A stretch of DNA of 64,000 bases from Natronococcus sp. CG52. GTDB taxonomy: Archaea > Halobacteriota > Halobacteria > Halobacteriales > Natrialbaceae. Below are positions 1-64,000 of this stretch, piece after piece. Both the position numbers and the translations under genes were made by a program. Position 1 is the first letter of the stretch, and each line of letters begins with the position of its first letter. The stretch is taken from contig NZ_CP099392.1 of NCBI RefSeq assembly GCF_023913515.1, forward strand, positions 1-64,000, read 5' to 3'. The notes below the pieces were generated by a model. It saw only the letters and a list, made by a program, of their open reading frames with translations. It did no database searches and had not been told where the DNA came from.

Positions 1-1
1 C

Positions 2-523
2 CAGCGAATCGGCGACGAGTTCCCGAAGAGCAAGTCGCTCCTCTATCACCACTACGACGGAAAGGACGCGCTCTTGCTCGAGTTCCTCTCGTTCATGCTC
101 GAGCGCTTCGAGGCGACGATCCCGGATCGCGAGTACGGTGACGCCCGCGAACACCTCGAGGCGATCCTCGACCACGCGCTCCCGACGGACCTCGATTCCG
201 AGCGGGCGGAGTTCAGGGCCGCGATGGTCGAGCTGCGAGCGCAGGCTGCGACCGACGAGGCCTACCGCGAGCACTTCACCCGGAACGACCGATTCTTCCG
301 TCGGCGACTCGCCACGGTCGTTCGCCGCGGAATCGAAGAGGGCGTCTTCCGGGACGTCGATCCGGAACGGGCGGCCGCGATGGTGCTCTCGTCGATCCAC
401 GGCGCGATGCAGGAGGAAGCGACGACCGACACCGAGCGGACCGCGGCCGTCCGAGAAGAGCTGCGAGCCTACGTCGAGTCTCGTCTACTCGCACCGGACG
501 TCGAACTGGAGGCGATCGAGTGA
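2..523 (+). CDS. TetR-family transcriptional regulator (5' end missing)
   Basis: The frame is open from base 2 and ends in TGA at 521-523, so the gene starts left of the window. The first visible residues (IGDEFPKSKSLLYHHYDGKD) are the end of a TetR helix-turn-helix, where the recognition helix runs into the S-x-x-Y-x-H-Y-x-x-K-x-x-L motif. The remaining 150 residues are a mostly helical, acidic ligand-binding domain of normal TetR C-domain size. The next gene, a MATE exporter, follows at once and its probable GTG (520) overlaps this stop as GTGA. This arrangement is typical of a local repressor of its own drug exporter; the effector is unknown. Confidence 0.85.
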   Translation, partial: QRIGDEFPKSKSLLYHHYDGKDALLLEFLSFMLERFEATIPDREYGDAREHLEAILDHALPTDLDSERAEFRAAMVELRAQAATDEAYREHFTRNDRFFRRRLATVVRRGIEEGVFRDVDPERAAAMVLSSIHGAMQEEATTDTERTAAVREELRAYVESRLLAPDVELEAIE

Positions 524-559
524 GCCGGGATCGCTCGGTCAACGTCGTCGACGGGGTTA

Positions 560-2029
560 GTGTGGCCGCTGATCGTCCTTTCGGTGCCGATCGTCCTCAC
601 CAACCTGCTGATGGTCGGCTACAACCTCGCCGACACGTTCTGGGTCGGGCGCCTCGGTCAGGCGGGCGTCTCCGCGCTGTCGTTCTCGTGGGCGATCATC
701 TTCCTGGTGATCAGCTTCGGGATCGGCTTCAACGTCGCGGGGACGGTGCTCGTCGCCCAGAACAAGGGCGCCGGCAACCTCGACGGGATCAGCCGGGTCG
801 CCGGCCAGACGGTCACGTTCGTCTTCCTGCTCTCGATGCTCATCGCCGTCGTCGGGTTTTTCCTCACGCCCTCGATGCTCCGGCTCATCGGTGCCGAATC
901 GGGGACCCTGGAATACGAGTACGCCCTCGCGTACACCCGGACGGAGTTCGTCGGAATGCCGTTCATCTTCGCGTTCTTCGTCTTTCAGTCGCTGCTTCAG
1001 GGCTGGGGTGATACGCGGACGCCGCTGTACCTCATGACGTTCAGCGTCGCGCTCAACGTCGTCATCGATCCGTTTTTCATCCTCGGATTCCAGGATAACG
1101 TCGTCTTCGCGTGGTTCGGCCTCGAGGCGCTCGAAGCCTCCCTGTTCGCGCTCACGGGGTTCGACGGCTGGGCTGTGCAGGGCGCGGCGTTCGCGACGAT
1201 TCTCTCGCGCGGGCTCGCCGCTGGGATCGGAATCTGGCTGCTGCTCTCGGGATCGGTCGGCATCCAGCTCACCCGGAGCGACTTTCGGCTCCGGATGGAG
1301 ACGGTCAAACAGCTCGTTACGATCGGGACGCCCGCGAGCATCGAGATCAGCACCAAGGCGTTCAGCGTGACGATCCTCACCGCGCTGGTCGCGCTGGCCG
1401 GCCCGACGGCGGTGGCCGGCTACGGTATCGGGACCCGCATCACGTCGATGGTCGTGCTGCCGGCGCTCGGACTCGCCCGCGGCGTCGAGACTCTCGTCGG
1501 ACAGAACCTCGGCGCCCGGCAGGCCGACCGCGCCAAACGCGGTGTGTACGCCGCGGCCGGACTCGTCGCCGGTTGTTTTCTCCTCTTCAGCGTCTTCGTC
1601 TACGTTCTCGCCGATCCGATTATCGGTGTCTTCATCACTGGATCGGGTGCAACCGAAGTGACGGCGATCGGTGCCGAGTATCTGCGTATCATCTCCCTTT
1701 CGTTCGTCTTCCTCGGGGTTTTCTACATCGTGCAGGGCGCGTTCCGCGGCAGCGGCAGCACCCGGATCGCGATGGGATTCGCGATTATCGGCTTCATCGT
1801 TCTCCGCCCGTTGCTCGCCTACGGTCTCGCCGAGCCCCTGGGAATGGGCGCCACCGGCGTCTTCATCGGCGACGCCCTGACGAACGTCGTCATCGTCGTT
1901 CTCGCCGGGCTGTACCTCCTCCGGGGAACCTGGACCGACAGCGTGATCGAGGAAGGAGCTGACCCGGAGCCGGAGATCGACGCGGGAGATCACGCAACGC
2001 CAGTGAGTGACGGGTTCGAGGACGACTAA
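560..2029 (+). CDS. MATE-family multidrug/Na+ antiporter, start probably displaced by a frameshift
   Basis: The 489-residue product has about 12 hydrophobic segments and the MATE opening signature (VPIVLTNLLMVGYNLADTFW) repeated in weaker form in the second half, as expected for two six-helix bundles. MATE proteins export cationic drugs or metabolites in exchange for Na+ or H+. The listed start is a GTG with no clear ribosome site. A better N-terminus (MSRDRSVNVVDG) begins at GTG 520, overlapping the TetR stop, but lies in another frame. Removing one G from the GGGG run at 553-556 joins it smoothly as VVDGLVWPLIVLS. I infer that the real gene is 520-2029 with one extra base in this sequence. 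The substrate cannot be predicted. Confidence 0.88.
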   Translation: MWPLIVLSVPIVLTNLLMVGYNLADTFWVGRLGQAGVSALSFSWAIIFLVISFGIGFNVAGTVLVAQNKGAGNLDGISRVAGQTVTFVFLLSMLIAVVGFFLTPSMLRLIGAESGTLEYEYALAYTRTEFVGMPFIFAFFVFQSLLQGWGDTRTPLYLMTFSVALNVVIDPFFILGFQDNVVFAWFGLEALEASLFALTGFDGWAVQGAAFATILSRGLAAGIGIWLLLSGSVGIQLTRSDFRLRMETVKQLVTIGTPASIEISTKAFSVTILTALVALAGPTAVAGYGIGTRITSMVVLPALGLARGVETLVGQNLGARQADRAKRGVYAAAGLVAGCFLLFSVFVYVLADPIIGVFITGSGATEVTAIGAEYLRIISLSFVFLGVFYIVQGAFRGSGSTRIAMGFAIIGFIVLRPLLAYGLAEPLGMGATGVFIGDALTNVVIVVLAGLYLLRGTWTDSVIEEGADPEPEIDAGDHATPVSDGFEDD

Positions 2030-2200
2030 CTCCTCGGACGGAGTGGAGGAGCGCGTTTGAGCGCCTCATCGCGTCAAAACGGTCTTTTGAAGCGCTTGAA
2101 TTGCGCATTTTCCGGTTTGAAGGGAAGATCGAACGGTTGAATTTCGTGAGGGCAGTCCGATCTCGGCCGGCAAGAGCGGTTTTCAACCGACATCGACCGC

Positions 2201-3535
2201 TCACTCGGCAGTTTCTGGAACGGGAACTCTCTCCTCCGTTTCCACGACGTAGCGGTCGGGCAGTTCCGGTTCGGGCTCCCGGCCGACGGTGAAAAAGCGC
2301 TCGGTGCGTGTGAGTTCCTCCGTTGCAGGACTCGGCTTCGTGATCCGCTCGTAGTCCACCGTCACACCCGCCGGTTCGGCGGCGATGCGAACGGCAGCAA
2401 GCTGGTAGGACGGATAGAACACGGGCGGCAGGATGCCGATAATCCCGTCCCGACGGTGGAGTCGCTTCAGCCACGTTCCGGTGTTGACCAGTATCCCCCC
2501 GTCGGTCTCCTGAATCGACGGTCGGTGGGTGTGACCGTAGCAGAAGATCGTCGTCTCCGGCTGATCGGCGAAGGTTTCGCGAGCGGATTCTTCGTACGGT
2601 GCTTCGGGATCGACGGTCAGATCGGTCTCGAAGATCCCGAAGCGGTCGACAGTCTTCCGAATGTCCCGTCGGATGAAGTACAACGGGATGCCCACGAGCA
2701 ACAGCAGGCCGGCGACGGACGCGTTGAGCGCGAGGAAGAACCAGGCTGCCGTGCCGGCCCTGCCGAACTGGCCGAGAAACGCTTCCGTTCGGTCGACCGG
2801 CGCCGACCAGATACCCAGGACGTCCAATCCCGCCAGCACGGCGAGGATCGCACTCACGTTGAACAACAGCAAGAAGGGAACCAGCGAGTAGCGCAGCAGC
2901 GGGTTCATCTCGCGGTAGAAGTACTTCGAGAGGAGCCAGACCGGCATCCGTTCGGTCGGCGTGACCGCTTGAACGTCCTTCAGCCAGTTGTACCGCCCGC
3001 GATCGGAGAGCTGGCCCGCCCGGCTCGTCACGAGGGTGTTGTAGTAGTAGCCGAGCGGCGTCGCGTGGGGATTCCCCCAATCCTCGATCTGGTTGTTGGG
3101 ATCCTGCTGGTGGCCGTGCTCGAAGTGGATCGCCTGCTCGCCGACCGGCCGAGAGATCGACTGGTCCTGGATGAGATCGACGTTGTACGCAGCGAATCGC
3201 TCCACGTACTCGTCGTAAGCCGCGAGTTCGTGGTCGTGATTGCCCGGCAACAGCGTGATCGGAATATTCTCGCCGGTCGCACGGAACTGTTCGAACAGCT
3301 TCGGATACGTTTCTTCGAGCACGTCGAACTTCTCGATACCCTGGGACTTCGTAAACTCCCAGAGCCCGAACGCGTCACCGTTGATGATCAACTCGGCGTT
3401 CTCGTCAGTTGTCTCCAGGCGCTCGAGAAACGCGAGTAGTTCTTCGATAAACTCGACCTCTTCGAGCTGTTCGTCACCGCCGATGTGAAGGTCACTGATT
3501 ACGTAATAGACCCGATCATCGGTGTCGTTGCCCAT
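2201..3535 (-). CDS. Calcineurin-like metallophosphoesterase with a two-helix membrane insert
   Basis: All metal-binding blocks of the calcineurin-like phosphoesterase fold are present in order: SDLHIGGD (D15, H17), NGDAFGLWEF (N52, D54), GNHDHE (N99, H100), HGH (140-142) and YGHTHRPS near residue 340. Between the last two blocks lie two hydrophobic stretches, roughly residues 208-240 and 255-290, which should anchor the enzyme in the membrane. The family hydrolyses phosphomonoesters or diesters with a di-metal centre; some members act on lipid-linked nucleotides, but the substrate here is unknown. The ATG at 3535 lies just before the first block, supporting this start. It is a stand-alone gene between MATE and TFB. 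Confidence 0.85.
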   Translation of the reverse strand: MGNDTDDRVYYVISDLHIGGDEQLEEVEFIEELLAFLERLETTDENAELIINGDAFGLWEFTKSQGIEKFDVLEETYPKLFEQFRATGENIPITLLPGNHDHELAAYDEYVERFAAYNVDLIQDQSISRPVGEQAIHFEHGHQQDPNNQIEDWGNPHATPLGYYYNTLVTSRAGQLSDRGRYNWLKDVQAVTPTERMPVWLLSKYFYREMNPLLRYSLVPFLLLFNVSAILAVLAGLDVLGIWSAPVDRTEAFLGQFGRAGTAAWFFLALNASVAGLLLLVGIPLYFIRRDIRKTVDRFGIFETDLTVDPEAPYEESARETFADQPETTIFCYGHTHRPSIQETDGGILVNTGTWLKRLHRRDGIIGILPPVFYPSYQLAAVRIAAEPAGVTVDYERITKPSPATEELTRTERFFTVGREPEPELPDRYVVETEERVPVPETAE

Positions 3536-3613
3536 CGTCTCCAGACCTTACGGCCATCTCAAAAAGGTATTGTCTTCTCCGTCGATTCCTGTCGTCCGAA
3601 CAACTGGTTAGCG

Positions 3614-4579
3614 TTACTCGTGAATGCCCATCGCGCTAATCTGTTCCTGATATCGGTTCCGGATGGTGACCTCGGTTACCTGGGCGACGTCGGCGACGTC
3701 CCGCTGTGTCTTTTTCTCGTTGCACAGGAGTGCGCTCGCGTAGATTGCAGCCGCGGCGTATCCGGTCGGTGATTTGCCCGACAGCATCCCCTGTTCGGCG
3801 GTGGTCTCGATGATTTCGTTCGCTTTCGACTGTACTTCTTCGGAAAGCTCGAGCTCGGAGCAGAAGCGAGGCACGTACTTCTTCGGATCGACGGGTTCCA
3901 TCTCGAGACTGAGCTCCTGCGAGATGTATCGGTACGTGCGACCGATCTCCATCCGATCGACGCGCGAGACCGCCGCGACTTCGTCCAGCGACCGCGGGAT
4001 CCCCTCCATACGACAGGCCGCGTACAGCGTGCTCGTGGCAACGCCCTCAATCGAGCGTCCACGGATGAGGTCCTCCTTGAGCGCGCGTCGGTAGAGCACG
4101 CTCGCAACTTCTCGGACGGACCGGGGAACGCCCAGGGCGGAGGCCATTCGATCGGTTTCGGAGAGCGCAAACTGAAGGTTTCGCTCGCCAGCGTCCTTCG
4201 TCCGAATGCGCTCCTGCCACTTGCGCAGCCGACTCATTTGATTCCGTTTCTCCGAGGAGAGGGAGCGTCCGTAGGCGTCTTTGTTCTTCCAGTCGATCGT
4301 CGTGGTGAGACCCTTATCGTGCATCGTCTGGGTCGTTGGCGCCCCGACGCGGGATTTGCTGTCCCGCTCCGATTGATTGAACGCCCGCCACTCGGGTCCG
4401 TGATCGATAGCCTCCTCCTCGAGGATCAGCCCGCAGTCTTCACAGCTAATTTCGCTCCCGTCCGAGCTCCTAATGAGTGTGCTCGAATCACATTCTGGAC
4501 AGGTCTGAACACCCTTCTGCTCAGTTGTTTCCCGTTCTGTCTCATCCTCCTTCTCCCGCTGGCGAGTCGGGCGTTTCAT
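3614..4579 (-). CDS. tfb: Transcription initiation factor IIB (TFB)
   Basis: TFB recruits archaeal RNA polymerase to TBP-bound promoters. The 321-residue protein has the full layout: an N-terminal zinc ribbon with C27, C30, C46 and C49, a B-reader/linker region rich in charged residues around 60-110 (including the conserved [19 protein letters not shown] type stretch), and two cyclin-fold repeats from about 125 to 315. Haloarchaea encode several TFB paralogues with overlapping regulons; which one this is cannot be told here. A T-rich promoter-like stretch (AGTATTTAACC) lies about 35 bp upstream of the ATG. The charged first 22 residues ([16 protein letters not shown]) are usual for haloarchaeal TFBs. 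Confidence 0.95.
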
Positions 4580-4892
4580 CAGTCAACTGTAGAAAGTCGC
4601 CCGAGACGGTTAAATACTTGGAGCAATCGGCCAGGTAAAGAGTTGAATACGCACGGCTTCTATACCGATAAAATGAGACTGTTGATCCTACTTAAATCCG
4701 TCTATGAGACGATACCGGGCCGGCTTCGACGCTCGCACGCTCGCTGAGAATCGATGCGTGTTCACCGAGGTGTCGTTCGAGAACTGTATCCCCTCGAGCG
4801 GTCCGGTCCGCGGATCGAGCGCGGAGAGGGCTCAACAGCAGAGTCGAGCCTCTTTGGTGGTGACGGTTATCCACCGGTCGTGTTACGGACGG

Positions 4893-5019
4893 CTATAGTA
4901 ACCACTGAAACGGGTTCCACACCGATCGCACTGTCCGCGGTTCTCGCTTGCTTCGCTCGCTCCGACCCGCGCTCCCGTCGTGCGATTTGGTGTGCACCGA
5001 CTTTCAGTGGCGACTACAA
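4893..5019. repeat. MITE-like palindromic repeat, copy 1 (expanded)
   Basis: The ends are inverted repeats: CTATAGTAACCACTGAAA at the left and the reverse complement of CTTGTAGTCGCCACTGAAA at the right. The left part (ACTGAAACGGGTTCCACACC then GATCGCAC) is identical to copy 2. Copy 1 is about 127 bp rather than 85-86 because roughly 40 bp of hairpin-prone GCTTGC/TTCGCTCGC sequence sits in the middle. Copies 2 and 3 are at 11671 and 37886. Confidence 0.8.
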
Positions 5020-5071
5020 GAGAGGCCCCACAGCCAGCATCCGCGAACAAAGTGAGTGGCTTCCCGCCGAA

Positions 5072-5200
5072 GCGGACAAAGTCCGCGAAGACGGCCCTTT
5101 TAGCGTAGATTTTTGGGCCCAGCGCGGAACCGAGGTTCCGATCGAAGTCGTTCGAGACGGCGAAGCCGTCTCGTGATGACGAGAGACCGAAGGTCTCTCG
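5072..5200. repeat. Cluster of four perfect short-loop hairpins
   Basis: Four perfect inverted repeats lie in 129 bp: GCGGAC-AAA-GTCCGC (5072-5086), GGAACC-GA-GGTTCC (5126-5139), CGAGACGGC-GAA-GCCGTCTCG (5153-5173) and CGAGAGACC-GAA-GGTCTCTCG (5180-5200). The two longest share the same GAA loop and CGAGA/TCTCG stem ends. Function unknown: remnant of an element, tandem terminators, or structured RNA. Confidence 0.7.
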
Positions 5201-5440
5201 AACCACGAGGAATCCCGAGGCGAAAAAGGTACGCGCGCGCATGAAATATCTGCTTCGGACAAAATCACGGCTGTGCAAGGGGATTTCAACGAGATCATAG
5301 ATCCCTCAGTAACGTCCAGTTTTTCGGAACTGGGAGGTGATTCGAGACGGAGATAACGGAAGCGTCGGGTTCTTCAGCGATCCTGTGAAGAGTCGTGGGT
5401 TTGACGTTAAACGTACCGCGGCCGCCGGACCACAGGAATG

Positions 5441-6313
5441 TCAAACTGCGATGAGCGCTACTCCGACGACAGCCAGGACGGCAGCGACGAGCCGAAGTCG
5501 AAAGTATCGCTCGCCGAGGAGGATCCCGCCGAGAACGACGGCGATGATCGCCTGCGTATTGATGATCGGAGAGGCGATACTCGCCGGCAGCACTGCAAAT
5601 GCGAGCGTCGTTACGTGCTCGCCGAGCGCGACGATCGCGCCCCCGGCGGCCAGTTTGGGAAGGTCCCCTCGAATCGCCGTCGGCGGATTTCTGACCGCGC
5701 TCGGGAAGAGAACGACCGCGACGCCGAACAGCAGTATCGGGACCCAGAGCGTTCCCGGGATGGCGAGTTCCTGTAGCGAGACCCGTTTTCCGAGGTCACT
5801 GACCGCGTAGCACATCGCACTCAGCAACGCGAGCTGTGCGGGCCGTGAGCGTGCAGCCTTGATGAACGGCTGGAAGAACCCGCCAGGGTCGTAGTTCGCG
5901 ACGTACACCGCGAGCGTCGCGACGAGGACACCGACGACCTGTAGCCGTGTGAGAAATTGGCCGAGCAAAACGATCTCGAGCGGGAGGACGAACATCGGGA
6001 CGATCTTGTTGATCGGCGCCACGTACGAAACGTCTCCGTCGTCGATCGCCTGCAGGAACAACACGAACGCGACGGCGGTCATGACCACTGTGAGGGCGAC
6101 GATACCCAGTTCGAAGAGACCCATGCCATCGAACAGGTTCCTCGAGAACTCCGTCTGCGTGATCACGACCGGAAGGTACCAGGTGATCGCGAACGCGTTG
6201 AGGAGCACAGTTAGTGCCGCCGGCGGATAGCCGGAAAACGACCGCTTCAGCACGTAAATGTAGAAGCCCCAGACGAAGGCTGCAACGATCGCAAAGCCGA
6301 CACCAGCGTCCAT
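5441..6313 (-). CDS. EamA/DMT-superfamily membrane transporter
   Basis: The 290-residue protein has ten predicted membrane helices in two five-helix halves, each with an EamA-type pattern. Diagnostic stretches are FAIVAAFVWGFYIYVLKRS at the N-terminus, DVSYVAPINKIVPMFVLPLE at the end of the first half, and SIASPIINTQAIIAVVLGGI plus LGERYFRLRL in the second. Members export metabolites or amino acids, or take up nucleotide sugars. It reads away from the hairpin-rich gap and stands alone, so the substrate is open. The ATG at 6313 precedes the first helix directly. Confidence 0.88.
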   Translation of the reverse strand: MDAGVGFAIVAAFVWGFYIYVLKRSFSGYPPAALTVLLNAFAITWYLPVVITQTEFSRNLFDGMGLFELGIVALTVVMTAVAFVLFLQAIDDGDVSYVAPINKIVPMFVLPLEIVLLGQFLTRLQVVGVLVATLAVYVANYDPGGFFQPFIKAARSRPAQLALLSAMCYAVSDLGKRVSLQELAIPGTLWVPILLFGVAVVLFPSAVRNPPTAIRGDLPKLAAGGAIVALGEHVTTLAFAVLPASIASPIINTQAIIAVVLGGILLGERYFRLRLVAAVLAVVGVALIAV

Positions 6314-6406
6314 TACTCGGCTGGAGGAATGTCCGATACATCAGTCGTTCGATCGAGTGATCACTCGGAACTCACCAGCCGCCTATCGCGAGCGGACGCG
6401 ACGCCA

Positions 6407-6756
6407 TCACTGCGAAACCGGAGCGGCGTCGACGAGTGCAACGCGCGTATAGAGGTCGATCACACTGCAGACGAGCACGGCGAGTGGAACGGCCACGTCG
6501 ATGAACGTCACGCCCTCGAGCCGAACGATGGTGATCACGAGCGGTTCGACGACCGTGCCGTCGACGAGAGCGTCCCGGTGCTGAGGAAGACGAGCGCAGC
6601 CGCGTACAGTACTGCCCAGCTGAGACCGCGCATCCACTGACGGGTGTAACAGTGTCCGACGCCCGGAAAACACACCGCCAGAAGGTACGCTGGCCACGTC
6701 TTCACGCGTGCGACGACCGCGAGCGAACGGCTCACCGCGGGTTGTGTCGTGAGCAT
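6407..6756 (-). pseudogene. Small haloarchaeal membrane protein split by a frameshift
   Basis: Two overlapping minus-strand frames make sense only when joined. The first (from ATG 6756) has a hydrophobic segment KTWPAYLLAVCFPGVGHCYT followed by GLSWAVLYAAALVFLSTGTL, then loses sense and stops at 6535. The second continues VDGTVVEPLVITIVRLEGV and a last helix VPLAVLVCSVIDLYTRVAL to the stop at 6407. The join lies near 6565-6575 and needs +1 or -2 bases. The joined product of about 116 residues has three to four helices and the P-G-x-G-x-x-Y-x-x-x-W-x-R-G pattern common in small haloarchaeal membrane proteins of unknown function. Either a base-call error or a true pseudogene. Confidence 0.65.
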
Positions 6757-6988
6757 GGTGCTATCGCCTCCGGAAGGGCGGTAGTCGGTGATCGACGAGG
6801 GACGATACGGGTGTGGTCGATGGTGCCTCCATAGAGTCCGTATCCAGACTCGGCCTCAAAAACGTCAGTCAGACGGGCGTACGACACCGTGCAGGGCGCG
6901 GCGGATCGCTATCGAGCGACGCCGGGCGAGACGTCCAACGTCGCACGCTGCCGATCCGACGAAAGGAGTGTGCGGCGGCGTGAGTCGC

Positions 6989-7585
6989 TCACCGGTCCAA
7001 CTCGTTCTTGAGCTCCGCGACCGCCACGGCACCGACGCCGGTTGCGATGGAGAGCGCCCGCTTGCGCGCTCTCGTATCGGCTAACTCGAGCAGCAAGACC
7101 GAGTCGTCGCCCCGGTCGACGTGTGCACTGCCGAGCGCCTCGCACCGACGACCGTCGGGCATCGTGGCGGCGGCCTTCACCTGACAGTAGGTGAACTCCG
7201 TTTCGTGGGGCGAGACCAGGACGTCCGTCTCGACGTCGATATCGTAGAAGTGCGAGAGCACTTCGAAACCCTTCCGGTTGATCGCCTGCGTGCCGTCGAT
7301 CTCGTCGATGAATTCGCCGGGAACCCACTCGAGCGGGTCGTCGGAGATCGACCGGTCCGGGAGCTCGTACGCCGTCGGGTCGACGGCGTCGGTATCAGCA
7401 GCCGCGTCGGCATCGATAACCTCGGGCGTTACCGGATCGGGATCGGACGGACTCGGCGGCACGAGTTCGACGTCCATACCGAGATCCTCGAGCTCGTCCA
7501 TCGCGCCCTCGGCCTCGCCTCGGGAGTCGAACTCCCGTTCTTTTCCGCTCCCCGTATCTCGGACGATCCACGCGCTAGTACTCAC
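6989..7585 (-). CDS. Conserved haloarchaeal hypothetical protein
   Basis: The open frame reaches 7687, but the natural start is GTG 7583-7585 (MSTSAWIVRDTGSGKEREFD), because residues before it are Arg-rich and unlike the acidic remainder; this gives 198 residues. The N-terminal 40 residues look like a small sequence-tag domain (GSGKEREFDSRGEAEGAMDE), followed by an acidic Pro/Asp-rich linker. The C-terminal half reads FTYCQVKAAATMPDGRRCEALGSAHV… and then TRARKRALSIATGVGAVAVAEL. That pattern faintly resembles single-strand annealing proteins of the Erf/Rad52 type, where a metabolically labelled dimerisation domain ends in an Arg-rich helix, but the match is too weak to name a function. Confidence 0.6.
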   Translation of the reverse strand: MSTSAWIVRDTGSGKEREFDSRGEAEGAMDELEDLGMDVELVPPSPSDPDPVTPEVIDADAAADTDAVDPTAYELPDRSISDDPLEWVPGEFIDEIDGTQAINRKGFEVLSHFYDIDVETDVLVSPHETEFTYCQVKAAATMPDGRRCEALGSAHVDRGDDSVLLLELADTRARKRALSIATGVGAVAVAELKNELDR

Positions 7586-7874
7586 GTTTCTCACCTCGTC
7601 GTACGTACGTGGCGAGCGGCTAACCGTTCGTCGGTTTCGACTGGACCGTAAGTGCCGTATTCCCCGCCTACGACCGCCATCAGCCAAGAGTTTGATAGTC
7701 TAACTTCTCGTCGACGCCACCTGTTCGCAGTCGAACAGCTGATCGGCTCACTCGAACGACTGACGCCCGACGGCGAACGCGTTACGATCGCGCTAGGGTT
7801 CCTCCTGCTCGGCGCCCACGGAGTGACGCTCCTGTTCGGTGTGCCTACCGCTCGATCCTCCCCGCGAGCGGCCC

Positions 7875-9486
7875 TCAATCTCCGAGGCGGAGTTCGATCA
7901 GCGCCAGTTCGTCCGATGGAACCGCTTCCGAGAAGGCCCGTTCGATCTCGTTCCACGTTCCGGGACGATAGGCCTCGATTCCGAAGCTCTCGGCGAACGT
8001 CACGAGATCCGGATTCGCGAGTTCGGTCCCGGTATGCTCGCCACGGTGTGTCACCTGCTGTTCGGAGATGAGGCCGTAATCGTCGTCGTTGAACACGACG
8101 ACCGTGAAGCCGCAGTCGAGTCGAGTCGCGGTTTCGATCTCCGCCGCGTTCATCAGGAAGCCGCCGTCGCCGGTTCCCGCGACGACGTTGGCGTCGACCG
8201 CGAGGTCCGCCGCGAGCGCACCCGGAACGGCGATTCCCATACTCGCCAGTCCGTTCGAGACGATGCAGGTGTTCGGATCGTACACCGGAAACGACTGTGC
8301 GATCGCCATCTTGTGACTGCCGACGTCCGAGACGAGGACGTCCTCGTCGGCCATGGCCTCCCGCAACAGCGGGAGCGCGTTTCTGACGGTGATCGGATCG
8401 CTCTCTTCGGGCGGCTTCGTCACCGCCTCGAGCAACTGGTCGTGTAGCTCGCGGCACCACAGTGCAGAGGCGTCCGACGAGAGCCGCTCGTCGATCGCCC
8501 TGAGCGTCGCGCCGACGTCCGCGACGATCTCGACGTCGGGGTTGTAGTGGCGGTAGACCTCTGCGGGCTCGTGGTCGACGTGAACGATCGTCTTTTCGAG
8601 GTTCGGATTCCATCCCTCCGGATCGTGTTCGGCGATATCGTACCCGACCGCGACGACGCAGTCCGCCCGCTCGACCGCGCGAGCCGCCTCGCCGTCCGGA
8701 CCCGAATCGAGCGTCATCAGCGAGGTCGGCTCGCGGTCGGAGATAGCGCCCTTGCCCATGTACGTCGCGACGACGGGGATCTCGAGGCGGTCGACGAGCG
8801 CACGGATGCTGTCGGCCGCGCGGGTTCGCACTGCGCCGTTACCCGCGAGCAGAATCGGTCGCTCGGCCTCCTCGAGTAGCGTCGCGGCTCGCTCGACCGA
8901 CTCGGGATCCGGATCCGGCCGGCGCACCTGATCGCGGATAGGAATCGGCTCGGCGTCGGTCTCCTCGCGAGCGACGTCCTCGGGGAACTCGAGGTGGGTC
9001 GCGCCCGGCTTCTCGTACTCGGCGAGCTTGAACGCCTTGCGGACCGATTCGGAGACGATCTCGGGGTCTGCAATCTGGGCGTTCCACTTGACGATCGGCT
9101 CGAACACGTCGATCACGTCGAGTGCCTGGTGGCTCTCCTTGTGCAGCCGTTCGCGACCGCCCTGGCCCGTGATCGCGACGAGCGGACTCTTGTCTAGCCT
9201 GTGCGTCGGCGACGCCGGTGATGAGGTTCGTCGCGCCGGGCCCCAGCGTCGAGAGGCAGACGCCCGCGTCGCCGGTCAGCCGGCCGTAAACGTCGGCCAT
9301 GAACGCCGCTCCCTGTTCGTGTCGGGTCGGAGCGAAGGTGATCGGAGAGTCCCGGAGCGAGAACAGCAGTTCCTCGATTTCTTCGCCCGGGAGACCGAAG
9401 ACGTACTCGACACCCTCGACCTCGAGGCAGTCGACGAGTAGATCGGATGCTAGTGGCACGTTTCTCTCGACTACCTTGCGGTACAT
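7875..9486 (-). pseudogene. Acetolactate synthase-like thiamine pyrophosphate enzyme, frameshifted
   Basis: Joined, the two frames give a full-length enzyme of about 536 residues. The N-terminal part has the TPP PYR-domain motifs FGLPGEEIEELLFSLRDS, APTRHEQGAAFMADVYGR (catalytic Glu in RHEQ) and STLGPGATNLITGVADAQ. The rest carries the central domain and the PP domain, with TGDGGFLMNAAEIETA and VFNDDDYGLI as the metal/diphosphate motif. The break is at 9198-9199: with one C removed, the minus strand reads A-D-A-Q-L-D-K-S-P-L-V-A-I-T-G-Q-G, as in the family. It is closest to catabolic acetolactate synthases, which condense two pyruvates, but related lyases cannot be excluded. An aldehyde dehydrogenase lies immediately upstream, reading the same way. 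Confidence 0.8.
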
Positions 9487-9661
9487 GATTCTACCACCCG
9501 CTCGAGAGTCGAGAGGACGAGTTTTCCTACCTGTACCCCGAGCGGAGTCATCCCTCGGAAATCGGCCACGGAGCCGGCTACCGGATGGGGCGGCGAGCAG
9601 AACGGTCTCGATCGGCGAGATGAAACACCTCCAGAAAACGGGATCGAACCGCTCGAGACGC

Positions 9662-11059
9662 TTACTCGGTTGCGGGAACGTCGTCGCCCTCGCCGGCGGA
9701 CTGCACCCAGATGGTCTTTCGATTGACGAACTCGTGGATCCCCTCCTTGGCGAGTTCGCGACCGTACCCGGACGCCTTCACGCCGCCGAACGGGAGTCGA
9801 GGATCGGACTTGACGAGTTCGTTGACGAACACGCAGCCGGCTTCGATCTCGCGGGCGATCCGCTCCCCGCGATCGAGGTCCTCGGTCCAGATCGAGCCGC
9901 CGAGTCCGTAGTGGATGTCGTTCGCGATCTCGATCGCCTCCTCCTCGTCGGCGGCGCGGAAGACGGCCGCGGCCGGTCCGAAGACCTCCTCCTCGGCCGC
10001 GGGACTGTCCATCGGCGGTTCGGCGAGCACCGTCGGCGGATAGTACCAGCCGTCGCGGTCGAGGGGTTCGCCGCCGCACTCGAGGGTCGCCCCCGCCTCG
10101 ACGCTCGCCTCGACCTGCTCGTGAACGTCCTCCATGAGATCTTCGCGCGCCTGCGGACCGATTTCGGTGCCGGACTCCATCGGATCGCCGATTTCGAGGG
10201 CCTCCATCTCCGAGACGAAGCGGTCGAGAAACTCGTCGAAGACCTCGTCGGCGACGATGAACCGCTTGGCCGCGATACAGGACTGCCCCGAGTTGATCGT
10301 CCGCGCCGTGGCCGCGGTTTCGGCCGCCGCGTCGAGGTCGGCGTCCTCGAGGACGACGAACGGGTCGCTCCCGCCGAGTTCGAGGACGTGTTTCTTCAGT
10401 TCGTTGCCGGCCTGTTCGGCGATGGCGCGCCCGGCACCCTCGCTCCCCGTCAGGGTGAGCGCGTCGAGACGGTCGTCTCGAACGACGTCCTCGATCGCGT
10501 CGGAGCCGACCAGCAGCGTCGAGAAGACGCCCTCGGGATAGCCCGCGTCGCGGAAGATCTCCTCGATCGCGAGCGCACAGCCCGGTACGTTCGAGGCGTG
10601 TTTGAGCAGGCCGACGTTGCCGGCAGTCAGGTGCGGCGCGGCGAAGCGAAACACCTGCCAGAACGGGAAGTTCCAGGGCATCACCGCGAGGACGGCTCCC
10701 AGCGGCTCGTAGGAGACGAACGTCTTCGCGTTCGGCTCGCTGCCGATTACGCGGTCGGCGAGGAACTCGTCCGCACGCTCGGCGTAGAAGTCACAGACCC
10801 ACGCGCACTTCTCGAGTTCGGAGTGGGATTCGTCGATCGGCTTACCCATCTCTCGGCTCATCAACTCGGCGTACTCGTCCTGCCGGTCGCGAAGGATCTC
10901 GCCGGCGTTCTCGAGAAGCTGCTGACGTTCGGTGATATTCGTCTCCGCCCACGATTCCGAGGCCGAAACCGCGTCCTCGAGAATGGAGTCGACGTCGTCC
11001 GCCGTGTGGTCGTCGTACGTTTCGATTACCTCGTCGGTCGCTGGATTGGTACTCTTCAT
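9662..11059 (-). CDS. NAD(P)-dependent aldehyde dehydrogenase (succinate-semialdehyde dehydrogenase-like)
   Basis: The open frame extends to 11248 but family alignment starts at ATG 11057-11059 (MKSTNPATDE), giving 465 residues. Catalytic residues are visible: N130 in MPWNFPFW, E227 in LELGGSDPF and nucleophile C261 in NSGQSCIAAKRF. The closing block PFGGVKASGYGRELAKEGIHEFVN is typical of succinate-semialdehyde and related medium-chain aldehyde dehydrogenases. The cofactor and true substrate are not fixed by sequence. It runs in the same direction as the acetolactate synthase-like gene about 175 bp downstream, so the two may be co-transcribed. A long intergenic region with a dispersed element (11566-11612) lies upstream. 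Confidence 0.88.
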   Translation of the reverse strand: MKSTNPATDEVIETYDDHTADDVDSILEDAVSASESWAETNITERQQLLENAGEILRDRQDEYAELMSREMGKPIDESHSELEKCAWVCDFYAERADEFLADRVIGSEPNAKTFVSYEPLGAVLAVMPWNFPFWQVFRFAAPHLTAGNVGLLKHASNVPGCALAIEEIFRDAGYPEGVFSTLLVGSDAIEDVVRDDRLDALTLTGSEGAGRAIAEQAGNELKKHVLELGGSDPFVVLEDADLDAAAETAATARTINSGQSCIAAKRFIVADEVFDEFLDRFVSEMEALEIGDPMESGTEIGPQAREDLMEDVHEQVEASVEAGATLECGGEPLDRDGWYYPPTVLAEPPMDSPAAEEEVFGPAAAVFRAADEEEAIEIANDIHYGLGGSIWTEDLDRGERIAREIEAGCVFVNELVKSDPRLPFGGVKASGYGRELAKEGIHEFVNRKTIWVQSAGEGDDVPATE

Positions 11060-11565
11060 TGGCAGTATCACCAACGCGCCGCGCGTTTCCGGTAGTACGG
11101 TAACGAACGACAAAGAGCTGTTCCCGGCAATCGGATTGCGCTCTTCGAATATTCCAACGAGGCACACAGTCTCGAGTCTCGTGAGCTCCGCCGGGGCATT
11201 CTCGATCGCGGCCGACAGTAAGGGAGCGACGATCGACAACGTCGTCAATCCGATTACGGATTCGACACCAGCACCGAATTGATTGATTCGGAATGCGTTT
11301 TATAGAACTCGAAAACGGTATATTTGACGCCTCTAATCGTGTCTTACTTGTGTCCTCAGGAGCACGTACGCGAATCAGGTATCCCGCACGAGCGCCTCTA
11401 GCGCGGTTACGGGCGAACGAAAAATATTGTATCGCTCGCGAGGAACGGACTCGTGTGCGATCGCCCGGAATTCGACTGGATCTCGTCCCTCTCTTTTCCG
11501 TATATATGACTCTAGTTATGATATGTATACGGTTATGATCGTACCGGTTCGCGATATCGTTGGGA

Positions 11566-11612
11566 TAAGATACCTACGGTAGCTACCTCAGCTAAGCTAC
11601 CTATTGTAGCTA
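11566..11612 (-). repeat. TAGCTA-rich dispersed element, copy A
   Basis: On the minus strand the core (11612 down to 11578) matches 37222-37256 on the plus strand at 30 of 35 positions, with shared blocks TAGCTA, AATAGGT, CTTAGCT and TAGCTACC. Both copies then continue with GTAGGTAT-TTA-like sequence, copy B having 8 extra bases. The repeated TAGCTA/TACCTA steps suggest a protein-binding or mobile-element end sequence. Confidence 0.65.
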
Positions 11613-11670
11613 TTTTAAAGACTCTCCTTCGCGTACCGTTAACGGTCGCAGCGAGTTTCGAGTCGAGATA

Positions 11671-11756
11671 CTATAGTACCAACTGAAACGGGTTCCACAC
11701 CGATCGCACGACGGCTGTGCGATCGGGCGTGTACTGACTTTCAGTGGCTACTATAG
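11671..11756. repeat. MITE-like palindromic repeat, copy 2
   Basis: This is an 86-bp near-perfect palindrome. The left arm CTATAGTACCAACTGAAA matches the reverse complement of the right arm, CTATAGTAGCCACTGAAA, at 16 of 18 positions. Inside sits a second hairpin, CCGATCGCAC-GACGGCT-GTGCGATCGG (10-bp arms). No obvious target-site duplication flanks it and it has no coding capacity. Confidence 0.85.
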
Positions 11757-11782
11757 CGAAGTAGTATCTGTACGTCCGAAAT

Positions 11783-14506
11783 TCAACGGTTCTGGGAGAG
11801 CCATCGGAGGAGACGATTACAGAGAACGGTGGCGACGGGGTGGCGTCCGTACCGATCGCAGACCCGAAACGTCAGCGCCGTTATCGATCCACTTCCGTAC
11901 CCGCGGACGACGAAGGGGCTACTCCAGTTCGCGAGCCATCCCTCTACGTAGCCGACGTGAACGCGGTCGACCGACGGGTTCAGATCGGTGGCGACCGCGT
12001 ACGGATAGAGTCCGTCGAACTCCCAGCCGAGGTGGCGATTCGGACAGATATCCTCGAGGAGTGCCGAGTCCCGGTAGTAGAACCCGGCGACGAGATTCCA
12101 GCTTTCGGCGCGCGGTAGCGAGCGGTAGGTGAACGGCCCGCCGGTTCTCATCTCGCCGTCTCGATCCGGGACGTGGACGACGGCACCGCCGTCGGTCGCG
12201 AACTGATCGATACGACTCGTGATTTCGGAGGTTACGGCGACGTCGACCGCATCGGAGAGCGTGTGCGTGACGGTCACGCCCTCCTCGGCGAGTCGCGAAG
12301 CGAACGCACCGTCCGCGTACACGGTCATCGACGGCGTCGCGCCACGGTCACCGTCGACGATCGTCACGGGTTCCGCCGTCGAGATCGATTCGTCTCGCGG
12401 CGAGAAGGAGACGGTCAACTCCGTCGTTCGCGCCACCTCGTCCGTCTCCGTTGGTGCTGTGACCGTCGTCGTAAGGGCGGTCGCGTCGTGAGCAGCGACC
12501 GAGACGGTCTCACCGCCTCGCTGTCGATCCAGGGACCACTCGAGCGGCCCCGAAACCGACTGATCGGTGTCGTTGACGACGGTGAGCGAAACCTCGACGG
12601 ACTGGTCGGCCCACGTGGCGTGCGACTCGGGCCTCGCGACGACCGTGAGCGGGCCGTTAACCGTCGAAAACCGGGGGGCGAAAGACTTCGGGTTTCGGTG
12701 GTAGTCGGACAGGCCGTTGAACTCCCACTCGATATCCGACAGTTCGGTCAGAACGTAGCCGGCGATCTCGTCTCGAACGCGCATCTCCTCTATGAGGTGT
12801 TTGATCGACGTGAACTCCCGCTCTTGCCAGGACGCTGCGAGATCGGCGTAGTCGTCGAAGACGTCGGGGAGCGTCGTCCGCTGAAGCCGCTCGTCGATCC
12901 CGTCCGGTTTCTTGAGCGCCTCGACGAGAAAGTCGTGGTCGAACCAGTGCGGATCCCCGCCGTATCGATCGCGGAGGGCGTCCACGTCGCTCAGCCCCCA
13001 CGTCCCGAGTTCCGAGACGACGAGCGGCGCGTCGGGATCGTCGAACTCGGTCGTAGCGTAGTTGTCGCCCGGATAGTGGCGGATGTGCTCGAGGTCGGCG
13101 GCCCAGCTATCGGCCTGATCGGGACTGACGAAGTAGCGGTGGTAGTCGTTGACGTCGGTCGCCACGTGCGCCCAGCCGGAGTTGTCACACACGATCCGCG
13201 TTGGATCGCGTTCGCGAACCGACCGATAGAGATCGGCGAGGAACCGCTGTTTCTCCGCATCCGTCCAGAGCGTCTCGTCGGCGTCGTGGTGACCGAGACC
13301 CCACTCCTCGTTGTACAGCGACCAGATGACGACGCTCGGCCGGTTGTAATCGCGTTCGACGAGCCCCTCGACCTGTGCCCTCACTTCCGCACGCGAGCGC
13401 TCGGTGTCCCGCATCGGGTTTGCGGGCTCTTGCCACACCAGCATCCCGTTCCGATCGGCACACTCGAGAAAGTCCGGATGAGCGGGCTTGACGTGTTTCC
13501 GGATGAGATTGAACCCGAGGTCGGCGGCCAGTTCGATCTCGCTGCTGAACGTCTCCTCGTCCCGGGGCCGGTAGAGCGTCTCCGGGTAGTATCCCTGTTC
13601 GAGAACGCCGCGAAGCGTAATCGGTTCGCCGTTCAGCAGGAACTCCCCGTCCGCCGTCTCGAAGCTCCGCATTCCGAAGTAGTCCTCGTACCGATCGACG
13701 ACCGTCCCGTCGCGCTCGAGGATCACGGTGAGGTCGTACAGCGCCGGCTCGTCGGGACACCAGTAGGTGGGGTCGTCGAACTCGAGAACGGCCGTCGAGT
13801 CGGCGGCCGGCGAGACGGTGGCGCTCGCCTCCGAATCGCCGTCTCCGTCGGCCAGCACCGTCGCCCGCAACGCCTCGACGTCGGCCGATCCCGTCGCGAA
13901 CTCGAGATCGACGACGGCACGATCCCGTTCGAGGTCGGGAGTGACGGGTGCGTCGACGATTCGGGTTTCCGGACGGAACTCGAGGCTGACGGACTGCCAG
14001 AGGCCGGAGACCCGAGTGTACCACGGATCTCCCTGTTTTCCGTGCGGAATCTCCGAGAGATCCGCGGGATCGGTGACCGCGACCACCATCGCGTTCGCTC
14101 CGCGCTCCAGTTCGTCGGTGACGTCTATCGTGAACGGGAGGTAGCCGCCGCGGTTCTCGCCGACGCGCTCGCTGTTGACCCACACCGTCGTCTCGTAGTC
14201 CGCGGCGCCGAAGACGAGAAACGCCCGCTTTCCCGCCGGAACCGCCGCGTCCAGGTCGATCGATCGACGATACCACGCCGTCCCAGTGTACTCTCGATAC
14301 GCGTCGTCTTCCTGCCACGCTCGGGGAATCTCGACCGCGTGTGCACGGTCCGGCCACGTCGCGTCTCGTTCGTACCACCGGTTCGTTCGGCCGCTGCGTT
14401 CCGGATCGATGAGAAACTCCCACTCGCCGTCGAGCGCGACCGAGCGCCGTCGGTCGCTCGCGTCCTCCTCGGACGCTCCCGTCGGTGACCCGGTCACGAC
14501 TCCCAC
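11783..14506 (-). CDS. Glycoside hydrolase family 2 enzyme (beta-galactosidase/glucuronidase type)
   Basis: The 907-residue protein has the GH2 domain order: jelly-roll sugar-binding domain (about 20-185, with GKRAFLVFGAADYETTVWVN), immunoglobulin-like domain (190-280), TIM barrel (about 285-600) and C-terminal beta domains. The acid/base lies in WSLYNEEWG (E400) and the likely nucleophile is E499 in VVSELGTWG. No signal peptide is present, so it acts in the cytoplasm on imported oligosaccharides. GH2 members cleave terminal beta-galactose, beta-glucuronate or beta-mannose; galactonate dehydratases nearby favour galactose. The start is GTG 14504-14506. A closely related paralogue lies 2.3 kb upstream (16822-19508) and is frameshifted, leaving this as the intact copy. 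Confidence 0.9.
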   Translation of the reverse strand: MGVVTGSPTGASEEDASDRRRSVALDGEWEFLIDPERSGRTNRWYERDATWPDRAHAVEIPRAWQEDDAYREYTGTAWYRRSIDLDAAVPAGKRAFLVFGAADYETTVWVNSERVGENRGGYLPFTIDVTDELERGANAMVVAVTDPADLSEIPHGKQGDPWYTRVSGLWQSVSLEFRPETRIVDAPVTPDLERDRAVVDLEFATGSADVEALRATVLADGDGDSEASATVSPAADSTAVLEFDDPTYWCPDEPALYDLTVILERDGTVVDRYEDYFGMRSFETADGEFLLNGEPITLRGVLEQGYYPETLYRPRDEETFSSEIELAADLGFNLIRKHVKPAHPDFLECADRNGMLVWQEPANPMRDTERSRAEVRAQVEGLVERDYNRPSVVIWSLYNEEWGLGHHDADETLWTDAEKQRFLADLYRSVRERDPTRIVCDNSGWAHVATDVNDYHRYFVSPDQADSWAADLEHIRHYPGDNYATTEFDDPDAPLVVSELGTWGLSDVDALRDRYGGDPHWFDHDFLVEALKKPDGIDERLQRTTLPDVFDDYADLAASWQEREFTSIKHLIEEMRVRDEIAGYVLTELSDIEWEFNGLSDYHRNPKSFAPRFSTVNGPLTVVARPESHATWADQSVEVSLTVVNDTDQSVSGPLEWSLDRQRGGETVSVAAHDATALTTTVTAPTETDEVARTTELTVSFSPRDESISTAEPVTIVDGDRGATPSMTVYADGAFASRLAEEGVTVTHTLSDAVDVAVTSEITSRIDQFATDGGAVVHVPDRDGEMRTGGPFTYRSLPRAESWNLVAGFYYRDSALLEDICPNRHLGWEFDGLYPYAVATDLNPSVDRVHVGYVEGWLANWSSPFVVRGYGSGSITALTFRVCDRYGRHPVATVLCNRLLRWLSQNR

Positions 14507-14745
14507 CGATATTCCCGGTCGCTAGCGGCTGATCGGCTCGTGAACGCAGGACGTCTCGGCGGAACTGAGGCAGGGTGTCGGTCGTCTCAGGGGGTGCAGG
14601 ACGCATGTTCGGTCACTTTCGTAGTAACGTTCGTTTCGGCGAATAAATCTTCCGTCCGACGCAAGCGAGTACGCGCCGTGAACGAGACGACTCCGTGTCA
14701 CAATGAGAAACGGTTTTGGTGATCGTCGCCAGTCGTCTACGACAC

Positions 14746-15552
14746 ATGTCGGGGACGAGCCACCACGTGAAATCGGTCCGCAAGCTCTTTCGGATCATCG
14801 AGGCGCTGGAACGGCGCGAGAGTACGGGAATCACGGAACTGGCGCGCGAGACTGGGATCGCCAAGAGCTTGGTCTACAAGTATCTCGACACGCTCCACCA
14901 CCTCGGATTCGTGACGAAAACCGGGTCCTCGTACGCGCTCTCCCTGCGGTGGTTCCAGATCGGTCGTCGGGTTCGCGAGCGCCGCGACGTCTTCCAGGTC
15001 GCGCGGACGGAACTGAACCGGTTGGCCCGGCAGACCGGGGAGACGGTCTCGCTCGTCGTCGAAGAGGACGGAGACGCGATCTATCTCTCCCAGACGAGCG
15101 AGCGCGAGCAACCCGTCGGACCGGTCAGCGAGGGCGACCGCATTCCGGCGCCGATTTCGGTCGGCGGCAAGGCGATCCTCTCGTACCGTCCCGTCGAAGA
15201 GGTGGAGGCGCTGCTCGCGGAACAGGAGCTGACCGACCGCGCGGATCAGCTCGTTTCGGAGTTACGGACGCTTCGGAACCAGCGGATGGTTATCGAACGC
15301 GAGGGTCCGCAGGAGAGTACCTTCAGCGCGGGATCCTTCATGGGCCACCGCCACGTCGTCGGCCACGGCGAACCCTACCAGAACCTCCACAGCGTCGCCG
15401 TTCCCGTCAGAGACGCCGACAACTACGCCATCGCCGCGATCGAGGTCAGCGGCTCCAAAGACAGTCTCTACGGTCGCCGACTCGAGGACGAGATCGCCAG
15501 ACTCCTCGTGAACGCGAGCAAGTCGATCGAGACCGTGCTGTTGAGCCGGTAG
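14746..15552 (+). CDS. IclR-family transcriptional regulator (sugar locus, copy 1)
   Basis: The ATG at 14746 (MSGTSHHVKSVRKLF) starts the winged helix-turn-helix: KLFRIIEALERRESTGITELARETGIAKSLVYKYLDTL… spans about residues 10-60 with the recognition helix around AKSLVYKYL. The C-terminal effector domain (about 80-265) contains ARTELNRLARQTGETVSLVV and the usual ISVGGKAIL block. The longer frame from 14716 adds residues without family similarity. It is divergent from the GH2 gene, sharing a 239-bp gap, and lies tail to tail with the first galactonate-dehydratase gene. It probably controls these sugar genes, with a galactose- or galactonate-derived effector as an inference only. Confidence 0.9.
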   Translation: MSGTSHHVKSVRKLFRIIEALERRESTGITELARETGIAKSLVYKYLDTLHHLGFVTKTGSSYALSLRWFQIGRRVRERRDVFQVARTELNRLARQTGETVSLVVEEDGDAIYLSQTSEREQPVGPVSEGDRIPAPISVGGKAILSYRPVEEVEALLAEQELTDRADQLVSELRTLRNQRMVIEREGPQESTFSAGSFMGHRHVVGHGEPYQNLHSVAVPVRDADNYAIAAIEVSGSKDSLYGRRLEDEIARLLVNASKSIETVLLSR

Positions 15553-15633
15553 TTCGGACCGAAAGCGACGCTCGTCAGCCCTCGACGCGGGCCGTCTCAG
15601 CTCTCCACTCCACCTCGTACTCGTCCACCATCG

Positions 15634-16782
15634 TTACCACTCCGCGACGCTGCCGTCGTCGTGGCGCCAGACGGGATTGTGCCAGTCGACCTCGCCGGCC
15701 TGCTCCCGGACGTACTCCTCGTCGATGTCGACTCCGAGCCCCGGTCCGTCGGGGATGTCGACGTACCCCTCCCGGTAGTCGAAAACGGAGGGGTCCGCGA
15801 GGTAATCGAGCACGTCGCTGGTCTCGTTGTAGTGGATGTCGAGGCTCTGCTCCTGGATGAGCGCGTTCGGCGAACAGGCGTCGACCTGGATGCACGAGGC
15901 TAGCGCGATCGGGCCGAGCGGGCAGTGCGGTGCGACCGCCACGTCGTAGGCTTCGGCCATCGACGCGATCTTGTTCACCTCGGTGATCCCGCCGGCGTGG
16001 GACAGGTCGGGCTGGATGAGGTCGACGTGTCCGTCCTCGAAGACCTGCTTGAAATCCCACCGCGAGTACATCCGCTCGCCGGTCGCGATCGGGGTGGTCG
16101 TGTGCTGGGCGATCCCCGCGAGTTCGTCCAGGTGTTCCGTCAGGACCGGCTCTTCGATGAAGAACGGCTCGTACGGTTCGAGGGCCGCGACCAGCCGCTT
16201 GGCCATCGACTTCGAGACGCGCCCGTGAAAGTCGACGCCGACGTCGACCTCGCTCCCGACGGCTTCGCGAACCTCTCGCATCCGCTCGGTCGCGGCCTCG
16301 ACGGTCGCCGGCGAGTCGATTCGCTCCATCGCCGGCGTCCCGTTCATCTTGAGGGCGGTGAAGCCGGCGTCGACCTTCTCGCGCGCCTGGTCGGCGACGT
16401 CCGACGGATCGTCCCCGCCGATCCACTGGTAGACGCGCAGTCGATCGCGGGCCCGCCCGCCGAGCAGGTCGTACACCGGGGCGTCGTACGTCTTGCCCTT
16501 GATGTCCCACAGCGCCTGGTCGATCCCGGCGATGGCCGACATCAGGACCGGCCCGCCGCGGTAGAAGCCGCCGCGGTACATCGTCTGCCAGTGATCTTCG
16601 ATTCGTGCCGGATCCTCGCCGACGAGGTAGGTATCCATCAGCTCTTCGACCGCGGTCTTGACCGTCTTCGCGCGTCCTTCGACGACCGGTTCGCCCCAGC
16701 CGACGGTGCCGTCGCTCGTCGTCACCTTGAGGAACAGCCAGCGCGGCGGTACTTCGAACAGTTCGTAGTCTGTGATGTGCAT
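15634..16782 (-). CDS. dgoD: D-galactonate dehydratase-like enolase-superfamily enzyme, copy 1
   Basis: The 382-residue protein aligns along its length with bacterial D-galactonate dehydratase, including LPPRW-type opening (VPPRWLFLKV), GEPVVEGRAKTV, YRGGFYRGGPVLMSAIAGIDQA and the end WRHDDGSVAEW. Metal ligands are D184 (VDFHGR), E210 (IEEPV) and E236 (TGERM); catalytic histidines are H186 and H286 (APHCPLGP). Residue identities match the galactonate dehydratase set, so dehydration of D-galactonate to 2-keto-3-deoxygalactonate is the best call; other sugar acids remain possible because this superfamily is promiscuous. A second copy lies at 34932. It sits 39 bp downstream of the frameshifted GH2, in the same direction, and probably in one transcript. 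Confidence 0.88.
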   Translation of the reverse strand: MHITDYELFEVPPRWLFLKVTTSDGTVGWGEPVVEGRAKTVKTAVEELMDTYLVGEDPARIEDHWQTMYRGGFYRGGPVLMSAIAGIDQALWDIKGKTYDAPVYDLLGGRARDRLRVYQWIGGDDPSDVADQAREKVDAGFTALKMNGTPAMERIDSPATVEAATERMREVREAVGSEVDVGVDFHGRVSKSMAKRLVAALEPYEPFFIEEPVLTEHLDELAGIAQHTTTPIATGERMYSRWDFKQVFEDGHVDLIQPDLSHAGGITEVNKIASMAEAYDVAVAPHCPLGPIALASCIQVDACSPNALIQEQSLDIHYNETSDVLDYLADPSVFDYREGYVDIPDGPGLGVDIDEEYVREQAGEVDWHNPVWRHDDGSVAEW

Positions 16783-16821
16783 GAGTGGCGTGTGTCGTGA
16801 ATCGTCTTCGGTCGTTCGGTC

Positions 16822-19508
16822 CTAGTCTCGAGCGAGGTCGGTAACGAACGCGGCGAGCGCCGCGACGCCGACCGGATTGTTCGCGCGCGCGCCGTCGTCG
16901 GTGACTCTGAAGGTGAACGCGCCGACGCGCCCGTCTCCGTGATCGCGGACGGTAACCGCGGCGCTCCAGTTCGCGAGCCACCCCTCGACGTATCCGACGC
17001 CGACGTCGTCGACGTCTCGGTCGACGTCCGCGACGACGTCGTAGGGGTACAGGCCCTCGAGTTCCCAGCCGGGAACGGTGTCGACGTACTCCGCGAGCGG
17101 TCCGTCGTCGCGGTAGAACAGCGACGCGACGAGGTTCCAGCTCTCGTCTTCGGGGAGGTCGCGGTACTCGAAGAACGCGTCGTCGCTCATGTGACCGGTC
17201 GCGTCCGGAAGCCGAACGAGCGCGCCGCCGCCCTCGACGTACGCTCTCGCGTCGACGTCGGGATCCGCCACCAGCGCGACGTCGGTCGCGTCCGTAATCG
17301 ACGGCTCGACGTCGAACCCGATCGCCGTCAGGGTCGACGCCAGTTCGTCGTCGTCGACGGCCACGGTGAGGTCGGTGTCGACCGACGGATCGGGGACGAC
17401 GGTGATCGATTCGGCGTTCGAACTCGCGCCGGGTAGCGAGACGGTCAGTTCGTCCGTCGTCGCGTCATCGACGTCCGGGACGGCTATCGAGATCGCGTCC
17501 TCGACGCGCGTGACGCCGAACCCGTCGCGATCGATCGCGACCGCCCCTCGCGCCCGCGGAACGACCACGTCACCTCGCCCTCGAGAGGTTCGTTCGTGTG
17601 GTTGCTGACGACGACGTCCGCGGTTAGCGTGTCTCCCGCACCGACCGCGTGTGAGTCGGGTTCGACCATCACGAGGACGTCGTCGTTGATGCGGGCGAAA
17701 TCGTCCGTGAAGACCTTCTCCTCGCGCCGGTAGTCGAGCATGCCGTTGAACTCCCACTCGATGTCGGAGAACTCCGTGATGACGTAGCCGGCGACCCCCT
17801 CGCGGGCGCGCATCCGCTCGATCACGTCCTTGATCGAGCGGAACTCGCGCCACTGCCAGGCTTCCGCGAGCGACTCCCAATCGTCGAACACGTCCGGGAG
17901 CGTCGTCTCCTCGAGGCGGTCGTGGACTCCTTCCGGACGCTTGATCGGATCGTCGAAGAAGTCGTAATCGAACCAGGGCGGCGTTCCGTCGTAGTGGGCT
18001 TCGACCGCGGGCAGATCGCACAGCCCCCAGGTCCCGAACTCCGAGACGATGATCGGCGCGTCGTCCGGATCGGTCTCCGTCGCGCCGTAATTCTCCTCGG
18101 GGGCGTCGGCCATCGCGTCGATGTCGGTCTCCCACGCGCCCGCGCGGTCCGGACTGACGAAGTAGCGGTGGTAGTCGTTGACGTCGGTCGCGACGTGTGC
18201 CCAGCCCGAGTTGTCGCAGACGATCCGGGTCGGATCTCGCGCCGAAATGTCGTCGTAGAGATCCGCGAGGTACTCCTGTTTCGCCTCGTCCTCCCAGAGC
18301 GACGTCTCCTCGTCGAGCCCTTGCGGGTTCCCGATCCCCCACTCCTCGTTGTAGAGACTCCAGACGATCACGCTCGGCCGGTTGTAGTCTCGCTCGAGGA
18401 GCCCCTCGATCTGCTCGCGAACCTCGCGTTTCGAGCGGTCGGTGTGAACGGTCGGGTTCGCGGGCTCCTCCCAGACGAGGATGCCGAGCCGGTCGGCGCA
18501 CTCGAGGAAGTCCGGGTGGGCGGGCTTGATGTGCTTCCGGATCAGGTTGAATCCGAGGTCCTTGGCCGTCCGAACCTCCTCCTCGAACAGCGATTCGTCG
18601 AACGGTCGATAGAGCGTCTCGGGATAGTATCCCTGATCGAGCGCGCCCCGCATGTAGTAGGGCTCACCGTTCAGGTAGAGCCGTCCGTCTCGAGCCTCGA
18701 CGGAACGCATCCCGAAGTAGTCCTCGTACCGGTCGACGACCTGCCCGTCGCGGCGCAGGTCGACGGTGACGTCGTACAGCGCCGGCGTTTCGGGCGTCCA
18801 GTACGTCGGGTCCTCGATCGAAACCGTCAGCGACCCCGAGCCGTCGGCGTCGATCGCCGTCTCGCCGCGAGCCGCGTCGTCGCCGTCGCGAGTGATCCGG
18901 ACCGCGGCCGTCACCGACGACGAGTCGTCGACGCCCGCGACGTCGAAATCGATGCGCGCACTGTCGTCGTCCAGATCCGGCGTCGCGCGGAGCCGTTCGA
19001 CGCGGGTCTCGGGGACGAACTCGAGCGTGACGTCCTGCCAGATCCCGCTGATCCGCTGGTACCACGGCGCGCCCTGTTTGCCGTGCGGGATTTCGCTGAT
19101 GTCCGCCGGGTCGACGACCTCGACGACGATCGCGTTCTCTCCCTCCACGACCGCGTCGGTGACGTCTAGCTCGAACGGGAGGTAGCCGCCGCGGTTCTCG
19201 CCGACGCGCTCGCCGTTGACCCAGACTGTCGCTTCGTAGTCGACAGCGCCGAATCGGAGCAGTACGCGCTCCTCGGCCGGTAGCTCGAGGGTCTCCGTCC
19301 GTCGATACCACGCTGCGCCCGTGTACTCCCGGTATGCGTCGTCCTCCTGCCACGCACACGGCACCTCGACCGCGTGCGTGCGATTCGGCCAGTCCGCATC
19401 GGGGTCGTACCAGTCGTCAGACCGCCCGTCGTATTCGGGATCCGTTACGAACTGCCAGTGTCCGTTCAGTGCTCTCTGCCGTCGATAGTCTTCCGTCAGT
19501 CGTTCCAT
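16822..19508 (-). pseudogene. Glycoside hydrolase family 2 enzyme, paralogue with a frameshift
   Basis: This paralogue of the 11783-14506 enzyme keeps the same domains and active-site residues, N387-E388 in SLYNEEWG and E490 in IVSEFGTWG. From ATG 19508 the frame is good through about residue 650 (…EGEVTWSFRGREG) and then becomes nonsense, stopping at 17484. The proper C-terminus (…AVAIDRDGFGVTRVEDAI… to LARD) continues in another frame to the stop at 16822. Adding one G to the GGGG run at 17544-17547 restores a protein of about 895 residues. The catalytic barrel precedes the break, so even a truncated product might fold. It is upstream of galactonate dehydratase copy 1 and downstream of ABC system A. 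Confidence 0.85.
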
Positions 19509-19565
19509 AGTGTATCTTGTAGCGATCGTCTGTTAATACGAGTACTCCGCTTCGATCGAGTCGGA

Positions 19566-20714
19566 TCAGGGAGACGCTTCCTCGGAAACCTGTTGTCTCG
19601 ACTCGAGCGTTCTGAGGACGTTCCGTCCGGTCTGTCTGTCGAAGACGTGGATGTCCGCCGGGTCGAACGTGAACTGAACCGGTTCGCCGACCGTCGGTTT
19701 CACGTCGCTCGGGACGCGAACTCGACACTCGTTCCCGCCGACGTCGAGGTAGACGAAGTTGTCGCTTCCCGCAACCTCGACCACCTCGACCGTCGCGGAG
19801 ATGGCGTTGGCGCCGTCGGAACCGAGCGAGATGTTCTCGGGTCGGATCCCCAGCTCGAGACCGTCTCCCGTCTGGCCCTCTCGGATCGCCTCAGCGACCG
19901 GTTCGGGAACCGAGTACTCGACGTGGTCGCCGACGAGCGTCCGCTCGTTCAACTCGACGTCGAAGAAGTTCATCGACGGACTTCCGATAAAGTCCGCGAC
20001 GAATCGGTTCACGGGTCGGTCGTATATCTCGTCCGGTGTCGCGAACTGCTGGAGTTCGCCCGCGTTCAGAACGATAATGCGGTCGCTCATCGTGAGCGCC
20101 TCGTGCTGATCGTGGGTGACGTAGATCGTCGTCGTTCCCAGATCCTCCTGCAGACGCTGGAGTTCGGTCCGCATGTGGACTTTGAGCTTCGCGTCGAGGT
20201 TCGACAGCGGCTCGTCCATCAGGAAGACCTCGGGGTCGCGGACGATGGCTCGTCCCGTCGCGACGCGCTGTTGTTGTCCGCCGGAGAGCTCGCTCGGCTT
20301 AGCGCTCAACTGGTCCTCGATACCCATCATTTCAGCCGTCTCTTGCACTCGCTGTTTGATCTCGTTATCCGGAAGGTCCGTCGTCAGCTTCAGCCCGTAG
20401 GACATGTTTTTCCGGACCGACATATGCGGATAGAGCGCGTAGTTCTGGAACACCATAGCGATGCCACGGTGCTGCGGTTCGACGCCCTTGACGCTCTCGC
20501 CACCGATTTGGATGTCGCCATCGGATATTTTCTCGAGACCTGCGATCATCCGAAGCAACGTCGACTTGCCCGATCCGGATGGTCCGACGATCGTGATGAA
20601 CTCGCCGGGTTCAATGTGGGCGTCAACCCCCTCGATGGCAACGAACTCATCGCCGTACACCTTTCTCGCGTCATCGAACGTAATCGATGCCGTTCCGTCG
20701 TTCGAACTCGTCAT
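19566..20714 (-). CDS. CUT1-type sugar ABC transporter ATP-binding subunit (system A)
   Basis: The ATG at 20714 (MTSSNDGTASITFDD) is preferred to the 20738 start because homologues begin there, giving 382 residues. Walker A is GPSGSGKS (44-51), the signature is LSGGQQQR, Walker B is EVFLMDEPLSNLDAKL, and the switch histidine is in YVTHDQHEA. The last 120 residues form the OB-fold regulatory domain (DGLELGIRPENISLG), as in MalK/UgpC/MsmX ATPases that power oligosaccharide uptake. It is the last gene of the system A operon (binding protein, two permeases, DUF624 protein, ATPase) and runs into the frameshifted GH2 gene 57 bp downstream. Confidence 0.93.
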   Translation of the reverse strand: MTSSNDGTASITFDDARKVYGDEFVAIEGVDAHIEPGEFITIVGPSGSGKSTLLRMIAGLEKISDGDIQIGGESVKGVEPQHRGIAMVFQNYALYPHMSVRKNMSYGLKLTTDLPDNEIKQRVQETAEMMGIEDQLSAKPSELSGGQQQRVATGRAIVRDPEVFLMDEPLSNLDAKLKVHMRTELQRLQEDLGTTTIYVTHDQHEALTMSDRIIVLNAGELQQFATPDEIYDRPVNRFVADFIGSPSMNFFDVELNERTLVGDHVEYSVPEPVAEAIREGQTGDGLELGIRPENISLGSDGANAISATVEVVEVAGSDNFVYLDVGGNECRVRVPSDVKPTVGEPVQFTFDPADIHVFDRQTGRNVLRTLESRQQVSEEASP

Positions 20715-20822
20715 AGTACCCTCCGCGCGTGCTCGCACGCTTTCGTAGCTATTGCTTCCGAGGGGCTCATCTCACCCGTCTCCGGGGCGCGGTGCGTGAT
20801 CGATCGAATCTCGTACTGTCTA

Positions 20823-21458
20823 TCATCGTTCTGGAACTGATGTCGTAAGTTGGTCGGTTTCGGTAATGAATTCGATGTGAAGCGTGAAGGCGACGCCGGC
20901 GAACAAAAGTGCTACAGCAACGGTCAGCAGCGACGTCACCGTCAACAGCACGGTGGTTACGATTCCCAGCGCGACGGCGCCGATGGCGTGCCGTGCGGTC
21001 CACAGATACCCGTCGGTTATCGCGTCCGCTGCGGGCTTTCCTTCGGCCAGTCCCAGAAGAACAGGGATTGACACGAGCCAGGCGTACAATCCGGCGTAAG
21101 CCGCACCGAGCGTGAGCAGGCCCGCCAGAACCGTCCCGTCGGCGAGGTACGCGAGTGCGTACATTCCCGAAACCGCTAGCAATATTGGCGGAACGAGTCC
21201 GACGAGCGTCGCATGGATGAACTGCGCTCGGAAGATCCCGCTGACGGCGCCCCAATCGACGCCTTCAGCGCCCGCCTCTCGAAGCGAGAGCACGGCACGG
21301 TAGGCGCCGACGGTGGCGGGGCCGATCGTGACGATCGGCAACGATACCAGGAACCACGCGAGGCTAATCTTGACGATCGAGACGAGGTTGACCCAGACGA
21401 AGCGGACCGTTCGCTCGAGCGTCGCGTACATGGGATCGATATCGTCGGGAGCGTTCAT
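20823..21458 (-). CDS. DUF624 (YesL-like) membrane protein in a sugar ABC operon
   Basis: ATG 21456-21458 overlaps the stop of the upstream permease as ATGA, so translation is probably coupled and the much longer frame to 22205 is a composite of other frames. The 211-residue protein has five or six membrane helices (VKISLAWFLVSLPIVTIGPA, LVGLVPPILLAVSGMYAL, GIVTTVLLTVTSLLTVAVAL). Its pattern RFVWVNLV…WFLVSLPIVTIGPATVGAYRA matches DUF624/YesL, found next to pectin- and oligosaccharide-importing ABC genes in bacilli. The role is unknown, perhaps assembly or regulation of the transporter. Presence between permease and ATPase, rather than at an operon end, is notable. Confidence 0.82.
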   Translation of the reverse strand: MNAPDDIDPMYATLERTVRFVWVNLVSIVKISLAWFLVSLPIVTIGPATVGAYRAVLSLREAGAEGVDWGAVSGIFRAQFIHATLVGLVPPILLAVSGMYALAYLADGTVLAGLLTLGAAYAGLYAWLVSIPVLLGLAEGKPAADAITDGYLWTARHAIGAVALGIVTTVLLTVTSLLTVAVALLFAGVAFTLHIEFITETDQLTTSVPER

Positions 21459-22318
21459 TTCGTCGTCCCCTGCATTTCGACCGCTTTTACGAGGTGATTC
21501 TGTATGAGCAGGAAGACCAGGAGCAGCGGCAGCGATGCAACGACCGCCGAAGCCATTTCGATTCCCGGTTCGGTAGTGCCCATTCCCTCCTGGACCGTCA
21601 CGATTCCGATCGGGAGCGTGTACATCCCCTCGCTTTGAAGGATGACGAGCGGCCAGAGAAATGCGTTCCACGTCCAGACGAAGATAAACAGCCCGAGTGA
21701 AGCGAGTGCGGAACGCATCATCGGTAAGATGATAGTCGTGAAGGTTCGGATTCGAGAAAACCCGTCGAGTCGGGCTGCTTCCTCGACCTCGACGGGGATA
21801 TCCTTGAAGAACTGGACGAGCATGAACACGCCCAGCGGACCGGCCGCGGCCGGAAGAACGACACCCCACAAGGAGTTGATGAGGCCGAGTTCGTTCACGA
21901 TCACGTAGACGGGAACGAGATTCACGATTGTGGGCACCATGAAACTCGCCACGATCAGCGAAAAGAGAACGGAGCGACCCGGCCACTCGAGTCGGGTGAG
22001 CGAGTAGGCGATCATGGCGTCGATCAACAGCACGATGACAGTAGTTACCAGCGCCAGAATGAACGTGTTGATGGTCCACTGGACGATCAGCGTGCCCTCG
22101 AAGAGCACTTCGTACCACTGGAACGTGATGTCTCTCGGAATCAAGTGCGGCGTACTGGAGTAAATTTGTCCGCGGGGCATAACCGACGTCGCGAACATCC
22201 ACCAATACGGGATAACAAACAGGAACGCCGCTCCGTACACGGCGGCGTATACGCCGACCGTTCGAAGATCCGCGTCAAACGATACACCCTCTATCAACCG
22301 TCGCGATCGTGTACTCAT
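21455..22318 (-). CDS. CUT1-type sugar ABC permease, second subunit (system A)
   Basis: The ATG at 22318 (MSTRSRRLIEG) gives 287 residues with six helices; earlier residues in the open frame are Arg/Cys rich and unrelated. The coupling EAA motif EEAARLDGFSRIRTFTTIILPMM is near residue 200, in the form typical of the MalG-type partner. It overlaps the end of the first permease by 44 bp and the DUF624 start by 4 bp, marking a tight operon. Substrate specificity lies in the binding protein at 23237-24535; the position next to GH43 and GH2 genes argues for an arabinose- or galactose-containing oligosaccharide. Confidence 0.92.
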   Translation of the reverse strand: MSTRSRRLIEGVSFDADLRTVGVYAAVYGAAFLFVIPYWWMFATSVMPRGQIYSSTPHLIPRDITFQWYEVLFEGTLIVQWTINTFILALVTTVIVLLIDAMIAYSLTRLEWPGRSVLFSLIVASFMVPTIVNLVPVYVIVNELGLINSLWGVVLPAAAGPLGVFMLVQFFKDIPVEVEEAARLDGFSRIRTFTTIILPMMRSALASLGLFIFVWTWNAFLWPLVILQSEGMYTLPIGIVTVQEGMGTTEPGIEMASAVVASLPLLLVFLLIQNHLVKAVEMQGTTK

Positions 22319-23228
22319 TCTTTGGTTCCTCCAGCAGGTAGTAGCTGACCGACGATACGGCGACCAAGATGAGAAACAGAACGTACCCGATTGCGGCTGC
22401 GTAACCGAACTCCCGACCAGCAAAGGCCGTGTTGTACAGGTACACGACGATCGTGGTCGTCTGGAAACTCGGTCCACCGTCGGTCATGATGAACGGCTGG
22501 CCGAACACCTGGAACGAAGTGATGAACGAGACGATTACGACGAAGATGAGGGGGTTCTTCATCTGAGGAATCGTGATATCTCGCATCATTCGCCACGAAC
22601 TGGCCCCGTCTAGTTTCGCAGCCTCGTAGAGCCTGTTCGAGACGTTCTGGCGCGCTGCCAGCAAGATGATGAAGTTGAACGCGATCGTCCACCAAACCGT
22701 CGCGATGGCTATCGCCGGCATTGCGAGCGTGTGGCTATTCAACCAGCTTCCACCCGTAGTATAGTAGGAGATCAGTCCATTTCCGCCAAAGAGGTCTCCC
22801 CACAGGATACCGATTACGGCTACGGTGAGGACGTACGGACTAAAGAAGATCGTTCGTAACAACCACTTCCCCTTTATTTCTCGATTGACTCCGAGCGCAA
22901 GCAGGAGCGACCCGATGACGAGCAGCGGCACCGTGAGTGTGACGAAGTACGCGGTGTTCCACATCGCGGACCAGAACTGCGGGTCGGTCAAGAGCGACTG
23001 GTAGTTCTGAAACCCGATAAACTCCGATCAAGCTGGAGTCGTCGCGTTCCAGTCGTGAAAGCTCATGTACAGACCCAACAGCAACGGGCCGAAAAGAAAT
23101 CCGCCGGCGATAACGAGGTACGGGAGCGCGAAACCGATGCCCGCAATCTGCTCGCGCGTTTCTCGCGACGTCGGATCGATACCGAGCACCCGCTCGTTCG
23201 TGCTCGACTCGTTGTCTGTTTGAGGCAT
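22275..23228 (-). pseudogene. CUT1-type sugar ABC permease, first subunit, with in-frame stop
   Basis: The reading frame is that of a MalF-type permease from ATG 23228 (MPQTDNESS; a GTG at 23237 is also possible). The first helix FALPYLVIAGGFLFGPLLLGLYMSF is followed by HDWNATTPA, a TGA at 23028-23030, and then SEFIGFQNYQSLLTDPQFW in the same frame. All later helices and the EAA motif YEAAKLDGASSWRMMRDITIPQM are intact. One substituted base would restore a 317-residue permease. If the stop is real, the system is likely inactive unless re-initiation at ATG 22991 works, and that would lose the first helix. No frame change is involved. Confidence 0.8.
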
Positions 23229-23236
23229 AGTGGACA

Positions 23237-24535
23237 CTACTCGAAGGTTTCCCGAATACCTTCCACGGCGTCGTCCAAGGCTTCTTCGGGGCTCAGATTG
23301 CCGCTTCGCATATCATCTATCGGTTGATACAGCTGCTGTTTGTAGGCGGTATTGTTCGGCGTCGCGGGCGGCGCTACGCCGCGACCATCGTCGATCATCG
23401 CGGTGAACGTTTCCAGCGTATCGCTCCACGTATCGCTCTCGCGGAGTTCGTCGCTTTCCAGGGCCTCCAAACTGGCCGGCATGTGTCCGGCTTCGTACCC
23501 CCAAGCGTCATTGTAGGTCTGAGTCAGCAGGCGGACCGTTTCGACCGCTTCCTCGTGACGTTCGGTATCTCGCTCCTCGTTCTTCGGTATGACCAGTACG
23601 TGGCTGGATTGGTTAGTGAACGTGGCCTCCGAATTCGGCATAACCGCCGGCTCGGTCATACCGAACTCGAAGTCGTTCCGGCGGGTGGGACTGACGTGCC
23701 ACGTTCCGTTGATGTCCATTCCTAACTCGCCGGCGTTCCACGCGTCGTCTCCCACGTCGCCGTCCTCCGGCATCCATTCGCGCTCGTGAACCCAGTCGTG
23801 GAGTTCTTGCAGAACCGCGAGTCCCTCGTCGTTATCGAACGTCGGCTCGAAGTTTTCGTCCAGTTCCGGCGTCGGTTCACCCGCCAAGCTGGAGAGTGCC
23901 ATCCGAAAGTTCATCGTTACGAGCCCCCCCTCGAAGATATTCACCGCCCAGTGGTCCGTATTTTCGGTGATGGCGTTTGCAGCCTCCTCGAACTCCTCGT
24001 AGTTGCTCGGCGGCTCCTCCGGATCGAGTCCCGCTTCCTCGAATATCTCCTTGTTATAGTACAGCCCGAGGGGGTGGGTATCGAGGGGTGCGGCGAGTTG
24101 TTCTCCGTCGACGACGACGGCCTCCGCAACTTCATCGACGTACGGATCCGATCCGATTTCGTCGGTGAGCGGCGTAACCAGATCTTCGTACTCGCGGATC
24201 ATATCCGCGTGGAGGACGGCCACATCCGGATACTCATCGCCCGTCAAGGACGTATAGAGGCGATCGTAGTACTCGCCGTGTGGAACGCGCTGCCGATTGA
24301 TGTGGAGGTCATCGTGATCGTCGCTCTCGTTTATTTCGGTCACCATACCCTCCATAGCATCGCCGTCCCCGCCGGTGAAGAGCGTCCAGTACTCGACGCC
24401 GTCTTGCTGGCTGCCTCCCATGAGACCGGTACAGCCAGCGATCCCGGCCGCTCCGATAGCACCCGTGGTTTGCAGGAACCGCCGTCGGTTTACGGAGGTA
24501 CCTCTACCGTCGCAACACCTGTTATTCAGTGTCAT
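23237..24535 (-). CDS. Sugar ABC transporter substrate-binding lipoprotein (system A)
   Basis: The 432-residue protein begins with a twin-arginine signal (NRRRFLQTTGAIGAAG) and a lipobox IAGC, followed by an acidic linker, as is usual for haloarchaeal Tat lipoproteins anchored outside the cell. The rest is a family-1 solute-binding fold (SBP_bac_1/8): EYPDVAVLHADMI, GLYYNKEIFEEAGLDPEEPP and GELGMDINGTWHV. It delivers oligosaccharide to the system A permeases, whose genes follow with a 1- to 8-base gap. A TATA-like box about 28 bp upstream of the ATG fits a leaderless start. A GH43 gene diverges from the same promoter region. Confidence 0.92.
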   Translation of the reverse strand: MTLNNRCCDGRGTSVNRRRFLQTTGAIGAAGIAGCTGLMGGSQQDGVEYWTLFTGGDGDAMEGMVTEINESDDHDDLHINRQRVPHGEYYDRLYTSLTGDEYPDVAVLHADMIREYEDLVTPLTDEIGSDPYVDEVAEAVVVDGEQLAAPLDTHPLGLYYNKEIFEEAGLDPEEPPSNYEEFEEAANAITENTDHWAVNIFEGGLVTMNFRMALSSLAGEPTPELDENFEPTFDNDEGLAVLQELHDWVHEREWMPEDGDVGDDAWNAGELGMDINGTWHVSPTRRNDFEFGMTEPAVMPNSEATFTNQSSHVLVIPKNEERDTERHEEAVETVRLLTQTYNDAWGYEAGHMPASLEALESDELRESDTWSDTLETFTAMIDDGRGVAPPATPNNTAYKQQLYQPIDDMRSGNLSPEEALDDAVEGIRETFE

Positions 24536-24556
24536 ACACTGTTACTATTGACTTAT

Positions 24557-24570
24557 CCCCCTATATATCT
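24557..24570 (-). promoter_or_regulatory. TATA-like promoter of ABC system A
   Basis: The minus strand reads GAGATATATAGG, centred about 28 bp from the ATG at 24535. The spacing matches leaderless transcription of the binding-protein gene. Confidence 0.5.
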
Positions 24571-24578
24571 CCTTTGGT

Positions 24579-24593
24579 GTGAACGGCGCTCAC
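24579..24593. promoter_or_regulatory. Near-palindromic operator candidate between system A and GH43
   Basis: GTGAACGGCGCTCAC is a 15-bp near-perfect palindrome with GTGA/TCAC arms placed just upstream of the system A TATA box in the divergent GH43/ABC intergenic region. It resembles the GTGAAC half-site near the second IclR gene. Confidence 0.4.
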
Positions 24594-24653
24594 GGGCGTT
24601 TGGCTGAAATTTTCAAGTAAGAGATAAAGTTACCGCAGGTGAATAGGGAAGAT

Positions 24654-25691
24654 ATGGATCGGAGACGATTCTTAGCGACGACCACGATCTTCGGCCTTAC
24701 GGGATGCCTCGAGACGATCGCCGAAACGGAAACGTACGAAAACTCGGTGTTCGAACCCACGATGGCCGACCCGTCGATCATCCGGTACTCGGCGGACGAC
24801 GGCGACGTCTTCTACGTCTACGGCACCGAAGACCACTGGTATCACGAGTCGGATCGACACGATACGCACGGACGACAGCTGATTCCGATCGCCAAATCCC
24901 GCGACCTCGTCGAGTGGGAGTACGTCGGCGAAGTGTTCGACACGAAACCCGACTGGAAGGAGGGCGGCGGCCTCTGGGCACCCGATATCGCCGAGTACAA
25001 CGACCAGTTCTACCTGTACTACGCCTACTCGGAGTGGGGCGACGAGAATCCGGCGATCGGCGTCGCCACCGCCGATCACCCCGCGGGGCCGTTCGACGCC
25101 CGCGGCAAATTGTTCGACAGCGAGGAAATCGGCGTCGAGAACTCCATCGATCCGTTCTTCATGCTCGAAGACGGGACGCCGTACCTCTTCTGGGGGAGCT
25201 GGTACGGTATCTGGGGCGTCGAACTCTCCGACGATGGTCTCGAGGTCGCCGGTGAACCGTTCCGTATCGCCGCCGACGATCACTTCGAAGCGCCGTGGAT
25301 CATCGAGCGCGACGGCTACTACTACTTCTTCGGCTCGAACGGCTCCTGTTGTGACGGGGGGAGAAGCACCTACCACGTCGTCGTCGGTCGCTCCGAATCC
25401 TTCGACGGTCCGTACGTGAACCGAAACGGCGATTCGATCGAGAACTACCCGGGAACGACGATTCTCGAGGGTGGCGAGGCGTTTCTCGGTCCGGGGCACA
25501 ACGCGGTCATCCGAGACGACGACGGCGACGACTGGCTCGTGTACCACGCGTATCACGCCGACGACGTCTGGATCAACGACACGCCGCGTCGGGCGCTACT
25601 GATCGATCGAATCCGGTGGGAGGACGGCTGGCCGACGATCGAAGACGGCGTTCCGAGCGAGGAGGCCGGCGCGCCGGTCGTCGAACGCTGA
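24654..25691 (+). CDS. Exported GH43 lipoprotein, arabinanase-like
   Basis: ATG 24654 opens with a twin-arginine-type signal (MDRRRFLATT) and lipobox LTGC, so the enzyme is exported and lipid-anchored; the GTG at 24639 is less likely. The five-bladed propeller carries the GH43 triad: D39 in MADPSI (base), D166 in NSIDPFF (pKa modulator) and E212 in FEAPWI (acid). The segment SNGSCCDGGRSTYHVVVGRS…GPYV and GPGHNAVIRDDDGDDWLVYHAY closely resembles endo-arabinanase/arabinosidase subfamilies. I infer surface trimming of arabinose-containing glycans, with the products taken up by the adjacent ABC system. Xylosidase or galactosidase activity cannot be excluded in this family. Confidence 0.85.
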   Translation: MDRRRFLATTTIFGLTGCLETIAETETYENSVFEPTMADPSIIRYSADDGDVFYVYGTEDHWYHESDRHDTHGRQLIPIAKSRDLVEWEYVGEVFDTKPDWKEGGGLWAPDIAEYNDQFYLYYAYSEWGDENPAIGVATADHPAGPFDARGKLFDSEEIGVENSIDPFFMLEDGTPYLFWGSWYGIWGVELSDDGLEVAGEPFRIAADDHFEAPWIIERDGYYYFFGSNGSCCDGGRSTYHVVVGRSESFDGPYVNRNGDSIENYPGTTILEGGEAFLGPGHNAVIRDDDGDDWLVYHAYHADDVWINDTPRRALLIDRIRWEDGWPTIEDGVPSEEAGAPVVER

Positions 25692-26351
25692 CGCCTCGAG
25701 TACCGATACTCGATCCCGCCCGTCGTTTCGAATCGGGAAATCGGGGCTACCAGTCGAATTGCGACGGCGAACACGGTACCTGTCCCGAACTATTCGCGCC
25801 TCCAGCAGTTCCGTTACGCTGCCGCTCCGCGTTCTGAGTCGACTTTGCGCGGATAACCCGATGACTCGGGTGGCATTCGATCCGCAGTAGCTCTGTATCT
25901 TATTAGGAAACAAAGCTGGGTGCGAGGTAACGGAAGGACAACGGGATTGGCCCAGCAGCGACCCGCCTTACACGACCGTGTCGTGGAGAAGACGGATCCG
26001 TCCCGCCAACCAATTACAGCCATATTATTGTAAATACCAGTCCACTTCCGGATCAGTCGGCTACCTACTGAGAACGAACAGATCAGCGCGTCAATCGAGC
26101 GACGAGACGGTGGTTACCACCGATTTTTCATCGCCTAGCCCTAATTTAGGGCGAATCGGACTCCGTTTCTCATTAAGACACGACCTATTTCGTACGAAGA
26201 GACGGCGGGTAAACGGCCACGAGAGCACCGCCGGTCGAATCGTGCGTAACGGAGACACTGCGCGGCGTGGGATCGATTCAGATCAAGGTCAGTCCTCGAT
26301 CGAGATCAGTGGCGGACGATTCGGGACGAACTATCGATTTCGTTTGAGATC
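25692..26351. other. 660-bp intergenic region, no convincing gene
   Basis: No frame here has coding character. Two small palindromes are present, a T-tailed hairpin at 26108-26127 and GCCCTAATTTAGGGC at 26138-26152. The rest shows nothing recognisable. Confidence 0.5.
26108..26127 (+). terminator. Hairpin with T-run, candidate terminator
   Basis: CGGTGGT-T-ACCACCG is followed by ATTTTT. The one-base loop is unusually tight, and the nearest plus-strand gene ends 416 bp upstream, so termination is only a guess. A second 15-bp palindrome follows at 26138-26152. Confidence 0.3.
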
Positions 26352-27698
26352 TCAAAACGCGCTGTATCCGTTCTCGTAGGGCTTGATTTCGGGCGATTTA
26401 CCTTCGATTTCCTGAACGTGCGCCGCGAGCCGATCGCGAAGGTCGTCGGCGACGGTCCGGAAATCCGGCCGGCCGACGAGGTTGACCTGCTCGTGAGGAT
26501 CCCGTGCGAGGTCGTAGAGGTAGCGTTCGACGTAGACGTCGCTCGATTTTTCGGCGCTGCCGCCGCGCCATCCCGTCGGTGACGAGGCGGCGACGGCGTA
26601 CTTCCACCGATCGGTTCGGAGCGCCCGGCCGACCTGCGACTCGCTGACCTGGATGAACGCCTCGCCGTCGGTATCGGGAGCGTCTCCGCGGACGATCGGC
26701 AGGAAACTTTCGCCGTGCATCTCGTCGGGAACGGCGATATCCGCGGCGTCGAGCAGGGTCGGTGGGAGATCGACGAGACTCGTCGGTCGATCGACGTCGG
26801 ACCCGTCGTCGAAGCCGGGACCGGCGAGGACCGCAGGCACCCGGACGGCGGACTCGTGAGGAGTGCGCTTGTACTCGCCCGGACGCGTCCGGAAGTGACA
26901 GCCGTGGTCGGACGTGTACGCGACGATCGTCCGATCCCGTACGCCGCGGTCGGATAGCGCACCTAGGAGGTCGTCGACGCACTCGTCGATCCGCCTGACC
27001 ATCCCGTAGTAGTCCGGCAGTTCCTCGTACCAGTCGCCGGGTCGGTCCTGTAGGTCCTCAGGAATGTACGGCCGCTTCTCGTACGGTTCCGCGTACCCGT
27101 CCGGCGCGACGTAGGTCCACATATCGTTCTGATTGTGGGGTTCGACGTACGCGACCACGAGGAAGAACGGCTCCGACAGGGATTCGATCGCCTCGCGCGC
27201 GTACTCGGTGAAGGCGTCCGCGCGATACTGCTCGAACTCGACGGATTCTCCGTCGGCATCGAACAGGCGACCTTCCGTGGGGTGTGAGGTGAACTCCGGG
27301 ACGTCCGCGGCGATCCAGAAGTCCTCGTACCCGCCGCGACGCTCCTCGGGCACGGGACTGTCGAAGGTGCCGGCGACGTGCCAGTTCCCGACGTATCCGA
27401 CATCGTAGCCGGCGCCCTTGAACCGCTGAGAGAGGCCCAACTCGTCGGACGAGAGCCCCATCGTGTCACGCCACGCGTCAACTTCGCTCGCGTACTTTCC
27501 GCTCTGGAACGTCGCCCGGAACGGCCCGCAGAGCGGTTGCGGCGTAATCGCCTGTGTCAGGACGGTGCCCTGCCTCGCGAGCGTATCGATCGCGGGAGTG
27601 AGATCCAACGGACACCCGTAGACGCCAACCGTGTCCCAGCGCTGCTGATCGGTCATCACCGCGATGACGTTCGGCCGGTCGTGGTCGTCGTCGGTCAT
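26352..27698 (-). CDS. Type I (formylglycine) sulfatase, cytoplasmic
   Basis: The 448-residue protein has the sulfatase core: N-terminal metal ligands in VIAVMTDQQRWDTVG, and the formylglycine consensus C57-G-P-F-R61 (PQPLCGPFRATFQSGKYA). C57 must be oxidised to formylglycine for activity. Further blocks are YTSDHGCHFRTR (Asp and His metal ligands) and KRTPHESAVRVP. Such enzymes remove sulfate esters from glycans or aryl groups. There is no signal peptide, so it acts on imported sulfated sugars. It lies downstream of the second IclR gene in the same direction. This implies that the substrate glycan of the locus may be sulfated. Confidence 0.9.
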   Translation of the reverse strand: MTDDDHDRPNVIAVMTDQQRWDTVGVYGCPLDLTPAIDTLARQGTVLTQAITPQPLCGPFRATFQSGKYASEVDAWRDTMGLSSDELGLSQRFKGAGYDVGYVGNWHVAGTFDSPVPEERRGGYEDFWIAADVPEFTSHPTEGRLFDADGESVEFEQYRADAFTEYAREAIESLSEPFFLVVAYVEPHNQNDMWTYVAPDGYAEPYEKRPYIPEDLQDRPGDWYEELPDYYGMVRRIDECVDDLLGALSDRGVRDRTIVAYTSDHGCHFRTRPGEYKRTPHESAVRVPAVLAGPGFDDGSDVDRPTSLVDLPPTLLDAADIAVPDEMHGESFLPIVRGDAPDTDGEAFIQVSESQVGRALRTDRWKYAVAASSPTGWRGGSAEKSSDVYVERYLYDLARDPHEQVNLVGRPDFRTVADDLRDRLAAHVQEIEGKSPEIKPYENGYSAF

Positions 27699-27725
27699 TA
27701 CTCCCTGTCGCCCTCCCGGGGCCTT

Positions 27726-27739
27726 ATATTTACCCTCAT
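27726..27739 (-). promoter_or_regulatory. TATA-like promoter of the sulfatase gene
   Basis: The minus strand reads GGTAAATATAAGG about 33 bp upstream of the sulfatase ATG (27698). Confidence 0.45.
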
Positions 27740-27755
27740 TCCTGACGGGGGATCG

Positions 27756-27787
27756 GTTCGAACGCGGCTTATTCGTGGTTCGTGAAC
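27756..27787. promoter_or_regulatory. Paired GTTC/GAAC palindromes upstream of the sulfatase
   Basis: GTTCGAAC (27756-27763) and GTTCGTGAAC (27778-27787) lie on the upstream side of the sulfatase TATA box. They share half-sites with the inverted repeats flanking the neighbouring IclR gene, so they may be its operators. Confidence 0.45.
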
Positions 27788-27813
27788 GCTCGACCGACGC
27801 GCTCGAGTGAAGA

Positions 27814-27835
27814 ATTACAGATGTACATCTGTAAT
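27814..27835. promoter_or_regulatory. Perfect 22-bp palindrome between IclR and sulfatase genes
   Basis: Eleven-base arms (ATTACAGATGT and its exact complement) meet without a loop, starting 3 bp after the IclR stop. This could be a dimeric regulator site for the sulfatase promoter or part of a terminator; the lack of a loop and T-run favours a binding site. Confidence 0.5.
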
Positions 27836-27838
27836 AGA

Positions 27839-28627
27839 CTACCGATCGCGGAAGAACGCGTTTTGGATCGAACTGACGGTGCTGCCGACGATGCTCGCGA
27901 AGTCGGTGCTCGCGTCCTTCTCCTTCATTCGGGTGGCCGGTCCGGAGACGGTGACCGCCCCGATCGCTCGACCGTCCGGATTCGTGATGGGATAGGCGAT
28001 ACAGTGTCGATCTTCGCGGTACTCGCCCCGATCGTAGGCCATCCGACGATCCCGGGTCAGTTGGAGCTCGTCCTCGAACGCATCCCGGTCCGTCACGGTG
28101 TTTTCGGTCAGCTTCGACAGTCCGCGGTGGTCGAGGATGCGCTCGCGCTCTTCGAGAGGCGTGTACGAGAGAATGGCCTTTCCACCTGCGGTCGCGTGCA
28201 TCGGGAGACGATCACCGACTCTCGCCGCCGTCTCCGGCCGTTTTTGCTCGCTCTCGCGGTTGATGTAGATTCCGTACCCGTGTTCCGGAACCATCAGGCT
28301 CGCGATTTCGCCGGTCGCCGACGCGAGATTCTCGAGCGGTCGCGCCGCCGCGTCGGAGATCGGGAGGCGAGTGCGGGCGCTCGTGCCGAGTCCGAGAAAG
28401 CTCACGCTCAACCGGTAGGCGCGTCCGTCTTTGACGACGTAATTGAGTCGTCGAAGCGTGTTGAGGTGTTTGTGAACCGTTCCCTTCGCGAGGTCGAGTT
28501 CGTCGGCCAGTTCGCTTACTCCCGCGGCGTCACGGTCCTTGAGCGCCTCGATCACGCGAAAGCTCGTAACCGTCGTCGACGCGGTCGGGCCGCCATCTTC
28601 CGCCGCCGGAATATCCATCGAGCCCAT
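27839..28627 (-). CDS. IclR-family transcriptional regulator (sugar locus, copy 2)
   Basis: From ATG 28627 (MGSMDIPAAEDGG; MDIP at 28618 is an alternative) the protein has about 262 residues. The helix-turn-helix is TSFRVIEALKDRDAAGVSEL…LAKGTVHKHLNTL, followed by the effector domain with GTSARTRLPISDAAARPLENLA and HATAGGKAILSYTP. Both alternative starts lie about 26-35 bp from a TATA-like box (28647-28660), and a GTTCA-N7-TGAAC inverted repeat sits directly upstream of that box, a common position for autoregulation. The neighbours, sulfatase downstream and ABC ATPase system B divergent, are likely targets. The effector is unknown. Confidence 0.9.
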   Translation of the reverse strand: MGSMDIPAAEDGGPTASTTVTSFRVIEALKDRDAAGVSELADELDLAKGTVHKHLNTLRRLNYVVKDGRAYRLSVSFLGLGTSARTRLPISDAAARPLENLASATGEIASLMVPEHGYGIYINRESEQKRPETAARVGDRLPMHATAGGKAILSYTPLEERERILDHRGLSKLTENTVTDRDAFEDELQLTRDRRMAYDRGEYREDRHCIAYPITNPDGRAIGAVTVSGPATRMKEKDASTDFASIVGSTVSSIQNAFFRDR

Positions 28628-28644
28628 ACACGGGTAGCCGTAGG

Positions 28645-28678
28645 CCACCTACAAATAACTTGTTCACACACCATGAAC
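28645..28678 (-). promoter_or_regulatory. IclR copy 2 promoter with GTTCA/TGAAC operator candidate
   Basis: The minus strand carries AGTTATTTGTAGG about 26 bp upstream of ATG 28627. Adjoining it at 28662-28678 is GTTCA-CACACCA-TGAAC, a perfect 5-bp inverted repeat. A second, longer repeat lies at 28776-28796. Confidence 0.5.
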
Positions 28679-28775
28679 GCGGTATCGGGCCCGCCGAACG
28701 ATCGCCACTGTCGGGTGCGAACTCGCGTACGGTTCCCCGCCTAAACCGAAACCGATCGATCTTTTCGCGACGGTT

Positions 28776-28796
28776 CCGTTCACGAGTCGTGAACGG
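28776..28796. promoter_or_regulatory. GTTCAC-N5-GTGAAC operator candidate in the IclR/ABC divergent region
   Basis: CCGTTCAC-GAGTC-GTGAACGG is a perfect 8-bp inverted repeat in the middle of the divergent promoter region between IclR copy 2 and ABC ATPase B. The half-site is the same as at 28662-28678 and 27778-27787. Confidence 0.55.
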
Positions 28797-28950
28797 CATC
28801 GGCGGATCCGATCGACGACCCGCAGTCCCCCTACGGACGATCGCCGATGCGCGGCTACCAGCCTGAGCGGCTGGGCTGTGCCTTATCGGGGTTCTCGGCT
28901 GAGACACCGGTCTGGAGCGCTCGTCGCCCTGCGGCTTCCTCCGGTGACCA

Positions 28951-28964
28951 AAAGCTTAATAATG
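28951..28964 (+). promoter_or_regulatory. TATA-like promoter of ABC ATPase B
   Basis: AAAGCTTAATAATG is centred about 28 bp before ATG 28986, which supports that start over upstream codons in the same frame. Confidence 0.5.
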
Positions 28965-28985
28965 GAGGGCTCGAGCTCTGTTCAC

Positions 28986-30119
28986 ATGGGTCGTATAGAG
29001 GTTCGAAATCTCAGAAAGGTATTCGACGCCGGCGAGGACGAACTCGTCGCCGTCGAGGACCTCGATTTCACCATCGAAGACGGAGAGTTTCTCGTGCTCG
29101 TCGGTCCTTCCGGCTGTGGCAAGTCGACGACGCTGCGCTGTATCGCCGGGCTGGAGACGCCGACGAACGGGGAAATCGTCCTCGACGGCGAGGACGTCAC
29201 CCGCGCGAAACCGAAAGACAGGAACATGGCGATGGTATTCCAGAGCTACGCGCTGTACCCGCACATGACCGCCCGAGAGAACGTGAGCTTCGGGTTGAAG
29301 ATGACGACCGACCTTCCCGAGGAAGAGATCGACGAACGGGTCGAGAACGTCGCCGAGATGACTGGAATCGAGCAAAACCTCGACCAGAAGCCGGGAGAGC
29401 TCTCCGGCGGACAACAACAGCGCGTCGCGTTAGGTCGGGCCATCGTTCGTGATCCGGAAGTGTTCCTCATGGACGAGCCGCTCTCGAATCTGGACGCCAA
29501 ACTCCGCGGGGAGATGCGAACGGAACTCCAGAACCTGCAAAACGACTTCGGCGTGACGACGATCTACGTCACGCACGATCAAACGGAGGCGATGACGATG
29601 GGCGATCGAATCGCGATCCTCGACGACGGCGAACTCCAGCAAATCGGGACACCCCTGGAATGCTATCATACACCCGTTAACAGGTTCGTCGCCGGATTTA
29701 TCGGCTCGCCGAGCATGAACTTTCTGGACGTGAGCCTCAGCGACGGCACGCTCGTCCACGAGGAATTCACCTACGAGCTGTCTGCGGAGACCGACGAGTC
29801 CCTGGAAGTAGACGGAACGGAGTACGCGCTCGGAATTCGTCCGGAGGACATCGAAGTCGTCACGGCGGATACCCCGAACGCGATCGAGGCGACCGTCAAC
29901 GTCGTGGAACCGCTCGGCGATGTCGCCCACGTCAACGTCGATATCGGAGACCGATCGTACACTGCGTCGATCGACGGAACGCCGCGCTGGGACCCCGGGC
30001 GGGAGATTCACGTCAAATTCCCCGAAAAGAATGTGCACCTCTTCGCGGCCGATACCGGAGAGGCCGTCAAGAACGCAGCGATCGAGACCGGAGAACGGTC
30101 GGTGGACGTACCCGCGTAA
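28986..30119 (+). CDS. CUT1-type sugar ABC transporter ATP-binding subunit (system B)
   Basis: ATG 28986 (MGRIEVRNLRKVF) gives 377 residues; the open frame to 28878 adds no family similarity, and a TATA box at 28951-28964 would place the transcript start at this ATG. Walker A is GPSGCGKST, the signature LSGGQQQR, Walker B VFLMDEPLSNLDAKL, and the switch region YVTHDQTEA. The C-terminal OB-fold domain (EYALGIRPEDIEVV) is that of MalK/UgpC-type ATPases. It heads the plus-strand group with GH4, binding protein, two permeases and galactonate dehydratase. It is distinct from system A but could energise both permease pairs, as shared ATPases do in bacteria. Confidence 0.93.
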   Translation: MGRIEVRNLRKVFDAGEDELVAVEDLDFTIEDGEFLVLVGPSGCGKSTTLRCIAGLETPTNGEIVLDGEDVTRAKPKDRNMAMVFQSYALYPHMTARENVSFGLKMTTDLPEEEIDERVENVAEMTGIEQNLDQKPGELSGGQQQRVALGRAIVRDPEVFLMDEPLSNLDAKLRGEMRTELQNLQNDFGVTTIYVTHDQTEAMTMGDRIAILDDGELQQIGTPLECYHTPVNRFVAGFIGSPSMNFLDVSLSDGTLVHEEFTYELSAETDESLEVDGTEYALGIRPEDIEVVTADTPNAIEATVNVVEPLGDVAHVNVDIGDRSYTASIDGTPRWDPGREIHVKFPEKNVHLFAADTGEAVKNAAIETGERSVDVPA

Positions 30120-30218
30120 TCGCTCCGAGCACGCCACAAGTTAGGAATCCACGCAGCCGGAACTCGTACGATCACACCGAGAGAGACGTCTCGCGGTATT
30201 ATTCTACCCATACTATTC

Positions 30219-30233
30219 GGTAATTTTATAACC
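30219..30233 (+). promoter_or_regulatory. TATA-like promoter of the GH4 gene
   Basis: GGTAATTTTATAACC is centred about 29 bp upstream of ATG 30255. Confidence 0.5.
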
Positions 30234-30254
30234 TCGCCGGCCACGAGTACTCGT

Positions 30255-31562
30255 ATGACAAAGATCGCGTTCATCGGAGCGGGGAGTATGGTCTTCGCCA
30301 AGAACCTGGTCGGGGACATCCTGTCGTTCGAAGCGCTCGAGGACAGCACGATCGCGCTAATGGATATCGACGAGCACCGCCTCGCACAGACGACCGAGGT
30401 CGCCGAGAAGATGGTCGAGAACGGTCGAGTCGAGGCGACGATAGAGTCGACGACGGACCGACGGGAGGCGCTCGACGGCGCCGACTACGTGCTCAACATG
30501 ATCAACGTCGGCGGCACGGAACCGTTCGAGAACGAGATCCGGATTCCGGAGGAGTACGGCGTCGAGCAATCGATCGGGGACACGCTTGGCCCGGGCGGCA
30601 TCTTCCGGGGGCTCCGGACGATCCCGACGATGCTCGACGTCGCTCGAGACATGGAGGAACTCTGTCCCGACGCGCTGCTCATGAACTACACGAACCCGAT
30701 GGCGATCGTCTGCTGGGCCGTGGACGAGGCCACGGACGTCGAGATCGTCGGACTCTGTCACAGCGTCCCCCACACCGCGGAGGCGATCGCGGAGTACGTC
30801 GACGTTCCCCAGGCGGAACTCGACTACTGGGTCGCCGGGATCAACCACATGGCGTGGTTCCTCGAGTGTACGCGGGACGGGCAGGACGTCTATCCGCTGC
30901 TCGAGGAAGCGATGGAGGACGAAACGACCTACCGGAAGGACACGGTTCGGTTCGAACTGTTGAAACACTTCGGAGCCTTCGTCACCGAGTCGAGCCATCA
31001 CAACTCGGAGTACCTCCCCTACTTCCGCACGGACGAGAAGGTAATCGAGGAGTTGACCGGGACGAACTACGCCGAGCGCATGCCGACCGCGACGTACCTC
31101 GAGGGCTGGAAGAAGCGGTCCGAGGAGCGGGACAACGCGCTCGCCGACGTCGATTCCGAGGACGTCTCGATCGAACGCTCGGAGGAGTACGCCTCCCGGC
31201 TCATTCACTCGCTCGAGACGGACACGCCGAGACGACTCAACCTGAACGTGCGAAACGACGCGGGTCACATCCGGAATCTGGAGAACGACGCGTGTGTGGA
31301 GGTCCCGTGTCTGGTCGACGGAACGGGTATCCGGCCGTGTTCGGTCGGAAAGCTCCCGCCGCAGCTCGCCGCGCTCGACCGCACCAACGTGAACGTTCAG
31401 CGCCTCGCAGTGAAGGGGGCGCTCGAAGGGAACCGCGACGCCGTCCACCAGGCGATCAAGCTCGATCCGCTGACGGCGGCCGAACTCGATCTCGACGAGA
31501 TTCACGAGATGACCGAGGAACTCATCGCGGCTAACGAAGCGTACCTGCCGGCCCTCAGCTGA
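30255..31562 (+). CDS. Glycoside hydrolase family 4, alpha-galactosidase type
   Basis: GH4 enzymes cleave glycosides by an NAD+- and Mn2+-dependent oxidation/elimination mechanism. The N-terminus is a Rossmann nucleotide-binding loop (IAFIGAGSMVFAKNLVGDIL). C168-H169-S170-V171 in GLCHSVPHT and N197-H198 in AGINHMAWF are the metal and sugar-binding residues. The CHSV form is the one known for MelA-type alpha-galactosidases, as opposed to CHE or CHG types for glucosidases and glucuronidases. At 435 residues it is of normal length and has no signal peptide, so it works on imported substrate. It lies between the system B ATPase and binding protein, each with its own TATA-like box. Confidence 0.9.
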   Translation: MTKIAFIGAGSMVFAKNLVGDILSFEALEDSTIALMDIDEHRLAQTTEVAEKMVENGRVEATIESTTDRREALDGADYVLNMINVGGTEPFENEIRIPEEYGVEQSIGDTLGPGGIFRGLRTIPTMLDVARDMEELCPDALLMNYTNPMAIVCWAVDEATDVEIVGLCHSVPHTAEAIAEYVDVPQAELDYWVAGINHMAWFLECTRDGQDVYPLLEEAMEDETTYRKDTVRFELLKHFGAFVTESSHHNSEYLPYFRTDEKVIEELTGTNYAERMPTATYLEGWKKRSEERDNALADVDSEDVSIERSEEYASRLIHSLETDTPRRLNLNVRNDAGHIRNLENDACVEVPCLVDGTGIRPCSVGKLPPQLAALDRTNVNVQRLAVKGALEGNRDAVHQAIKLDPLTAAELDLDEIHEMTEELIAANEAYLPALS

Positions 31563-31644
31563 ACGCGTCCCGCGGCGTCGATCCGGCTCGGCCAGCTGCT
31601 GCACCGTTCTCTCGTCGATCGCTTCCGCGAGAGCTACCGGATGG

Positions 31645-31660
31645 AAACTTTTATAATAGT
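31645..31660 (+). promoter_or_regulatory. TATA-like promoter of the system B binding-protein operon
   Basis: GAAACTTTTATAATAG is centred about 33 bp before ATG 31686, and supports that start rather than the upstream ATG at 31641, which would lie within the promoter itself. Confidence 0.55.
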
Positions 31661-31685
31661 CGTTGCGAACATACGGAGTATAGCG

Positions 31686-32993
31686 ATGAGAGAGATTAGC
31701 AAACGTGAACTTCTCAGAGCCGGCGGAGCGGCGGCAGCCGCCTCGGTCGCCGGCTGTCTCGGGAGCGGCGGTGACGATCAGCTGACCTTCTGGTGGATCG
31801 ACGGGGACAGCGACGATTACGAGGATCACAACGAGTGGCTCGCGGAGACCGTCGAGTCGGAGACCGACCGAGAACTGGAGATAACCGGCTACGCCTACAG
31901 CGACCTGCGCCAGAACGTCCTGACCGGCGGTCGGCAGGGAACGCCGGACGTCATCGAGGGCGTGATCGAGCACCCCGGCGACTACGTCGCGGCCGACATC
32001 ATCGAACCGCTGACGGACCGAACCGACGAGATTCCCCACTTCGACGGCTTCCACGAGAGCGCGCTCGACGCGTTCCGGTTCCAGGACGAGCTCTGGGCCC
32101 TCCCCTACACGGGGAACGGCCGCGCACTCGTGTACAACAAGGAGGTCCTCGCCGAGTACGGCTACGAGGACGGTCCGCCGGAGGACATCGACGAGTTCAT
32201 GGAACTCGCGGGGACGATCAACGAGGATCGCGACGATATGAACGGGTTTCACCTGACAACGGAGCGCGGCGAGGTGCGCGCCACGCAGGAGTTCCTCTCC
32301 CACGTCTACCAGCACACCGACGGATCGCTATACGAGTGGGACGGCGACGGCTGGGCGCTGCAGGCGGATTCGGACGCGTTCGAGGCGATCCTCGGCGACA
32401 TCTACTACCGGCTGTTCCACGGCGACCAACCGACGGCCGGCTCCGAGTATCAGAGCGCGGGTTGGGAGACCAACGACGTCGGCTTCACGGAGGGCGAGCA
32501 CGCGATGATCCACTGCGGGCCGTGGATCGAAGGGTTCCGCGACACGGACGCGCAAGTGGAGATGGTCGAGGAGAACGCGGCAGTGTCGCTGCTGCCGAAG
32601 CACGCGGATGCGTCGGACGCGACCTACATGGAGGTCAAACCGGTGATGCTCAACGCGCACTCGGACGATCTCGACAGCGGGATGGCGGTCGCGTCGGCGT
32701 GGTCGAGTCCGGAAGCGCTCGAGCGAATGGCCGAGATCAACCCGGGTGCGGTCGCGACACCCGTCCACGAGGACGTCGAATCCACGCTCGAAGACGAGGA
32801 CTACACGGCGTTCGTCGACGCGTTCGAGAACGGCGTCGCCCCGGCGCCGATCGCGTGGGGATCGGTTCGCGAGGGCATCTACGACGCCATCGAGAACGTC
32901 ATCTTCGACGAGCAGACGCCCGCGGAGGCCGCCGACGAGCTGGAACGGGCGCTCGAAGCGGCCGACGTGGACCTCGATCCGGACGCGGAGTGA
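31686..32993 (+). CDS. Sugar ABC transporter substrate-binding lipoprotein (system B)
   Basis: ATG 31686 (MREISKRELLRAGG) gives 435 residues. The signal has a K-R pair rather than a strict twin-Arg core (SKRELLRAGGAAAAAS), followed by lipobox VAGC and an acidic linker. It is thus probably exported and lipid-anchored. The body is a family-1 binding fold: GTPDVIEGVIEHPGDYV, LPYTGNGRALVYNKEVLAEYG, EGEHAMIHCGPWIEGF. The open frame from 31641 overlaps the TATA box and is rejected. It heads an operon with two permeases and galactonate dehydratase copy 2, so a galactose-containing ligand is a fair inference. Confidence 0.9.
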   Translation: MREISKRELLRAGGAAAAASVAGCLGSGGDDQLTFWWIDGDSDDYEDHNEWLAETVESETDRELEITGYAYSDLRQNVLTGGRQGTPDVIEGVIEHPGDYVAADIIEPLTDRTDEIPHFDGFHESALDAFRFQDELWALPYTGNGRALVYNKEVLAEYGYEDGPPEDIDEFMELAGTINEDRDDMNGFHLTTERGEVRATQEFLSHVYQHTDGSLYEWDGDGWALQADSDAFEAILGDIYYRLFHGDQPTAGSEYQSAGWETNDVGFTEGEHAMIHCGPWIEGFRDTDAQVEMVEENAAVSLLPKHADASDATYMEVKPVMLNAHSDDLDSGMAVASAWSSPEALERMAEINPGAVATPVHEDVESTLEDEDYTAFVDAFENGVAPAPIAWGSVREGIYDAIENVIFDEQTPAEAADELERALEAADVDLDPDAE

Positions 32994-33056
32994 TTCGATG
33001 AAGGACGGACAAGTTCCGAACCGGCGCCCGAAGGCGGATTCCGGAGGGTGTCCGAT

Positions 33057-33966
33057 ATGGCCGTGAGCACGGACCGACTCTCGTCGTACCGAAAGCAGTT
33101 CGTCTCCCTCTCGACGGAGACGTGGCTCGGCTGGGGACTGTTGTTACCGGCAGGACTGTTGATGGGCGTCATCATCCTCTATCCCATCGTCGACGGCGTT
33201 CTAACGAGCTTCCAGATGCGGTCGTTCCTGCGGCCGGAGGCTCGCGAGTTCGTCTTCATGTCGAACTATCGGATGCTCGTCCAGGACGGCGTGTTCTGGA
33301 CCGCACTGTGGAACTCGGCGGTGCTGACCGGCGTATCGGTCGCCCTGCAGTTTCTGCTGGGTCTCGGCTGCGCTGTTACTCAAACAGAAGGTCCCGGGGA
33401 TCACGATCTTCCGGAGCATCACGATGGTCACCTGGGTTCTGCCAGTTATCGTGATCGTCATCGTCTTTAACTGGCTCGTCCAGCCCGGATACGGCCTCGT
33501 TAACCTCGTCCTCGCGGAGTTCGGACTCCCGACGGACTACTGGTTCTCGAACACCACGTGGGCCCTCCCGCTGATCGTTCTGATGCACGTCTGGAAGAAC
33601 GCCCCGTTTTTCGCCATCGCGCTGTTCGCCTCGATGCAGTCGATTCCCGACGAACTCTACGAAGCCGCGAGGATGGACGGCGCATCCGCGGTACAGCAGT
33701 TCCGCTACATCACCCTGCCGAACATCTCGTACGTCGCGATGATCATGATCGTGCTACACGTCCTGTACACGTTCAATAACTTCGACTTCGTCTGGCTCTC
33801 GACCGGCGGCGGTCCGCTCCGAGCCACCGAAGTCCTGCCGACGTACGTGTACAAGCAGGCGTTCGACCAGTACCTGCTCGGCTACGCGGCCAGTATCGGC
33901 GTCGTGATGCTCATCATCATGATGACGTTTACCGTCGTCTACGTTAAACTGGAGGATCTCGACTGA
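33057..33966 (+). pseudogene. CUT1-type sugar ABC permease, first subunit (system B), frameshifted
   Basis: From ATG 33057 (MAVSTDRLSSYRKQF) the frame encodes the first helices (LGWGLLLPAGLLMGVIILYPIVDG) up to FLLGLG at about 33368. It then loses sense, while a second frame carries KQKVPGITIFRSITMVTWVLPVIV and the rest, including the EAA motif YEAARMDGASAVQQFRYITLPN, to the stop at 33966. Adding two bases (GGC-GCT-GCG-CTG) restores G-A-A-L-L-L-K-Q and a protein of about 303 residues; deleting one base is also possible. The stop overlaps the next ATG as TGATG, so the downstream permease depends on this gene for coupling. Confidence 0.82.
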
Positions 33967-34844
33967 TGTTGAACACGCTCGTCACCCGATTCGAGATGCG
34001 CCTTGACGACGAGATGACCGTCCGGCGCGCGGCGTTCGTCTACGCGATGCTCCTGCTGTACTACGGGTTCCTGTTGATCCCGCTGTTCTGGCTCCTCAGG
34101 TCTTCGATCGTCACCGACGAGATGCTGCGCGCGCGGGAAATCAACCTCCTCCCGCTCGCACACGTGACGATCGAAAACTACGCGACGGTGCTGGCCAGCG
34201 GGACGTTCCGGATGTACTTCGTCAACTCCATGATGATCGCGGTTGCCACGACGGTGTTGACGCTCGGCGTCGGCATCCCGGCGGCGTACTCGGTGAGCCG
34301 ATTCGACTATCCGGGCCGCGACTACGTCGTACTGGGACTCATCTCGAGCCAGATGCTGCCGCTGGTGCTGGTGTTGATCCCGTTCTTTACGGTCATGTTC
34401 CGTATGGGACTGGTCGATACCAGAGTCGGACTCGTCTTCGCCCACGCCGTCGGCGTGCTGCCGTTCGTCGTCTGGCTGTTGAAGGGGTACTTCGACGCGA
34501 TCCCCGAAGCGCTGGACGAGGCCGCAAAGATGGACGGCTGCGGGCATCTCGAAATCATGTACCGGATCATCGTTCCGCTATCGCTGCCGGGGATCGCCGT
34601 CGCGGGCTTCTACGCCTTCGTCGGTTCGTGGAACGACTATCTGTTCGTATCGATCCTCTCACAATCGACGGGGACGCGAACCTTGCCGCTCGGACTGCAG
34701 CTCTTCCAGACGGCACAGCAGGTTGACTGGGGCGCGGTTACCGCGGCCGCCGTCGTAACAGCGGTTCCGGTCGTCCTGTTGTTCGCACTGGTTCGAAAGT
34801 GGCTCGTCGAGGGCCTGTCGAACACCGGTGGAAAGGGGGTCTGA
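33966..34844 (+). CDS. CUT1-type sugar ABC permease, second subunit (system B)
   Basis: The 292-residue protein has six helices and the MalG-type EAA motif DEAAKMDGCGHLEIMYRIIVPLSLPG near residue 185. Long hydrophobic segments include AFVYAMLLLYYGFLLIPLFW and YVVLGLISSQMLPLVLVLIP. The ATG overlaps the preceding stop by one base. It pairs with the frameshifted permease, the ATPase at 28986 and the binding protein at 31686 to form an oligosaccharide importer. The gene is intact. Confidence 0.93.
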   Translation: MLNTLVTRFEMRLDDEMTVRRAAFVYAMLLLYYGFLLIPLFWLLRSSIVTDEMLRAREINLLPLAHVTIENYATVLASGTFRMYFVNSMMIAVATTVLTLGVGIPAAYSVSRFDYPGRDYVVLGLISSQMLPLVLVLIPFFTVMFRMGLVDTRVGLVFAHAVGVLPFVVWLLKGYFDAIPEALDEAAKMDGCGHLEIMYRIIVPLSLPGIAVAGFYAFVGSWNDYLFVSILSQSTGTRTLPLGLQLFQTAQQVDWGAVTAAAVVTAVPVVLLFALVRKWLVEGLSNTGGKGV

Positions 34845-34896
34845 CGCCGCGAGTATTACCTCTCGCGATCGGTCGCTGACGGTCGATCGCGATGCA

Positions 34897-34911
34897 GTAT
34901 CTTATTATAGC
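34897..34911 (+). promoter_or_regulatory. TATA-like promoter of galactonate dehydratase copy 2
   Basis: GTATCTTATTATAGC is centred about 27 bp before ATG 34932, giving the gene its own leaderless-type promoter although it closely follows the permease genes. Confidence 0.5.
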
Positions 34912-34931
34912 AAAATCACGATATAACGCGT

Positions 34932-36134
34932 ATGACTGAGAAACTGAGCGAATCGGCGGCAGAACCCGACGGCTCCGGAGATTCCGTCATTACCGAGTAC
35001 GAACTGTTCGAGGTCCCGCCGCGCTGGCTGTTCCTCAAGGTGACGACGAGCGACGGCACCGTCGGCTGGGGCGAACCGGTCGTCGAAGGACGCGCGAAGA
35101 GCGTCCGAACCGCCGTCGAAGAACTGATGGACGGTTATCTGCTCGGCGAGGACCCTGCCCGGATCGAAGATCACTGGCAGACGATGTACCGCGGCGGCTT
35201 CTACCGCGGCGGCCCCGTGCTGATGAGCGCCATCGCCGGGATCGATCAGGCGCTGTGGGACATCAAGGGCAAGCGGTTCGGCGCACCCGTGTACGAACTC
35301 CTCGGCGGAGCAGCCCGGGATCGCATCCGCGTCTACCAGTGGATCGGCGGCGATCGGCCCGCCGAAGTCGGGGAAGCGGCCGCAAAGAAGGTCGAAGCGG
35401 GCTTTACCGGGCTCAAAATGAACGCGACGCCCGAGCTGGAACGGATCGACACTCCAGCAGCGGTCGACGCGGCCCGCGATCGGCTCGCCGAAGTTCGCGA
35501 GACCGTCGGCGACGAAATCGATATCGGCGTCGACTTTCACGGCCGAGCGAGCAAAACGATGGCGAAGCGCCTCGTCGCCGCGCTCGAGCCGTACGAGCCG
35601 ATGTTCGTCGAGGAACCGGTACTCCCCGAACACAACGACGCGCTGCCGGAGATCGCTCAACATACGACGATCCCGATCGCGACGGGCGAACGAATGTTCT
35701 CGCGCTGGGATTTCAAGTCCCTGTTCGAGCAGGGCGTCGTCGATCTGATCCAGCCCGACCTGTCTCACGCCGGCGGGATCACCGAGGTGAACAAGATCGC
35801 GTCGATGGCCGAGGCGTACGATGTCGCGATGGCCCCCCACTGCCCGCTCGGGCCGATCGCGCTGGCCTCGTGCATCCAGGTCGACGCCTGCTCGCCGAAC
35901 GCGCTCATTCAAGAGCAGAGCCTCGACATCCACTACAACGAGACCAGCGACGTGCTGGACTATCTGTCGGATCCGTCGGTTTTCGCCTACGAGGACGGCT
36001 ACGTGGATCTGCCGGACGAACCGGGACTCGGGATCGAAGTCGACGAGGGCGTCGTTCGCGAACGAGCGCAGGAATCGATCGACTGGCACAATCCCGTCTG
36101 GCGTCACGACGACGGCAGCGTCGCGGAGTGGTGA
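34932..36134 (+). CDS. dgoD: D-galactonate dehydratase-like enolase-superfamily enzyme, copy 2
   Basis: The 400-residue protein is a close paralogue of the 15634-16782 enzyme, with an extra 18-residue N-terminal tail before the shared YELFEVPPRWLFLKV. The blocks VGWGEPVVEGRAKS, GGFYRGGPVLMSAIAGIDQA, GVDFHGRA (Asp and His), VEEPVL (Glu), ATGERM (Glu) and MAPHCPLGP (catalytic His) are all kept, as is the terminal WRHDDGSVAEW. It should convert D-galactonate to 2-keto-3-deoxygalactonate. Two copies, one per transporter module, may serve separate induction conditions. It converges on the SMP-30 lactonase gene, which would produce its substrate. Confidence 0.88.
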   Translation: MTEKLSESAAEPDGSGDSVITEYELFEVPPRWLFLKVTTSDGTVGWGEPVVEGRAKSVRTAVEELMDGYLLGEDPARIEDHWQTMYRGGFYRGGPVLMSAIAGIDQALWDIKGKRFGAPVYELLGGAARDRIRVYQWIGGDRPAEVGEAAAKKVEAGFTGLKMNATPELERIDTPAAVDAARDRLAEVRETVGDEIDIGVDFHGRASKTMAKRLVAALEPYEPMFVEEPVLPEHNDALPEIAQHTTIPIATGERMFSRWDFKSLFEQGVVDLIQPDLSHAGGITEVNKIASMAEAYDVAMAPHCPLGPIALASCIQVDACSPNALIQEQSLDIHYNETSDVLDYLSDPSVFAYEDGYVDLPDEPGLGIEVDEGVVRERAQESIDWHNPVWRHDDGSVAEW

Positions 36135-36262
36135 TCCCGGGCGACTGAGAGCACCAGACGCGCTATCACGATTCTTCGAGTATGCGGCCGTCGACACCGA
36201 CTCGATCCGTAGTATCGAAACGCGGCGAGTCGCTTATCGTAACGTTCGGTCCCGAACAGCGG

Positions 36263-37132
36263 TCACTCGAGCGCGATCCGCGATCGGAACTCGGGAACAC
36301 CACTGACGCCGACGTCGGGAATTCGAAAGAGCGCGCCTGCACCCTCGCCCTCGACGGACCGATCTGCGTCGGTGAGCGCAGTTGTCAGGTAGAGGTCGCG
36401 GTACTCGGGACCGCCGAACGTAACCGATGCGACCTTTCGCGCGGGGAGTTCGATCTCGTCGACGACCGATTCGTGCGCATCGTACCGAACGACTCGGCCG
36501 CCGTTCCACCGGGCGGACCACACGTGGTCGGTCTCGTCGACGGTCATCCCGTCGGGGACGCCGTCTCCGCTCGGCGTCTCGAGGAACGTTCTTCTATTCG
36601 AGAGTTCGCCCGTGTCCCGGTCGTAATCGAACGCGTAGACCGCGTTGGCCTCGGACTCGGTGAAGTAGAACGTCTCGAGGTCGCGCGAGAAGCCCATCCC
36701 GTTGGGGATGTCGGTGTCTTCGACGACCGTCGTCGCAGTTCCGTCCGTCTCGAGTCGGTAGAGGTCTCCCAGTTCGTTCTCGCCGGGCATCGTTCCACAG
36801 AATACCCGCCCCTCCGGATCGGCAATGACGTCGTTGAACCTCGTTTCGGCGTCTATTTCGGCGACGGGATCCGCGGTTTCGGAACCCGGGTTCCAGCGGC
36901 TGATAGTGCCGCGGGTAAACAGGAGCAGCGCACCGTCCGCTTCGATAGTGAATCCACCGAGGGGGTCCCCGTCAGTTTGGTAGACGACGTCGTGTTCGTT
37001 ACGGCCGGGATGGTACCGATAGAGTCGTCCGGAAGGGATGTCGACCCAGTACAATCGCCGCTCTTCGGGATGCCACAGGGGGCTTTCACCGGTATGTGTA
37101 CGAGTGTCGGCGACTCGTTCTAGAGCAGTCAC
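36263..37132 (-). CDS. SMP-30/gluconolactonase-family sugar lactonase
   Basis: The 289-residue six-bladed propeller carries the four metal ligands of the family: E16 (THTGESPLW), N100 (TRFNDVI), N144 (IPNGMGF) and D194 (VPDGMTV). Enzymes of this family open aldonolactones with a divalent metal. In this setting galactono-lactone is the likely substrate, feeding the galactonate dehydratases. The start is GTG 37130-37132; no better codon lies close. The gene converges with galactonate dehydratase copy 2 and reads away from the TAGCTA-rich element copy B about 90 bp upstream. Confidence 0.88.
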   Translation of the reverse strand: MTALERVADTRTHTGESPLWHPEERRLYWVDIPSGRLYRYHPGRNEHDVVYQTDGDPLGGFTIEADGALLLFTRGTISRWNPGSETADPVAEIDAETRFNDVIADPEGRVFCGTMPGENELGDLYRLETDGTATTVVEDTDIPNGMGFSRDLETFYFTESEANAVYAFDYDRDTGELSNRRTFLETPSGDGVPDGMTVDETDHVWSARWNGGRVVRYDAHESVVDEIELPARKVASVTFGGPEYRDLYLTTALTDADRSVEGEGAGALFRIPDVGVSGVPEFRSRIALE

Positions 37133-37424
37133 GTAACTCGTTTTGCGCTGTCCTCACTTGAATCTACTCGAGAGATAGCGGTCGGCGCCCGGTTCCCCGT
37201 TCGAACAGGAGAGCAACTGGGTAGCTATAATAGGTGACTTAGCTAAGATAGCTACCTCAACTGAGGTAGGTATTTTACCTATTGTTTACTAAAACCACAC
37301 GGATCAGCCGTGTACCGAAATGGTCGAAGTTACCCGAACGGTTCAGATCGGACGTATACAGTGCGACGGCCCTCAAGCCGTCGCTCGAAAACGGCCGCAG
37401 AGGATCCGGTCGGCGGGCCGGTTC
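37133..37424. other. Intergenic region with element copy B and a small hairpin
   Basis: This A+T-rich gap contains the TAGCTA-rich element (37222-37277) and a hairpin ACACGG-ATCAG-CCGTGT (37297-37313). No gene is seen. Confidence 0.5.
37222..37277 (+). repeat. TAGCTA-rich dispersed element, copy B
   Basis: It matches copy A (11566-11612, reversed) at 30 of 35 core positions, then has eight extra bases (within CTCAACTGAG, itself an inverted repeat) before the shared GTAGGTAT-TTA end. The element lies about 90 bp upstream of the lactonase start. Confidence 0.65.
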
Positions 37425-37600
37425 TTACCGTGCGCTCTCGAGGATCGCCTCGAGATCCTCGCGGTCGACCCGGCACGGGTTGCCGACCAGGAGCCGCTGG
37501 ATCTCCCCGGTCTTCTCCGCCAGGCGCGGGACGACGTCTTCCTCGACGCCGGGTTCGTCGAAACCGGACGGAATCCCGATACCGGTAGACGGCGCTTCGA
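37425..37600 (-). pseudogene. C-terminal remnant of an iron-containing alcohol dehydrogenase
   Basis: The minus-strand frame ending at TAA 37425-37427 encodes GIGIPSGFDEPGVEEDVVP… followed by EIQRLLVGNPCRVDREDLEAI and LESAR. This matches the conserved C-terminal helices of iron-dependent alcohol dehydrogenases/maleylacetate reductases (LGIPxGF…NPRPVxREDxxxIL). Upstream of about 37600 the frame is Arg-rich noise, so the N-terminal three-quarters of the gene is gone. The remnant abuts another broken gene read from the opposite strand, implying a deletion junction near 37600. Confidence 0.7.
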
Positions 37601-37616
37601 CGCGGCTGCGGCGCGG

Positions 37617-37836
37617 TCGCTCACCCCCTCGAGATCGCTCGCTACAGCGACGGTATCTCTCCGGGCCGGCACCTACCTGAAGACGCTCACCCACCGGGAG
37701 GCGACCGAGGAGGGGCCGTCCGGATCGTCCCGTGGGCGGCCAGGATCTGCGAACTCGAGGGAACCCGCGCCCACCAGTTATCCGCGGAGGCGCGCCTCCG
37801 CGAGGAGATCAGTCCGGCTACGGCCCCGCAGGAGTG
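37617..37836 (+). pseudogene. C-terminal remnant of a histidinol-dehydrogenase-like gene
   Basis: Across two plus-strand frames one can read ARYSDGISPG, then TYLKTLTHREATEEG, then AVRIVPWAARICELEGTRAH and QLSAEARLREEIS before TGA 37834-37836. This order and wording match the C-terminus of HisD-family NAD-dependent alcohol dehydrogenases, especially paralogues outside histidine synthesis (…ARYxGGLxxGxFLKTVT…, …ARxxxLEGMxxHxxSAxxRL). At least two frameshifts and loss of the N-terminus show it is dead. Its head touches the alcohol dehydrogenase remnant, and a MITE-like copy lies 50 bp downstream. Confidence 0.6.
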
Positions 37837-38097
37837 ACGACGGTTCGACGCGCCGAGTGACGGTCGGGGCCGCCGTCAGCGCCGGCTATAGTACCGACTG
37901 GAACGGGTTACACACCGATCGTTCGGCGGTCGTGCGTCGGGCGTGCACAGGCTGTCAGTGACTGCTATAGTCCGAGCAGACGGCGAGGCGGCGACGAGCC
38001 GCGGCGCCGTAGCGAACGGGCAGACCGGAATCAGACCCAGCGGCGAGCGAGGTGGCGACGAGCAGGGTGACGACGAGCGGGTCGGCGGCGAGCGTCG
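37837..38097. other. Intergenic region with MITE-like copy 3 and GGCGACGAGC repeats
   Basis: After the repeat (37886-37970) several imperfect copies of GGCGACGAGC-type sequence follow up to the end of the malic enzyme gene. No gene is seen. Confidence 0.45.
37886..37970. repeat. MITE-like palindromic repeat, copy 3
   Basis: This 85-bp copy starts CTATAGTACCGACTGGAACG and ends in GTCAGTGACTGCTATAG, again forming terminal inverted repeats. The middle (ACACCGATCG…GTGCGTCGGGCGTGCAC) is the degenerate counterpart of the inner hairpin in copy 2. It is the most diverged of the three copies. Confidence 0.8.
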
Positions 38098-40353
38098 CTA
38101 CTCGGAGCCCTGCGCTTCGACCGTCGCGACGGCCGCGAGGTTCACGATGTCCCGAACCTCGTCCTCGCGCTGGAGCACGTGGACCGGCTTGTCCATCCCC
38201 GCCAGCATCGGCCCGACCGCCTCCGCGTCGCCGAGGCGCTGGAGGAGCTTGTACGCGATGTTGCCCGCCTCGAGGTTCGGGAGGACGAGCACGTTCGCCG
38301 GCTCCTCGAGGTCGGCGAACTCGTAGGTCCCCTCGAGCAGTTCCTCGACGACGGCGGTGTCGGCCTGCATCTCGCCGTCGACCGGGAAGTCGACCGCGGG
38401 ATCGGCTCGCAGTTGTTCTGCCGCGCGTCGGGGCTTGCGCGTGCCTTCGTTGTCGACGCTGCCGAAGTCCGAGTACGACAGCAGTGCGGCCCGCGGCTCG
38501 ACGTCGAACCGGCGAGCGATGTCGGCCGCGTGTCGAGTGACTTCCGCGAGCGTCTCCGCGTCGGGATCCTGATTGACGGTCGCGTCCGCGAGGAAGACAA
38601 CCCGGTTCTTGAACGTGAGCATGTAGACGCCCGCGGCGTACTCGACGTCGTCCGCCGTGCCGATCACCCGCAGAAGCGGACGGAGCGCCGACGGGTAGTG
38701 GTGTGTCAACCCCGTCAACATCGCGTCGGCGTCTCCCTGCTGGACCATCACCGACGCGAAGTAGTTGCTGTCGCGGATGCGCTCTCGCGCCGCCGTCCGG
38801 GTCACCCCCTTGCGCTGTCGGCCTTCGTAGAGCGCGTCGACGTACTCCTCGTACTCGCCGGCCGCCGGATCGACGACCTCCGGATCGAACTCGAGACCGA
38901 GGTCGGCGGCGAGACGTTCGATCTCCGCCTCATTCCCGATCAGGACCGGCTCCGCGACACCGCGTTCCGCGAGCTGGTAGGCCGCGCGGACGATCTGTTC
39001 GCTGTGGCCCTCCGCGAGCGCGAGGCGCCTGGGATCGCTCTTGGCCTTGTTGCGCACGATCCGCATCATCTCGCGGGACTTGCCCAGGCGGGCTTCGAGC
39101 CGTTCCTCGTACTCCTCGAGATCGATCTCGGTGCGGGCGGAACCCGACTCCATTGCGGCGCTGGCGACCGCGGGAGCGACTTCGAACAGCACGCGAGGAT
39201 CCATCGGCTTCGGAATGATGTACTCGGGACCGAACTGGAGCGGTTGGTCGCCGTAGGCCTTGCGAACGGCGTCGGGGACGTCCTCGCGTGCGAGCTCGGC
39301 GAGCGCCTCCGCGGCGGCGACCTTCATCGCCTCGTTGATCTCGGTGGCTCGGGCGTCGAGCGCCCCGCGGAAGATGAAGGGGAAGCCGAGCACGTTGTTG
39401 ACCTGGTTCGGATAGTCCGAGCGCCCGGTCGCCATGATGACGGCGTCGTCGCGGGCGCCTTTCGCCTCCTCGTACCCGATCTCGGGATCCGGGTTCGCCA
39501 TCGCGAAGACGATCGGATCGTCGGCCATGGATCGGATCATCTCCCGGTCGACGATGCCGCCGACGGAGAGCCCGACGAAGACGTCCGCACCCCTCATCGC
39601 GTCCGCGAGGTCCCCCTCCGGGACGTCTCGCGCGAACTCGCGGCTGTGAGGATCCAGATCGCCCGCCTCCGCCCGGTCAGTCGTGAGGATGCCGTCGATG
39701 TCGACCATCGTGACGTTCTCCCGCCGAACCCCGAGCGAGGCGTAGAAGCGCGCCGTCGCGACCGCCGCCGCGCCGGCGCCCGCGAAGGTCACCTGCACGG
39801 ACTCGAGATCCTTGCCCGCGAGTTCGGCGGCGTTCAGCAACGCCGCGCCGCTGATGATCGCCGTCCCGTGTTGGTCGTCGTGAAAGACGGGAACGTCCAT
39901 TCGGTCGCGAAGCCGCTCCTCGATAGTGAAACACTCCGGCGCCTTGATATCCTCCAGGTTGATGCCGCCGAACGTCGGCCCCATTCCCGCGACCGACTCG
40001 ACGAAGGCGTCCGGATCCTCGAGGTCGAGTTCGATGTCGAAGACGTCGATATCGGCGAAGCGCTTGAACAGGACGCCTTTACCTTCCATGACGGGTTTCG
40101 ACGCCTGCGGACCGATATCGCCGAGTCCGAGGACGGCGCTGCCGTTCGAGACGACGCCGACGAGATTTCCCTTTACGGTATACCGGTATGCAGCGTCCGG
40201 GTCGGCCGCGATCTCGCGACACGGGCCGGCGACGCCGGGCGAGTAGGCGAGACCGAGTTCTCGCTGCGTGTTCGTCGGTTTCGTCGTCGTCGTTTCGATC
40301 TTTCCGGCCGGATCCGCTTCGTGGTAGTCGAGCGAATCGTCCTCCAGTGTCAT
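38098..40353 (-). CDS. maeB: Malic enzyme with fused phosphotransacetylase-like domain
   Basis: The 751-residue protein is a two-domain malic enzyme of the MaeB type. The N-terminal part (about 1-430) has the catalytic Tyr in [12 protein letters not shown], Lys in [10 protein letters not shown], the metal site HDDQHGTAI, and the NAD(P)-binding [14 protein letters not shown]. The C-terminal part (about 435-745) resembles phosphate acetyltransferase ([36 protein letters not shown]), which in this family is regulatory and non-catalytic. It decarboxylates malate to pyruvate with NADP+ or NAD+. A TATA-like TCGTTTATAGG lies about 22 bp upstream of the ATG, consistent with a leaderless stand-alone transcript. 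Confidence 0.95.
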
Positions 40354-40823
40354 GGATTCTCGTTATCCTATAAACGAATAAAAACACAGGGTCTGTTCGA
40401 AGGGAGTTTTCGATAGTTCCGCCGACTACACGTCATTTTTTATACTACAGTATCCGGGTGATAGCTCTCCAGCATCCGAGATGCCGAATCTGTCCGGTCC
40501 CGAACGAACCGTGATCGACGTCGCGACACGGAAGAGAGAATGCCGTTCTTCTGGACAGGCAGGCGAGATATAACGCTTTCGCGAACAGTACGACGGGGAA
40601 CGACTCGAAACCACTCCGTTCGTGTATTGTATACTATTTCAGATATAACTGCCAAAATAATCATTTTCTGACCGTTTATCTCTGCGAAATTCGAACGTAG
40701 AAATTTACGTGACTCGATCTCACGTACCCGAGATATCACTACTGTCTTGGAATCGTACTTGGAACGGAGACGACCGATAGTCGGCTATTGGTACTGTCCG
40801 ACCATCGATATCAAATACAGAGC
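40354..40823. other. 470-bp intergenic region, no gene seen
   Basis: It contains the malic enzyme promoter at its left end and otherwise A+T-richer sequence without coding character or clear repeats. Confidence 0.5.
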
Positions 40824-41060
40824 GTGAAACTGTACTGGCCCTCACCGAATCCGCCGTGTAAGCCGAAAGGGCGCACTCACCGTGGGAAACTCATCGACGG
40901 AGACGAAATCGAGGGGTGGTGGGTAGAGCGGGAAAATTGGCAGGGTCCGAACACGTATCACCTCTTCTGTTTGACGTGCTGTGTCGAGAAGATGCCCGAG
41001 TGGTCGAATCGCCCGAACGTCGATACCGAGGGCGAGGCGAGGGGGATTCTGTACGAGTGA
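40824..41060 (+). CDS. Small Cys- and Trp-rich protein, unknown
   Basis: From GTG 40824 (MKLYWPSPNPPC) the product is 78 residues; the TTG at 40788 would add 12 residues but is a poor start. C12, C49, C52 and C53 (PPCKPKGRTHRGK and HLFCLTCCVEK) could hold a metal, and Trp is unusually frequent (YWP, GWW, NWQ, EWS). It looks like a compact haloarchaeal zinc-binding protein. It stands alone between malic enzyme and the propionyl-CoA synthase gene, with no operon partner, so no role is proposed. Confidence 0.5.
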   Translation: MKLYWPSPNPPCKPKGRTHRGKLIDGDEIEGWWVERENWQGPNTYHLFCLTCCVEKMPEWSNRPNVDTEGEARGILYE

Positions 41061-41449
41061 GTCTCGAATACCGCTCCCGCGAATCCAAGACCACGCCTGA
41101 TTCTGATACCAGTTACATCACAGAAACCGATCGTATCTTATCGTCGTTCCTAACCGCAGACGGACGAGCGATTGCGCTCGATCGCGTACCGTCCGACCCG
41201 CGATCGTAACGAGGCCACGCATCCGCGACGTACCCGGTGTCGATCGCGCGGGCCTCCCGCGGGTTTCGCGTGCTCGAACCCCGCTACGGCTGACTCGAGA
41301 TATCCGAGGTTTACAGACCGAGCAGCCGGAGAATGATTCCGATCGCGGAACGTGATAATTAACTGACCCGTCCTCAGCGTAGCCCGGGATATCGCCGTCA
41401 ACTCCCCTCCTCGGAAGAGGTCCGGATTGCGGGCGACCGAAGGAAACTA
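41061..41449. other. 389-bp intergenic region, no gene seen
   Basis: This is the 3' flank of the large synthase gene. No coding frame, clear terminator or repeat was recognised. Confidence 0.5.
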
Positions 41450-44400
41450 TCAACTCGAGCGGTCGGCCCACGCGAGGAACAGTTCCTCCTTCGAGGTCAA
41501 GCCTTCCTCCGGAAGCGCGTGCTCGACGACGTAACTGCTCGCCTCGTGTTCGTTGTCCCACAGCAGCTGGTGCGCCTCCGGGAGGGCCGTCCAGTCGACG
41601 ACTTCGGGGTCGGTGAGATCGATCTCGCCCGCATCGACGGCCTCGTTCAACTGTTCGACCTCGTACGCGTTGCTCAGGTGCGTTCCGAGGATCTCCGCGG
41701 TCGGCATCAGGACGTCGCGCTGGCGCATCCACACCTGCGGCGCGTACATCGAGTACCGCCTGTCGGCCATCTCCTCGCTGTAGACGACGCAGCCGGTGTG
41801 CGGTTTCGTGAGCATGGTGCTGACGAAGAGCGCGTCGTGGTCGGCCCGATCGAAGACTACGTCGGGATACCCTCTCGGATTCTTCGGGGTCCGGAGCAGT
41901 TCGCCGACCGCCCGCCCGATCGGCTTGAACACCTCGTCGGTGAACTTCTGGACGACGCGTCTGAACGCCTCGGGATCGTCCTGCGCGTCCGGCAGGTCGG
42001 GCAGGGTCTCGGGCCAGCGGAACTCGTCTTCGCGGCGCTTCAGCCCCTCGAGGCTCACCGTCCCTTCGACGGCGTCGCCGTAGCCGAGCGACTCGACGAA
42101 CTCCTGTTGCTCGTCGGTGTAAGTCACGACCGCGATCCGCGCGCCGGCCTCCCGGGCGTCCTCGACGGCTCGGAGGCCGGTTTCGTCGACCACGCCGTCC
42201 GGGCCGGTGTCGGTCCCGTAGTAGACGAGGACGCCGTCGCCCGCCCGGACGTCGCTCCGCTCGAACATCTCGGCCGGCGTCGACGCGCCGGGTTTTCCGA
42301 GAAACGTCAGGTAGTAGCCGGTCGAGGCGCCGTAGAAGGTCAGCTTCCCGCCCTCCTCGAGAAGCTGGAACGCGCGTGGGAACGACAGTTCGCCGGCGTG
42401 GCTGACGGCGTAATCGGCCCGCCGTCCGTCGTGGTGGTCCTCGTACGCCTCGACGAACGCTTCGCCGTCCTCCTTCCACGTTTCCCACTCGTCTTCGGCG
42501 CTGGGGATCCGGCCCCAGATACCGTCGTACGGGCCGGCGGTTCGGTCGATCGCGTCGGCGCCGAGGGTTTCGATACGGTCGGCGCGCTCCTCGCTCGAGC
42601 ACAGCCCCGTGACCTCGACGTCGTTGCGCGCGGCGAGTTTCGTCGTCTCCCAGCCGGTGCCGGTCGAGGCGCCCTCGACGAACATCGTCGTCCCGGAGTC
42701 GATGTCGAGCGTCGTGAACAGCGCACGCCAGACGGTTCCCATGGCCAGGACGTAGGCGCCCGCCTGCTCGAGCGTCGCCTCCTCCGGGATCGGCAGGACC
42801 TGCGGCCCCTGTGCGAGCATGAACTGCTGGTGGCTGCCGTTCGGTCCCTCGTACCCCTGGATCGAGAAGTCGGCGTACATGGGGTCGAGCCCCATCGTCG
42901 GCGAGAGGAGGTCGCTCCGGCCCGAGTAGATCGTCACCAGATCGCCGACCGCGACGCGGCCCTCGCGCGTGACCGCCTCGCCGGCGTCGACGACGAGGGC
43001 GACGCCCCCGCTACCGGTCACGTGGTAGTCCTGATCGTGACTGTCGAACTGACTCACGGGAACCCCCGTGATCGCCCAGATGTCGTTGAAGTTGACCTCG
43101 CTCGCGAGGACGTACACCAGGACCTCGTTCGGCCCCGGTTCCTCGACCGGAACGACCTCCTCGACCTCCGCCTCCGCGGGATCGCCGTGTGCGGCCGCGC
43201 CGGTCTCGTCGTCCTTGACGACGGCCTGGGCGTACTGGTAGTCGGGTATCTCGTCGACGCCGGGGAAGAACGGCTCGCCCGGCGGGAGCAGTCGTCCCTC
43301 CTCGACGAGCGCTCGCTCCTCCTCGCTCGAGGGAGTGAATCGTTCCCGGGTCGGCAGCGGCTCGCTCGCCCGGTCGAGGAACTTCTCGATCCCCGCCTTG
43401 CCCCCGTCCGGATCGACGACGGCCTCGGCGAAGTGGGTCGCCTCGCGCTCGAGGCCGGCCTCGATCCCCTCCTCGAAGCCGGTTCGAACCGCCGAGACGG
43501 CCCGATCGAACGCCTTCGAGCGGCCCTCGCTGACGTGCTCGCACTGGGTTCGGTTCCGATCGACGATCGGATCCTCGAGCACGTCCTCCGGGAACTCGCC
43601 CGGCTCCGCCCACGACGAGCGGTTCTCGAGTCGCCCCTTGCGAGCGTCGGCGAGCACGTCCGACTCCGTCCTGATGTGCTCGCGGGCGAGTTCGGACGCT
43701 CGAGCGCGGGCGGTCCGGTCGGTCTCGAGTTCGTCGACCAGTCCCATCTCGAGGGCCTCCTCTGCCTCGACGGCCCGGCCGTTCGTGATCAGCGTCACGG
43801 CGTCCCTGATCCCGTCGGTCCCGCGCTCCTCGGCGAGGAGACGGGGCAGCCGCTGGGTGCCGCCGTAGCCCGGGATGAGATTGAGATTGAGCTCCGGCTG
43901 GCCGAACTCGGCGCCCCGCTCGGCGACCGAGTAGTGGGCCGCGAGCTGGAGTTCGTTGCCGCCGCCGAGCGCCGAGCCGTTCACCGCGGCGACGACGGGG
44001 ACCGACAGCTCCTCGATCCGGCGGAACGCCTCGTGGGCCTTGTTCGGGAACGTGATCGCCTCGTCGAACTCGTGGACCTCTTCGAGGAACTGCTCGACGT
44101 CCGCGCCGGCCACGAAGTTGGACGGACCGGCGCCCGCGATCACCACCGCGCCGACGTCCTCGCGGCGGTCGAGGTGCTCGAGGACGGTGTTGAGTTCGTC
44201 GAGCGCCCGCTCGTTGAGCGCGTTCACCGGCGGGCTATCGACGGTGACCGTCGCGATCCGTTCATCGGTGGCCGCTTCGCGAACGGGATTGTACTGAACC
44301 GTGATATTTCGGTACCGCTCGAGGATCTCCTGTTCGGCGGTGAGATCCTGACGCCGCCGCCATCGCTCGCACTTGGGGCGGATCTCCTCGACCACGTCGG

Positions 44401-46885
44401 GGTTTTTCAGCGTGCTCGTGTCGCCGATGCCCTCCCGGTTCAGCATCGCCGTGAGCATGCGACGCATGTACTTTCCGGAGCGGGTTTCGGGGAACGCGTC
44501 CACCTCGATGAACGCGTCCGGTATCGCGGTGACGCCCTTTTCGTCGCGTACCAGTCGAGACAGTCGGGCCTCGACCTCGTTCGTGAGTCGCTCGTCGGGT
44601 TTCGTCTGGACGAAGGCGACGGGCGTCAACCCCTTCTCGTGGTGATCGGCGCCGACGACGACGACGTTCGCCACCGGCGAGTCGGGGTTGATCCGCTTGT
44701 CCTGCAAGATTGCGCCCTCGATCTCCTCGGTCCCCATGCGGTGGCCGGAGACGTTGATGACCTCGTCCGAGCGGCCGTGGAGGCTGAACGAGCGGTCCTC
44801 GTACTTCTTGGCGACGTCGCCCTGGAGGTAGGCGTACTCGCCGTCCTTCCGGACCCAGTAGACCTCCTCGAAGCGCTCGGCGTCCCCGTTCCAGTTCGCT
44901 TTCCAGTCGTCCGGATCCCAGTTCTCGAGGTCGCCCCAGACGTACCGCATCAGGTAGGGGTACGGCTCCTCGATGATGATCTCGCCGCGCTCTTCGGTCT
45001 CCGCCTCGCGCCACGAGATCGAGCCCTCCGGCCGTTCCTCCTCCTCGACCCAGACGTTCCCGAACACCCACGGGAGCGGGTAGGTGTGTGCGTCCGGCCG
45101 GGGCGCGAACTCGTCGTTCCCGAAGAAGTGCGTCCAGACGATCCCGCCGTGTTCGGTCGCCCAGTAGGAGTTGACGTACCACTCGCAGAGTTCGTCCATA
45201 CCGAAGCGCTGGACCGCCGGACTCAGCGGTTCGGCACAGAACGTCGCGACGCGGAGGGGGTCGGTGCTCCACTCGCGCATGTCGCTCACGCTCTCGTCGT
45301 CCTCCATGATCCCCTTGAGGAAGGTGACGCCCGCCTTGAACGCGGTCACGCCGTACCGTTCGATGACCGAACTGAACCGACCCGCGTCCGGATAGACCGG
45401 CGCCCCCTCGAGGAGGACGCTCGTCGTCCGGGTCGTCAGCGAGGCGCTGATGAGGTAGGACTGGCCCGTGATCCAGCCGGGGTCGGCGATGACGAAGATC
45501 GTGTCCTCGCCCGGCACGATGTCGAAGGAAACCTTCATCGTGTTCGCGATACCCGCGGTGTAGCCGCCGTGGACGTGGACGACGCCCTTCGGTTTACCCG
45601 TCGAGCCGCTCGTGAAGATGGTGAACAGCGGGTACTCCGCGTCGACCGGTTCGGGGCGCGAGGTTTCCCACAGCGCCCGGACCAGCTCTCGGTCCTCGAG
45701 CCCGTACAGGTCGTCGAGCGTCTCGACGTCGAACCCGGCTGCGCGAGCGTTCTCGAGGATATCGGTCTGCGCCTCGGCGATCAGCTCCGACGACCAGTCG
45801 TCGCGGTCGTGCATCTGAATCTCCTGTCCGGTGTGTTCGACGACGACGACGCGTTCGATCCGTTCGTCGGAGTCGACCAGCGCCCGTGCGATCTCGGTTC
45901 TGATCTCGGATTTCTCGTCGCCCGAAAGATCGTCGAACTCGGTCAGCGCGTTACCGACCCCGCGCATCGCCTGCCCTCGCTCGACGGTGGCCTCGCCCTC
46001 GATCGCCCGCTCGACGTGAGTGCGAACGGTATCAGCGTGGCGTTCGCTCACGGCGAGTCCGCGAAGCGTTCGGTCGACGATATTCGTCACCGTGTCGGTC
46101 GGCAGGTAGTCGTCGAGCGCGGGATCGGCGTACCGTTCCTTGTACGGAACGACCTCCGCGTTCCGGTAGCCGCCGTCGCTCGTGACGAGCACGTCGGCGC
46201 CGAGTCGGGCGATGCGATCGGAGAGCGTCTTGTCGCTGAACCCGCCGAACACCGGCGTGTAGACGATTCCGAGGCGCTTCGCGGCCTCGGTGTAGTAGAT
46301 CTGCTCCATGACGTTCGGCATGTTCAGCGCGATTCGATCGCCCTTCTCGAGACCGAGATTCTGCAAAACGTTTGCGGCGGAGACGACGCGAACGAGCAAC
46401 TCGCGCCGCGAGATTTCCTCGGAGACGACCGGCCCGCCGCGGCCGTCGTTTTTCGACTGATCCCACCGATCGCCCTCGAACTGAAACGCCGTCTCGTCGC
46501 CGTGGCCCGCGAGCACGTGTCGGTCGACCTCGTTGAAGCAGGCGTTGGTGCGGCCGCCGGAGAACCACTCGTACAGCGGCGGATTCGAGTCGTCGAAGGC
46601 GACGTCCCACGGCTCGTGGGAGGCGTCGTACTCCCGCTCGAGTTCCGCGCCGGTGTCGGCGTCGAAACCGGACCACGTCTCGGCGTCGTCGCTCCAGGAG
46701 AGCCACTCGTCGTCATCCCCGTGATACCAGTGAAGCTCTCGTTTCGCGATCGAACCGTGGAACTCGCCGGGGTCCTCTCTGACGCGAGTTCGGTCCATCT
46801 CCCAGTCACCGCGGGTTCGAATCGGATTCGACCGTACGCTCCCGTCGATCGTCGCCTCCTCCTCGGCGGGGTTCGAACTCACCAT
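41450..46885 (-). CDS. pcs: Trifunctional propionyl-CoA synthase (acyl-CoA synthetase, enoyl-CoA hydratase, enoyl-CoA reductase fusion)
   Basis: The 1811-residue protein joins three enzymes in the order known from propionyl-CoA synthase of Chloroflexus and Erythrobacter. Residues about 50-865 form an AMP-forming acyl-CoA synthetase with TSGSTGKPKG (425-434), GRSDEVINVSGHRMGT, and catalytic K805 in SGKYMRR. About 870-1090 is a crotonase with acids E978 (GGGNELQLA) and E998 (GQPELNL). About 1230-1811 is a zinc-independent MDR-type enoyl-CoA reductase with EGASTGTG (1404-1411), the crotonyl-CoA carboxylase/reductase branch. The family turns 3-hydroxypropionate, CoA, ATP and NADPH into propionyl-CoA through enclosed acrylyl-CoA. 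Length matches the family closely (about 1820). It has its own upstream A+T-rich promoter-like region. Confidence 0.92.
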   Translation of the reverse strand: MVSSNPAEEEATIDGSVRSNPIRTRGDWEMDRTRVREDPGEFHGSIAKRELHWYHGDDDEWLSWSDDAETWSGFDADTGAELEREYDASHEPWDVAFDDSNPPLYEWFSGGRTNACFNEVDRHVLAGHGDETAFQFEGDRWDQSKNDGRGGPVVSEEISRRELLVRVVSAANVLQNLGLEKGDRIALNMPNVMEQIYYTEAAKRLGIVYTPVFGGFSDKTLSDRIARLGADVLVTSDGGYRNAEVVPYKERYADPALDDYLPTDTVTNIVDRTLRGLAVSERHADTVRTHVERAIEGEATVERGQAMRGVGNALTEFDDLSGDEKSEIRTEIARALVDSDERIERVVVVEHTGQEIQMHDRDDWSSELIAEAQTDILENARAAGFDVETLDDLYGLEDRELVRALWETSRPEPVDAEYPLFTIFTSGSTGKPKGVVHVHGGYTAGIANTMKVSFDIVPGEDTIFVIADPGWITGQSYLISASLTTRTTSVLLEGAPVYPDAGRFSSVIERYGVTAFKAGVTFLKGIMEDDESVSDMREWSTDPLRVATFCAEPLSPAVQRFGMDELCEWYVNSYWATEHGGIVWTHFFGNDEFAPRPDAHTYPLPWVFGNVWVEEEERPEGSISWREAETEERGEIIIEEPYPYLMRYVWGDLENWDPDDWKANWNGDAERFEEVYWVRKDGEYAYLQGDVAKKYEDRSFSLHGRSDEVINVSGHRMGTEEIEGAILQDKRINPDSPVANVVVVGADHHEKGLTPVAFVQTKPDERLTNEVEARLSRLVRDEKGVTAIPDAFIEVDAFPETRSGKYMRRMLTAMLNREGIGDTSTLKNPDVVEEIRPKCERWRRRQDLTAEQEILERYRNITVQYNPVREAATDERIATVTVDSPPVNALNERALDELNTVLEHLDRREDVGAVVIAGAGPSNFVAGADVEQFLEEVHEFDEAITFPNKAHEAFRRIEELSVPVVAAVNGSALGGGNELQLAAHYSVAERGAEFGQPELNLNLIPGYGGTQRLPRLLAEERGTDGIRDAVTLITNGRAVEAEEALEMGLVDELETDRTARARASELAREHIRTESDVLADARKGRLENRSSWAEPGEFPEDVLEDPIVDRNRTQCEHVSEGRSKAFDRAVSAVRTGFEEGIEAGLEREATHFAEAVVDPDGGKAGIEKFLDRASEPLPTRERFTPSSEEERALVEEGRLLPPGEPFFPGVDEIPDYQYAQAVVKDDETGAAAHGDPAEAEVEEVVPVEEPGPNEVLVYVLASEVNFNDIWAITGVPVSQFDSHDQDYHVTGSGGVALVVDAGEAVTREGRVAVGDLVTIYSGRSDLLSPTMGLDPMYADFSIQGYEGPNGSHQQFMLAQGPQVLPIPEEATLEQAGAYVLAMGTVWRALFTTLDIDSGTTMFVEGASTGTGWETTKLAARNDVEVTGLCSSEERADRIETLGADAIDRTAGPYDGIWGRIPSAEDEWETWKEDGEAFVEAYEDHHDGRRADYAVSHAGELSFPRAFQLLEEGGKLTFYGASTGYYLTFLGKPGASTPAEMFERSDVRAGDGVLVYYGTDTGPDGVVDETGLRAVEDAREAGARIAVVTYTDEQQEFVESLGYGDAVEGTVSLEGLKRREDEFRWPETLPDLPDAQDDPEAFRRVVQKFTDEVFKPIGRAVGELLRTPKNPRGYPDVVFDRADHDALFVSTMLTKPHTGCVVYSEEMADRRYSMYAPQVWMRQRDVLMPTAEILGTHLSNAYEVEQLNEAVDAGEIDLTDPEVVDWTALPEAHQLLWDNEHEASSYVVEHALPEEGLTSKEELFLAWADRSS

Positions 46886-47401
46886 TGAACGAATATAATC
46901 ATAAACGTTCTCGGTTAAGAGTGTTTCTCGGGGTCGTGTATCGGACGGTTCACGCCAAATTGAGTGTCATCGGTAGTATGATGTGAATTCGACTCGAAGG
47001 GCGGGGTCGGCAGCGGGCGTCTCACCATCGCTCTCGCCGCGGCGGTACGGTCGCGGTTCTTCGGGGAGCGAGCGAGTTCACCGGCCGTATCGATGACCAG
47101 ATGAGGGGCCGCCCTTGTTACGCGGCCGTGTCGGTTTGTGCCGCCTTCGTGGCTGGATCTCACGTCCGTGAACTTTTAATAGAGAGGTCCTGTTCCCGTC
47201 TGGAGGCAGTCGTGTATGAACTATTGTCGCCGATAACCATATATTCCGATAGTTATTTCGGAAGGATTCGAGTGGTTTTGAGTTGTAGTAACGGATAGTT
47301 TATCAACGTGTGTAGAGTTATAACGGGCGTTTCGGGAGATATCTCACCTCCAACCACCATCGGCGAGGGCCGTCGGAACGAGCGTCGCACTCGGCCGGAG
47401 A
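46886..47401. other. 516-bp intergenic region upstream of the synthase
   Basis: The first 25 bp hold a TATA-like CGTTTATGATTATATTC on the minus strand next to the synthase ATG. The remainder has no convincing gene; a short Arg/His-rich frame at 46915-47163 was rejected. Confidence 0.5.
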
Positions 47402-47989
47402 CTACGACGTCTGGGAGTACTTCTCGACCCACTCCTGGAGCGTGATTCCCATGCTGGCCTGCGTGATGGCGTTCGAGGAGGCGGAGTTCGCGCTCTTGAC
47501 GAGTTCCGCCTCGAGCGTTCGTTTGGGAACCTCGCCCAGAAAGTGCGGGATCGCTCGCTGGACGGCGAGCGGACAGCCGACCTCGTGGGCGAGCGCGTAT
47601 CCGGAAATCGAGTGCGGAATCTCCTCGCTCACGTACCGCGAATCGGGTTCGGTGACGAGGTCGTCGTCGACGTGATCCGGGTACTCGTAGCACTTCCCGA
47701 CGTCGTGAAGGAGACACGCCGCGACGATCGTGTCCTCGTCCGGGTCGGCGCCGTGGAACTCGCGCTGCTCGTTCGCGGCCTCGAGCGCGATTCGGGTGAC
47801 GCCGCGGACGTGTTCGACGTTCGTGACCTCCTGAATGTTCCAGGCGTAGGGAACGTCCTCGATGGATTGCCAGCCACCGCGCTCTAAGCCGAGGACCCAC
47901 GCCTCGACGACGCGCTCCCGAAGGTCGTCGCTCTCGATGCGCTCGAGTTCGGGTACCGCCTCGCGAACCTGGTGCTCGAAGTCGGTCAT
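47402..47989 (-). CDS. HD-domain metal-dependent phosphohydrolase-like protein
   Basis: The 195-residue protein carries an HD-type pattern: H at NVEHVRGVTRIAL, HD in CLLHDVGKCYEYPDH, and later H in PHSISGYALAHEVG and FLGEVPKR. These are the usual four to five metal ligands of the superfamily, which includes phosphatases and cyanamide-hydratase-like enzymes. The substrate is unknown. It starts 4 bp after the EthD protein and precedes the synthase, so it is probably co-transcribed with EthD and the E1 genes. The N-terminal DFEHQVREAVPELERI and WVLGLERGGWQSIEDVP stretches look specific to a haloarchaeal clade. Confidence 0.8.
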   Translation of the reverse strand: MTDFEHQVREAVPELERIESDDLRERVVEAWVLGLERGGWQSIEDVPYAWNIQEVTNVEHVRGVTRIALEAANEQREFHGADPDEDTIVAACLLHDVGKCYEYPDHVDDDLVTEPDSRYVSEEIPHSISGYALAHEVGCPLAVQRAIPHFLGEVPKRTLEAELVKSANSASSNAITQASMGITLQEWVEKYSQTS

Positions 47990-47993
47990 GCGA

Positions 47994-48710
47994 TCACGCC
48001 TCGTTTTTGACGAGTCGCTCTCGCCCGATGAACCGGGGGCGTTCGTCGATCGCGAGGAAGTTGTCCACGTCCTCGCGCGCTTCTTTCGCCTTGCCCCGAT
48101 CGGGATCGTAGTCGCGCGAACCCTCGCTGCCGAGCGCGTCGTACAGTTTCTCGAGGTCGTCGAAGTAGAGTTCGGCGACGCCGTCGAACTCGGCGTTGTC
48201 GGGATCCGTCGGGATGACCGTGTTGTACTTCACGACGCCCTCGATCTCGCGGGCGATCGGCGTGTGATTCGTCTGCCAGTAGTCGACGAACTCCTCGTGT
48301 GTCATTCCTTCCTGGCGAACCAGGAACGCCGAGTGCTTGTACAGGCCGTCGGTATCGCTGTCGACCGTATCCTTCTGGACGATCTCCTCGCCGATGAACC
48401 GCGGTCGCTGTTCGATCGCGAGGAAGTTGTCCACGTCCTCCCGCGCTTCCTTCGCCTTGCCCCGCTCGGGATCGTAGTCGCGCGACCCCTCGCTGCCGAG
48501 CGCGTCGTGGAGCGCCTCGAGATCCTCGAAGTAGAGTTCGGCGAGTCCGTCGAACTCCGCGTGCTCGGGTTCGGTCGGCAGCACCTGGTGGTACCGGACG
48601 ACGCCCTCGATCTCGCGGGCGATCGGCGTGTGATTCGTCTGCCAGTAGTCGACGAACTCCTCGTGGGTCATCCCCTCCTGGCGAACCAGCAAGGCGACGT
48701 GCTTGTACAT
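47994..48710 (-). CDS. Duplicated EthD-domain protein
   Basis: From ATG 48710 (MYKHVALLVRQEGM) the protein has 238 residues in two near-identical halves. Each has the EthD/dimeric alpha-beta barrel core: LVRQEGMTHEEFVDYWQTNH, then IEGVVRYHQVLPT or IEGVVKYNTVIPT, then ELYFEDLEALHDALGS. The two barrels could form one pseudo-dimer. The frame continues upstream, but a TATA box (48731-48745) is centred about 28 bp before this ATG, which settles it as a leaderless start. EthD proteins often sit beside oxygenase or dehydrogenase genes with unclear roles. It lies between E1 beta and the HD protein. Confidence 0.85.
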   Translation of the reverse strand: MYKHVALLVRQEGMTHEEFVDYWQTNHTPIAREIEGVVRYHQVLPTEPEHAEFDGLAELYFEDLEALHDALGSEGSRDYDPERGKAKEAREDVDNFLAIEQRPRFIGEEIVQKDTVDSDTDGLYKHSAFLVRQEGMTHEEFVDYWQTNHTPIAREIEGVVKYNTVIPTDPDNAEFDGVAELYFDDLEKLYDALGSEGSRDYDPDRGKAKEAREDVDNFLAIDERPRFIGRERLVKNEA

Positions 48711-48730
48711 CACACGCAAGTTTTGCATAC

Positions 48731-48745
48731 GATATAATAAATCAT
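48731..48745 (-). promoter_or_regulatory. TATA-like promoter of the EthD gene
   Basis: The minus strand reads TGATTTATTATATCG, centred about 28 bp from ATG 48710. An in-frame ATG at 48728 lies too close to the box and is not used. Confidence 0.55.
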
Positions 48746-48834
48746 AAGGACGATCCGGTCGGCGTCGGTCGGGAGTTCGAGGGCGCGCTCCCGGTTCGGT
48801 CCACCACCTCCGGAAGCGAGAGTCCCGTCGGTGG

Positions 48835-49851
48835 TCAGAACTCGACCGTCTCGAGGATCCCGTCCTGAATGCGGACCGCCTGCGGGAGATAGTAGTCCTC
48901 GAGCGCGTGCAGCGGCATCGGCGTATCGAAACCGGTGATGCGCTTGATCGGCGCCTCCTGATAGCAGACTGCGCGCTCCTGAATCGTCGTGGCGATTTCC
49001 GCGCCCAGTCCGGCGGTCTTCGGCGCCTCGTGGACGACTGCGGCCCGCCCGGTCTTTCTGAACGAGTCGACGATCGTCTCGACGTCCAGCGGCGACAGCG
49101 TCCGCAGGTCGACGACCTCGACCTCGACGCCGTGTTCATCGGCGACGTTGTCCGCGGCGATGAGGGTCGGGCGGGTCATCGCACCCCACGTGTACACCGT
49201 GATGTCGTCGCCCTCCCGCCTGATCGCCGCGTCGGCAAGCGGCACCTCGTAGCCGCCCGTCGGAACGTCCCCGCGGAACGCACGGTAGAGGAGCTTCGGC
49301 TCGAGGAAGACGACGGGATCCGGGTCCCGGATAGACGCGATAAGGAGTCCCTTCGCGTCGTAGGGCGTACTCGGCGAAACGACCTTGAGTCCGGGCTCGT
49401 GAACGAAGAAGGCCTCCTTGGACTCCGAGTGGTGTTCCGGAGCGCGGATGCCGCCGCCGTAGGGAGCGCGGATCACGATCGGCGCCGAGTACTGGCCGTG
49501 GCTCCGACTTCGCAACCGGGATGCGTGACTGACGATCTGATCGAACGCGGGATACGAGAACCCCATGAACTGGAGCTCCGCGACCGGTCGCATCCCGGCC
49601 AGCGCCAGTCCGATCGCCGTTCCGACGATACCGGACTCCGCGAGCGGCGTGTCGACGACTCGGTTCCCGCCGAACTCCTCGTAGAGCGCCTCGGTCGCGC
49701 GGAAGACGCCGCCGTTCTCGCCGACGTCCTCGCCGATCACGACGACGTTCTCGTCCGACGACATCTCGGTGTAGAGCGCGTCCTGGACCGCCTCGACGAG
49801 GGTCAGGCTGTCCGTCCCGTCCCCGGTTTCGGGCGTCGCCGCCGAACTCAT
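48835..49851 (-). CDS. 2-oxoacid dehydrogenase E1 component, beta subunit
   Basis: The 338-residue protein is a TPP-dependent E1 beta: SLTLVEAVQDALYTEMSSD, GEDVGENGGVFRATE, VDTPLAESGIVGTAIGLALAG, and PYGGGIRAPEHHSES are the family blocks; the C-terminal transketolase domain has VEVVDLRTLSPLDVETI. Together with E1 alpha it decarboxylates a 2-oxoacid and passes the acyl group to a lipoyl E2. Pyruvate, branched-chain and acetoin-type E1s cannot be told apart here. The ATG overlaps the E1 alpha stop (ATGA at 49848-49851). No E2 or E3 gene lies in the window, so the partners must be elsewhere. Confidence 0.93.
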   Translation of the reverse strand: MSSAATPETGDGTDSLTLVEAVQDALYTEMSSDENVVVIGEDVGENGGVFRATEALYEEFGGNRVVDTPLAESGIVGTAIGLALAGMRPVAELQFMGFSYPAFDQIVSHASRLRSRSHGQYSAPIVIRAPYGGGIRAPEHHSESKEAFFVHEPGLKVVSPSTPYDAKGLLIASIRDPDPVVFLEPKLLYRAFRGDVPTGGYEVPLADAAIRREGDDITVYTWGAMTRPTLIAADNVADEHGVEVEVVDLRTLSPLDVETIVDSFRKTGRAAVVHEAPKTAGLGAEIATTIQERAVCYQEAPIKRITGFDTPMPLHALEDYYLPQAVRIQDGILETVEF

Positions 49852-50993
49852 TCTAACACCTCGGAGAACGCCTCTTCGCCGTACTTTTCGCGAAGCGCGT
49901 TCAGTTCGTCCCGTTGCTCGCGGAGACGGTCCGGCAGCTCCTCGTAGACGTGTTCGAAGATGGACGACGGATCGGCCGCCGCCGCCTCGACGGTCGAAAT
50001 CGCCTCGCTAATCTGTGACTCGGCGCGGTCGTCGATCTCGTCCTCGAGGTCCTCGTCGAGAAGCCCCTCCGCGTACAGGAAGTTCCGGAGGCGGTCGACC
50101 GGATCCTTCCGTCGCCACGCCTCGGCTTCGTCCTCTTCGCGATACACGGACGGATCGTCCGCGGTCGTGTGCGCGCCGTAGCGGTACTGGACCGACTCGA
50201 CGAGGGTCGGGCGACGCTCGCCGTCGGTGGGGTTCTTTGCCTTGCTGAGCGCACAACGCGTGACCTCGTAGACTGCGAGCGGATCGAGTCCGTCGACGCG
50301 CACGCCTTCGATTCCGTACGCGGCGGCCTTCTGTGCGATCGTGTCGCTCGCCGTCTGCTGGTCTCGCGGGACGGAGATCGCCCACTGGTTGTTGTTGCAG
50401 ACGAACACCGCGGGGACGTCGAAGACGCCGGCGAAGTTCAGCCCCTCGTGGAAGTCGCCCTCGGACGTCGCGCCGTCGCCGAAGTGACACAGGACGGCCG
50501 TGTCGGCTCGGTTCTGGAGGTGGTGTCCCCAGGCCATCCCCATCGCCTGGGGAACCTGCGTCGCGATCGGGATGTACTCCGGCAGGACGTTGACGTCGTC
50601 CGGGATCGCGTACCCGTCCCGGAGCCCACAGAGCGGTTTCAGGAGCGAGGCGAGGCTCATGCCGTGAACGTACTTGGCCGCGTGCTCGCGATAGGTCGGG
50701 AACAGCCAGTCCTGCTCCTCGAGCGCGTAACTCGTCGCGACCTGGGAGCCCTCCTGTCCGGTCATCGGCGCGTACGTCGCGATTCGCCCCTGTCGCTGGA
50801 GACTGATCGCACGCTGGTCGAACCGGCGCGCGAGCACGAGGTCCTCGTACATCGCGAGCAGTTTCTCGTCGGAGAGCGCCGGAACCTCCGCGTGTGACAG
50901 GAGGTTCCCGTCGTCGTCCAGGATCCGGATCGGTTCGTCGCGTTGCGTCGACTCGCTGTTCACGTGTGGGTCTGCTTCGTTTTGGGTGCTCAT
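49848..50993 (-). CDS. 2-oxoacid dehydrogenase E1 component, alpha subunit
   Basis: The 381-residue E1 alpha has the TPP motif GDGATSEGDFHEGLNFAGV starting at residue 172 and ending in CNNNQWAIS, plus the phosphorylation-loop-like RYGAHTTADDPSVYR. TYREHAAKYVHG and GYAIPDDVNVLPEYIPIATQ complete the family pattern. It forms the E1 heterotetramer with the adjacent beta subunit. The N-terminal 35 residues are acidic and variable. The upstream gap of 400 bp separates it from the NSS transporter, which reads the same way. Confidence 0.93.
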   Translation of the reverse strand: MSTQNEADPHVNSESTQRDEPIRILDDDGNLLSHAEVPALSDEKLLAMYEDLVLARRFDQRAISLQRQGRIATYAPMTGQEGSQVATSYALEEQDWLFPTYREHAAKYVHGMSLASLLKPLCGLRDGYAIPDDVNVLPEYIPIATQVPQAMGMAWGHHLQNRADTAVLCHFGDGATSEGDFHEGLNFAGVFDVPAVFVCNNNQWAISVPRDQQTASDTIAQKAAAYGIEGVRVDGLDPLAVYEVTRCALSKAKNPTDGERRPTLVESVQYRYGAHTTADDPSVYREEDEAEAWRRKDPVDRLRNFLYAEGLLDEDLEDEIDDRAESQISEAISTVEAAAADPSSIFEHVYEELPDRLREQRDELNALREKYGEEAFSEVLE

Positions 50994-51390
50994 TGGTTGG
51001 TGGTGTGTACCTGTCTCTACTCACGGAACGACTCCGTAGCCGGTCTGGGGAGCCCCGAGATCGTTGGAAACGAATCCCGAAAGCGCTACCAGAGAGTGCG
51101 TCCGGTGCGAATACGTTTACCGTCACGCACCGGAGCGAGATCCGCCAGTGTAAACGAAAGAAGACCGATCGCGCGACGGCTGGCGGCGGAGTGCCGGGAT
51201 AGCTCGGTTACGGCGCGAACGTCCGGTGTACTGGCGGTCACCATATGAGGTCCAATTGTCATTATAGTACTTAACAGTTCTGTGCTAGGTAGACACAACC
51301 GACCGAAAGCGATGGTGTGCGATATGCCGCCGGTAACGCCCGCTGGAGACTGAGAGAACCAAAAACGGGGCCGAGAGAGAATCGCGGCGT
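50994..51390. other. 397-bp intergenic region, E1 operon upstream region
   Basis: A TATA-like AAGTACTATAATG on the minus strand at about 51263-51275 could serve the E1 genes with a long leader. Nothing else is recognised. Confidence 0.45.
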
Positions 51391-52818
51391 TCAGTCGGCA
51401 GCGTCGACGGACGTCGACCGGACGTCACGCGCCGACCAGCGGACGAAGAGCACGAACGGGACGGCCGTCGCGACCGTAACGAACACGATCGTCGACGTCC
51501 GCGGGGAGAACCCCGCTAGACTCAGCGCGTCGGAGTAGAACGCGAAGAGGAGGAACGTCGGAAACACCGTTCCGATCGCGTACCGCCACGGCGTGGCAAG
51601 GGACCGCGAGATCGGACCGGCACCGTTACGGTACTCCTGAACGGCGTCCGGACCGAGTACCCAGGCCGTGTAGAACATGAAGCCGGTCAGTCCGAGCGTC
51701 AACAGGAGGTCCACGAGGTGGTTCGCAAACAGCGTGAAAACGTCCGCACTGAAGGCGTTCAGGGCTCCGGTGAAAACGATCAGAACGAAGAGCCCTCGAG
51801 TAGCCGTCGGTCGCTCGATACCGAACTCGTCGACGAGGAACGAGACGGGGATTTCCAGCATGCTGATCAGACTGGTGATGGCAGCCAGCAGGACGACCAG
51901 AAAGAAGGTCGCACCGAGCAGCTGTCCCGCGGGGAGATTCGCGAACGCCCCGGCCATACCGACGAAGAGGGCACCGGGACCGCCGGCCGTCGGTCCGGCA
52001 GCGAACGAGAAGAGCAGCGGGAACAGGACGAGTCCCGCCAGCACGCCGATACCGAGGTTGAGGACGGCGATCGCCGACGCGTCGAGCGGTAACGACCTGT
52101 CGTCGTCGATGTAGGAGGCGTACGTGATCATCGTTCCGCCACCGATCGAGAGCGTGAACAGCGCCTGTCCGGCGGCCGAGCCGAGCACCGTCAAAAAGTT
52201 ATTCGCGAGATACTCCCCGTCGAAGCCGAGATAGAACTCGTACCCCTGTGCTGCGTTGGGCTGTTGTGCCGCCCAGACGGCCAACGCGACGAGCAGGACG
52301 ACGATACCGGGCATCATCACCTTCGTCGTCGCCTCGATTCCCCGTCTCACGCCGGCCGTGACGATCATCGCACTCGCACCGAGAACGATCAGTTGATAGA
52401 TAAAGGCGTCCATCCCGTAGCTGATCGCTTCGAAGTGAGCGCCGGGATCAGCGAAGTACGCCCCCGTAACGCTCTCGACGAAATAGCGGAGGATCCAGCC
52501 GCCGACGACGCTGTAGAACGACAGCAGCACGACTGCCGTGACGACACACAGGACCCCGAGTGACGTCCACGCGCGTGATCCTTTGAGAGATTTGAACGCG
52601 CCGACGGGGTTTCGATTCGATCGTCGTCCGATGATAAACGCGGCCAGAAGCCCCGGAACGCCGACGCCGATAACGATGAGGAGATAGACTAGCAGGAACG
52701 CACTTCCCCCGTTCTCCGCGGTCATCCACGGGAACCGCCAGATGTTCCCCAGACCGATAGCGCTCCCAACCGCCGCCAGTATGAATCCGACGCGGCTGGC
52801 CCAGGTTTCACGTGTCAT
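51391..52818 (-). CDS. Neurotransmitter:sodium symporter-family transporter
   Basis: The 475-residue protein has eleven or twelve helices and the NSS (SNF) hallmark SAIGLGNIWRFPWMTAENGG in the first helix, where backbone and side chains bind Na+ and substrate. Further family segments are GAFKSLKGSRAW, LSIGGGTMITYASYI and SMLEIPVSFLVDEFG. Prokaryotic members import amino acids or other small amines with Na+. Its substrate is unknown; linkage to a 3-hydroxypropionate-consuming synthase makes a small amino acid such as beta-alanine a possibility only. A TATA-like AAAATATATAGC lies about 30 bp upstream of the ATG. Confidence 0.92.
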   Translation of the reverse strand: MTRETWASRVGFILAAVGSAIGLGNIWRFPWMTAENGGSAFLLVYLLIVIGVGVPGLLAAFIIGRRSNRNPVGAFKSLKGSRAWTSLGVLCVVTAVVLLSFYSVVGGWILRYFVESVTGAYFADPGAHFEAISYGMDAFIYQLIVLGASAMIVTAGVRRGIEATTKVMMPGIVVLLVALAVWAAQQPNAAQGYEFYLGFDGEYLANNFLTVLGSAAGQALFTLSIGGGTMITYASYIDDDRSLPLDASAIAVLNLGIGVLAGLVLFPLLFSFAAGPTAGGPGALFVGMAGAFANLPAGQLLGATFFLVVLLAAITSLISMLEIPVSFLVDEFGIERPTATRGLFVLIVFTGALNAFSADVFTLFANHLVDLLLTLGLTGFMFYTAWVLGPDAVQEYRNGAGPISRSLATPWRYAIGTVFPTFLLFAFYSDALSLAGFSPRTSTIVFVTVATAVPFVLFVRWSARDVRSTSVDAAD

Positions 52819-52840
52819 ACTATATCACAGAACATACTCG

Positions 52841-52855
52841 GCAGCTATATATTTT
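52841..52855 (-). promoter_or_regulatory. TATA-like promoter of the NSS transporter
   Basis: The minus strand reads GAGAAAATATATAGC, centred about 30 bp from the ATG at 52818. Confidence 0.5.
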
Positions 52856-53610
52856 CTCATTATTCTGAGATGATCGATATAGAACGATCATCGAAAATCC
52901 CGATACTCCGACGAGAAGCGACTGTCGAGTCGAGAGTCGAGTGGGCGATAGTAGTATCCAATTTACCATATTTCATATGAATAAGCGTCACGCGGTCGTT
53001 GGCATCTCGAACCCAGCGACGTCGAAAAACGATACGATTACTCATCGTCCTACCAGTTATCTGTGGCGTCCGTCTCGAGGCACTATACTAATCCGAATAG
53101 TTTGGACGAACTACCGGCAGCAATCGATGAATTACAAACATATGTTTGTATAACCTACAGATGTTACTATCAGGGGAATCGTCACTCACGACCCCGTCCG
53201 CTCGCTCCTCCCGGACTCCACTCGCTGAATCAGCTGATATCGGGAACGTATACCCGGGTCAGGCGGTACAGTCCCGTCTCTCCGGCGATCGACGACGATC
53301 GAACCGGTCCACTCCGTAAACGAGTGAACGGGATTTGTATCCAATCTGCTTGGATCACGGTGATACGCACCGTCCGCTCTCGAAACGGGTGAAAGCGGCA
53401 CGAGAAGGCCGTATCGGTGCTCCGAATCGCCGAAACGGCGATAGCCGTAGCAGGCACGAGATCGTAGAACGAAAAGATGTCCAAGTTACTCGGACGGCAC
53501 CGAAGCGTCTGGAGGCCGATCTCTTCAGACCGAAGTCGACCCGTTGTGACGTTTCACGGCGCAGATCCCGGAATCCGGCGCTGGGGTCGCGACGTCCGAC
53601 GGAACCGTCG
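52856..53610. other. 755-bp intergenic region between NSS transporter and IclR copy 3
   Basis: No gene is convincing. A perfect 18-bp palindrome lies at 53133-53150. The rest holds no recognisable repeat or RNA. Confidence 0.5.
53133..53150. promoter_or_regulatory. 18-bp perfect palindrome, operator candidate
   Basis: TACAAACAT-ATGTTTGTA has no loop and lies about 315 bp upstream of the NSS transporter. Its placement between an IclR gene and the gene downstream of it parallels the 22-bp palindrome at 27814-27835, and both open with ATTACA (53131 and 27814). Confidence 0.45.
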
Positions 53611-54381
53611 CTAGCTGTATCTGAGGTTGATGTGGATCTCGTCGATCGCTGCGAGGAGTTTGTCCGGCAGTTCGTTTCGCAAATACTCGTCTTTCACCCG
53701 GTTTGCCGGCCCGGAGATACTGATCCCGCCGATCGGCGCGCCGTCTTCGTCCCGGATCGGAGCGCCGACCGCGTTCAATCCCTCGATCGACTCCTCGATA
53801 TTGAACGCGTACCCTCGTTCCCGAGTCGCCTCGAGTTCCTCGAGCAGTTCGTCCTCGTCGGTGATCGTGTGCTCGGTCATCTCCACTAGCCCCTGCCGTT
53901 CGACGATCGCCCGGAGTTCGTCCGGATCGAGATAGGCCAGTATCGCTTTGCCGACGGCGAGCTGGTGAAGGTATCGCCGCTGCCCGACGCGGGCGGACGT
54001 TCGCAGCGGACTGTCGCCGAACGCCTTGTAGAGATGGACGCTGAAGTCTCCCTCCTTCGCGACGAGCCAGACCTTCTCGCCGGTCTCTTCGGCCAGCCGA
54101 TCGACCTGTCGTCGCCCGACGTCGAAAAACGGGACGCGAGTGCGGGCGCTGATTCCGAAATCGAGCAGCCGAAGGCCGAGATAGAATCTCCCCTCCTCTC
54201 TGAACAGGAAATCGTTGTCCTCGAGCGTGAGCAGGTGGCGGTGGACGGTACTCCGCGCGAGGTCCGACGCCGCGGCGAGGTCGTCGAGCGTCTGGCCGGG
54301 GTTTTCCTTCAGCTGCTCGAGAAGGCGGATAGACGACTCGGTCGTCGTCACCGGCCGATTCGATCGAGGGGTGTCGTCCAT
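53611..54381 (-). CDS. IclR-family transcriptional regulator, copy 3
   Basis: The 256-residue protein has the winged helix-turn-helix SSIRLLEQLKENPGQTLDDLA…LARSTVHRHLLTL (about 16-60) and the effector domain with GISARTRVPFFDVGRRQVD, HQLAVGKAILAYLDPDELRAI and a closing GGISISGPANRVKDEYL. It is upstream of the NSS transporter in the same direction and is the likely regulator of that gene and perhaps of the E1/synthase group. The ligand is unknown. It is not closely similar to the two IclR proteins of the sugar locus beyond family motifs. Confidence 0.9.
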   Translation of the reverse strand: MDDTPRSNRPVTTTESSIRLLEQLKENPGQTLDDLAAASDLARSTVHRHLLTLEDNDFLFREEGRFYLGLRLLDFGISARTRVPFFDVGRRQVDRLAEETGEKVWLVAKEGDFSVHLYKAFGDSPLRTSARVGQRRYLHQLAVGKAILAYLDPDELRAIVERQGLVEMTEHTITDEDELLEELEATRERGYAFNIEESIEGLNAVGAPIRDEDGAPIGGISISGPANRVKDEYLRNELPDKLLAAIDEIHINLRYS

Positions 54382-54485
54382 GGTCCCGTATCGTTCGACC
54401 GGTGATTTAGGTGTTGTTCTATCAGGCCGAAAACCGGTTCTCCGTCAGTCGATCCAGACCTCGAACAGTCGTATCGTCCACTTCG

Positions 54486-56213
54486 TTACTCGTCGCCTTC
54501 GGGAGTCGAGCTATCCGTCCGGTCGTTCACCGCTGGTTCGTCGACGTCGATATCGTACGCGTCGAGTACGTCGGTCCAGAACTCGCGGAACCCGGTTTCC
54601 TCGAGCTGCCGAACGTCGCTCTGGCCCGCATCGACGCGCTCGAGTCGCGCGTCCACCGTCTCGAGCAGTCGATCGGCGTCCGTCCCGTCGACGGCGTCCG
54701 ACTTGATCGCGTCCATCATCGCCGCCCTCTCGCTCTCGAGAACGCGACGTTCGCCGGCGAGTTCGGTCCGACGTCGCACCGACGGATACCGCTCGAGGAG
54801 CGCCGAGACCGTCGCCTCGAGACGGCGTTTCTCCCGGCCGTACGTCGCACAGAATTCGACGTAGAGATCCTCGGGGAGCGCGTCGTCCCGGCGCAGCTGA
54901 CTCGCACTCTCGATAGCCGCGTCGACGCCGCGGAGGCGGGTCATCAGCAGTCGATAGACCGCATCGGCCGGCGCTCGTCTGCCGATCCCGGTGCGCTCGA
55001 GCAGCGAGGTGATCGTCAGTCCCTGAACGAGGAGGCTGAACGCCGCCACACCGAAGACCAGCACCCGAAGCTCTTCGCGGAGCGCGACGGGGAGGTCGGT
55101 TGGAAGACCCAGGACCAGTGCGATCGGAATCGACGCGTGCAACCCGCTCCAGGCGATCACGTGCTGGGACGACCACGGGACCGATTCGGAGAGCCACCGG
55201 TTGGCTAGCGTTACGAGCGGATAGGTGACGAGGAACCGAGCGAGGACGACGAGAACGAACGCGGCCAGCACGAGTTCGGCGTTGTCGACGAACGCGTCGA
55301 TCGGAGTCTCGAGGCCGATGAGGACGAACAGGAGCGTGTCGAGCAGGAAGGCAACGGCACCCCACGTCGTCGCGACGGTGATCCGCGTCTGTGGATCGAG
55401 CGCTTCGGTCTCCCCCCGGTCGCCGATGAGCAGTCCGGCGACGACGGCGGCGATGGCACCGCTCGCACCGAGCGCATCCGCGAGGAAGTACGAACCGTAG
55501 GCCAGGACGACGGTGAGCGTGACGCCGAGCATCGCGTCGTCGGCGACGACCATCGCCCGGTAGACGACGTAGCCGGCGGTGACCCCGATCAGAAAGCCAC
55601 CGACGCTCGCCGCCAGCAGTCCGGCGCCGATATCTCGGATCAGCTCCGTGGCGGACGTAAACGCCGCGGGCGAGATTTCGCGCTGGAAGGCCTCGACGAC
55701 GACCGCGAGGATCGTCGTGAAGAGGGCGACGCCCACGCCGTCGTTGAGCAGGCTCTCGCTCTCGATGATGGTCGAGAGCTGTTTCGGCGCGCCGACGTCC
55801 TCGAGCACCGCCACCACCGAGACGGCGTCCGTCGGCATGATCATCGCCGCGAACAGCAGGGAGACGAGCAGCGGATAGCCGAACGCGTACCGGCCGGCGA
55901 TTCCGAGAAGGAGGATCGAAACCAGGAGCCCGGGACCGGCCAGCAGGATCACCGGCAGGAGATTCTCCCGCAGGCGTCGAAGGTCGACGTTCGAACCACC
56001 CTGGAACAACAGCGCCGGAAGGACGACGAGCAGGATGATCTCCTCCGTGAGACCGATCGTGTGATCGATTCCGAACACCGAGGCCCCGAAGCCGACGAGC
56101 AACAGCGCAATCGTGTACGGAATGTTCGCAGTCCTCGCGAGAGCGACGCCGACCGTACCCGCGATCAACAGGACAACGACGAGTTCGACGAGAACCGTCT
56201 CGAGGACGCTCAT
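54486..56213 (-). CDS. CPA1-family Na+/H+ antiporter
   Basis: ATG 56211-56213 (MSVLETVLVELVV) is the proper start, because the frame to 56531 is unrelated, giving 575 residues. Twelve or thirteen helices cover about residues 5-420, with the CPA1 ion-binding motif in ESESLLNDGVGVALFTTI and AAMIMPTDAVSVVAVL. The last 150 residues are a cytoplasmic, Arg/Glu-rich helical tail (YGREKRRLEATVSALLERYPSV), normal for bacterial NhaP/YjcE-type exchangers. It expels Na+ in exchange for H+, which fits a halophile. It is a stand-alone gene downstream of a long A+T-rich gap. Confidence 0.9.
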   Translation of the reverse strand: MSVLETVLVELVVVLLIAGTVGVALARTANIPYTIALLLVGFGASVFGIDHTIGLTEEIILLVVLPALLFQGGSNVDLRRLRENLLPVILLAGPGLLVSILLLGIAGRYAFGYPLLVSLLFAAMIMPTDAVSVVAVLEDVGAPKQLSTIIESESLLNDGVGVALFTTILAVVVEAFQREISPAAFTSATELIRDIGAGLLAASVGGFLIGVTAGYVVYRAMVVADDAMLGVTLTVVLAYGSYFLADALGASGAIAAVVAGLLIGDRGETEALDPQTRITVATTWGAVAFLLDTLLFVLIGLETPIDAFVDNAELVLAAFVLVVLARFLVTYPLVTLANRWLSESVPWSSQHVIAWSGLHASIPIALVLGLPTDLPVALREELRVLVFGVAAFSLLVQGLTITSLLERTGIGRRAPADAVYRLLMTRLRGVDAAIESASQLRRDDALPEDLYVEFCATYGREKRRLEATVSALLERYPSVRRRTELAGERRVLESERAAMMDAIKSDAVDGTDADRLLETVDARLERVDAGQSDVRQLEETGFREFWTDVLDAYDIDVDEPAVNDRTDSSTPEGDE

Positions 56214-57084
56214 CACGAGCAGTATTCTACGGAGCCAGTTAATGCTACCACCGAAGGTACCCGAGGCGACGGTCGTACCGCTCGCGAGCGGCTGTGTGAG
56301 GGTCGGTTGGTCTCGACGGTGGAGGGCGTCTCTGGTCTCGACCAACGGTCGGTAGAACGTCGTGGACTGGTATCGAACGTCCACGCTCGCCCCGTCGCCG
56401 AAATCGAAGCGGACGATTGACGTCAAACGAAGTGTTTCCCCAGCAGATGAACGGGGGTATCGATTATAGAATAGAATCCCGTATCGACGTTCGGCTTTGA
56501 GATTACATGTTTGACTAGTGTTAGTATTCATGTCTGCTACCAGTGATTTCTCTCAGAAAGGAAAGACCTTGTTTCTGGGCATTATAGGCATCTAAAGGCC
56601 ATAAAAAGGGCGTATTTGGGAGATGGTCGAAATAGCGTTCCCGGACGTGTAGATATATAGTGATGAGAATGATATAGACGGTTACATACTAGTGAACTGC
56701 TGCGCTCCGTTGTATCGACGCTCTATTGTTTAATAATATTAAATTCATATGGTGTACTAACCTGTCGTCGAAGTGGATGGAAATAGCCATCCATTATGAC
56801 GACGGCAGAATTTTTTTACATTAGTACTGCTGTAATGCGGGCGTGGCGAGTACCGATACCGGGACCACAGCCGAACAGGACCCTGTTCAGCGGTACCGAT
56901 ATACGATCGATCTTCGAGGCGAAAGCGTGATCGAACACGCGCGAGTCCGGCTCGAGCAACAGCGTTGTTTAGTATTATCAAATAGCGTGTGAAAACGTAA
57001 ACCGGCCGTTTCCGCCGTCCGAGAACCGAGTTCACCGAGATAATCCGGTTTACCGGGCGGGAACACGACGACCCGCACTCGAAC
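56214..57084. other. 871-bp A+T-rich intergenic region
   Basis: The region is markedly richer in A+T than the genes around it and has no convincing frame. It contains TTTAATA-A-TATTAAA (56729-56743), a perfect 7-bp-arm palindrome. Nothing else is recognised. Confidence 0.5.
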
Positions 57085-58044
57085 CTACGAAAGCGAGACC
57101 GGTTCGCCGGTTTCGATCGCTTCGTTTGCGGCCAGCGTTAGCTCGAGCGTCTTTGCGGCGTCCGCGTAGTCGCTCCTGACGTACGCTTCGTCCCGTTCGG
57201 TTACGGCGGCGACGAACGCGTCCACTTCTCGACGAAGCGCCTCGTTCGAGTCGTCGGACTCGTACTCGACGGCCTCGTCATCGACGGTTCCGGTGAGCGT
57301 CCGGTGAGTGAAATCGAGGTCGAGGTAGAACCCGTCGCCGACCAGTTCGAGTTTGCGGCCGACCGGCGTCACGCAGTTCGTCGAGACGTGACTGACCACG
57401 TCGTTCTCGTGTTTCATCGTGGTCGAGTTGACGTCCTCGAAGTCGATCGACTCGAGGTCGACGCGCGACCCACCGAACGCGGTGACCGCCTGGACCTCGC
57501 CGCCGAAGTAGCGAATCAGATCGAAAACGTGTGTCGTCAGCTGGACGTTGCCGCCGCCGGACTTCGCTTTCTGCCGACCCCATTCGCGTCCGGGGACGCC
57601 GCCCCAGTATCGACCCTCGATGAGGCTCAGCGTCCGCCCGCTGATCAGTTCCTCGGCCCGGTCGATCAGACTCGAGTAGCGGGACAGGTATCCCGACTGA
57701 GAGATGACGTCGTTGTTCTCGATAGCGGCCCGGATCTCTCTCGCCTTCTCGTTCGTTCGCGCGACTGGCTTTTCGACGAGGAGATCGAGCCCCCGCTCGG
57801 CGGCCATGATCGCCTGCTCAGTGTGGGCAAACGAAGGGATCGCGACGAGGACGGCGTCGAGTCGTTCGTTTTGGTACAGTTTCTCGTAATCCGTATACAC
57901 CGTTGCATCGCGCGGCTCCGCGACGGTGCGGGCAGTTGCCCCGTCGAGATCACAGACCGCAGTGACAGCGACGTCGTCGTGACGATCGAACTGTTCGAGT
58001 AATCGCTGGCCCATAGTGCCAGCACCAATACAGGCGACATCCAT
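57085..58044 (-). CDS. Gfo/Idh/MocA-family oxidoreductase
   Basis: ATG 58042-58044 (MDVACIGAGTMGQRLL) begins the Rossmann fold and is preferred to the frame reaching 58092; it also lies about 26 bp from a TATA-like box. The 319-residue protein has the family's VEKPVART motif (Lys-Pro catalytic/nucleotide-binding) near residue 95 and the C-terminal domain with GGGNVQLTTHVFDLIRYFGG (active-site His). Such enzymes reduce or oxidise sugars or inositols with NAD(P). Sugar or inositol dehydrogenase activity would fit the neighbouring binding proteins, but the substrate is open. Confidence 0.88.
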   Translation of the reverse strand: MDVACIGAGTMGQRLLEQFDRHDDVAVTAVCDLDGATARTVAEPRDATVYTDYEKLYQNERLDAVLVAIPSFAHTEQAIMAAERGLDLLVEKPVARTNEKAREIRAAIENNDVISQSGYLSRYSSLIDRAEELISGRTLSLIEGRYWGGVPGREWGRQKAKSGGGNVQLTTHVFDLIRYFGGEVQAVTAFGGSRVDLESIDFEDVNSTTMKHENDVVSHVSTNCVTPVGRKLELVGDGFYLDLDFTHRTLTGTVDDEAVEYESDDSNEALRREVDAFVAAVTERDEAYVRSDYADAAKTLELTLAANEAIETGEPVSLS

Positions 58045-58064
58045 GTCGGTGGTAACGTATTCGA

Positions 58065-58077
58065 ATGATAATAAGTG
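58065..58077 (-). promoter_or_regulatory. TATA-like promoter of the Gfo/Idh/MocA gene
   Basis: The minus strand reads ACTTATTATCAT, centred about 26 bp from ATG 58044. Confidence 0.5.
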
Positions 58078-58234
58078 TGCCGTCCGGTACAACGTTCGCG
58101 ACCGGGAAAGAAGGCGAAACCGCGTGGTCGAATTCGTGGCCGATTCGCAGTTCAGTATCGCGAGCCGAAACCCGGTTCTCTCGTCGGTTCGAACGCCCGA
58201 TTACGCTCGAGCAGCGACGAGGGGTAGCTCATCA

Positions 58235-60082
58235 CTAGCGTGGTGAAACGTGGCCCCGCTTCAGGCCGCGGAACGCACCGCGGTACGCTTCCCAGTCGGT
58301 CGTGTCCGTGTGGAACTCGAAGTCCCGGGTGTTGCCGAAGGTCCCGGTCTGAACTTCGACGAGGTCGATGCCGGGCAAGTGGAAGTTCCAGTACCACGAG
58401 AAGATCTCGGCGATCTCCTCGTTGCGCTGTTCTTCCTGGACCGTTCGCCACTCCTGGTCGAGTTCGAAGATGTTGATCTCCTCGGTCGAGCCGGAGAGAT
58501 CCTCCCGTCCGACCTCGGTCGGGAGTTCGAGCACGATTTCGCGACCGTTGTACGGCGATCGCGTCTCTCCCTCGTCGAGTGCTTGCTGGATGTCGATCGC
58601 GTCACCCAGTTCGTTACTGTGCGTGTGATTGTGTCGGAAGTAGTAGAAGGGGTGTGCGGTCTGTGCGCCGTGACTACCGATGGCCAGGTCGAAATCGATG
58701 TTGTCCGACGTTCGATCGTTGAACGTCGCCGACTCGAGGGCGTTGAGGTCGATCTCGAACCCGAAGTTGATGAGTTGGTCCGAGATCGAACGCGCGAGGT
58801 TCGTCTGGTAATCCGGAATCACGATCTCCAGCGACACGACGTCGCCGTCTTCGCCGACCCACTCGTCGCCATCGAGTTCGTATCCGGCCTGCTCCATCAG
58901 CTCCGTCGCGCTCTCCTCGTCGTCTTCGACCGAGTAATCGATGTAGTCCGCGACGTAATCGTCGTCGAGCCAGTTCGACGTGACGTCCGACGGAAGCCCG
59001 GTCTGGGCTTCGCGTGGCGTACTCTCGTTGTTGTAGTTCGTCGAGATGTGCTCGAGGTTCAGGACGTGAGCGATCGCTCGTCGAACCTCGTACTGGCGGA
59101 TGTGTTCCGCTCCCGGGCCCTGTTCGTAGAACTCGAGCTTTCGCATGAACGAATCCTCGTACACGGAAACGTCCTCCAGGTGGTCGGGAGCCGCGCCCTC
59201 GCCGACCCACTGCTGCAGTAATCCGAAGCCGAAGTCGACGTCGCCACCCTGAATCCGCTGTGCGAGGGCGTCGTCCTGTGCGAGGAGGAACTCGAACTCG
59301 TCGATCTCGATCTGATCCGCGTAGGGGTGGTCCTCGAACAGTTCGAAGTAGATCCCTTCCGTATCGTAATCGACGATCTGGAACGGTCCGTTCCCGAGTT
59401 CCTCGTCCGTGACCGTCGAGATGTGGAGCGGCATCTCGTCGGCCATCTCTTCCTGGATCTGGAGGCGCTCGTCGTGGTCGGACGCATCCTGAAGCTTTTC
59501 CGCCCACGGCTTACATTTGTCGCGGTGAATGCGTTGCATCGCGCCGAGATACCCGCCCAGTTGGTACTGGAGTAACTCGGGGTTCTGTGGCTCCTCGTAC
59601 ACCCGGGTCAGCGTCATTTCGTCTTCGAGAATGAGATCCTCGAGATCGCTACCGTCTCCCTGGAAGAGACGGGCACACTCCTCGAACCAGTACTTATCCT
59701 CGGCGGTGATCTGGTCTCCGTTCCACCAGTACCAGCCGTCCGCGAACTCCACGGTCACGGCCTGTTCGTCGGGGTCGTACTCCCAGTCTTCGATCTGCTC
59801 GAGCGCGATCGATCCGTCGGCGAAAAATCGCTGAACCGGCTCGAGGATCAGCCACGACTGGGACCACGGGTATCCTCCCGCCCAGTGGTTGAAGTTCATC
59901 TCCTCCGGAATCGTCGGCTGCCACGAACGAATCGTACTCGTCCCGTCTTCGGAATCCGTCTCGCCACCCATACAGCCGGCGAGACCCCCAGCAACCATCG
60001 CCGAACTCGCGGCAAGCATCTGACGCCGCGTCAGGAACTCCTCCGCAGAGTCCACGGTGCCGTATCTGTCACTGTTTGGCAT
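58235..60082 (-). CDS. Family-5 ABC substrate-binding lipoprotein, tandem copy 1
   Basis: ATG 60080-60082 (MPNSDRYGTVDSAEEF) opens a 615-residue protein with a twin-arginine-like signal (LTRRQMLAASSAMVAGG) and lipobox LAGC. The mature part is an SBP_bac_5 fold: YDPDEQAVTVEFADGWYWWNGDQITAEDKYW, ELGNGPFQIVDYDTEGIYFE, and ETIRAIAHVL-type helices. Family-5 proteins bind peptides or, in many archaea, oligosaccharides. A near-identical gene lies immediately upstream at 60155, and the fused ATPase at 62509 is the probable energiser; permease genes are not in the window. Sequence is intact relative to its twin. Confidence 0.9.
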   Translation of the reverse strand: MPNSDRYGTVDSAEEFLTRRQMLAASSAMVAGGLAGCMGGETDSEDGTSTIRSWQPTIPEEMNFNHWAGGYPWSQSWLILEPVQRFFADGSIALEQIEDWEYDPDEQAVTVEFADGWYWWNGDQITAEDKYWFEECARLFQGDGSDLEDLILEDEMTLTRVYEEPQNPELLQYQLGGYLGAMQRIHRDKCKPWAEKLQDASDHDERLQIQEEMADEMPLHISTVTDEELGNGPFQIVDYDTEGIYFELFEDHPYADQIEIDEFEFLLAQDDALAQRIQGGDVDFGFGLLQQWVGEGAAPDHLEDVSVYEDSFMRKLEFYEQGPGAEHIRQYEVRRAIAHVLNLEHISTNYNNESTPREAQTGLPSDVTSNWLDDDYVADYIDYSVEDDEESATELMEQAGYELDGDEWVGEDGDVVSLEIVIPDYQTNLARSISDQLINFGFEIDLNALESATFNDRTSDNIDFDLAIGSHGAQTAHPFYYFRHNHTHSNELGDAIDIQQALDEGETRSPYNGREIVLELPTEVGREDLSGSTEEINIFELDQEWRTVQEEQRNEEIAEIFSWYWNFHLPGIDLVEVQTGTFGNTRDFEFHTDTTDWEAYRGAFRGLKRGHVSPR

Positions 60083-60154
60083 ACGCAATTAGTATTATAA
60101 GTCATAGGTTAAATACTTTTCTCGAGTTCGTACGTTCGGGCTGACGTGTCTCCG

Positions 60155-61945
60155 TCACTTTGGCGAGACGTGGCCGCGTTTTACGCCGCGGTACGCACCG
60201 CGGTAGCAACTCCAGTCTTTCGTGTCAGTCTGGAACTCGAAGTCCCGGGTGTTGCCGAAGGTCCCACTCCGTACTTCGACGAGGTCGATGCCGGGCAAGT
60301 GGAAGTTCCAGTACCACGAGAAGATCTCGGCGATTTCTCTGCTCCGATCTTCTTCGGCGGTGACCCGCCACTCCTGGTCGAGTTCGAAGAGATTGATCTC
60401 CTCGGTCGAACCGGACGGGTCTTCGTCCCCGACGTTCGACGAAATCTCGATGACGATCTCGCGACCGTTGTACGGAGCACGCGTTTCTCCCTCTTCCAGT
60501 ACGTCTTCGATGACGCCGGTATCGCCCATGTCGAGAGAATGGGTGTGATCGTGCCGGAAGTAATAAAACGGATGCGCGATCAGTCCACCGTGCTCACCAA
60601 CGGTCATATCGAAATTAATCGTCTCTTCAGTATTCGCTCTGTAGGTCGCCCCTTCGAGCACATCGAAGTCGATCTCGAATCCGAAGTTCGCGAGTTGATC
60701 CGAAACCGTCCGTCCGATGTTGGTGTTGTGGTCGGGAATGACAATTTCGAACGAAACGCGGTCGCCGTCTTCGTCAACCCACCGGTCGTCCTCGAGTTCG
60801 TACCCGGCTCGTTCCATCAGTTCGGTCGCACCGTCCTCGTCGGCTTCGAAGGGATACTCGAGGTAATCGGCGACGTAGTCATCGTCGAGCCAGTTCGAAG
60901 TGACCTCCGCTGTGAGCCCCGTTTGCGCTTCGCGAGCGGTGCTCGGCGCGCTGTAGTTGTTCGAGACGTGACGATTGTCGACGGCGTGTGCGATCGCCCG
61001 ACGGACCTCGCGCTTGCGGAGGTGCTCCGATCCCGGGCCCCGTCCGAATATTTCGATTCGGCGCATGAACGTGTCATCGCACCTGTGGATGTCCGCTACG
61101 TGATCGGCAGCCATCTCCTCACCGACCCACGTCTGGAGGAGGCTGTAGCCGAAGTCGATATCGCCCCCCTGAAGCCGCTGTGCGACCGCATCGTCCTCCG
61201 CGAGGAGAAACTCGAGGTCGATTCCCTCGGTGCTGTAATCGACGATCTTGAACGGGCCGTTTCCGAGTCCTTCCTCCGCGACCGTCGAGATGTGGAGCGG
61301 CATCTCGTCGGCCATCCGGTCTTCGATTTCGAGTCGCTCCTCCTGGTTCGACGCGTCCCGGAGTTCTTCCGCCCACGGCCGGAACTTGTCGCGGTGGACT
61401 CGCATCATCTCGCCCAGATAACCGCCGAGTTTGTACTCGACCAGTTCGGGATTCTGCGGTTCTTTGTACACCCGGGTGATCGTCATCTCGTCCTCGAGAA
61501 CGAGATCTTCGAGGTCACTCCCCTCGCCGTGAACGAGACGGGCGCACTCCTCGTACCAGTACTTGTCCTCGGCGGTGATCTGGTCACCGTTCCACCAGTG
61601 CCAGCCGTCTTCGAACTCCACCGTCAGGGCCCGTTCATCGGGATTGTACTCCCAGTGTTCGATCATCTGGTTTTCGACGGAACCGTCGGTAAAAAATCGC
61701 TGAACCGGCTCGAGAAGCAGCCACGTTTGCGACCACGGATATCCCGACGCCCAAGTGTTGAAATTCATCTCGTCGGGAATCATCGGCTGGAACGTCCTGA
61801 TCGCGTCCCCGGAACCGGTTTGCTCACCTCCCAGACACCCTGCGAGGCCGCCGGCGATCGTCGCCGAACTTGCGGCGAGCATTCGACGGCGCGTCAGAAA
61901 CTCCTCAGCTGAGTCGATACTGTGCCCCGTGCTATCACTCACCAT
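60155..61945 (-). CDS. Family-5 ABC substrate-binding lipoprotein, tandem copy 2 with internal deletion
   Basis: The 596-residue paralogue of the downstream protein keeps the twin-arginine signal (LTRRRMLAASSATIAGG), the lipobox LAGC and most of the fold. Blocks such as GWHWWNGDQITAEDKYWYEE and GREIVIEISSN are clear. Between STEGI and FLLAED, 17 residues present in copy 1 (YFELFEDHPYADQIEID) are missing without a frame change. That segment contains the conserved E/D-x-x-Y part of the family, which helps close the ligand pocket. The protein may therefore be non-binding or altered. Stretches of about 60 identical bases near both 3' ends suggest recent duplication or conversion. Confidence 0.88.
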   Translation of the reverse strand: MVSDSTGHSIDSAEEFLTRRRMLAASSATIAGGLAGCLGGEQTGSGDAIRTFQPMIPDEMNFNTWASGYPWSQTWLLLEPVQRFFTDGSVENQMIEHWEYNPDERALTVEFEDGWHWWNGDQITAEDKYWYEECARLVHGEGSDLEDLVLEDEMTITRVYKEPQNPELVEYKLGGYLGEMMRVHRDKFRPWAEELRDASNQEERLEIEDRMADEMPLHISTVAEEGLGNGPFKIVDYSTEGIDLEFLLAEDDAVAQRLQGGDIDFGYSLLQTWVGEEMAADHVADIHRCDDTFMRRIEIFGRGPGSEHLRKREVRRAIAHAVDNRHVSNNYSAPSTAREAQTGLTAEVTSNWLDDDYVADYLEYPFEADEDGATELMERAGYELEDDRWVDEDGDRVSFEIVIPDHNTNIGRTVSDQLANFGFEIDFDVLEGATYRANTEETINFDMTVGEHGGLIAHPFYYFRHDHTHSLDMGDTGVIEDVLEEGETRAPYNGREIVIEISSNVGDEDPSGSTEEINLFELDQEWRVTAEEDRSREIAEIFSWYWNFHLPGIDLVEVRSGTFGNTRDFEFQTDTKDWSCYRGAYRGVKRGHVSPK

Positions 61946-62052
61946 AAATTACACACGGACGTTATAGATTAAATGTCTAACTTTCGACGCCATTTCCTGC
62001 AACCCATCCGATCGTTCGGCCCCTCTCGCTAGCGGCTCGGAGAATCGAGAGT

Positions 62053-62313
62053 TCAGTCCCGACGGAGTCGCTTTAGCAACAGGTAAAACGATCCCGCGGA
62101 GACGATCGCCGAAATACCGAACACGCCGAGCATTCCGGCGATGACGCCGTCCTGACTGGTGATCTGGACGCCGCTCTCGAAGACGGCGGCGACGAGCAAC
62201 AGGACGACGCCGATCGCGACGAACGACAACAGGAGCGATCCTCGAAGCGTCTTGAGAAGCCTGTACATCAGCTCTTCTTCCGGATCTGTGTCTTTCTCCG
62301 TAGCAGTTTCCAT
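62053..62313 (-). CDS. Small two-helix membrane protein, unknown
   Basis: From ATG 62311-62313 (METATEKDTDPEEEL) the product has 86 residues, with a charged N-terminal 25 residues, two hydrophobic segments (SLLLSFVAIGVVLLLVAAVF and IAGMLGVFGISAIVSAGSFY) and a basic tail KRLRRD. The longer frame to 62397 adds an Arg-rich stretch without similarity. It lies head to head with the ABC ATPase gene. No family is recognised; a small accessory or stress membrane protein is possible. Confidence 0.55.
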   Translation of the reverse strand: METATEKDTDPEEELMYRLLKTLRGSLLLSFVAIGVVLLLVAAVFESGVQITSQDGVIAGMLGVFGISAIVSAGSFYLLLKRLRRD

Positions 62314-62508
62314 CGTGTCGGACCTATCTTCTATAAGATTCCATATAAATGTTGGCCCCGGTCGGCGGACGCGTTCGGACGCGGCGGAACGTCGCAAAGA
62401 TTAATATGTGTGTTGTGCCAAACCACCACGTACAGAAAATCGACGGCTCGCTCCGCCGTCGAAGACCGATGCGAGACGCGGAGTGACTCAGGACCCATCA
62501 TCTCAACT
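62314..62508. other. Divergent promoter region between small membrane protein and DppDF ATPase
   Basis: AAAGATTAATATGTG at about 62396-62410 is TATA-like and could drive the ATPase gene with a leader of about 85 bases. No other element was recognised. Confidence 0.4.
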
Positions 62509-64000
62509 ATGACCCGGACCGAACTCGATATCGCACACAGAAGTGATAGCCCGCAAGACGTTATTCTCGAGGTACGCGACGTGGACGTGACGTTCGACAT
62601 GGATCGAGGCACCTCCCGCGTCCTCGACGGCGTGAGTTTCGACGTGCATCGCGACGAGATGCTCGGGATCGTCGGGGAGAGCGGGAGCGGGAAGTCGATG
62701 TTCGCGTCGGCCCTGCTCAACGCGGTCGTCGATCCCGGGCGGGTGTCCGGCGAGATTATCTATCACCCGCCCGATGGAAATCCCGTCGACGTCCTGTCCC
62801 TGAGCGAGGATCAACTCGAGACGTTCCGCTGGGAAGAGATCTCGATGGTGTTCCAGGGGGCGATGAGTTCGTTCAACCCGACGATGAAAATCCGGGAGCA
62901 CTTCGAGGAGACGATCAGAGCCCACGGAAAAGACCTCGCGGATCGGATGGAACACGGCCGCCAGCTGCTCGCGGAGCTGTACCTCGATCCGGACCGCGTC
63001 CTCGATTCGTACCCGCACGAACTCTCCGGCGGGATGAAACAGCGGACGCTCATCGCGCTGAGCCTGATCCTCGAGCCGAAGGTGCTCGTGATGGACGAAC
63101 CGACGGCGGCGCTCGATTTGCTCATGCAGCGGTCGATCATGAGCCTCCTGGGGAACCTGCAAGAGGAGTACGACCTGACGATCGTGTTCATTACGCACGA
63201 CCTCCCGCTCGTCGCCGGATTGGCCGATCGCCTCGCCGTCATGTACGCGTTCGAGTTCGTCGAATACGGACCCAGCGAGCAGATCATCCGGGATGCCGCA
63301 CACCCGTACACGCGGGCGTTGTTGAAGTCGGTGCCGAGCGTCGACGCGTCCCTGGAAGATATGAACCCGATCGAGGGTGAGAGCCCCGATCCGGTCGACG
63401 CACCGAGCGGCTGTTCGTACCACCCCCGCTGTCCGCTCGCGAGCGAGGAGTGCGTGCAGTCCGATCCGGACTATCACACCGTCAGCGACGAGCGCGGAGC
63501 GGCCTGCTTCCACTGGGAACGGTCGAGCGACGAAATCGAGTACGCGCTCGGCGTCGACTCGGCCGACGCGATGGTTCCGCCTTCGACCGTCGATTCAGAC
63601 GAGGAGACCGTGGTCTCCCTGGCGGACGTCGACGTTCACTTCGAACAGTCGGGGTTCATCGACGAACTGTTCGGCAAAGAGACCGTGGTTCGGGCGGTCA
63701 ACGACGTCTCGATCGACCTCCGCGAAAACGAGGTCGTCGCACTCGTCGGCGAGTCCGGGTGCGGAAAGACGACCCTCGGCAAAACCGCGATCGGTCTGCA
63801 GGAGCCGACGAGCGGATCCGTCACGTTCCGGGGACAAGACATCGAGGAGGCGAAAGCAGGAAACGGTGACATCGCGTTCGACGACATCCGGCGAGCCCTC
63901 CAGATCGTTCACCAGGATCCCGGCAGTTCGCTGAACTCCTCCCGAACGGTTCGCGCGAGTCTCTCGGCCCCGCTGAAGCGCTGGCGGCCGGATCTCAGTC
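62509..64000 (+). CDS. Fused DppD-DppF-type ABC transporter ATPase (3' end missing)
   Basis: From ATG 62509 (MTRTELDIAHRSDSP) the frame stays open to the right edge, 497 residues so far. The first half is a DppD-type ATPase: Walker A GESGSGKS, signature LSGGMKQR, Walker B VLVMDEPTAALD and the switch FITHDLPLV, ending in the oligopeptide-family Cys/His domain (CSYHPRCPLASEEC…). A second ATPase begins about residue 365 with Walker A GESGCGKTTLGK, followed by QIVHQDPGSSLN. Two fused half-transporters in one chain replace the usual DppD and DppF pair. It would energise uptake of the ligands of the two family-5 binding proteins to the left. Confidence 0.9.
   Translation, partial: MTRTELDIAHRSDSPQDVILEVRDVDVTFDMDRGTSRVLDGVSFDVHRDEMLGIVGESGSGKSMFASALLNAVVDPGRVSGEIIYHPPDGNPVDVLSLSEDQLETFRWEEISMVFQGAMSSFNPTMKIREHFEETIRAHGKDLADRMEHGRQLLAELYLDPDRVLDSYPHELSGGMKQRTLIALSLILEPKVLVMDEPTAALDLLMQRSIMSLLGNLQEEYDLTIVFITHDLPLVAGLADRLAVMYAFEFVEYGPSEQIIRDAAHPYTRALLKSVPSVDASLEDMNPIEGESPDPVDAPSGCSYHPRCPLASEECVQSDPDYHTVSDERGAACFHWERSSDEIEYALGVDSADAMVPPSTVDSDEETVVSLADVDVHFEQSGFIDELFGKETVVRAVNDVSIDLRENEVVALVGESGCGKTTLGKTAIGLQEPTSGSVTFRGQDIEEAKAGNGDIAFDDIRRALQIVHQDPGSSLNSSRTVRASLSAPLKRWRPDLS

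Follow-up and report, generated by a model that had tools for sequence, protein, structure and literature searches.

Tails of two truncated dehydrogenase genes as the probable scar of a 6.6-kb deletion in a haloarchaeal replicon

The C-terminal ends of two dehydrogenase genes adjoin in the window studied here. It covers the opening 64 kb of the plasmid-like contig C2 (392,952 bp), part of a haloarchaeal genome of 4.74 Mb (G000). They are very probably the scar of a deletion of about 6.6 kb, which removed a block running from a hisD-like gene to an iron-dependent alcohol dehydrogenase (Fe-ADH) gene and closed at a short word shared by both. The event is ordinary gene loss with an unusually clear scar. 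Read in this way, the window shows a catabolic block vanishing from a haloarchaeal replicon, at a joint that is readable to within a few bases.

The two tails and their joint

The first tail, at window positions 37626-37837 on the plus strand, preserves about 70 codons from the C-terminal end of a dehydrogenase paralogue in the HisD family, recognised by blastn and tblastn. Natronococcus amylolyticus DSM 10524 has an intact gene of this family (L022:5835-7157), whose 3' end positions 37626-37839 match at 84.7% DNA identity (E 6e-61, blastn), and the translated tail corresponds to residues 373-440 of the 440 in the intact paralogue (E 7e-24, tblastn), with its stop codon ending at 37837. Short translated pieces of the remnant alone found no match in Pfam, so this homology had to come from relatives. 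A sequence-only reading of the same DNA had placed a HisD-like end without its N-terminus on this strand, as the alignment bears out. It had also spoken of several frameshifts; frameshifts are present, but the wording was slightly generous, as alignment with the N. amylolyticus genome (G001) gives two, a 4-nt gain and a 1-nt loss that jointly restore the frame.

The second tail, at 37425-37625 on the minus strand, is an Fe-ADH remnant of about 65 codons, recognised from a relative's gene and alignment to it. Its stop codon can be read at 37425-37427. Positions 37432-37618 match the end of the intact N. amylolyticus Fe-ADH gene (L022:11605-12861) at 77.7% DNA identity (E 5e-36, blastn), and a protein search gave 67% identity to residues 349-417 of 418, in agreement with the earlier call of an Fe-ADH end lacking its N-terminus. 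The Pfam model ADH_Fe_C scored 19.5 bits (E 8e-4), under its 27-bit cut-off, so the homology call rests on the relative.

The leftover tails would no longer code for working proteins and would have gained indels since truncation. Of the differences between the HisD tail and G001, 17 affect codon positions 1 or 2 and 15 affect position 3. The corresponding ratios in pairs of intact genes are 6:27 (G001-L026), 3:15 (G001-L025) and 1:10 (G001-G003), giving Fisher p values of 0.004, 0.016 and 0.014, which are unadjusted, not independent and drawn from three of six intact pairs. The other three pairs, outside the Fisher comparison, have similar-looking ratios (7:26, 2:18 and 7:28). For the Fe-ADH tail, changes at positions 1 and 2 against position 3 stand at 19:27, versus 18:29 in the comparison (p 0.83), with no signal of relaxed selection; its decay is therefore read from its truncated state and a single frameshift, which the alignment with G001 shows as a 1-nt loss. 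The missing signal is also what a recent deletion leads one to expect.

Between the tails, the alignment places the deletion joint at 37626-37633, where the window holds the 8-nt word CCCTCGAG, common to both partner sequences in G001. The sequence to its left matches the Fe-ADH partner and that to its right the hisD partner. The tails had been said to touch near 37600; they do adjoin, but their meeting point is 37626-37633. In G001, which is a proxy only for the pre-deletion sequence (78-85% identical), both partners carry a 10-nt word, CCCTCGAGGT, and 6,601 bp separate its two occurrences. When 200,000 pairs of breakpoints were drawn at random from these two genes, 0.07% shared at least 8 nt and 0.0115% at least 10 nt. 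The shared word (8-10 nt) is thus longer than chance, with a related species as proxy and under a null that used the same genes and models only some biases. Against this reading, the hexamer CTCGAG is common here, occurring 150 times in the 64-kb window and 75 times in the 19-kb L022. The length of the word would be a signature of microhomology-mediated deletion, a repair mechanism suggested by the scar.

Both genes are cut at one common joint and are intact elsewhere in the same order, as a deletion-derived pseudogene pair would be. Among the reading frames examined, none is a third gene covering the region, in line with the sequence-only reading. Four longer open reading frames overlap it (37320-37961 plus, 37282-37680 plus, 37373-37672 minus and 37310-37588 plus), none with a Pfam match at E 1, and no Rfam family reaches its gathering score in window 33000-42000. 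It is hardly credible that the remnant keeps a residual role, such as a terminator or a small peptide between its neighbours. Open frames do cross it mechanically, but both tails are frameshifted, the HisD tail has an excess of changes in the first two codon positions, and the Pfam and Rfam searches just given found nothing.

The intact block in relatives and its probable loss

Nine genomes of the genus were compared, G000 included. Besides G000, the HisD tail was matched in two of them, G001 and G003. The G001 locus (L022, G001:C31:203000-222000; NZ_AOIB01000031.1 in L024) begins with a malic enzyme/phosphotransacetylase fusion, followed by the hisD-like gene (5835-7157, minus strand), a short-chain dehydrogenase (SDR) gene, a 192-aa protein with no Pfam match and a sodium:solute symporter. 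An IclR regulator, the Fe-ADH gene (11605-12861, plus strand), a second IclR gene (IclR2), a GntP permease, a nickel-pincer isomerase and PdxA complete the order. The segment between the positions of the two tails therein comprises the rest of both genes, the SDR, the small protein, the symporter and the first IclR regulator. In the window, the malic enzyme gene is followed by the hisD tail and the latter directly by the ADH tail, so the window has the G001 order minus 6,601 bp. It had been proposed that a larger segment was deleted between the two genes and that relatives might retain it. N. amylolyticus DSM 10524 is such a relative, keeping the 6,601 bp with equal order and orientation.

The N. 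amylolyticus block resembles the window in its two terminal genes, in how they are oriented and in the malic enzyme/phosphotransacetylase gene next to them. It differs in that both genes are complete, with 6.6 kb between the tails, and in its flanks: the ADH side continues with IclR2-GntP-isomerase-PdxA instead of an SMP-30 gene, and the spacer between hisD and malic enzyme is about 55 bp and lacks the MITE-like repeat described below. The conserved right neighbour in the window, an intact NADP malic enzyme/phosphotransacetylase fusion of maeB type (38098-40353, minus strand; Pfam), serves as the synteny anchor; its counterparts in L022 and L023 are about 83% identical to it in DNA.

Across the genus genomes, presence of the block is patchy. 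In G003, the block is present without Fe-ADH, and its IclR spacer holds nothing convincing from the block. In G002, G005, G006 and G007, the second IclR gene is the next gene after malic enzyme, 520-640 bp beyond the end of the alignment, and these spacers likewise show no convincing remains of the block. The best match to a block gene in any of the spacers was 24 residues of Fe-ADH in G003 (E 0.026). G008 has different genes downstream of malic enzyme, and the malic enzyme of G004 is more distant (78%). The symporter was found in two of the nine genomes (G001 and G003) and has no match in G000 at E 1e-40. A close full-length Fe-ADH occurs in G001 only; G000 has distant ADHs (at most 43% identical) and the remnant. 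G000 also lacks a full-length copy of the HisD paralogue (E 1e-60), its sole full-length HisD being 45% identical to the paralogue and carrying biosynthetic-type residues (L069).

This patchiness, particularly in the four genomes where IclR2 follows malic enzyme, would also suit a block that was never ancestral here, with two fragments arriving independently or an already broken piece being transferred. HisD-paralogue-like genes on four Natrinema plasmids point the same way. However, order, orientation and the malic enzyme neighbour all agree with G001, and the hisD tail is about as divergent from G001 (85% identity) as the adjacent malic enzyme gene (83%). A microhomology joint also accounts for both truncations in one event, and independent arrival or transfer of a broken piece is accordingly judged improbable.

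The quality of the assembly also bears on the joint. Window 1-35690 repeats C2:357262-392952 at 99.92% identity (7 mismatches and 21 gap positions), and C2 is probably circular, a replicon of about 357 kb whose ends were left untrimmed and in part unpolished. For example, an ABC permease-like gene at 33048-33966 is split into two overlapping frames, but the far-end copy of this stretch carries two additional bases near 33367-33369, and a sequencing error probably accounts for the split. Since these redundant ends reveal indel errors, with roughly one gap position in every 1.7 kb of the comparison, some small indels of the window may be sequence errors, and the joint or the frameshifts could be blamed on an assembly that was not polished. 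The end overlap stops 1.7 kb short of the remnant, and independent records of the joint were not found: none of 25 matching plasmid records covers 80% of window 36200-40500 (own-genome records possibly excluded), and six plasmid records matching window 37400-37900 do so on the hisD side only, without the joint. Nevertheless, a small indel error is unable to truncate two genes by 6.6 kb. The three indel events, one of them a 4-nt gain, fall within about 400 bp and so exceed the overlap error rate, and the HisD tail has base substitutions at constrained positions. Neither an intact HisD paralogue (E 1e-60) nor the symporter (E 1e-40) was found elsewhere in the genome, and an artefact is thus highly unlikely.

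Under the favoured deletion, the ancestral replicon would have carried the hisD-like, SDR, small protein, sodium:solute symporter, IclR and Fe-ADH genes next to malic enzyme. Loss of about 6.6 kb would then have fused the Fe-ADH interior to the hisD-like interior at CCCTCGAG, most likely through microhomology-mediated end joining or replication slippage. The whole working block would have been lost, leaving two tails that later gained indels. In a separate event, a MITE-like element would have inserted into the spacer that separates the hisD tail from malic enzyme.

This MITE-like repeat (37886-37970, no strand assigned) is a degenerate copy of about 85 bp with imperfect inverted repeats, its ends reading CTATAGTA.../...TACTATAG. 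It starts about 50 bp past the HisD tail, where the sequence-only reading had seen it. The element is short, multicopy and has inverted ends, and is taken to be non-coding from its length. The family has at least 40 matches in its own genome, of which at least 24 reach 70 bp; these figures include the present copy and count two places twice as the contig ends overlap. Of the eight other genus genomes, seven have copies, those of G007 being partial; G008 has one short match only, to a different part of the query. Two further copies lie in the window, at 11671-11756 and 4890-4928, the latter apparently interrupted. A single strand of the repeat folds no better than shuffled sequences (z 0.34). 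As a cause of the deletion, the element was rejected, lying about 250 bp from the joint and beyond the hisD stop codon. Because it is outside the joint, nothing ties it to the deletion, and it is read as a probable later or independent insertion.

On the left, the ADH tail is followed by an intact SMP-30/gluconolactonase-like gene (36263-37132, minus strand; Pfam SGL, E 5e-73) and then by an enolase-superfamily gene, where G001 has IclR2 instead. Beyond the ADH stop codon on this side, SMP-30 gene included, the DNA has only short weak matches in the other eight genus genomes. A second rearrangement or a different ancestral left flank must therefore be assumed. A chromosomal GntP region of G000 (L111) was considered as the other half of a translocation and fails to explain this flank: it is 76-78% similar to the GntP-to-PdxA part of G001, but at E 1e-8 nothing in it matches malic enzyme, IclR2 or any block gene from L022.

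AT-rich inverted repeats upstream of the SMP-30 gene (37217-37285) are possible regulator-binding sites, and the surrounding stretch (37210-37300) folds better than all but one of 200 shuffles (z -2.7). Between the MITE-like repeat and the malic enzyme gene lies a short tandem array rich in GC (38040-38094; 15-bp period, 3.7 copies). Another malic enzyme fragment, with four stop codons, is found at a distant place on the same contig (L112, G000:C2:201569-201973), with 74% protein identity and, over 557 bp, 81.5% DNA identity to the window's malic enzyme gene. Malic enzyme tblastn matches in the remnant region itself (unmasked, composition uncorrected; best E 7e-5) have low identity in several frames and were set aside as composition noise.

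What the lost block may have encoded

The HisD paralogue (at least 55% identity) occurs in 16 of 125 family genomes. HisD-family matches as such occur in 121 of the 125, four genomes having none at E 1e-60. Around 18 paralogue loci, SDR, symporter, small protein and aldehyde dehydrogenase genes were each counted at least eight times, IclR at least seven, zinc alcohol dehydrogenase at least six and Fe-ADH at least five (three at least 71% identical to that of G001, itself included). These counts are lower bounds, as they come from a rough ORF caller and incomplete contigs.

Our best guess is that the lost block encoded a predicted pathway of alcohol-to-acid oxidation. The earlier suggestion that a former catabolic cluster was lost here suits the intact segment, which looks catabolic (symporter, SDR, HisD-like enzyme, Fe-ADH and IclR); the genome would have lost the corresponding ability. 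More tentatively, the block may represent an undescribed haloarchaeal catabolic module, with a third HisD-fold dehydrogenase, a two-step alcohol-to-acid conversion and sodium-symporter uptake, that species of haloarchaea have repeatedly gained and lost; the window would then be a frozen intermediate of loss. This possibility is one that we put at somewhat short of an even chance.

Databases name the paralogue histidinol dehydrogenase, though two substrate-site positions differ from haloarchaeal HisD in all 30 rows of the residue table below. Five of the six plasmid records matching window 37400-37900 are likewise annotated hisD, and the sixth has no annotation. A search of open-licence papers found no description of a haloarchaeal HisD paralogue.

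Comparison with known enzymes and deletion pathways

Two enzyme families provide reference points for the paralogue. In a search of solved structures, the intact paralogue scored best against a dihydroxypropanesulfonate (DHPS) dehydrogenase (308 bits), with the best HisD at 292. Identities are about 45% to haloarchaeal HisD and 40-42% to HpsN, an (R)-DHPS dehydrogenase. PMC11382572 describes His126 as distinguishing HpsN from HisD and Lys353 as a second sulfonate contact. These positions were read in intact homologues, as the window remnant lacks those parts. The table has 30 paralogue rows (18 loci from the paralogue search, L023 and 11 more from 30 family-genome loci), of which some are identical or near-identical (L026/L045), and 14 rows of haloarchaeal biosynthetic-type HisD, a subset of the 121 matching genomes.

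Like HpsN (8wwe and 8v35; PMC11382572), the paralogue keeps Glu318, His319, Asp352 and Lys353 in 30 of 30 rows. Unlike HpsN, it has Leu at the diagnostic position 126, within the 122-126 motif, in 29 rows, with His in one (G025). The resemblance to biosynthetic HisD lies in overall identity, a common Pfam family and the same catalytic Glu/His positions. It ends at the substrate site, where all 14 biosynthetic-type rows have Tyr at both 126 and 353, and in distribution, since the biosynthetic family is matched in nearly all family genomes and the paralogue is patchy. By these residue markers, the paralogue would be neither HisD nor HpsN. A sulfonate role for the lost enzyme, raised by the sequence-only reading, is therefore not favoured, although Lys353 is shared: Leu126 prevails, and a scan of nine proteins from the G001 block and its flanks found no sulfo-lyase (SuyAB, Xsc or CuyA).

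G025, one of the 16 paralogue genomes, has a different kind of locus. There (L113, G025:C1:690000-709000; 3009-12788), a HisD-like gene with HpsN-type His126 (GGNFTHIAS) has as neighbours a SAF-domain (SuyA-like) gene, a galactarate/altronate-dehydratase-family (SuyB-like) gene, an SDR gene, TRAP transporter genes and IclR. A YeiH-like exporter is also present, under the NCBIfam cut-off. The lyase is placed at family level only, and its one solved-structure match is a galactarate dehydratase. L113 is a candidate haloarchaeal locus for conversion of DHPS through sulfolactate to sulfite; PMC10468875 mentions suyAB in Halorubrum.

For the deletion itself, the closest known system is microhomology-mediated end joining in Haloferax volcanii, presented as a deletion-forming pathway in PMC7776575; PMC7521656 likewise reports it. 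The window deletion differs from the Haloferax process in being reconstructed from a comparison of species instead of observed in experiment. The two agree in their outcome: a short common word stands at the joint, and the segment between its two copies is lost.

Follow-up and report, generated by a model that had tools for sequence, protein, structure and literature searches.

Results

Architecture of the fused gene

The window analysed here is a stretch of 64,000 nucleotides at the start of the 393-kb second contig of Natronococcus sp. CG52. Positions 41450-46885 of its minus strand hold an open reading frame of 1811 amino acids, hereafter pcs, which begins with ATG and continues without interruption. 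The encoded product joins an AMP-forming acyl-CoA synthetase (residues ~1-850), a crotonase (~851-1189) and an MDR-type enoyl-CoA reductase (~1190-1811) in a single polypeptide, the domain order of the trifunctional propionyl-CoA synthase (PCS). Pfam locates ACAS_N at residues 90-118, AMP-binding at 356-641 (1.6e-47 for the family) and AMP-binding_C at 736-805, followed by ECH_1 at 874-1081 (2.4e-39), ADH_N at 1251-1368 and ADH_zinc_N at 1415-1522. A second open frame of 1789 amino acids lies antisense across the whole of pcs (plus strand, 41519-46888); since homology was found for the minus-strand frame, we take the plus-strand frame as a by-product of high G+C in third codon positions.

Against the PDB, phmmer aligns the product in one stretch with entry 6EQO (residues 24-1807 against 25-1840, E = 0, 2069 bits), which excludes a chance match. 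In the PDB this entry carries the name acetyl-coenzyme A synthetase, and we take it to be the PCS of Erythrobacter sp. NAP1. Over the whole alignment the two proteins are 53% identical, with 55% for the ligase part, 53% for the hydratase part and 55% for the reductase part. PMC6662991 cites a published structure of the Erythrobacter sp. NAP1 PCS (Bernhardsgruetter et al. 2018) and gives no PDB code. An earlier note on this DNA had described one protein with the exact order and length of PCS: the reading frame and Pfam bear out the single protein and the order, and the length agrees only approximately (1811 residues against 1850 in the PDB chain). The NCBIfam models for acetate-CoA ligase score the product at 440.6 and 422 bits, well under their curated cut-offs of 657 and 725, and do not assign it to AcsA.

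Active-site residues and motifs

We aligned the product with 14 other full-length haloarchaeal sequences and 6EQO. The catalytic residues named in the earlier note, K805 (in ETRSGKYMRR), E978 (in GGGNE) and E998 (in GQPE), are found at those positions and are invariant across all 16 sequences. By calculation from the reading frame, the codon of Lys805, the catalytic residue of the ligase in the PETRSGK motif, lies at 44471-44473, and the crotonase glutamates are encoded within 43892-43954, both on the minus strand. The nucleotide-binding loop EGASTGTG, which the note had likewise placed at residues 1404-1411 (42653-42676, minus strand), keeps EG and TGTG in every sequence and varies in the two middle residues (AS, AA, SA or GA). 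In both the product and 6EQO an SSxxRA motif comes after the glycine-rich loop, which fits NADPH as the predicted cofactor. The ligase active-site motif NSYWATEHGG is identical in 6EQO, whereas ordinary haloarchaeal acetyl-CoA synthetases carry DTWWQTETGG; judged by this motif, the ligase is of the PCS type, distinct from the acetyl-CoA synthetase type.

Taken together, the order of the domains, the colinearity with a solved PCS from end to end, the conservation of the catalytic residues and the PCS-type ligase motif identify the predicted product as an archaeal PCS, real and intact, as the earlier note had proposed; it forms a new branch within an already known enzyme family. Function as PCS at the level of the reactions is very likely, and homology supports the conversion of 3-hydroxypropionate to propionyl-CoA that the note had predicted.

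Distribution of the fused gene

Full-length pcs is present in 12 of the 125 sampled genomes of the host family (7 of 29 genera), and one further match among these genomes is a reductase alone. Searching the class (391 genomes) with the reductase part as query adds four genomes of another family, with frames of 1560-1820 amino acids; three of these copies can be read whole (1804-1805 amino acids) and the fourth runs off its contig. An assembly error or a decaying, inactive gene is hardly credible as the source of the fusion: the same fusion occurs intact in 14 other assemblies from the two families, at 68-92% identity to the CG52 copy and with invariant active sites, which refutes an artefact as far as gene structure is concerned. 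Preservation of the fusion over this range of identities and across two families indicates that pcs is under selection.

In Natribaculum and Natrinema zhouii the gene is carried by plasmids, whose records annotate it only as 'AMP-binding protein', and PCS-like matches at E 1e-100 in a plasmid collection are confined to Natribaculum, Natrinema and Haladaptatus. The patchy occurrence of pcs and its location on secondary replicons suggest gene transfer among haloarchaea. A search for a bacterial donor, run without a positive control on 297 genomes belonging to the same class as one actinobacterial record, found nothing.

The final 35.7 kb of the contig that bears pcs in CG52 (G000:C2 357262-392952) repeat its first 35.7 kb (window 1-35690) at 99.92% identity. 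This terminal repeat most likely reflects an unclosed circular contig, with a replicon of ~357 kb, rather than a real duplication, and contig C3 has equal matches at 31607 and at 375245, which points the same way. Elsewhere in the window, two dehydratase genes with near-identical starts (15634-16782 and 34932-36134, the second scoring as galactonate dehydratase) lie among sugar transport- and breakdown-like genes and form a sugar-acid catabolic island near pcs. Two adjacent genes resembling those of secreted proteins (58235-60088 and 60155-61945) are 67% identical, have a lipobox-like start and probably encode substrate-binding proteins that arose by tandem duplication.

Gene neighbourhood in Natronococcus

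A gap of 516 bp separates pcs from the next gene, and a putative promoter region (46886-46945, minus strand) contains, immediately ahead of the ATG, the AT-rich element GTTTATGATTATATTC. The gap and the element suggest that pcs is probably transcribed alone from its own, probably leaderless, promoter. Beyond the gap, all on the minus strand, are genes for an HD-domain protein (47402-47989; 90% identity to Natronococcus pandeyae), a tandem EthD-domain protein (47994-48725, start approximate; closely similar N-terminus in the same place in N. pandeyae), E1 beta-like (48835-49851; 92%) and E1 alpha-like (49848-50993; 94%) subunits of a 2-oxoacid dehydrogenase, a SNF-family sodium-dependent transporter (51391-52818) and an IclR-family regulator (53611-54381). 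The order IclR, SNF transporter, E1 alpha, E1 beta, EthD, HD, pcs is shared by CG52 and N. pandeyae, with 90-94% identity where measured. Four species of Natronococcus, CG52 among them, have the transporter close to pcs (79-94%), and it is the only one of these neighbours to be found near pcs in the further species (79-80%). Downstream, a malic enzyme/phosphotransacetylase fusion (38098-40353, minus strand) is not conserved beside pcs and is probably unrelated to it.

The neighbours E1 alpha/beta, EthD, HD and SNF spell no pathway, and no obvious gene for making 3-hydroxypropionate stands next to pcs in CG52. The conservation of the E1 genes and the sodium-dependent transporter beside pcs in the two closest species could be taken to mean that the enzyme has diverged towards another 3-hydroxy acid, or towards a 3-hydroxyacyl-CoA delivered by the 2-oxoacid dehydrogenase (for example 3-hydroxypropionyl-CoA from 4-hydroxy-2-oxobutyrate). 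We consider such a divergence improbable: the ligase motif and all catalytic residues match the 3-hydroxypropionate enzyme, and E1 genes adjoin pcs in none of the other species seen. IclR regulators are also near pcs in Natribaculum and Natrinema, and their presence at several loci indicates inducible catabolism.

Loci of other haloarchaea and the question of autotrophy

The Natribaculum locus combines pcs with genes for a thiolase, an OB-fold protein, an acyl-CoA carboxylase, a B12-dependent mutase, an iron-dependent alcohol dehydrogenase (iron-ADH), a beta-hydroxyacid dehydrogenase, a SauS-like acylating aldehyde dehydrogenase (ALDH) and an IclR regulator. Relatives of its iron-ADH (61-63%) and ALDH (56%) adjoin pcs in a different order in two genomes of the other family (G396 and G354). 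The recurrence of the iron-ADH and SauS/SucD-like ALDH pair in two families (L046 23599-27644, L112 13538-16456 and L113 4242-6895) points to a functional link with pcs. On L046 the ALDH gene occupies 26208-27644 and the iron-ADH gene 23599-24831. The closest solved relative of the ALDH is a CoA-acylating succinate-semialdehyde dehydrogenase of the SucD type, and the solved relatives of the iron-ADH are 1,3-propanediol and methanol dehydrogenases. The pair can be read in two directions, from malonyl-CoA through malonate semialdehyde to 3-hydroxypropionate, or from 1,3-propanediol through 3-hydroxypropanal to 3-hydroxypropionyl-CoA, and these solved relatives do not discriminate between them.

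In the first direction, PCS would belong to a reductive route that leads from acetyl-CoA and CO2 through 3-hydroxypropionate, relies on an unrecognised malonyl-CoA reductase and feeds anaplerosis or the synthesis of PHBV. The gene content of the Natribaculum locus (carboxylase, mutase, the two dehydrogenases and the ALDH) and the adjacency of the pair to pcs in another family speak for it; malonate semialdehyde is a plausible substrate of the ALDH given its closest solved relative; and for Haloferax mediterranei a path to propionyl-CoA via 3-hydroxypropionate, serving PHBV synthesis, has been proposed (PMC7137286, PMC6631277). The CG52 genome nevertheless contains no close homologue of the SauS-like ALDH (best E 3e-8), no extra Asd-like protein and no long fused SDR protein, and the proximity of the iron-ADH to 1,3-propanediol and methanol dehydrogenases suggests an oxidative route. 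On balance a reductive role is unlikely, if somewhat less so than a divergence in substrate.

The same genome searches bear on autotrophy. Malonyl-CoA reductase of the two known kinds, archaeal Asd-like and Chloroflexus fused SDR, is absent from the CG52 genome: there are only two Semialdhyde_dh proteins, one ArgC-like and encoded after a LysX/ArgX-like gene, the other Asd-like, and no SDR frame exceeds 508 amino acids or is long enough for the Chloroflexus enzyme. An autotrophic 3-hydroxypropionate cycle in CG52 is therefore unlikely, in line with the expectation of the earlier note. A methylmalonyl-CoA mutase with the canonical signature (RQYAGF, YIAR), an enzyme that the bi-cycle does call for, is encoded at C1:1728689.

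Two readings of genes at these loci were dropped. The Natribaculum B12 mutase is not taken as a methylmalonyl-CoA mutase: its signature, RQFAGF, STAFD, FIAQ, resembles that of isobutyryl-CoA mutase, and among solved proteins 2-hydroxyisobutyryl-CoA mutase is nearest to it, so it provides no evidence for a route from propionyl-CoA to succinyl-CoA. An M24 protein near pcs in Natrinema zhouii has Xaa-Pro dipeptidases as nearest solved relatives, and a link to DddP or direct DMSP cleavage was abandoned. On the Natrinema zhouii plasmid (L045 21401-31091), pcs is followed by genes for IclR, a 2-hydroxyacyl-CoA-lyase-like ThDP enzyme, a PaaK-like ligase, a mutase with a 2-hydroxyisobutyryl-CoA mutase-like signature (RQIAGF, STDFD) and MeaB; this locus looks like one for the degradation of a branched 2-hydroxy acid.

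Unfused modules of the PCS type

Separate PCS-type reductases of ~600-755 amino acids, 50-55% identical to residues 1190-1811 of the pcs product, occur in at least eight genomes. A fusion of hydratase and reductase without a ligase domain (956 amino acids; L049 1481-4351, genome G021) is possibly an intermediate or a truncated form of PCS. In Haladaptatus (L044 6413-16471) and genomes G308 (L114) and G073 (L050), the reductase gene lies near genes for a crotonase and an ADP-forming CoA ligase, each with homologues at the other two loci (47-75% identity for the crotonase, 50-71% for the ligase). These modules resemble pcs in their reductase and in the crotonase and CoA ligase genes close to it, and differ from it in that the genes are separate and the ligase, being ADP-forming, belongs to another family than the ligase domain of PCS. 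In these modules, the same three-step chemistry appears to be spread over individual proteins, with a ligase of another kind. The Haladaptatus and G308 loci additionally have genes for a BCCT transporter and for a Rieske oxygenase that is GbcA-like and resembles glycine betaine monooxygenase; a betaine-like compound is perhaps converted to propionyl-CoA there.

Phylogenetic analysis separates three lineages: the unfused reductases together with the 956-amino-acid protein (100/100), the fused sequences of haloarchaea (95/94), and 6EQO. As to the root among the three, neither the grouping of all fused PCS (p-AU 0.29) nor that of all haloarchaeal reductases (p-AU 0.53) is rejected. A more far-reaching scheme would credit haloarchaea with a complete 3-hydroxypropionate module in two independent architectures. 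In one, a fused PCS would be supplied by an iron-dependent 3-hydroxypropionate dehydrogenase and a new malonyl-CoA reductase of the acylating, SauS/SucD-like kind; the other would be unfused, with an ADP-forming ligase and a reductase that may be the ancestral component out of which PCS arose. We hold this scheme to be a long shot.

Discussion

The best reading of these observations is that pcs encodes a genuine PCS, which in the heterotroph CG52 very probably works as an assimilation enzyme for 3-hydroxypropionate obtained from an imported compound. Its role is most likely the assimilation of 3-hydroxypropionate or its precursor, not CO2 fixation. The ligase part would activate 3-hydroxypropionate with ATP and CoA, K805 acting as the catalytic lysine; the crotonase part would dehydrate 3-hydroxypropionyl-CoA to acrylyl-CoA by means of E978 and E998; and the reductase part would convert acrylyl-CoA with NADPH to propionyl-CoA before the toxic intermediate gets out. 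The internal channelling proposed in the earlier note would follow by analogy with the known enzyme. Propionyl-CoA may then proceed to succinyl-CoA through methylmalonyl-CoA mutase, to odd-chain polyhydroxyalkanoate, or to both.

The haloarchaeal enzyme shares with the Erythrobacter PCS its domain order, end-to-end alignment, catalytic residues and the motifs of the ligase and the cofactor loop at ~53% identity, and differs from it in the archaeal host, the gene neighbourhood and the net acidic fraction (0.10 against 0.05 in 6EQO). By homology, compared via 6EQO, PCS of the Chloroflexus bi-cycle belongs to the same family and would catalyse the same reaction; unlike Chloroflexus, CG52 shows no malonyl-CoA reductase of known type and hence probably runs no closed cycle. 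AcuI-type acrylyl-CoA reductases carry out the same reduction and belong to the MDR superfamily, but are unfused and about half the length of the PCS reductase, whose nearest solved relatives outside PCS are crotonyl-CoA carboxylase/reductases.

Our literature search, which drew mainly on articles outside subscription journals, found no paper describing PCS in haloarchaea. The surprise of finding it there is lessened by reports of bi-cycle enzymes including PCS in Actinobacteriota, Alpha- and Gammaproteobacteria (PMC9802188), outside Chloroflexota, and by the route proposed for H. mediterranei, which would likewise yield haloarchaeal propionyl-CoA via 3-hydroxypropionate.

The finding extends a bacterial reaction-chamber enzyme to archaea and brings salt-adapted versions of PCS within reach of synthetic CO2-fixing and 3-hydroxypropionate pathways. 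With fused and unfused forms occurring within one class, the way in which PCS was assembled becomes testable, and the loci described here provide candidate genes for 3-hydroxypropionate metabolism in haloarchaea, which is so far poorly defined.
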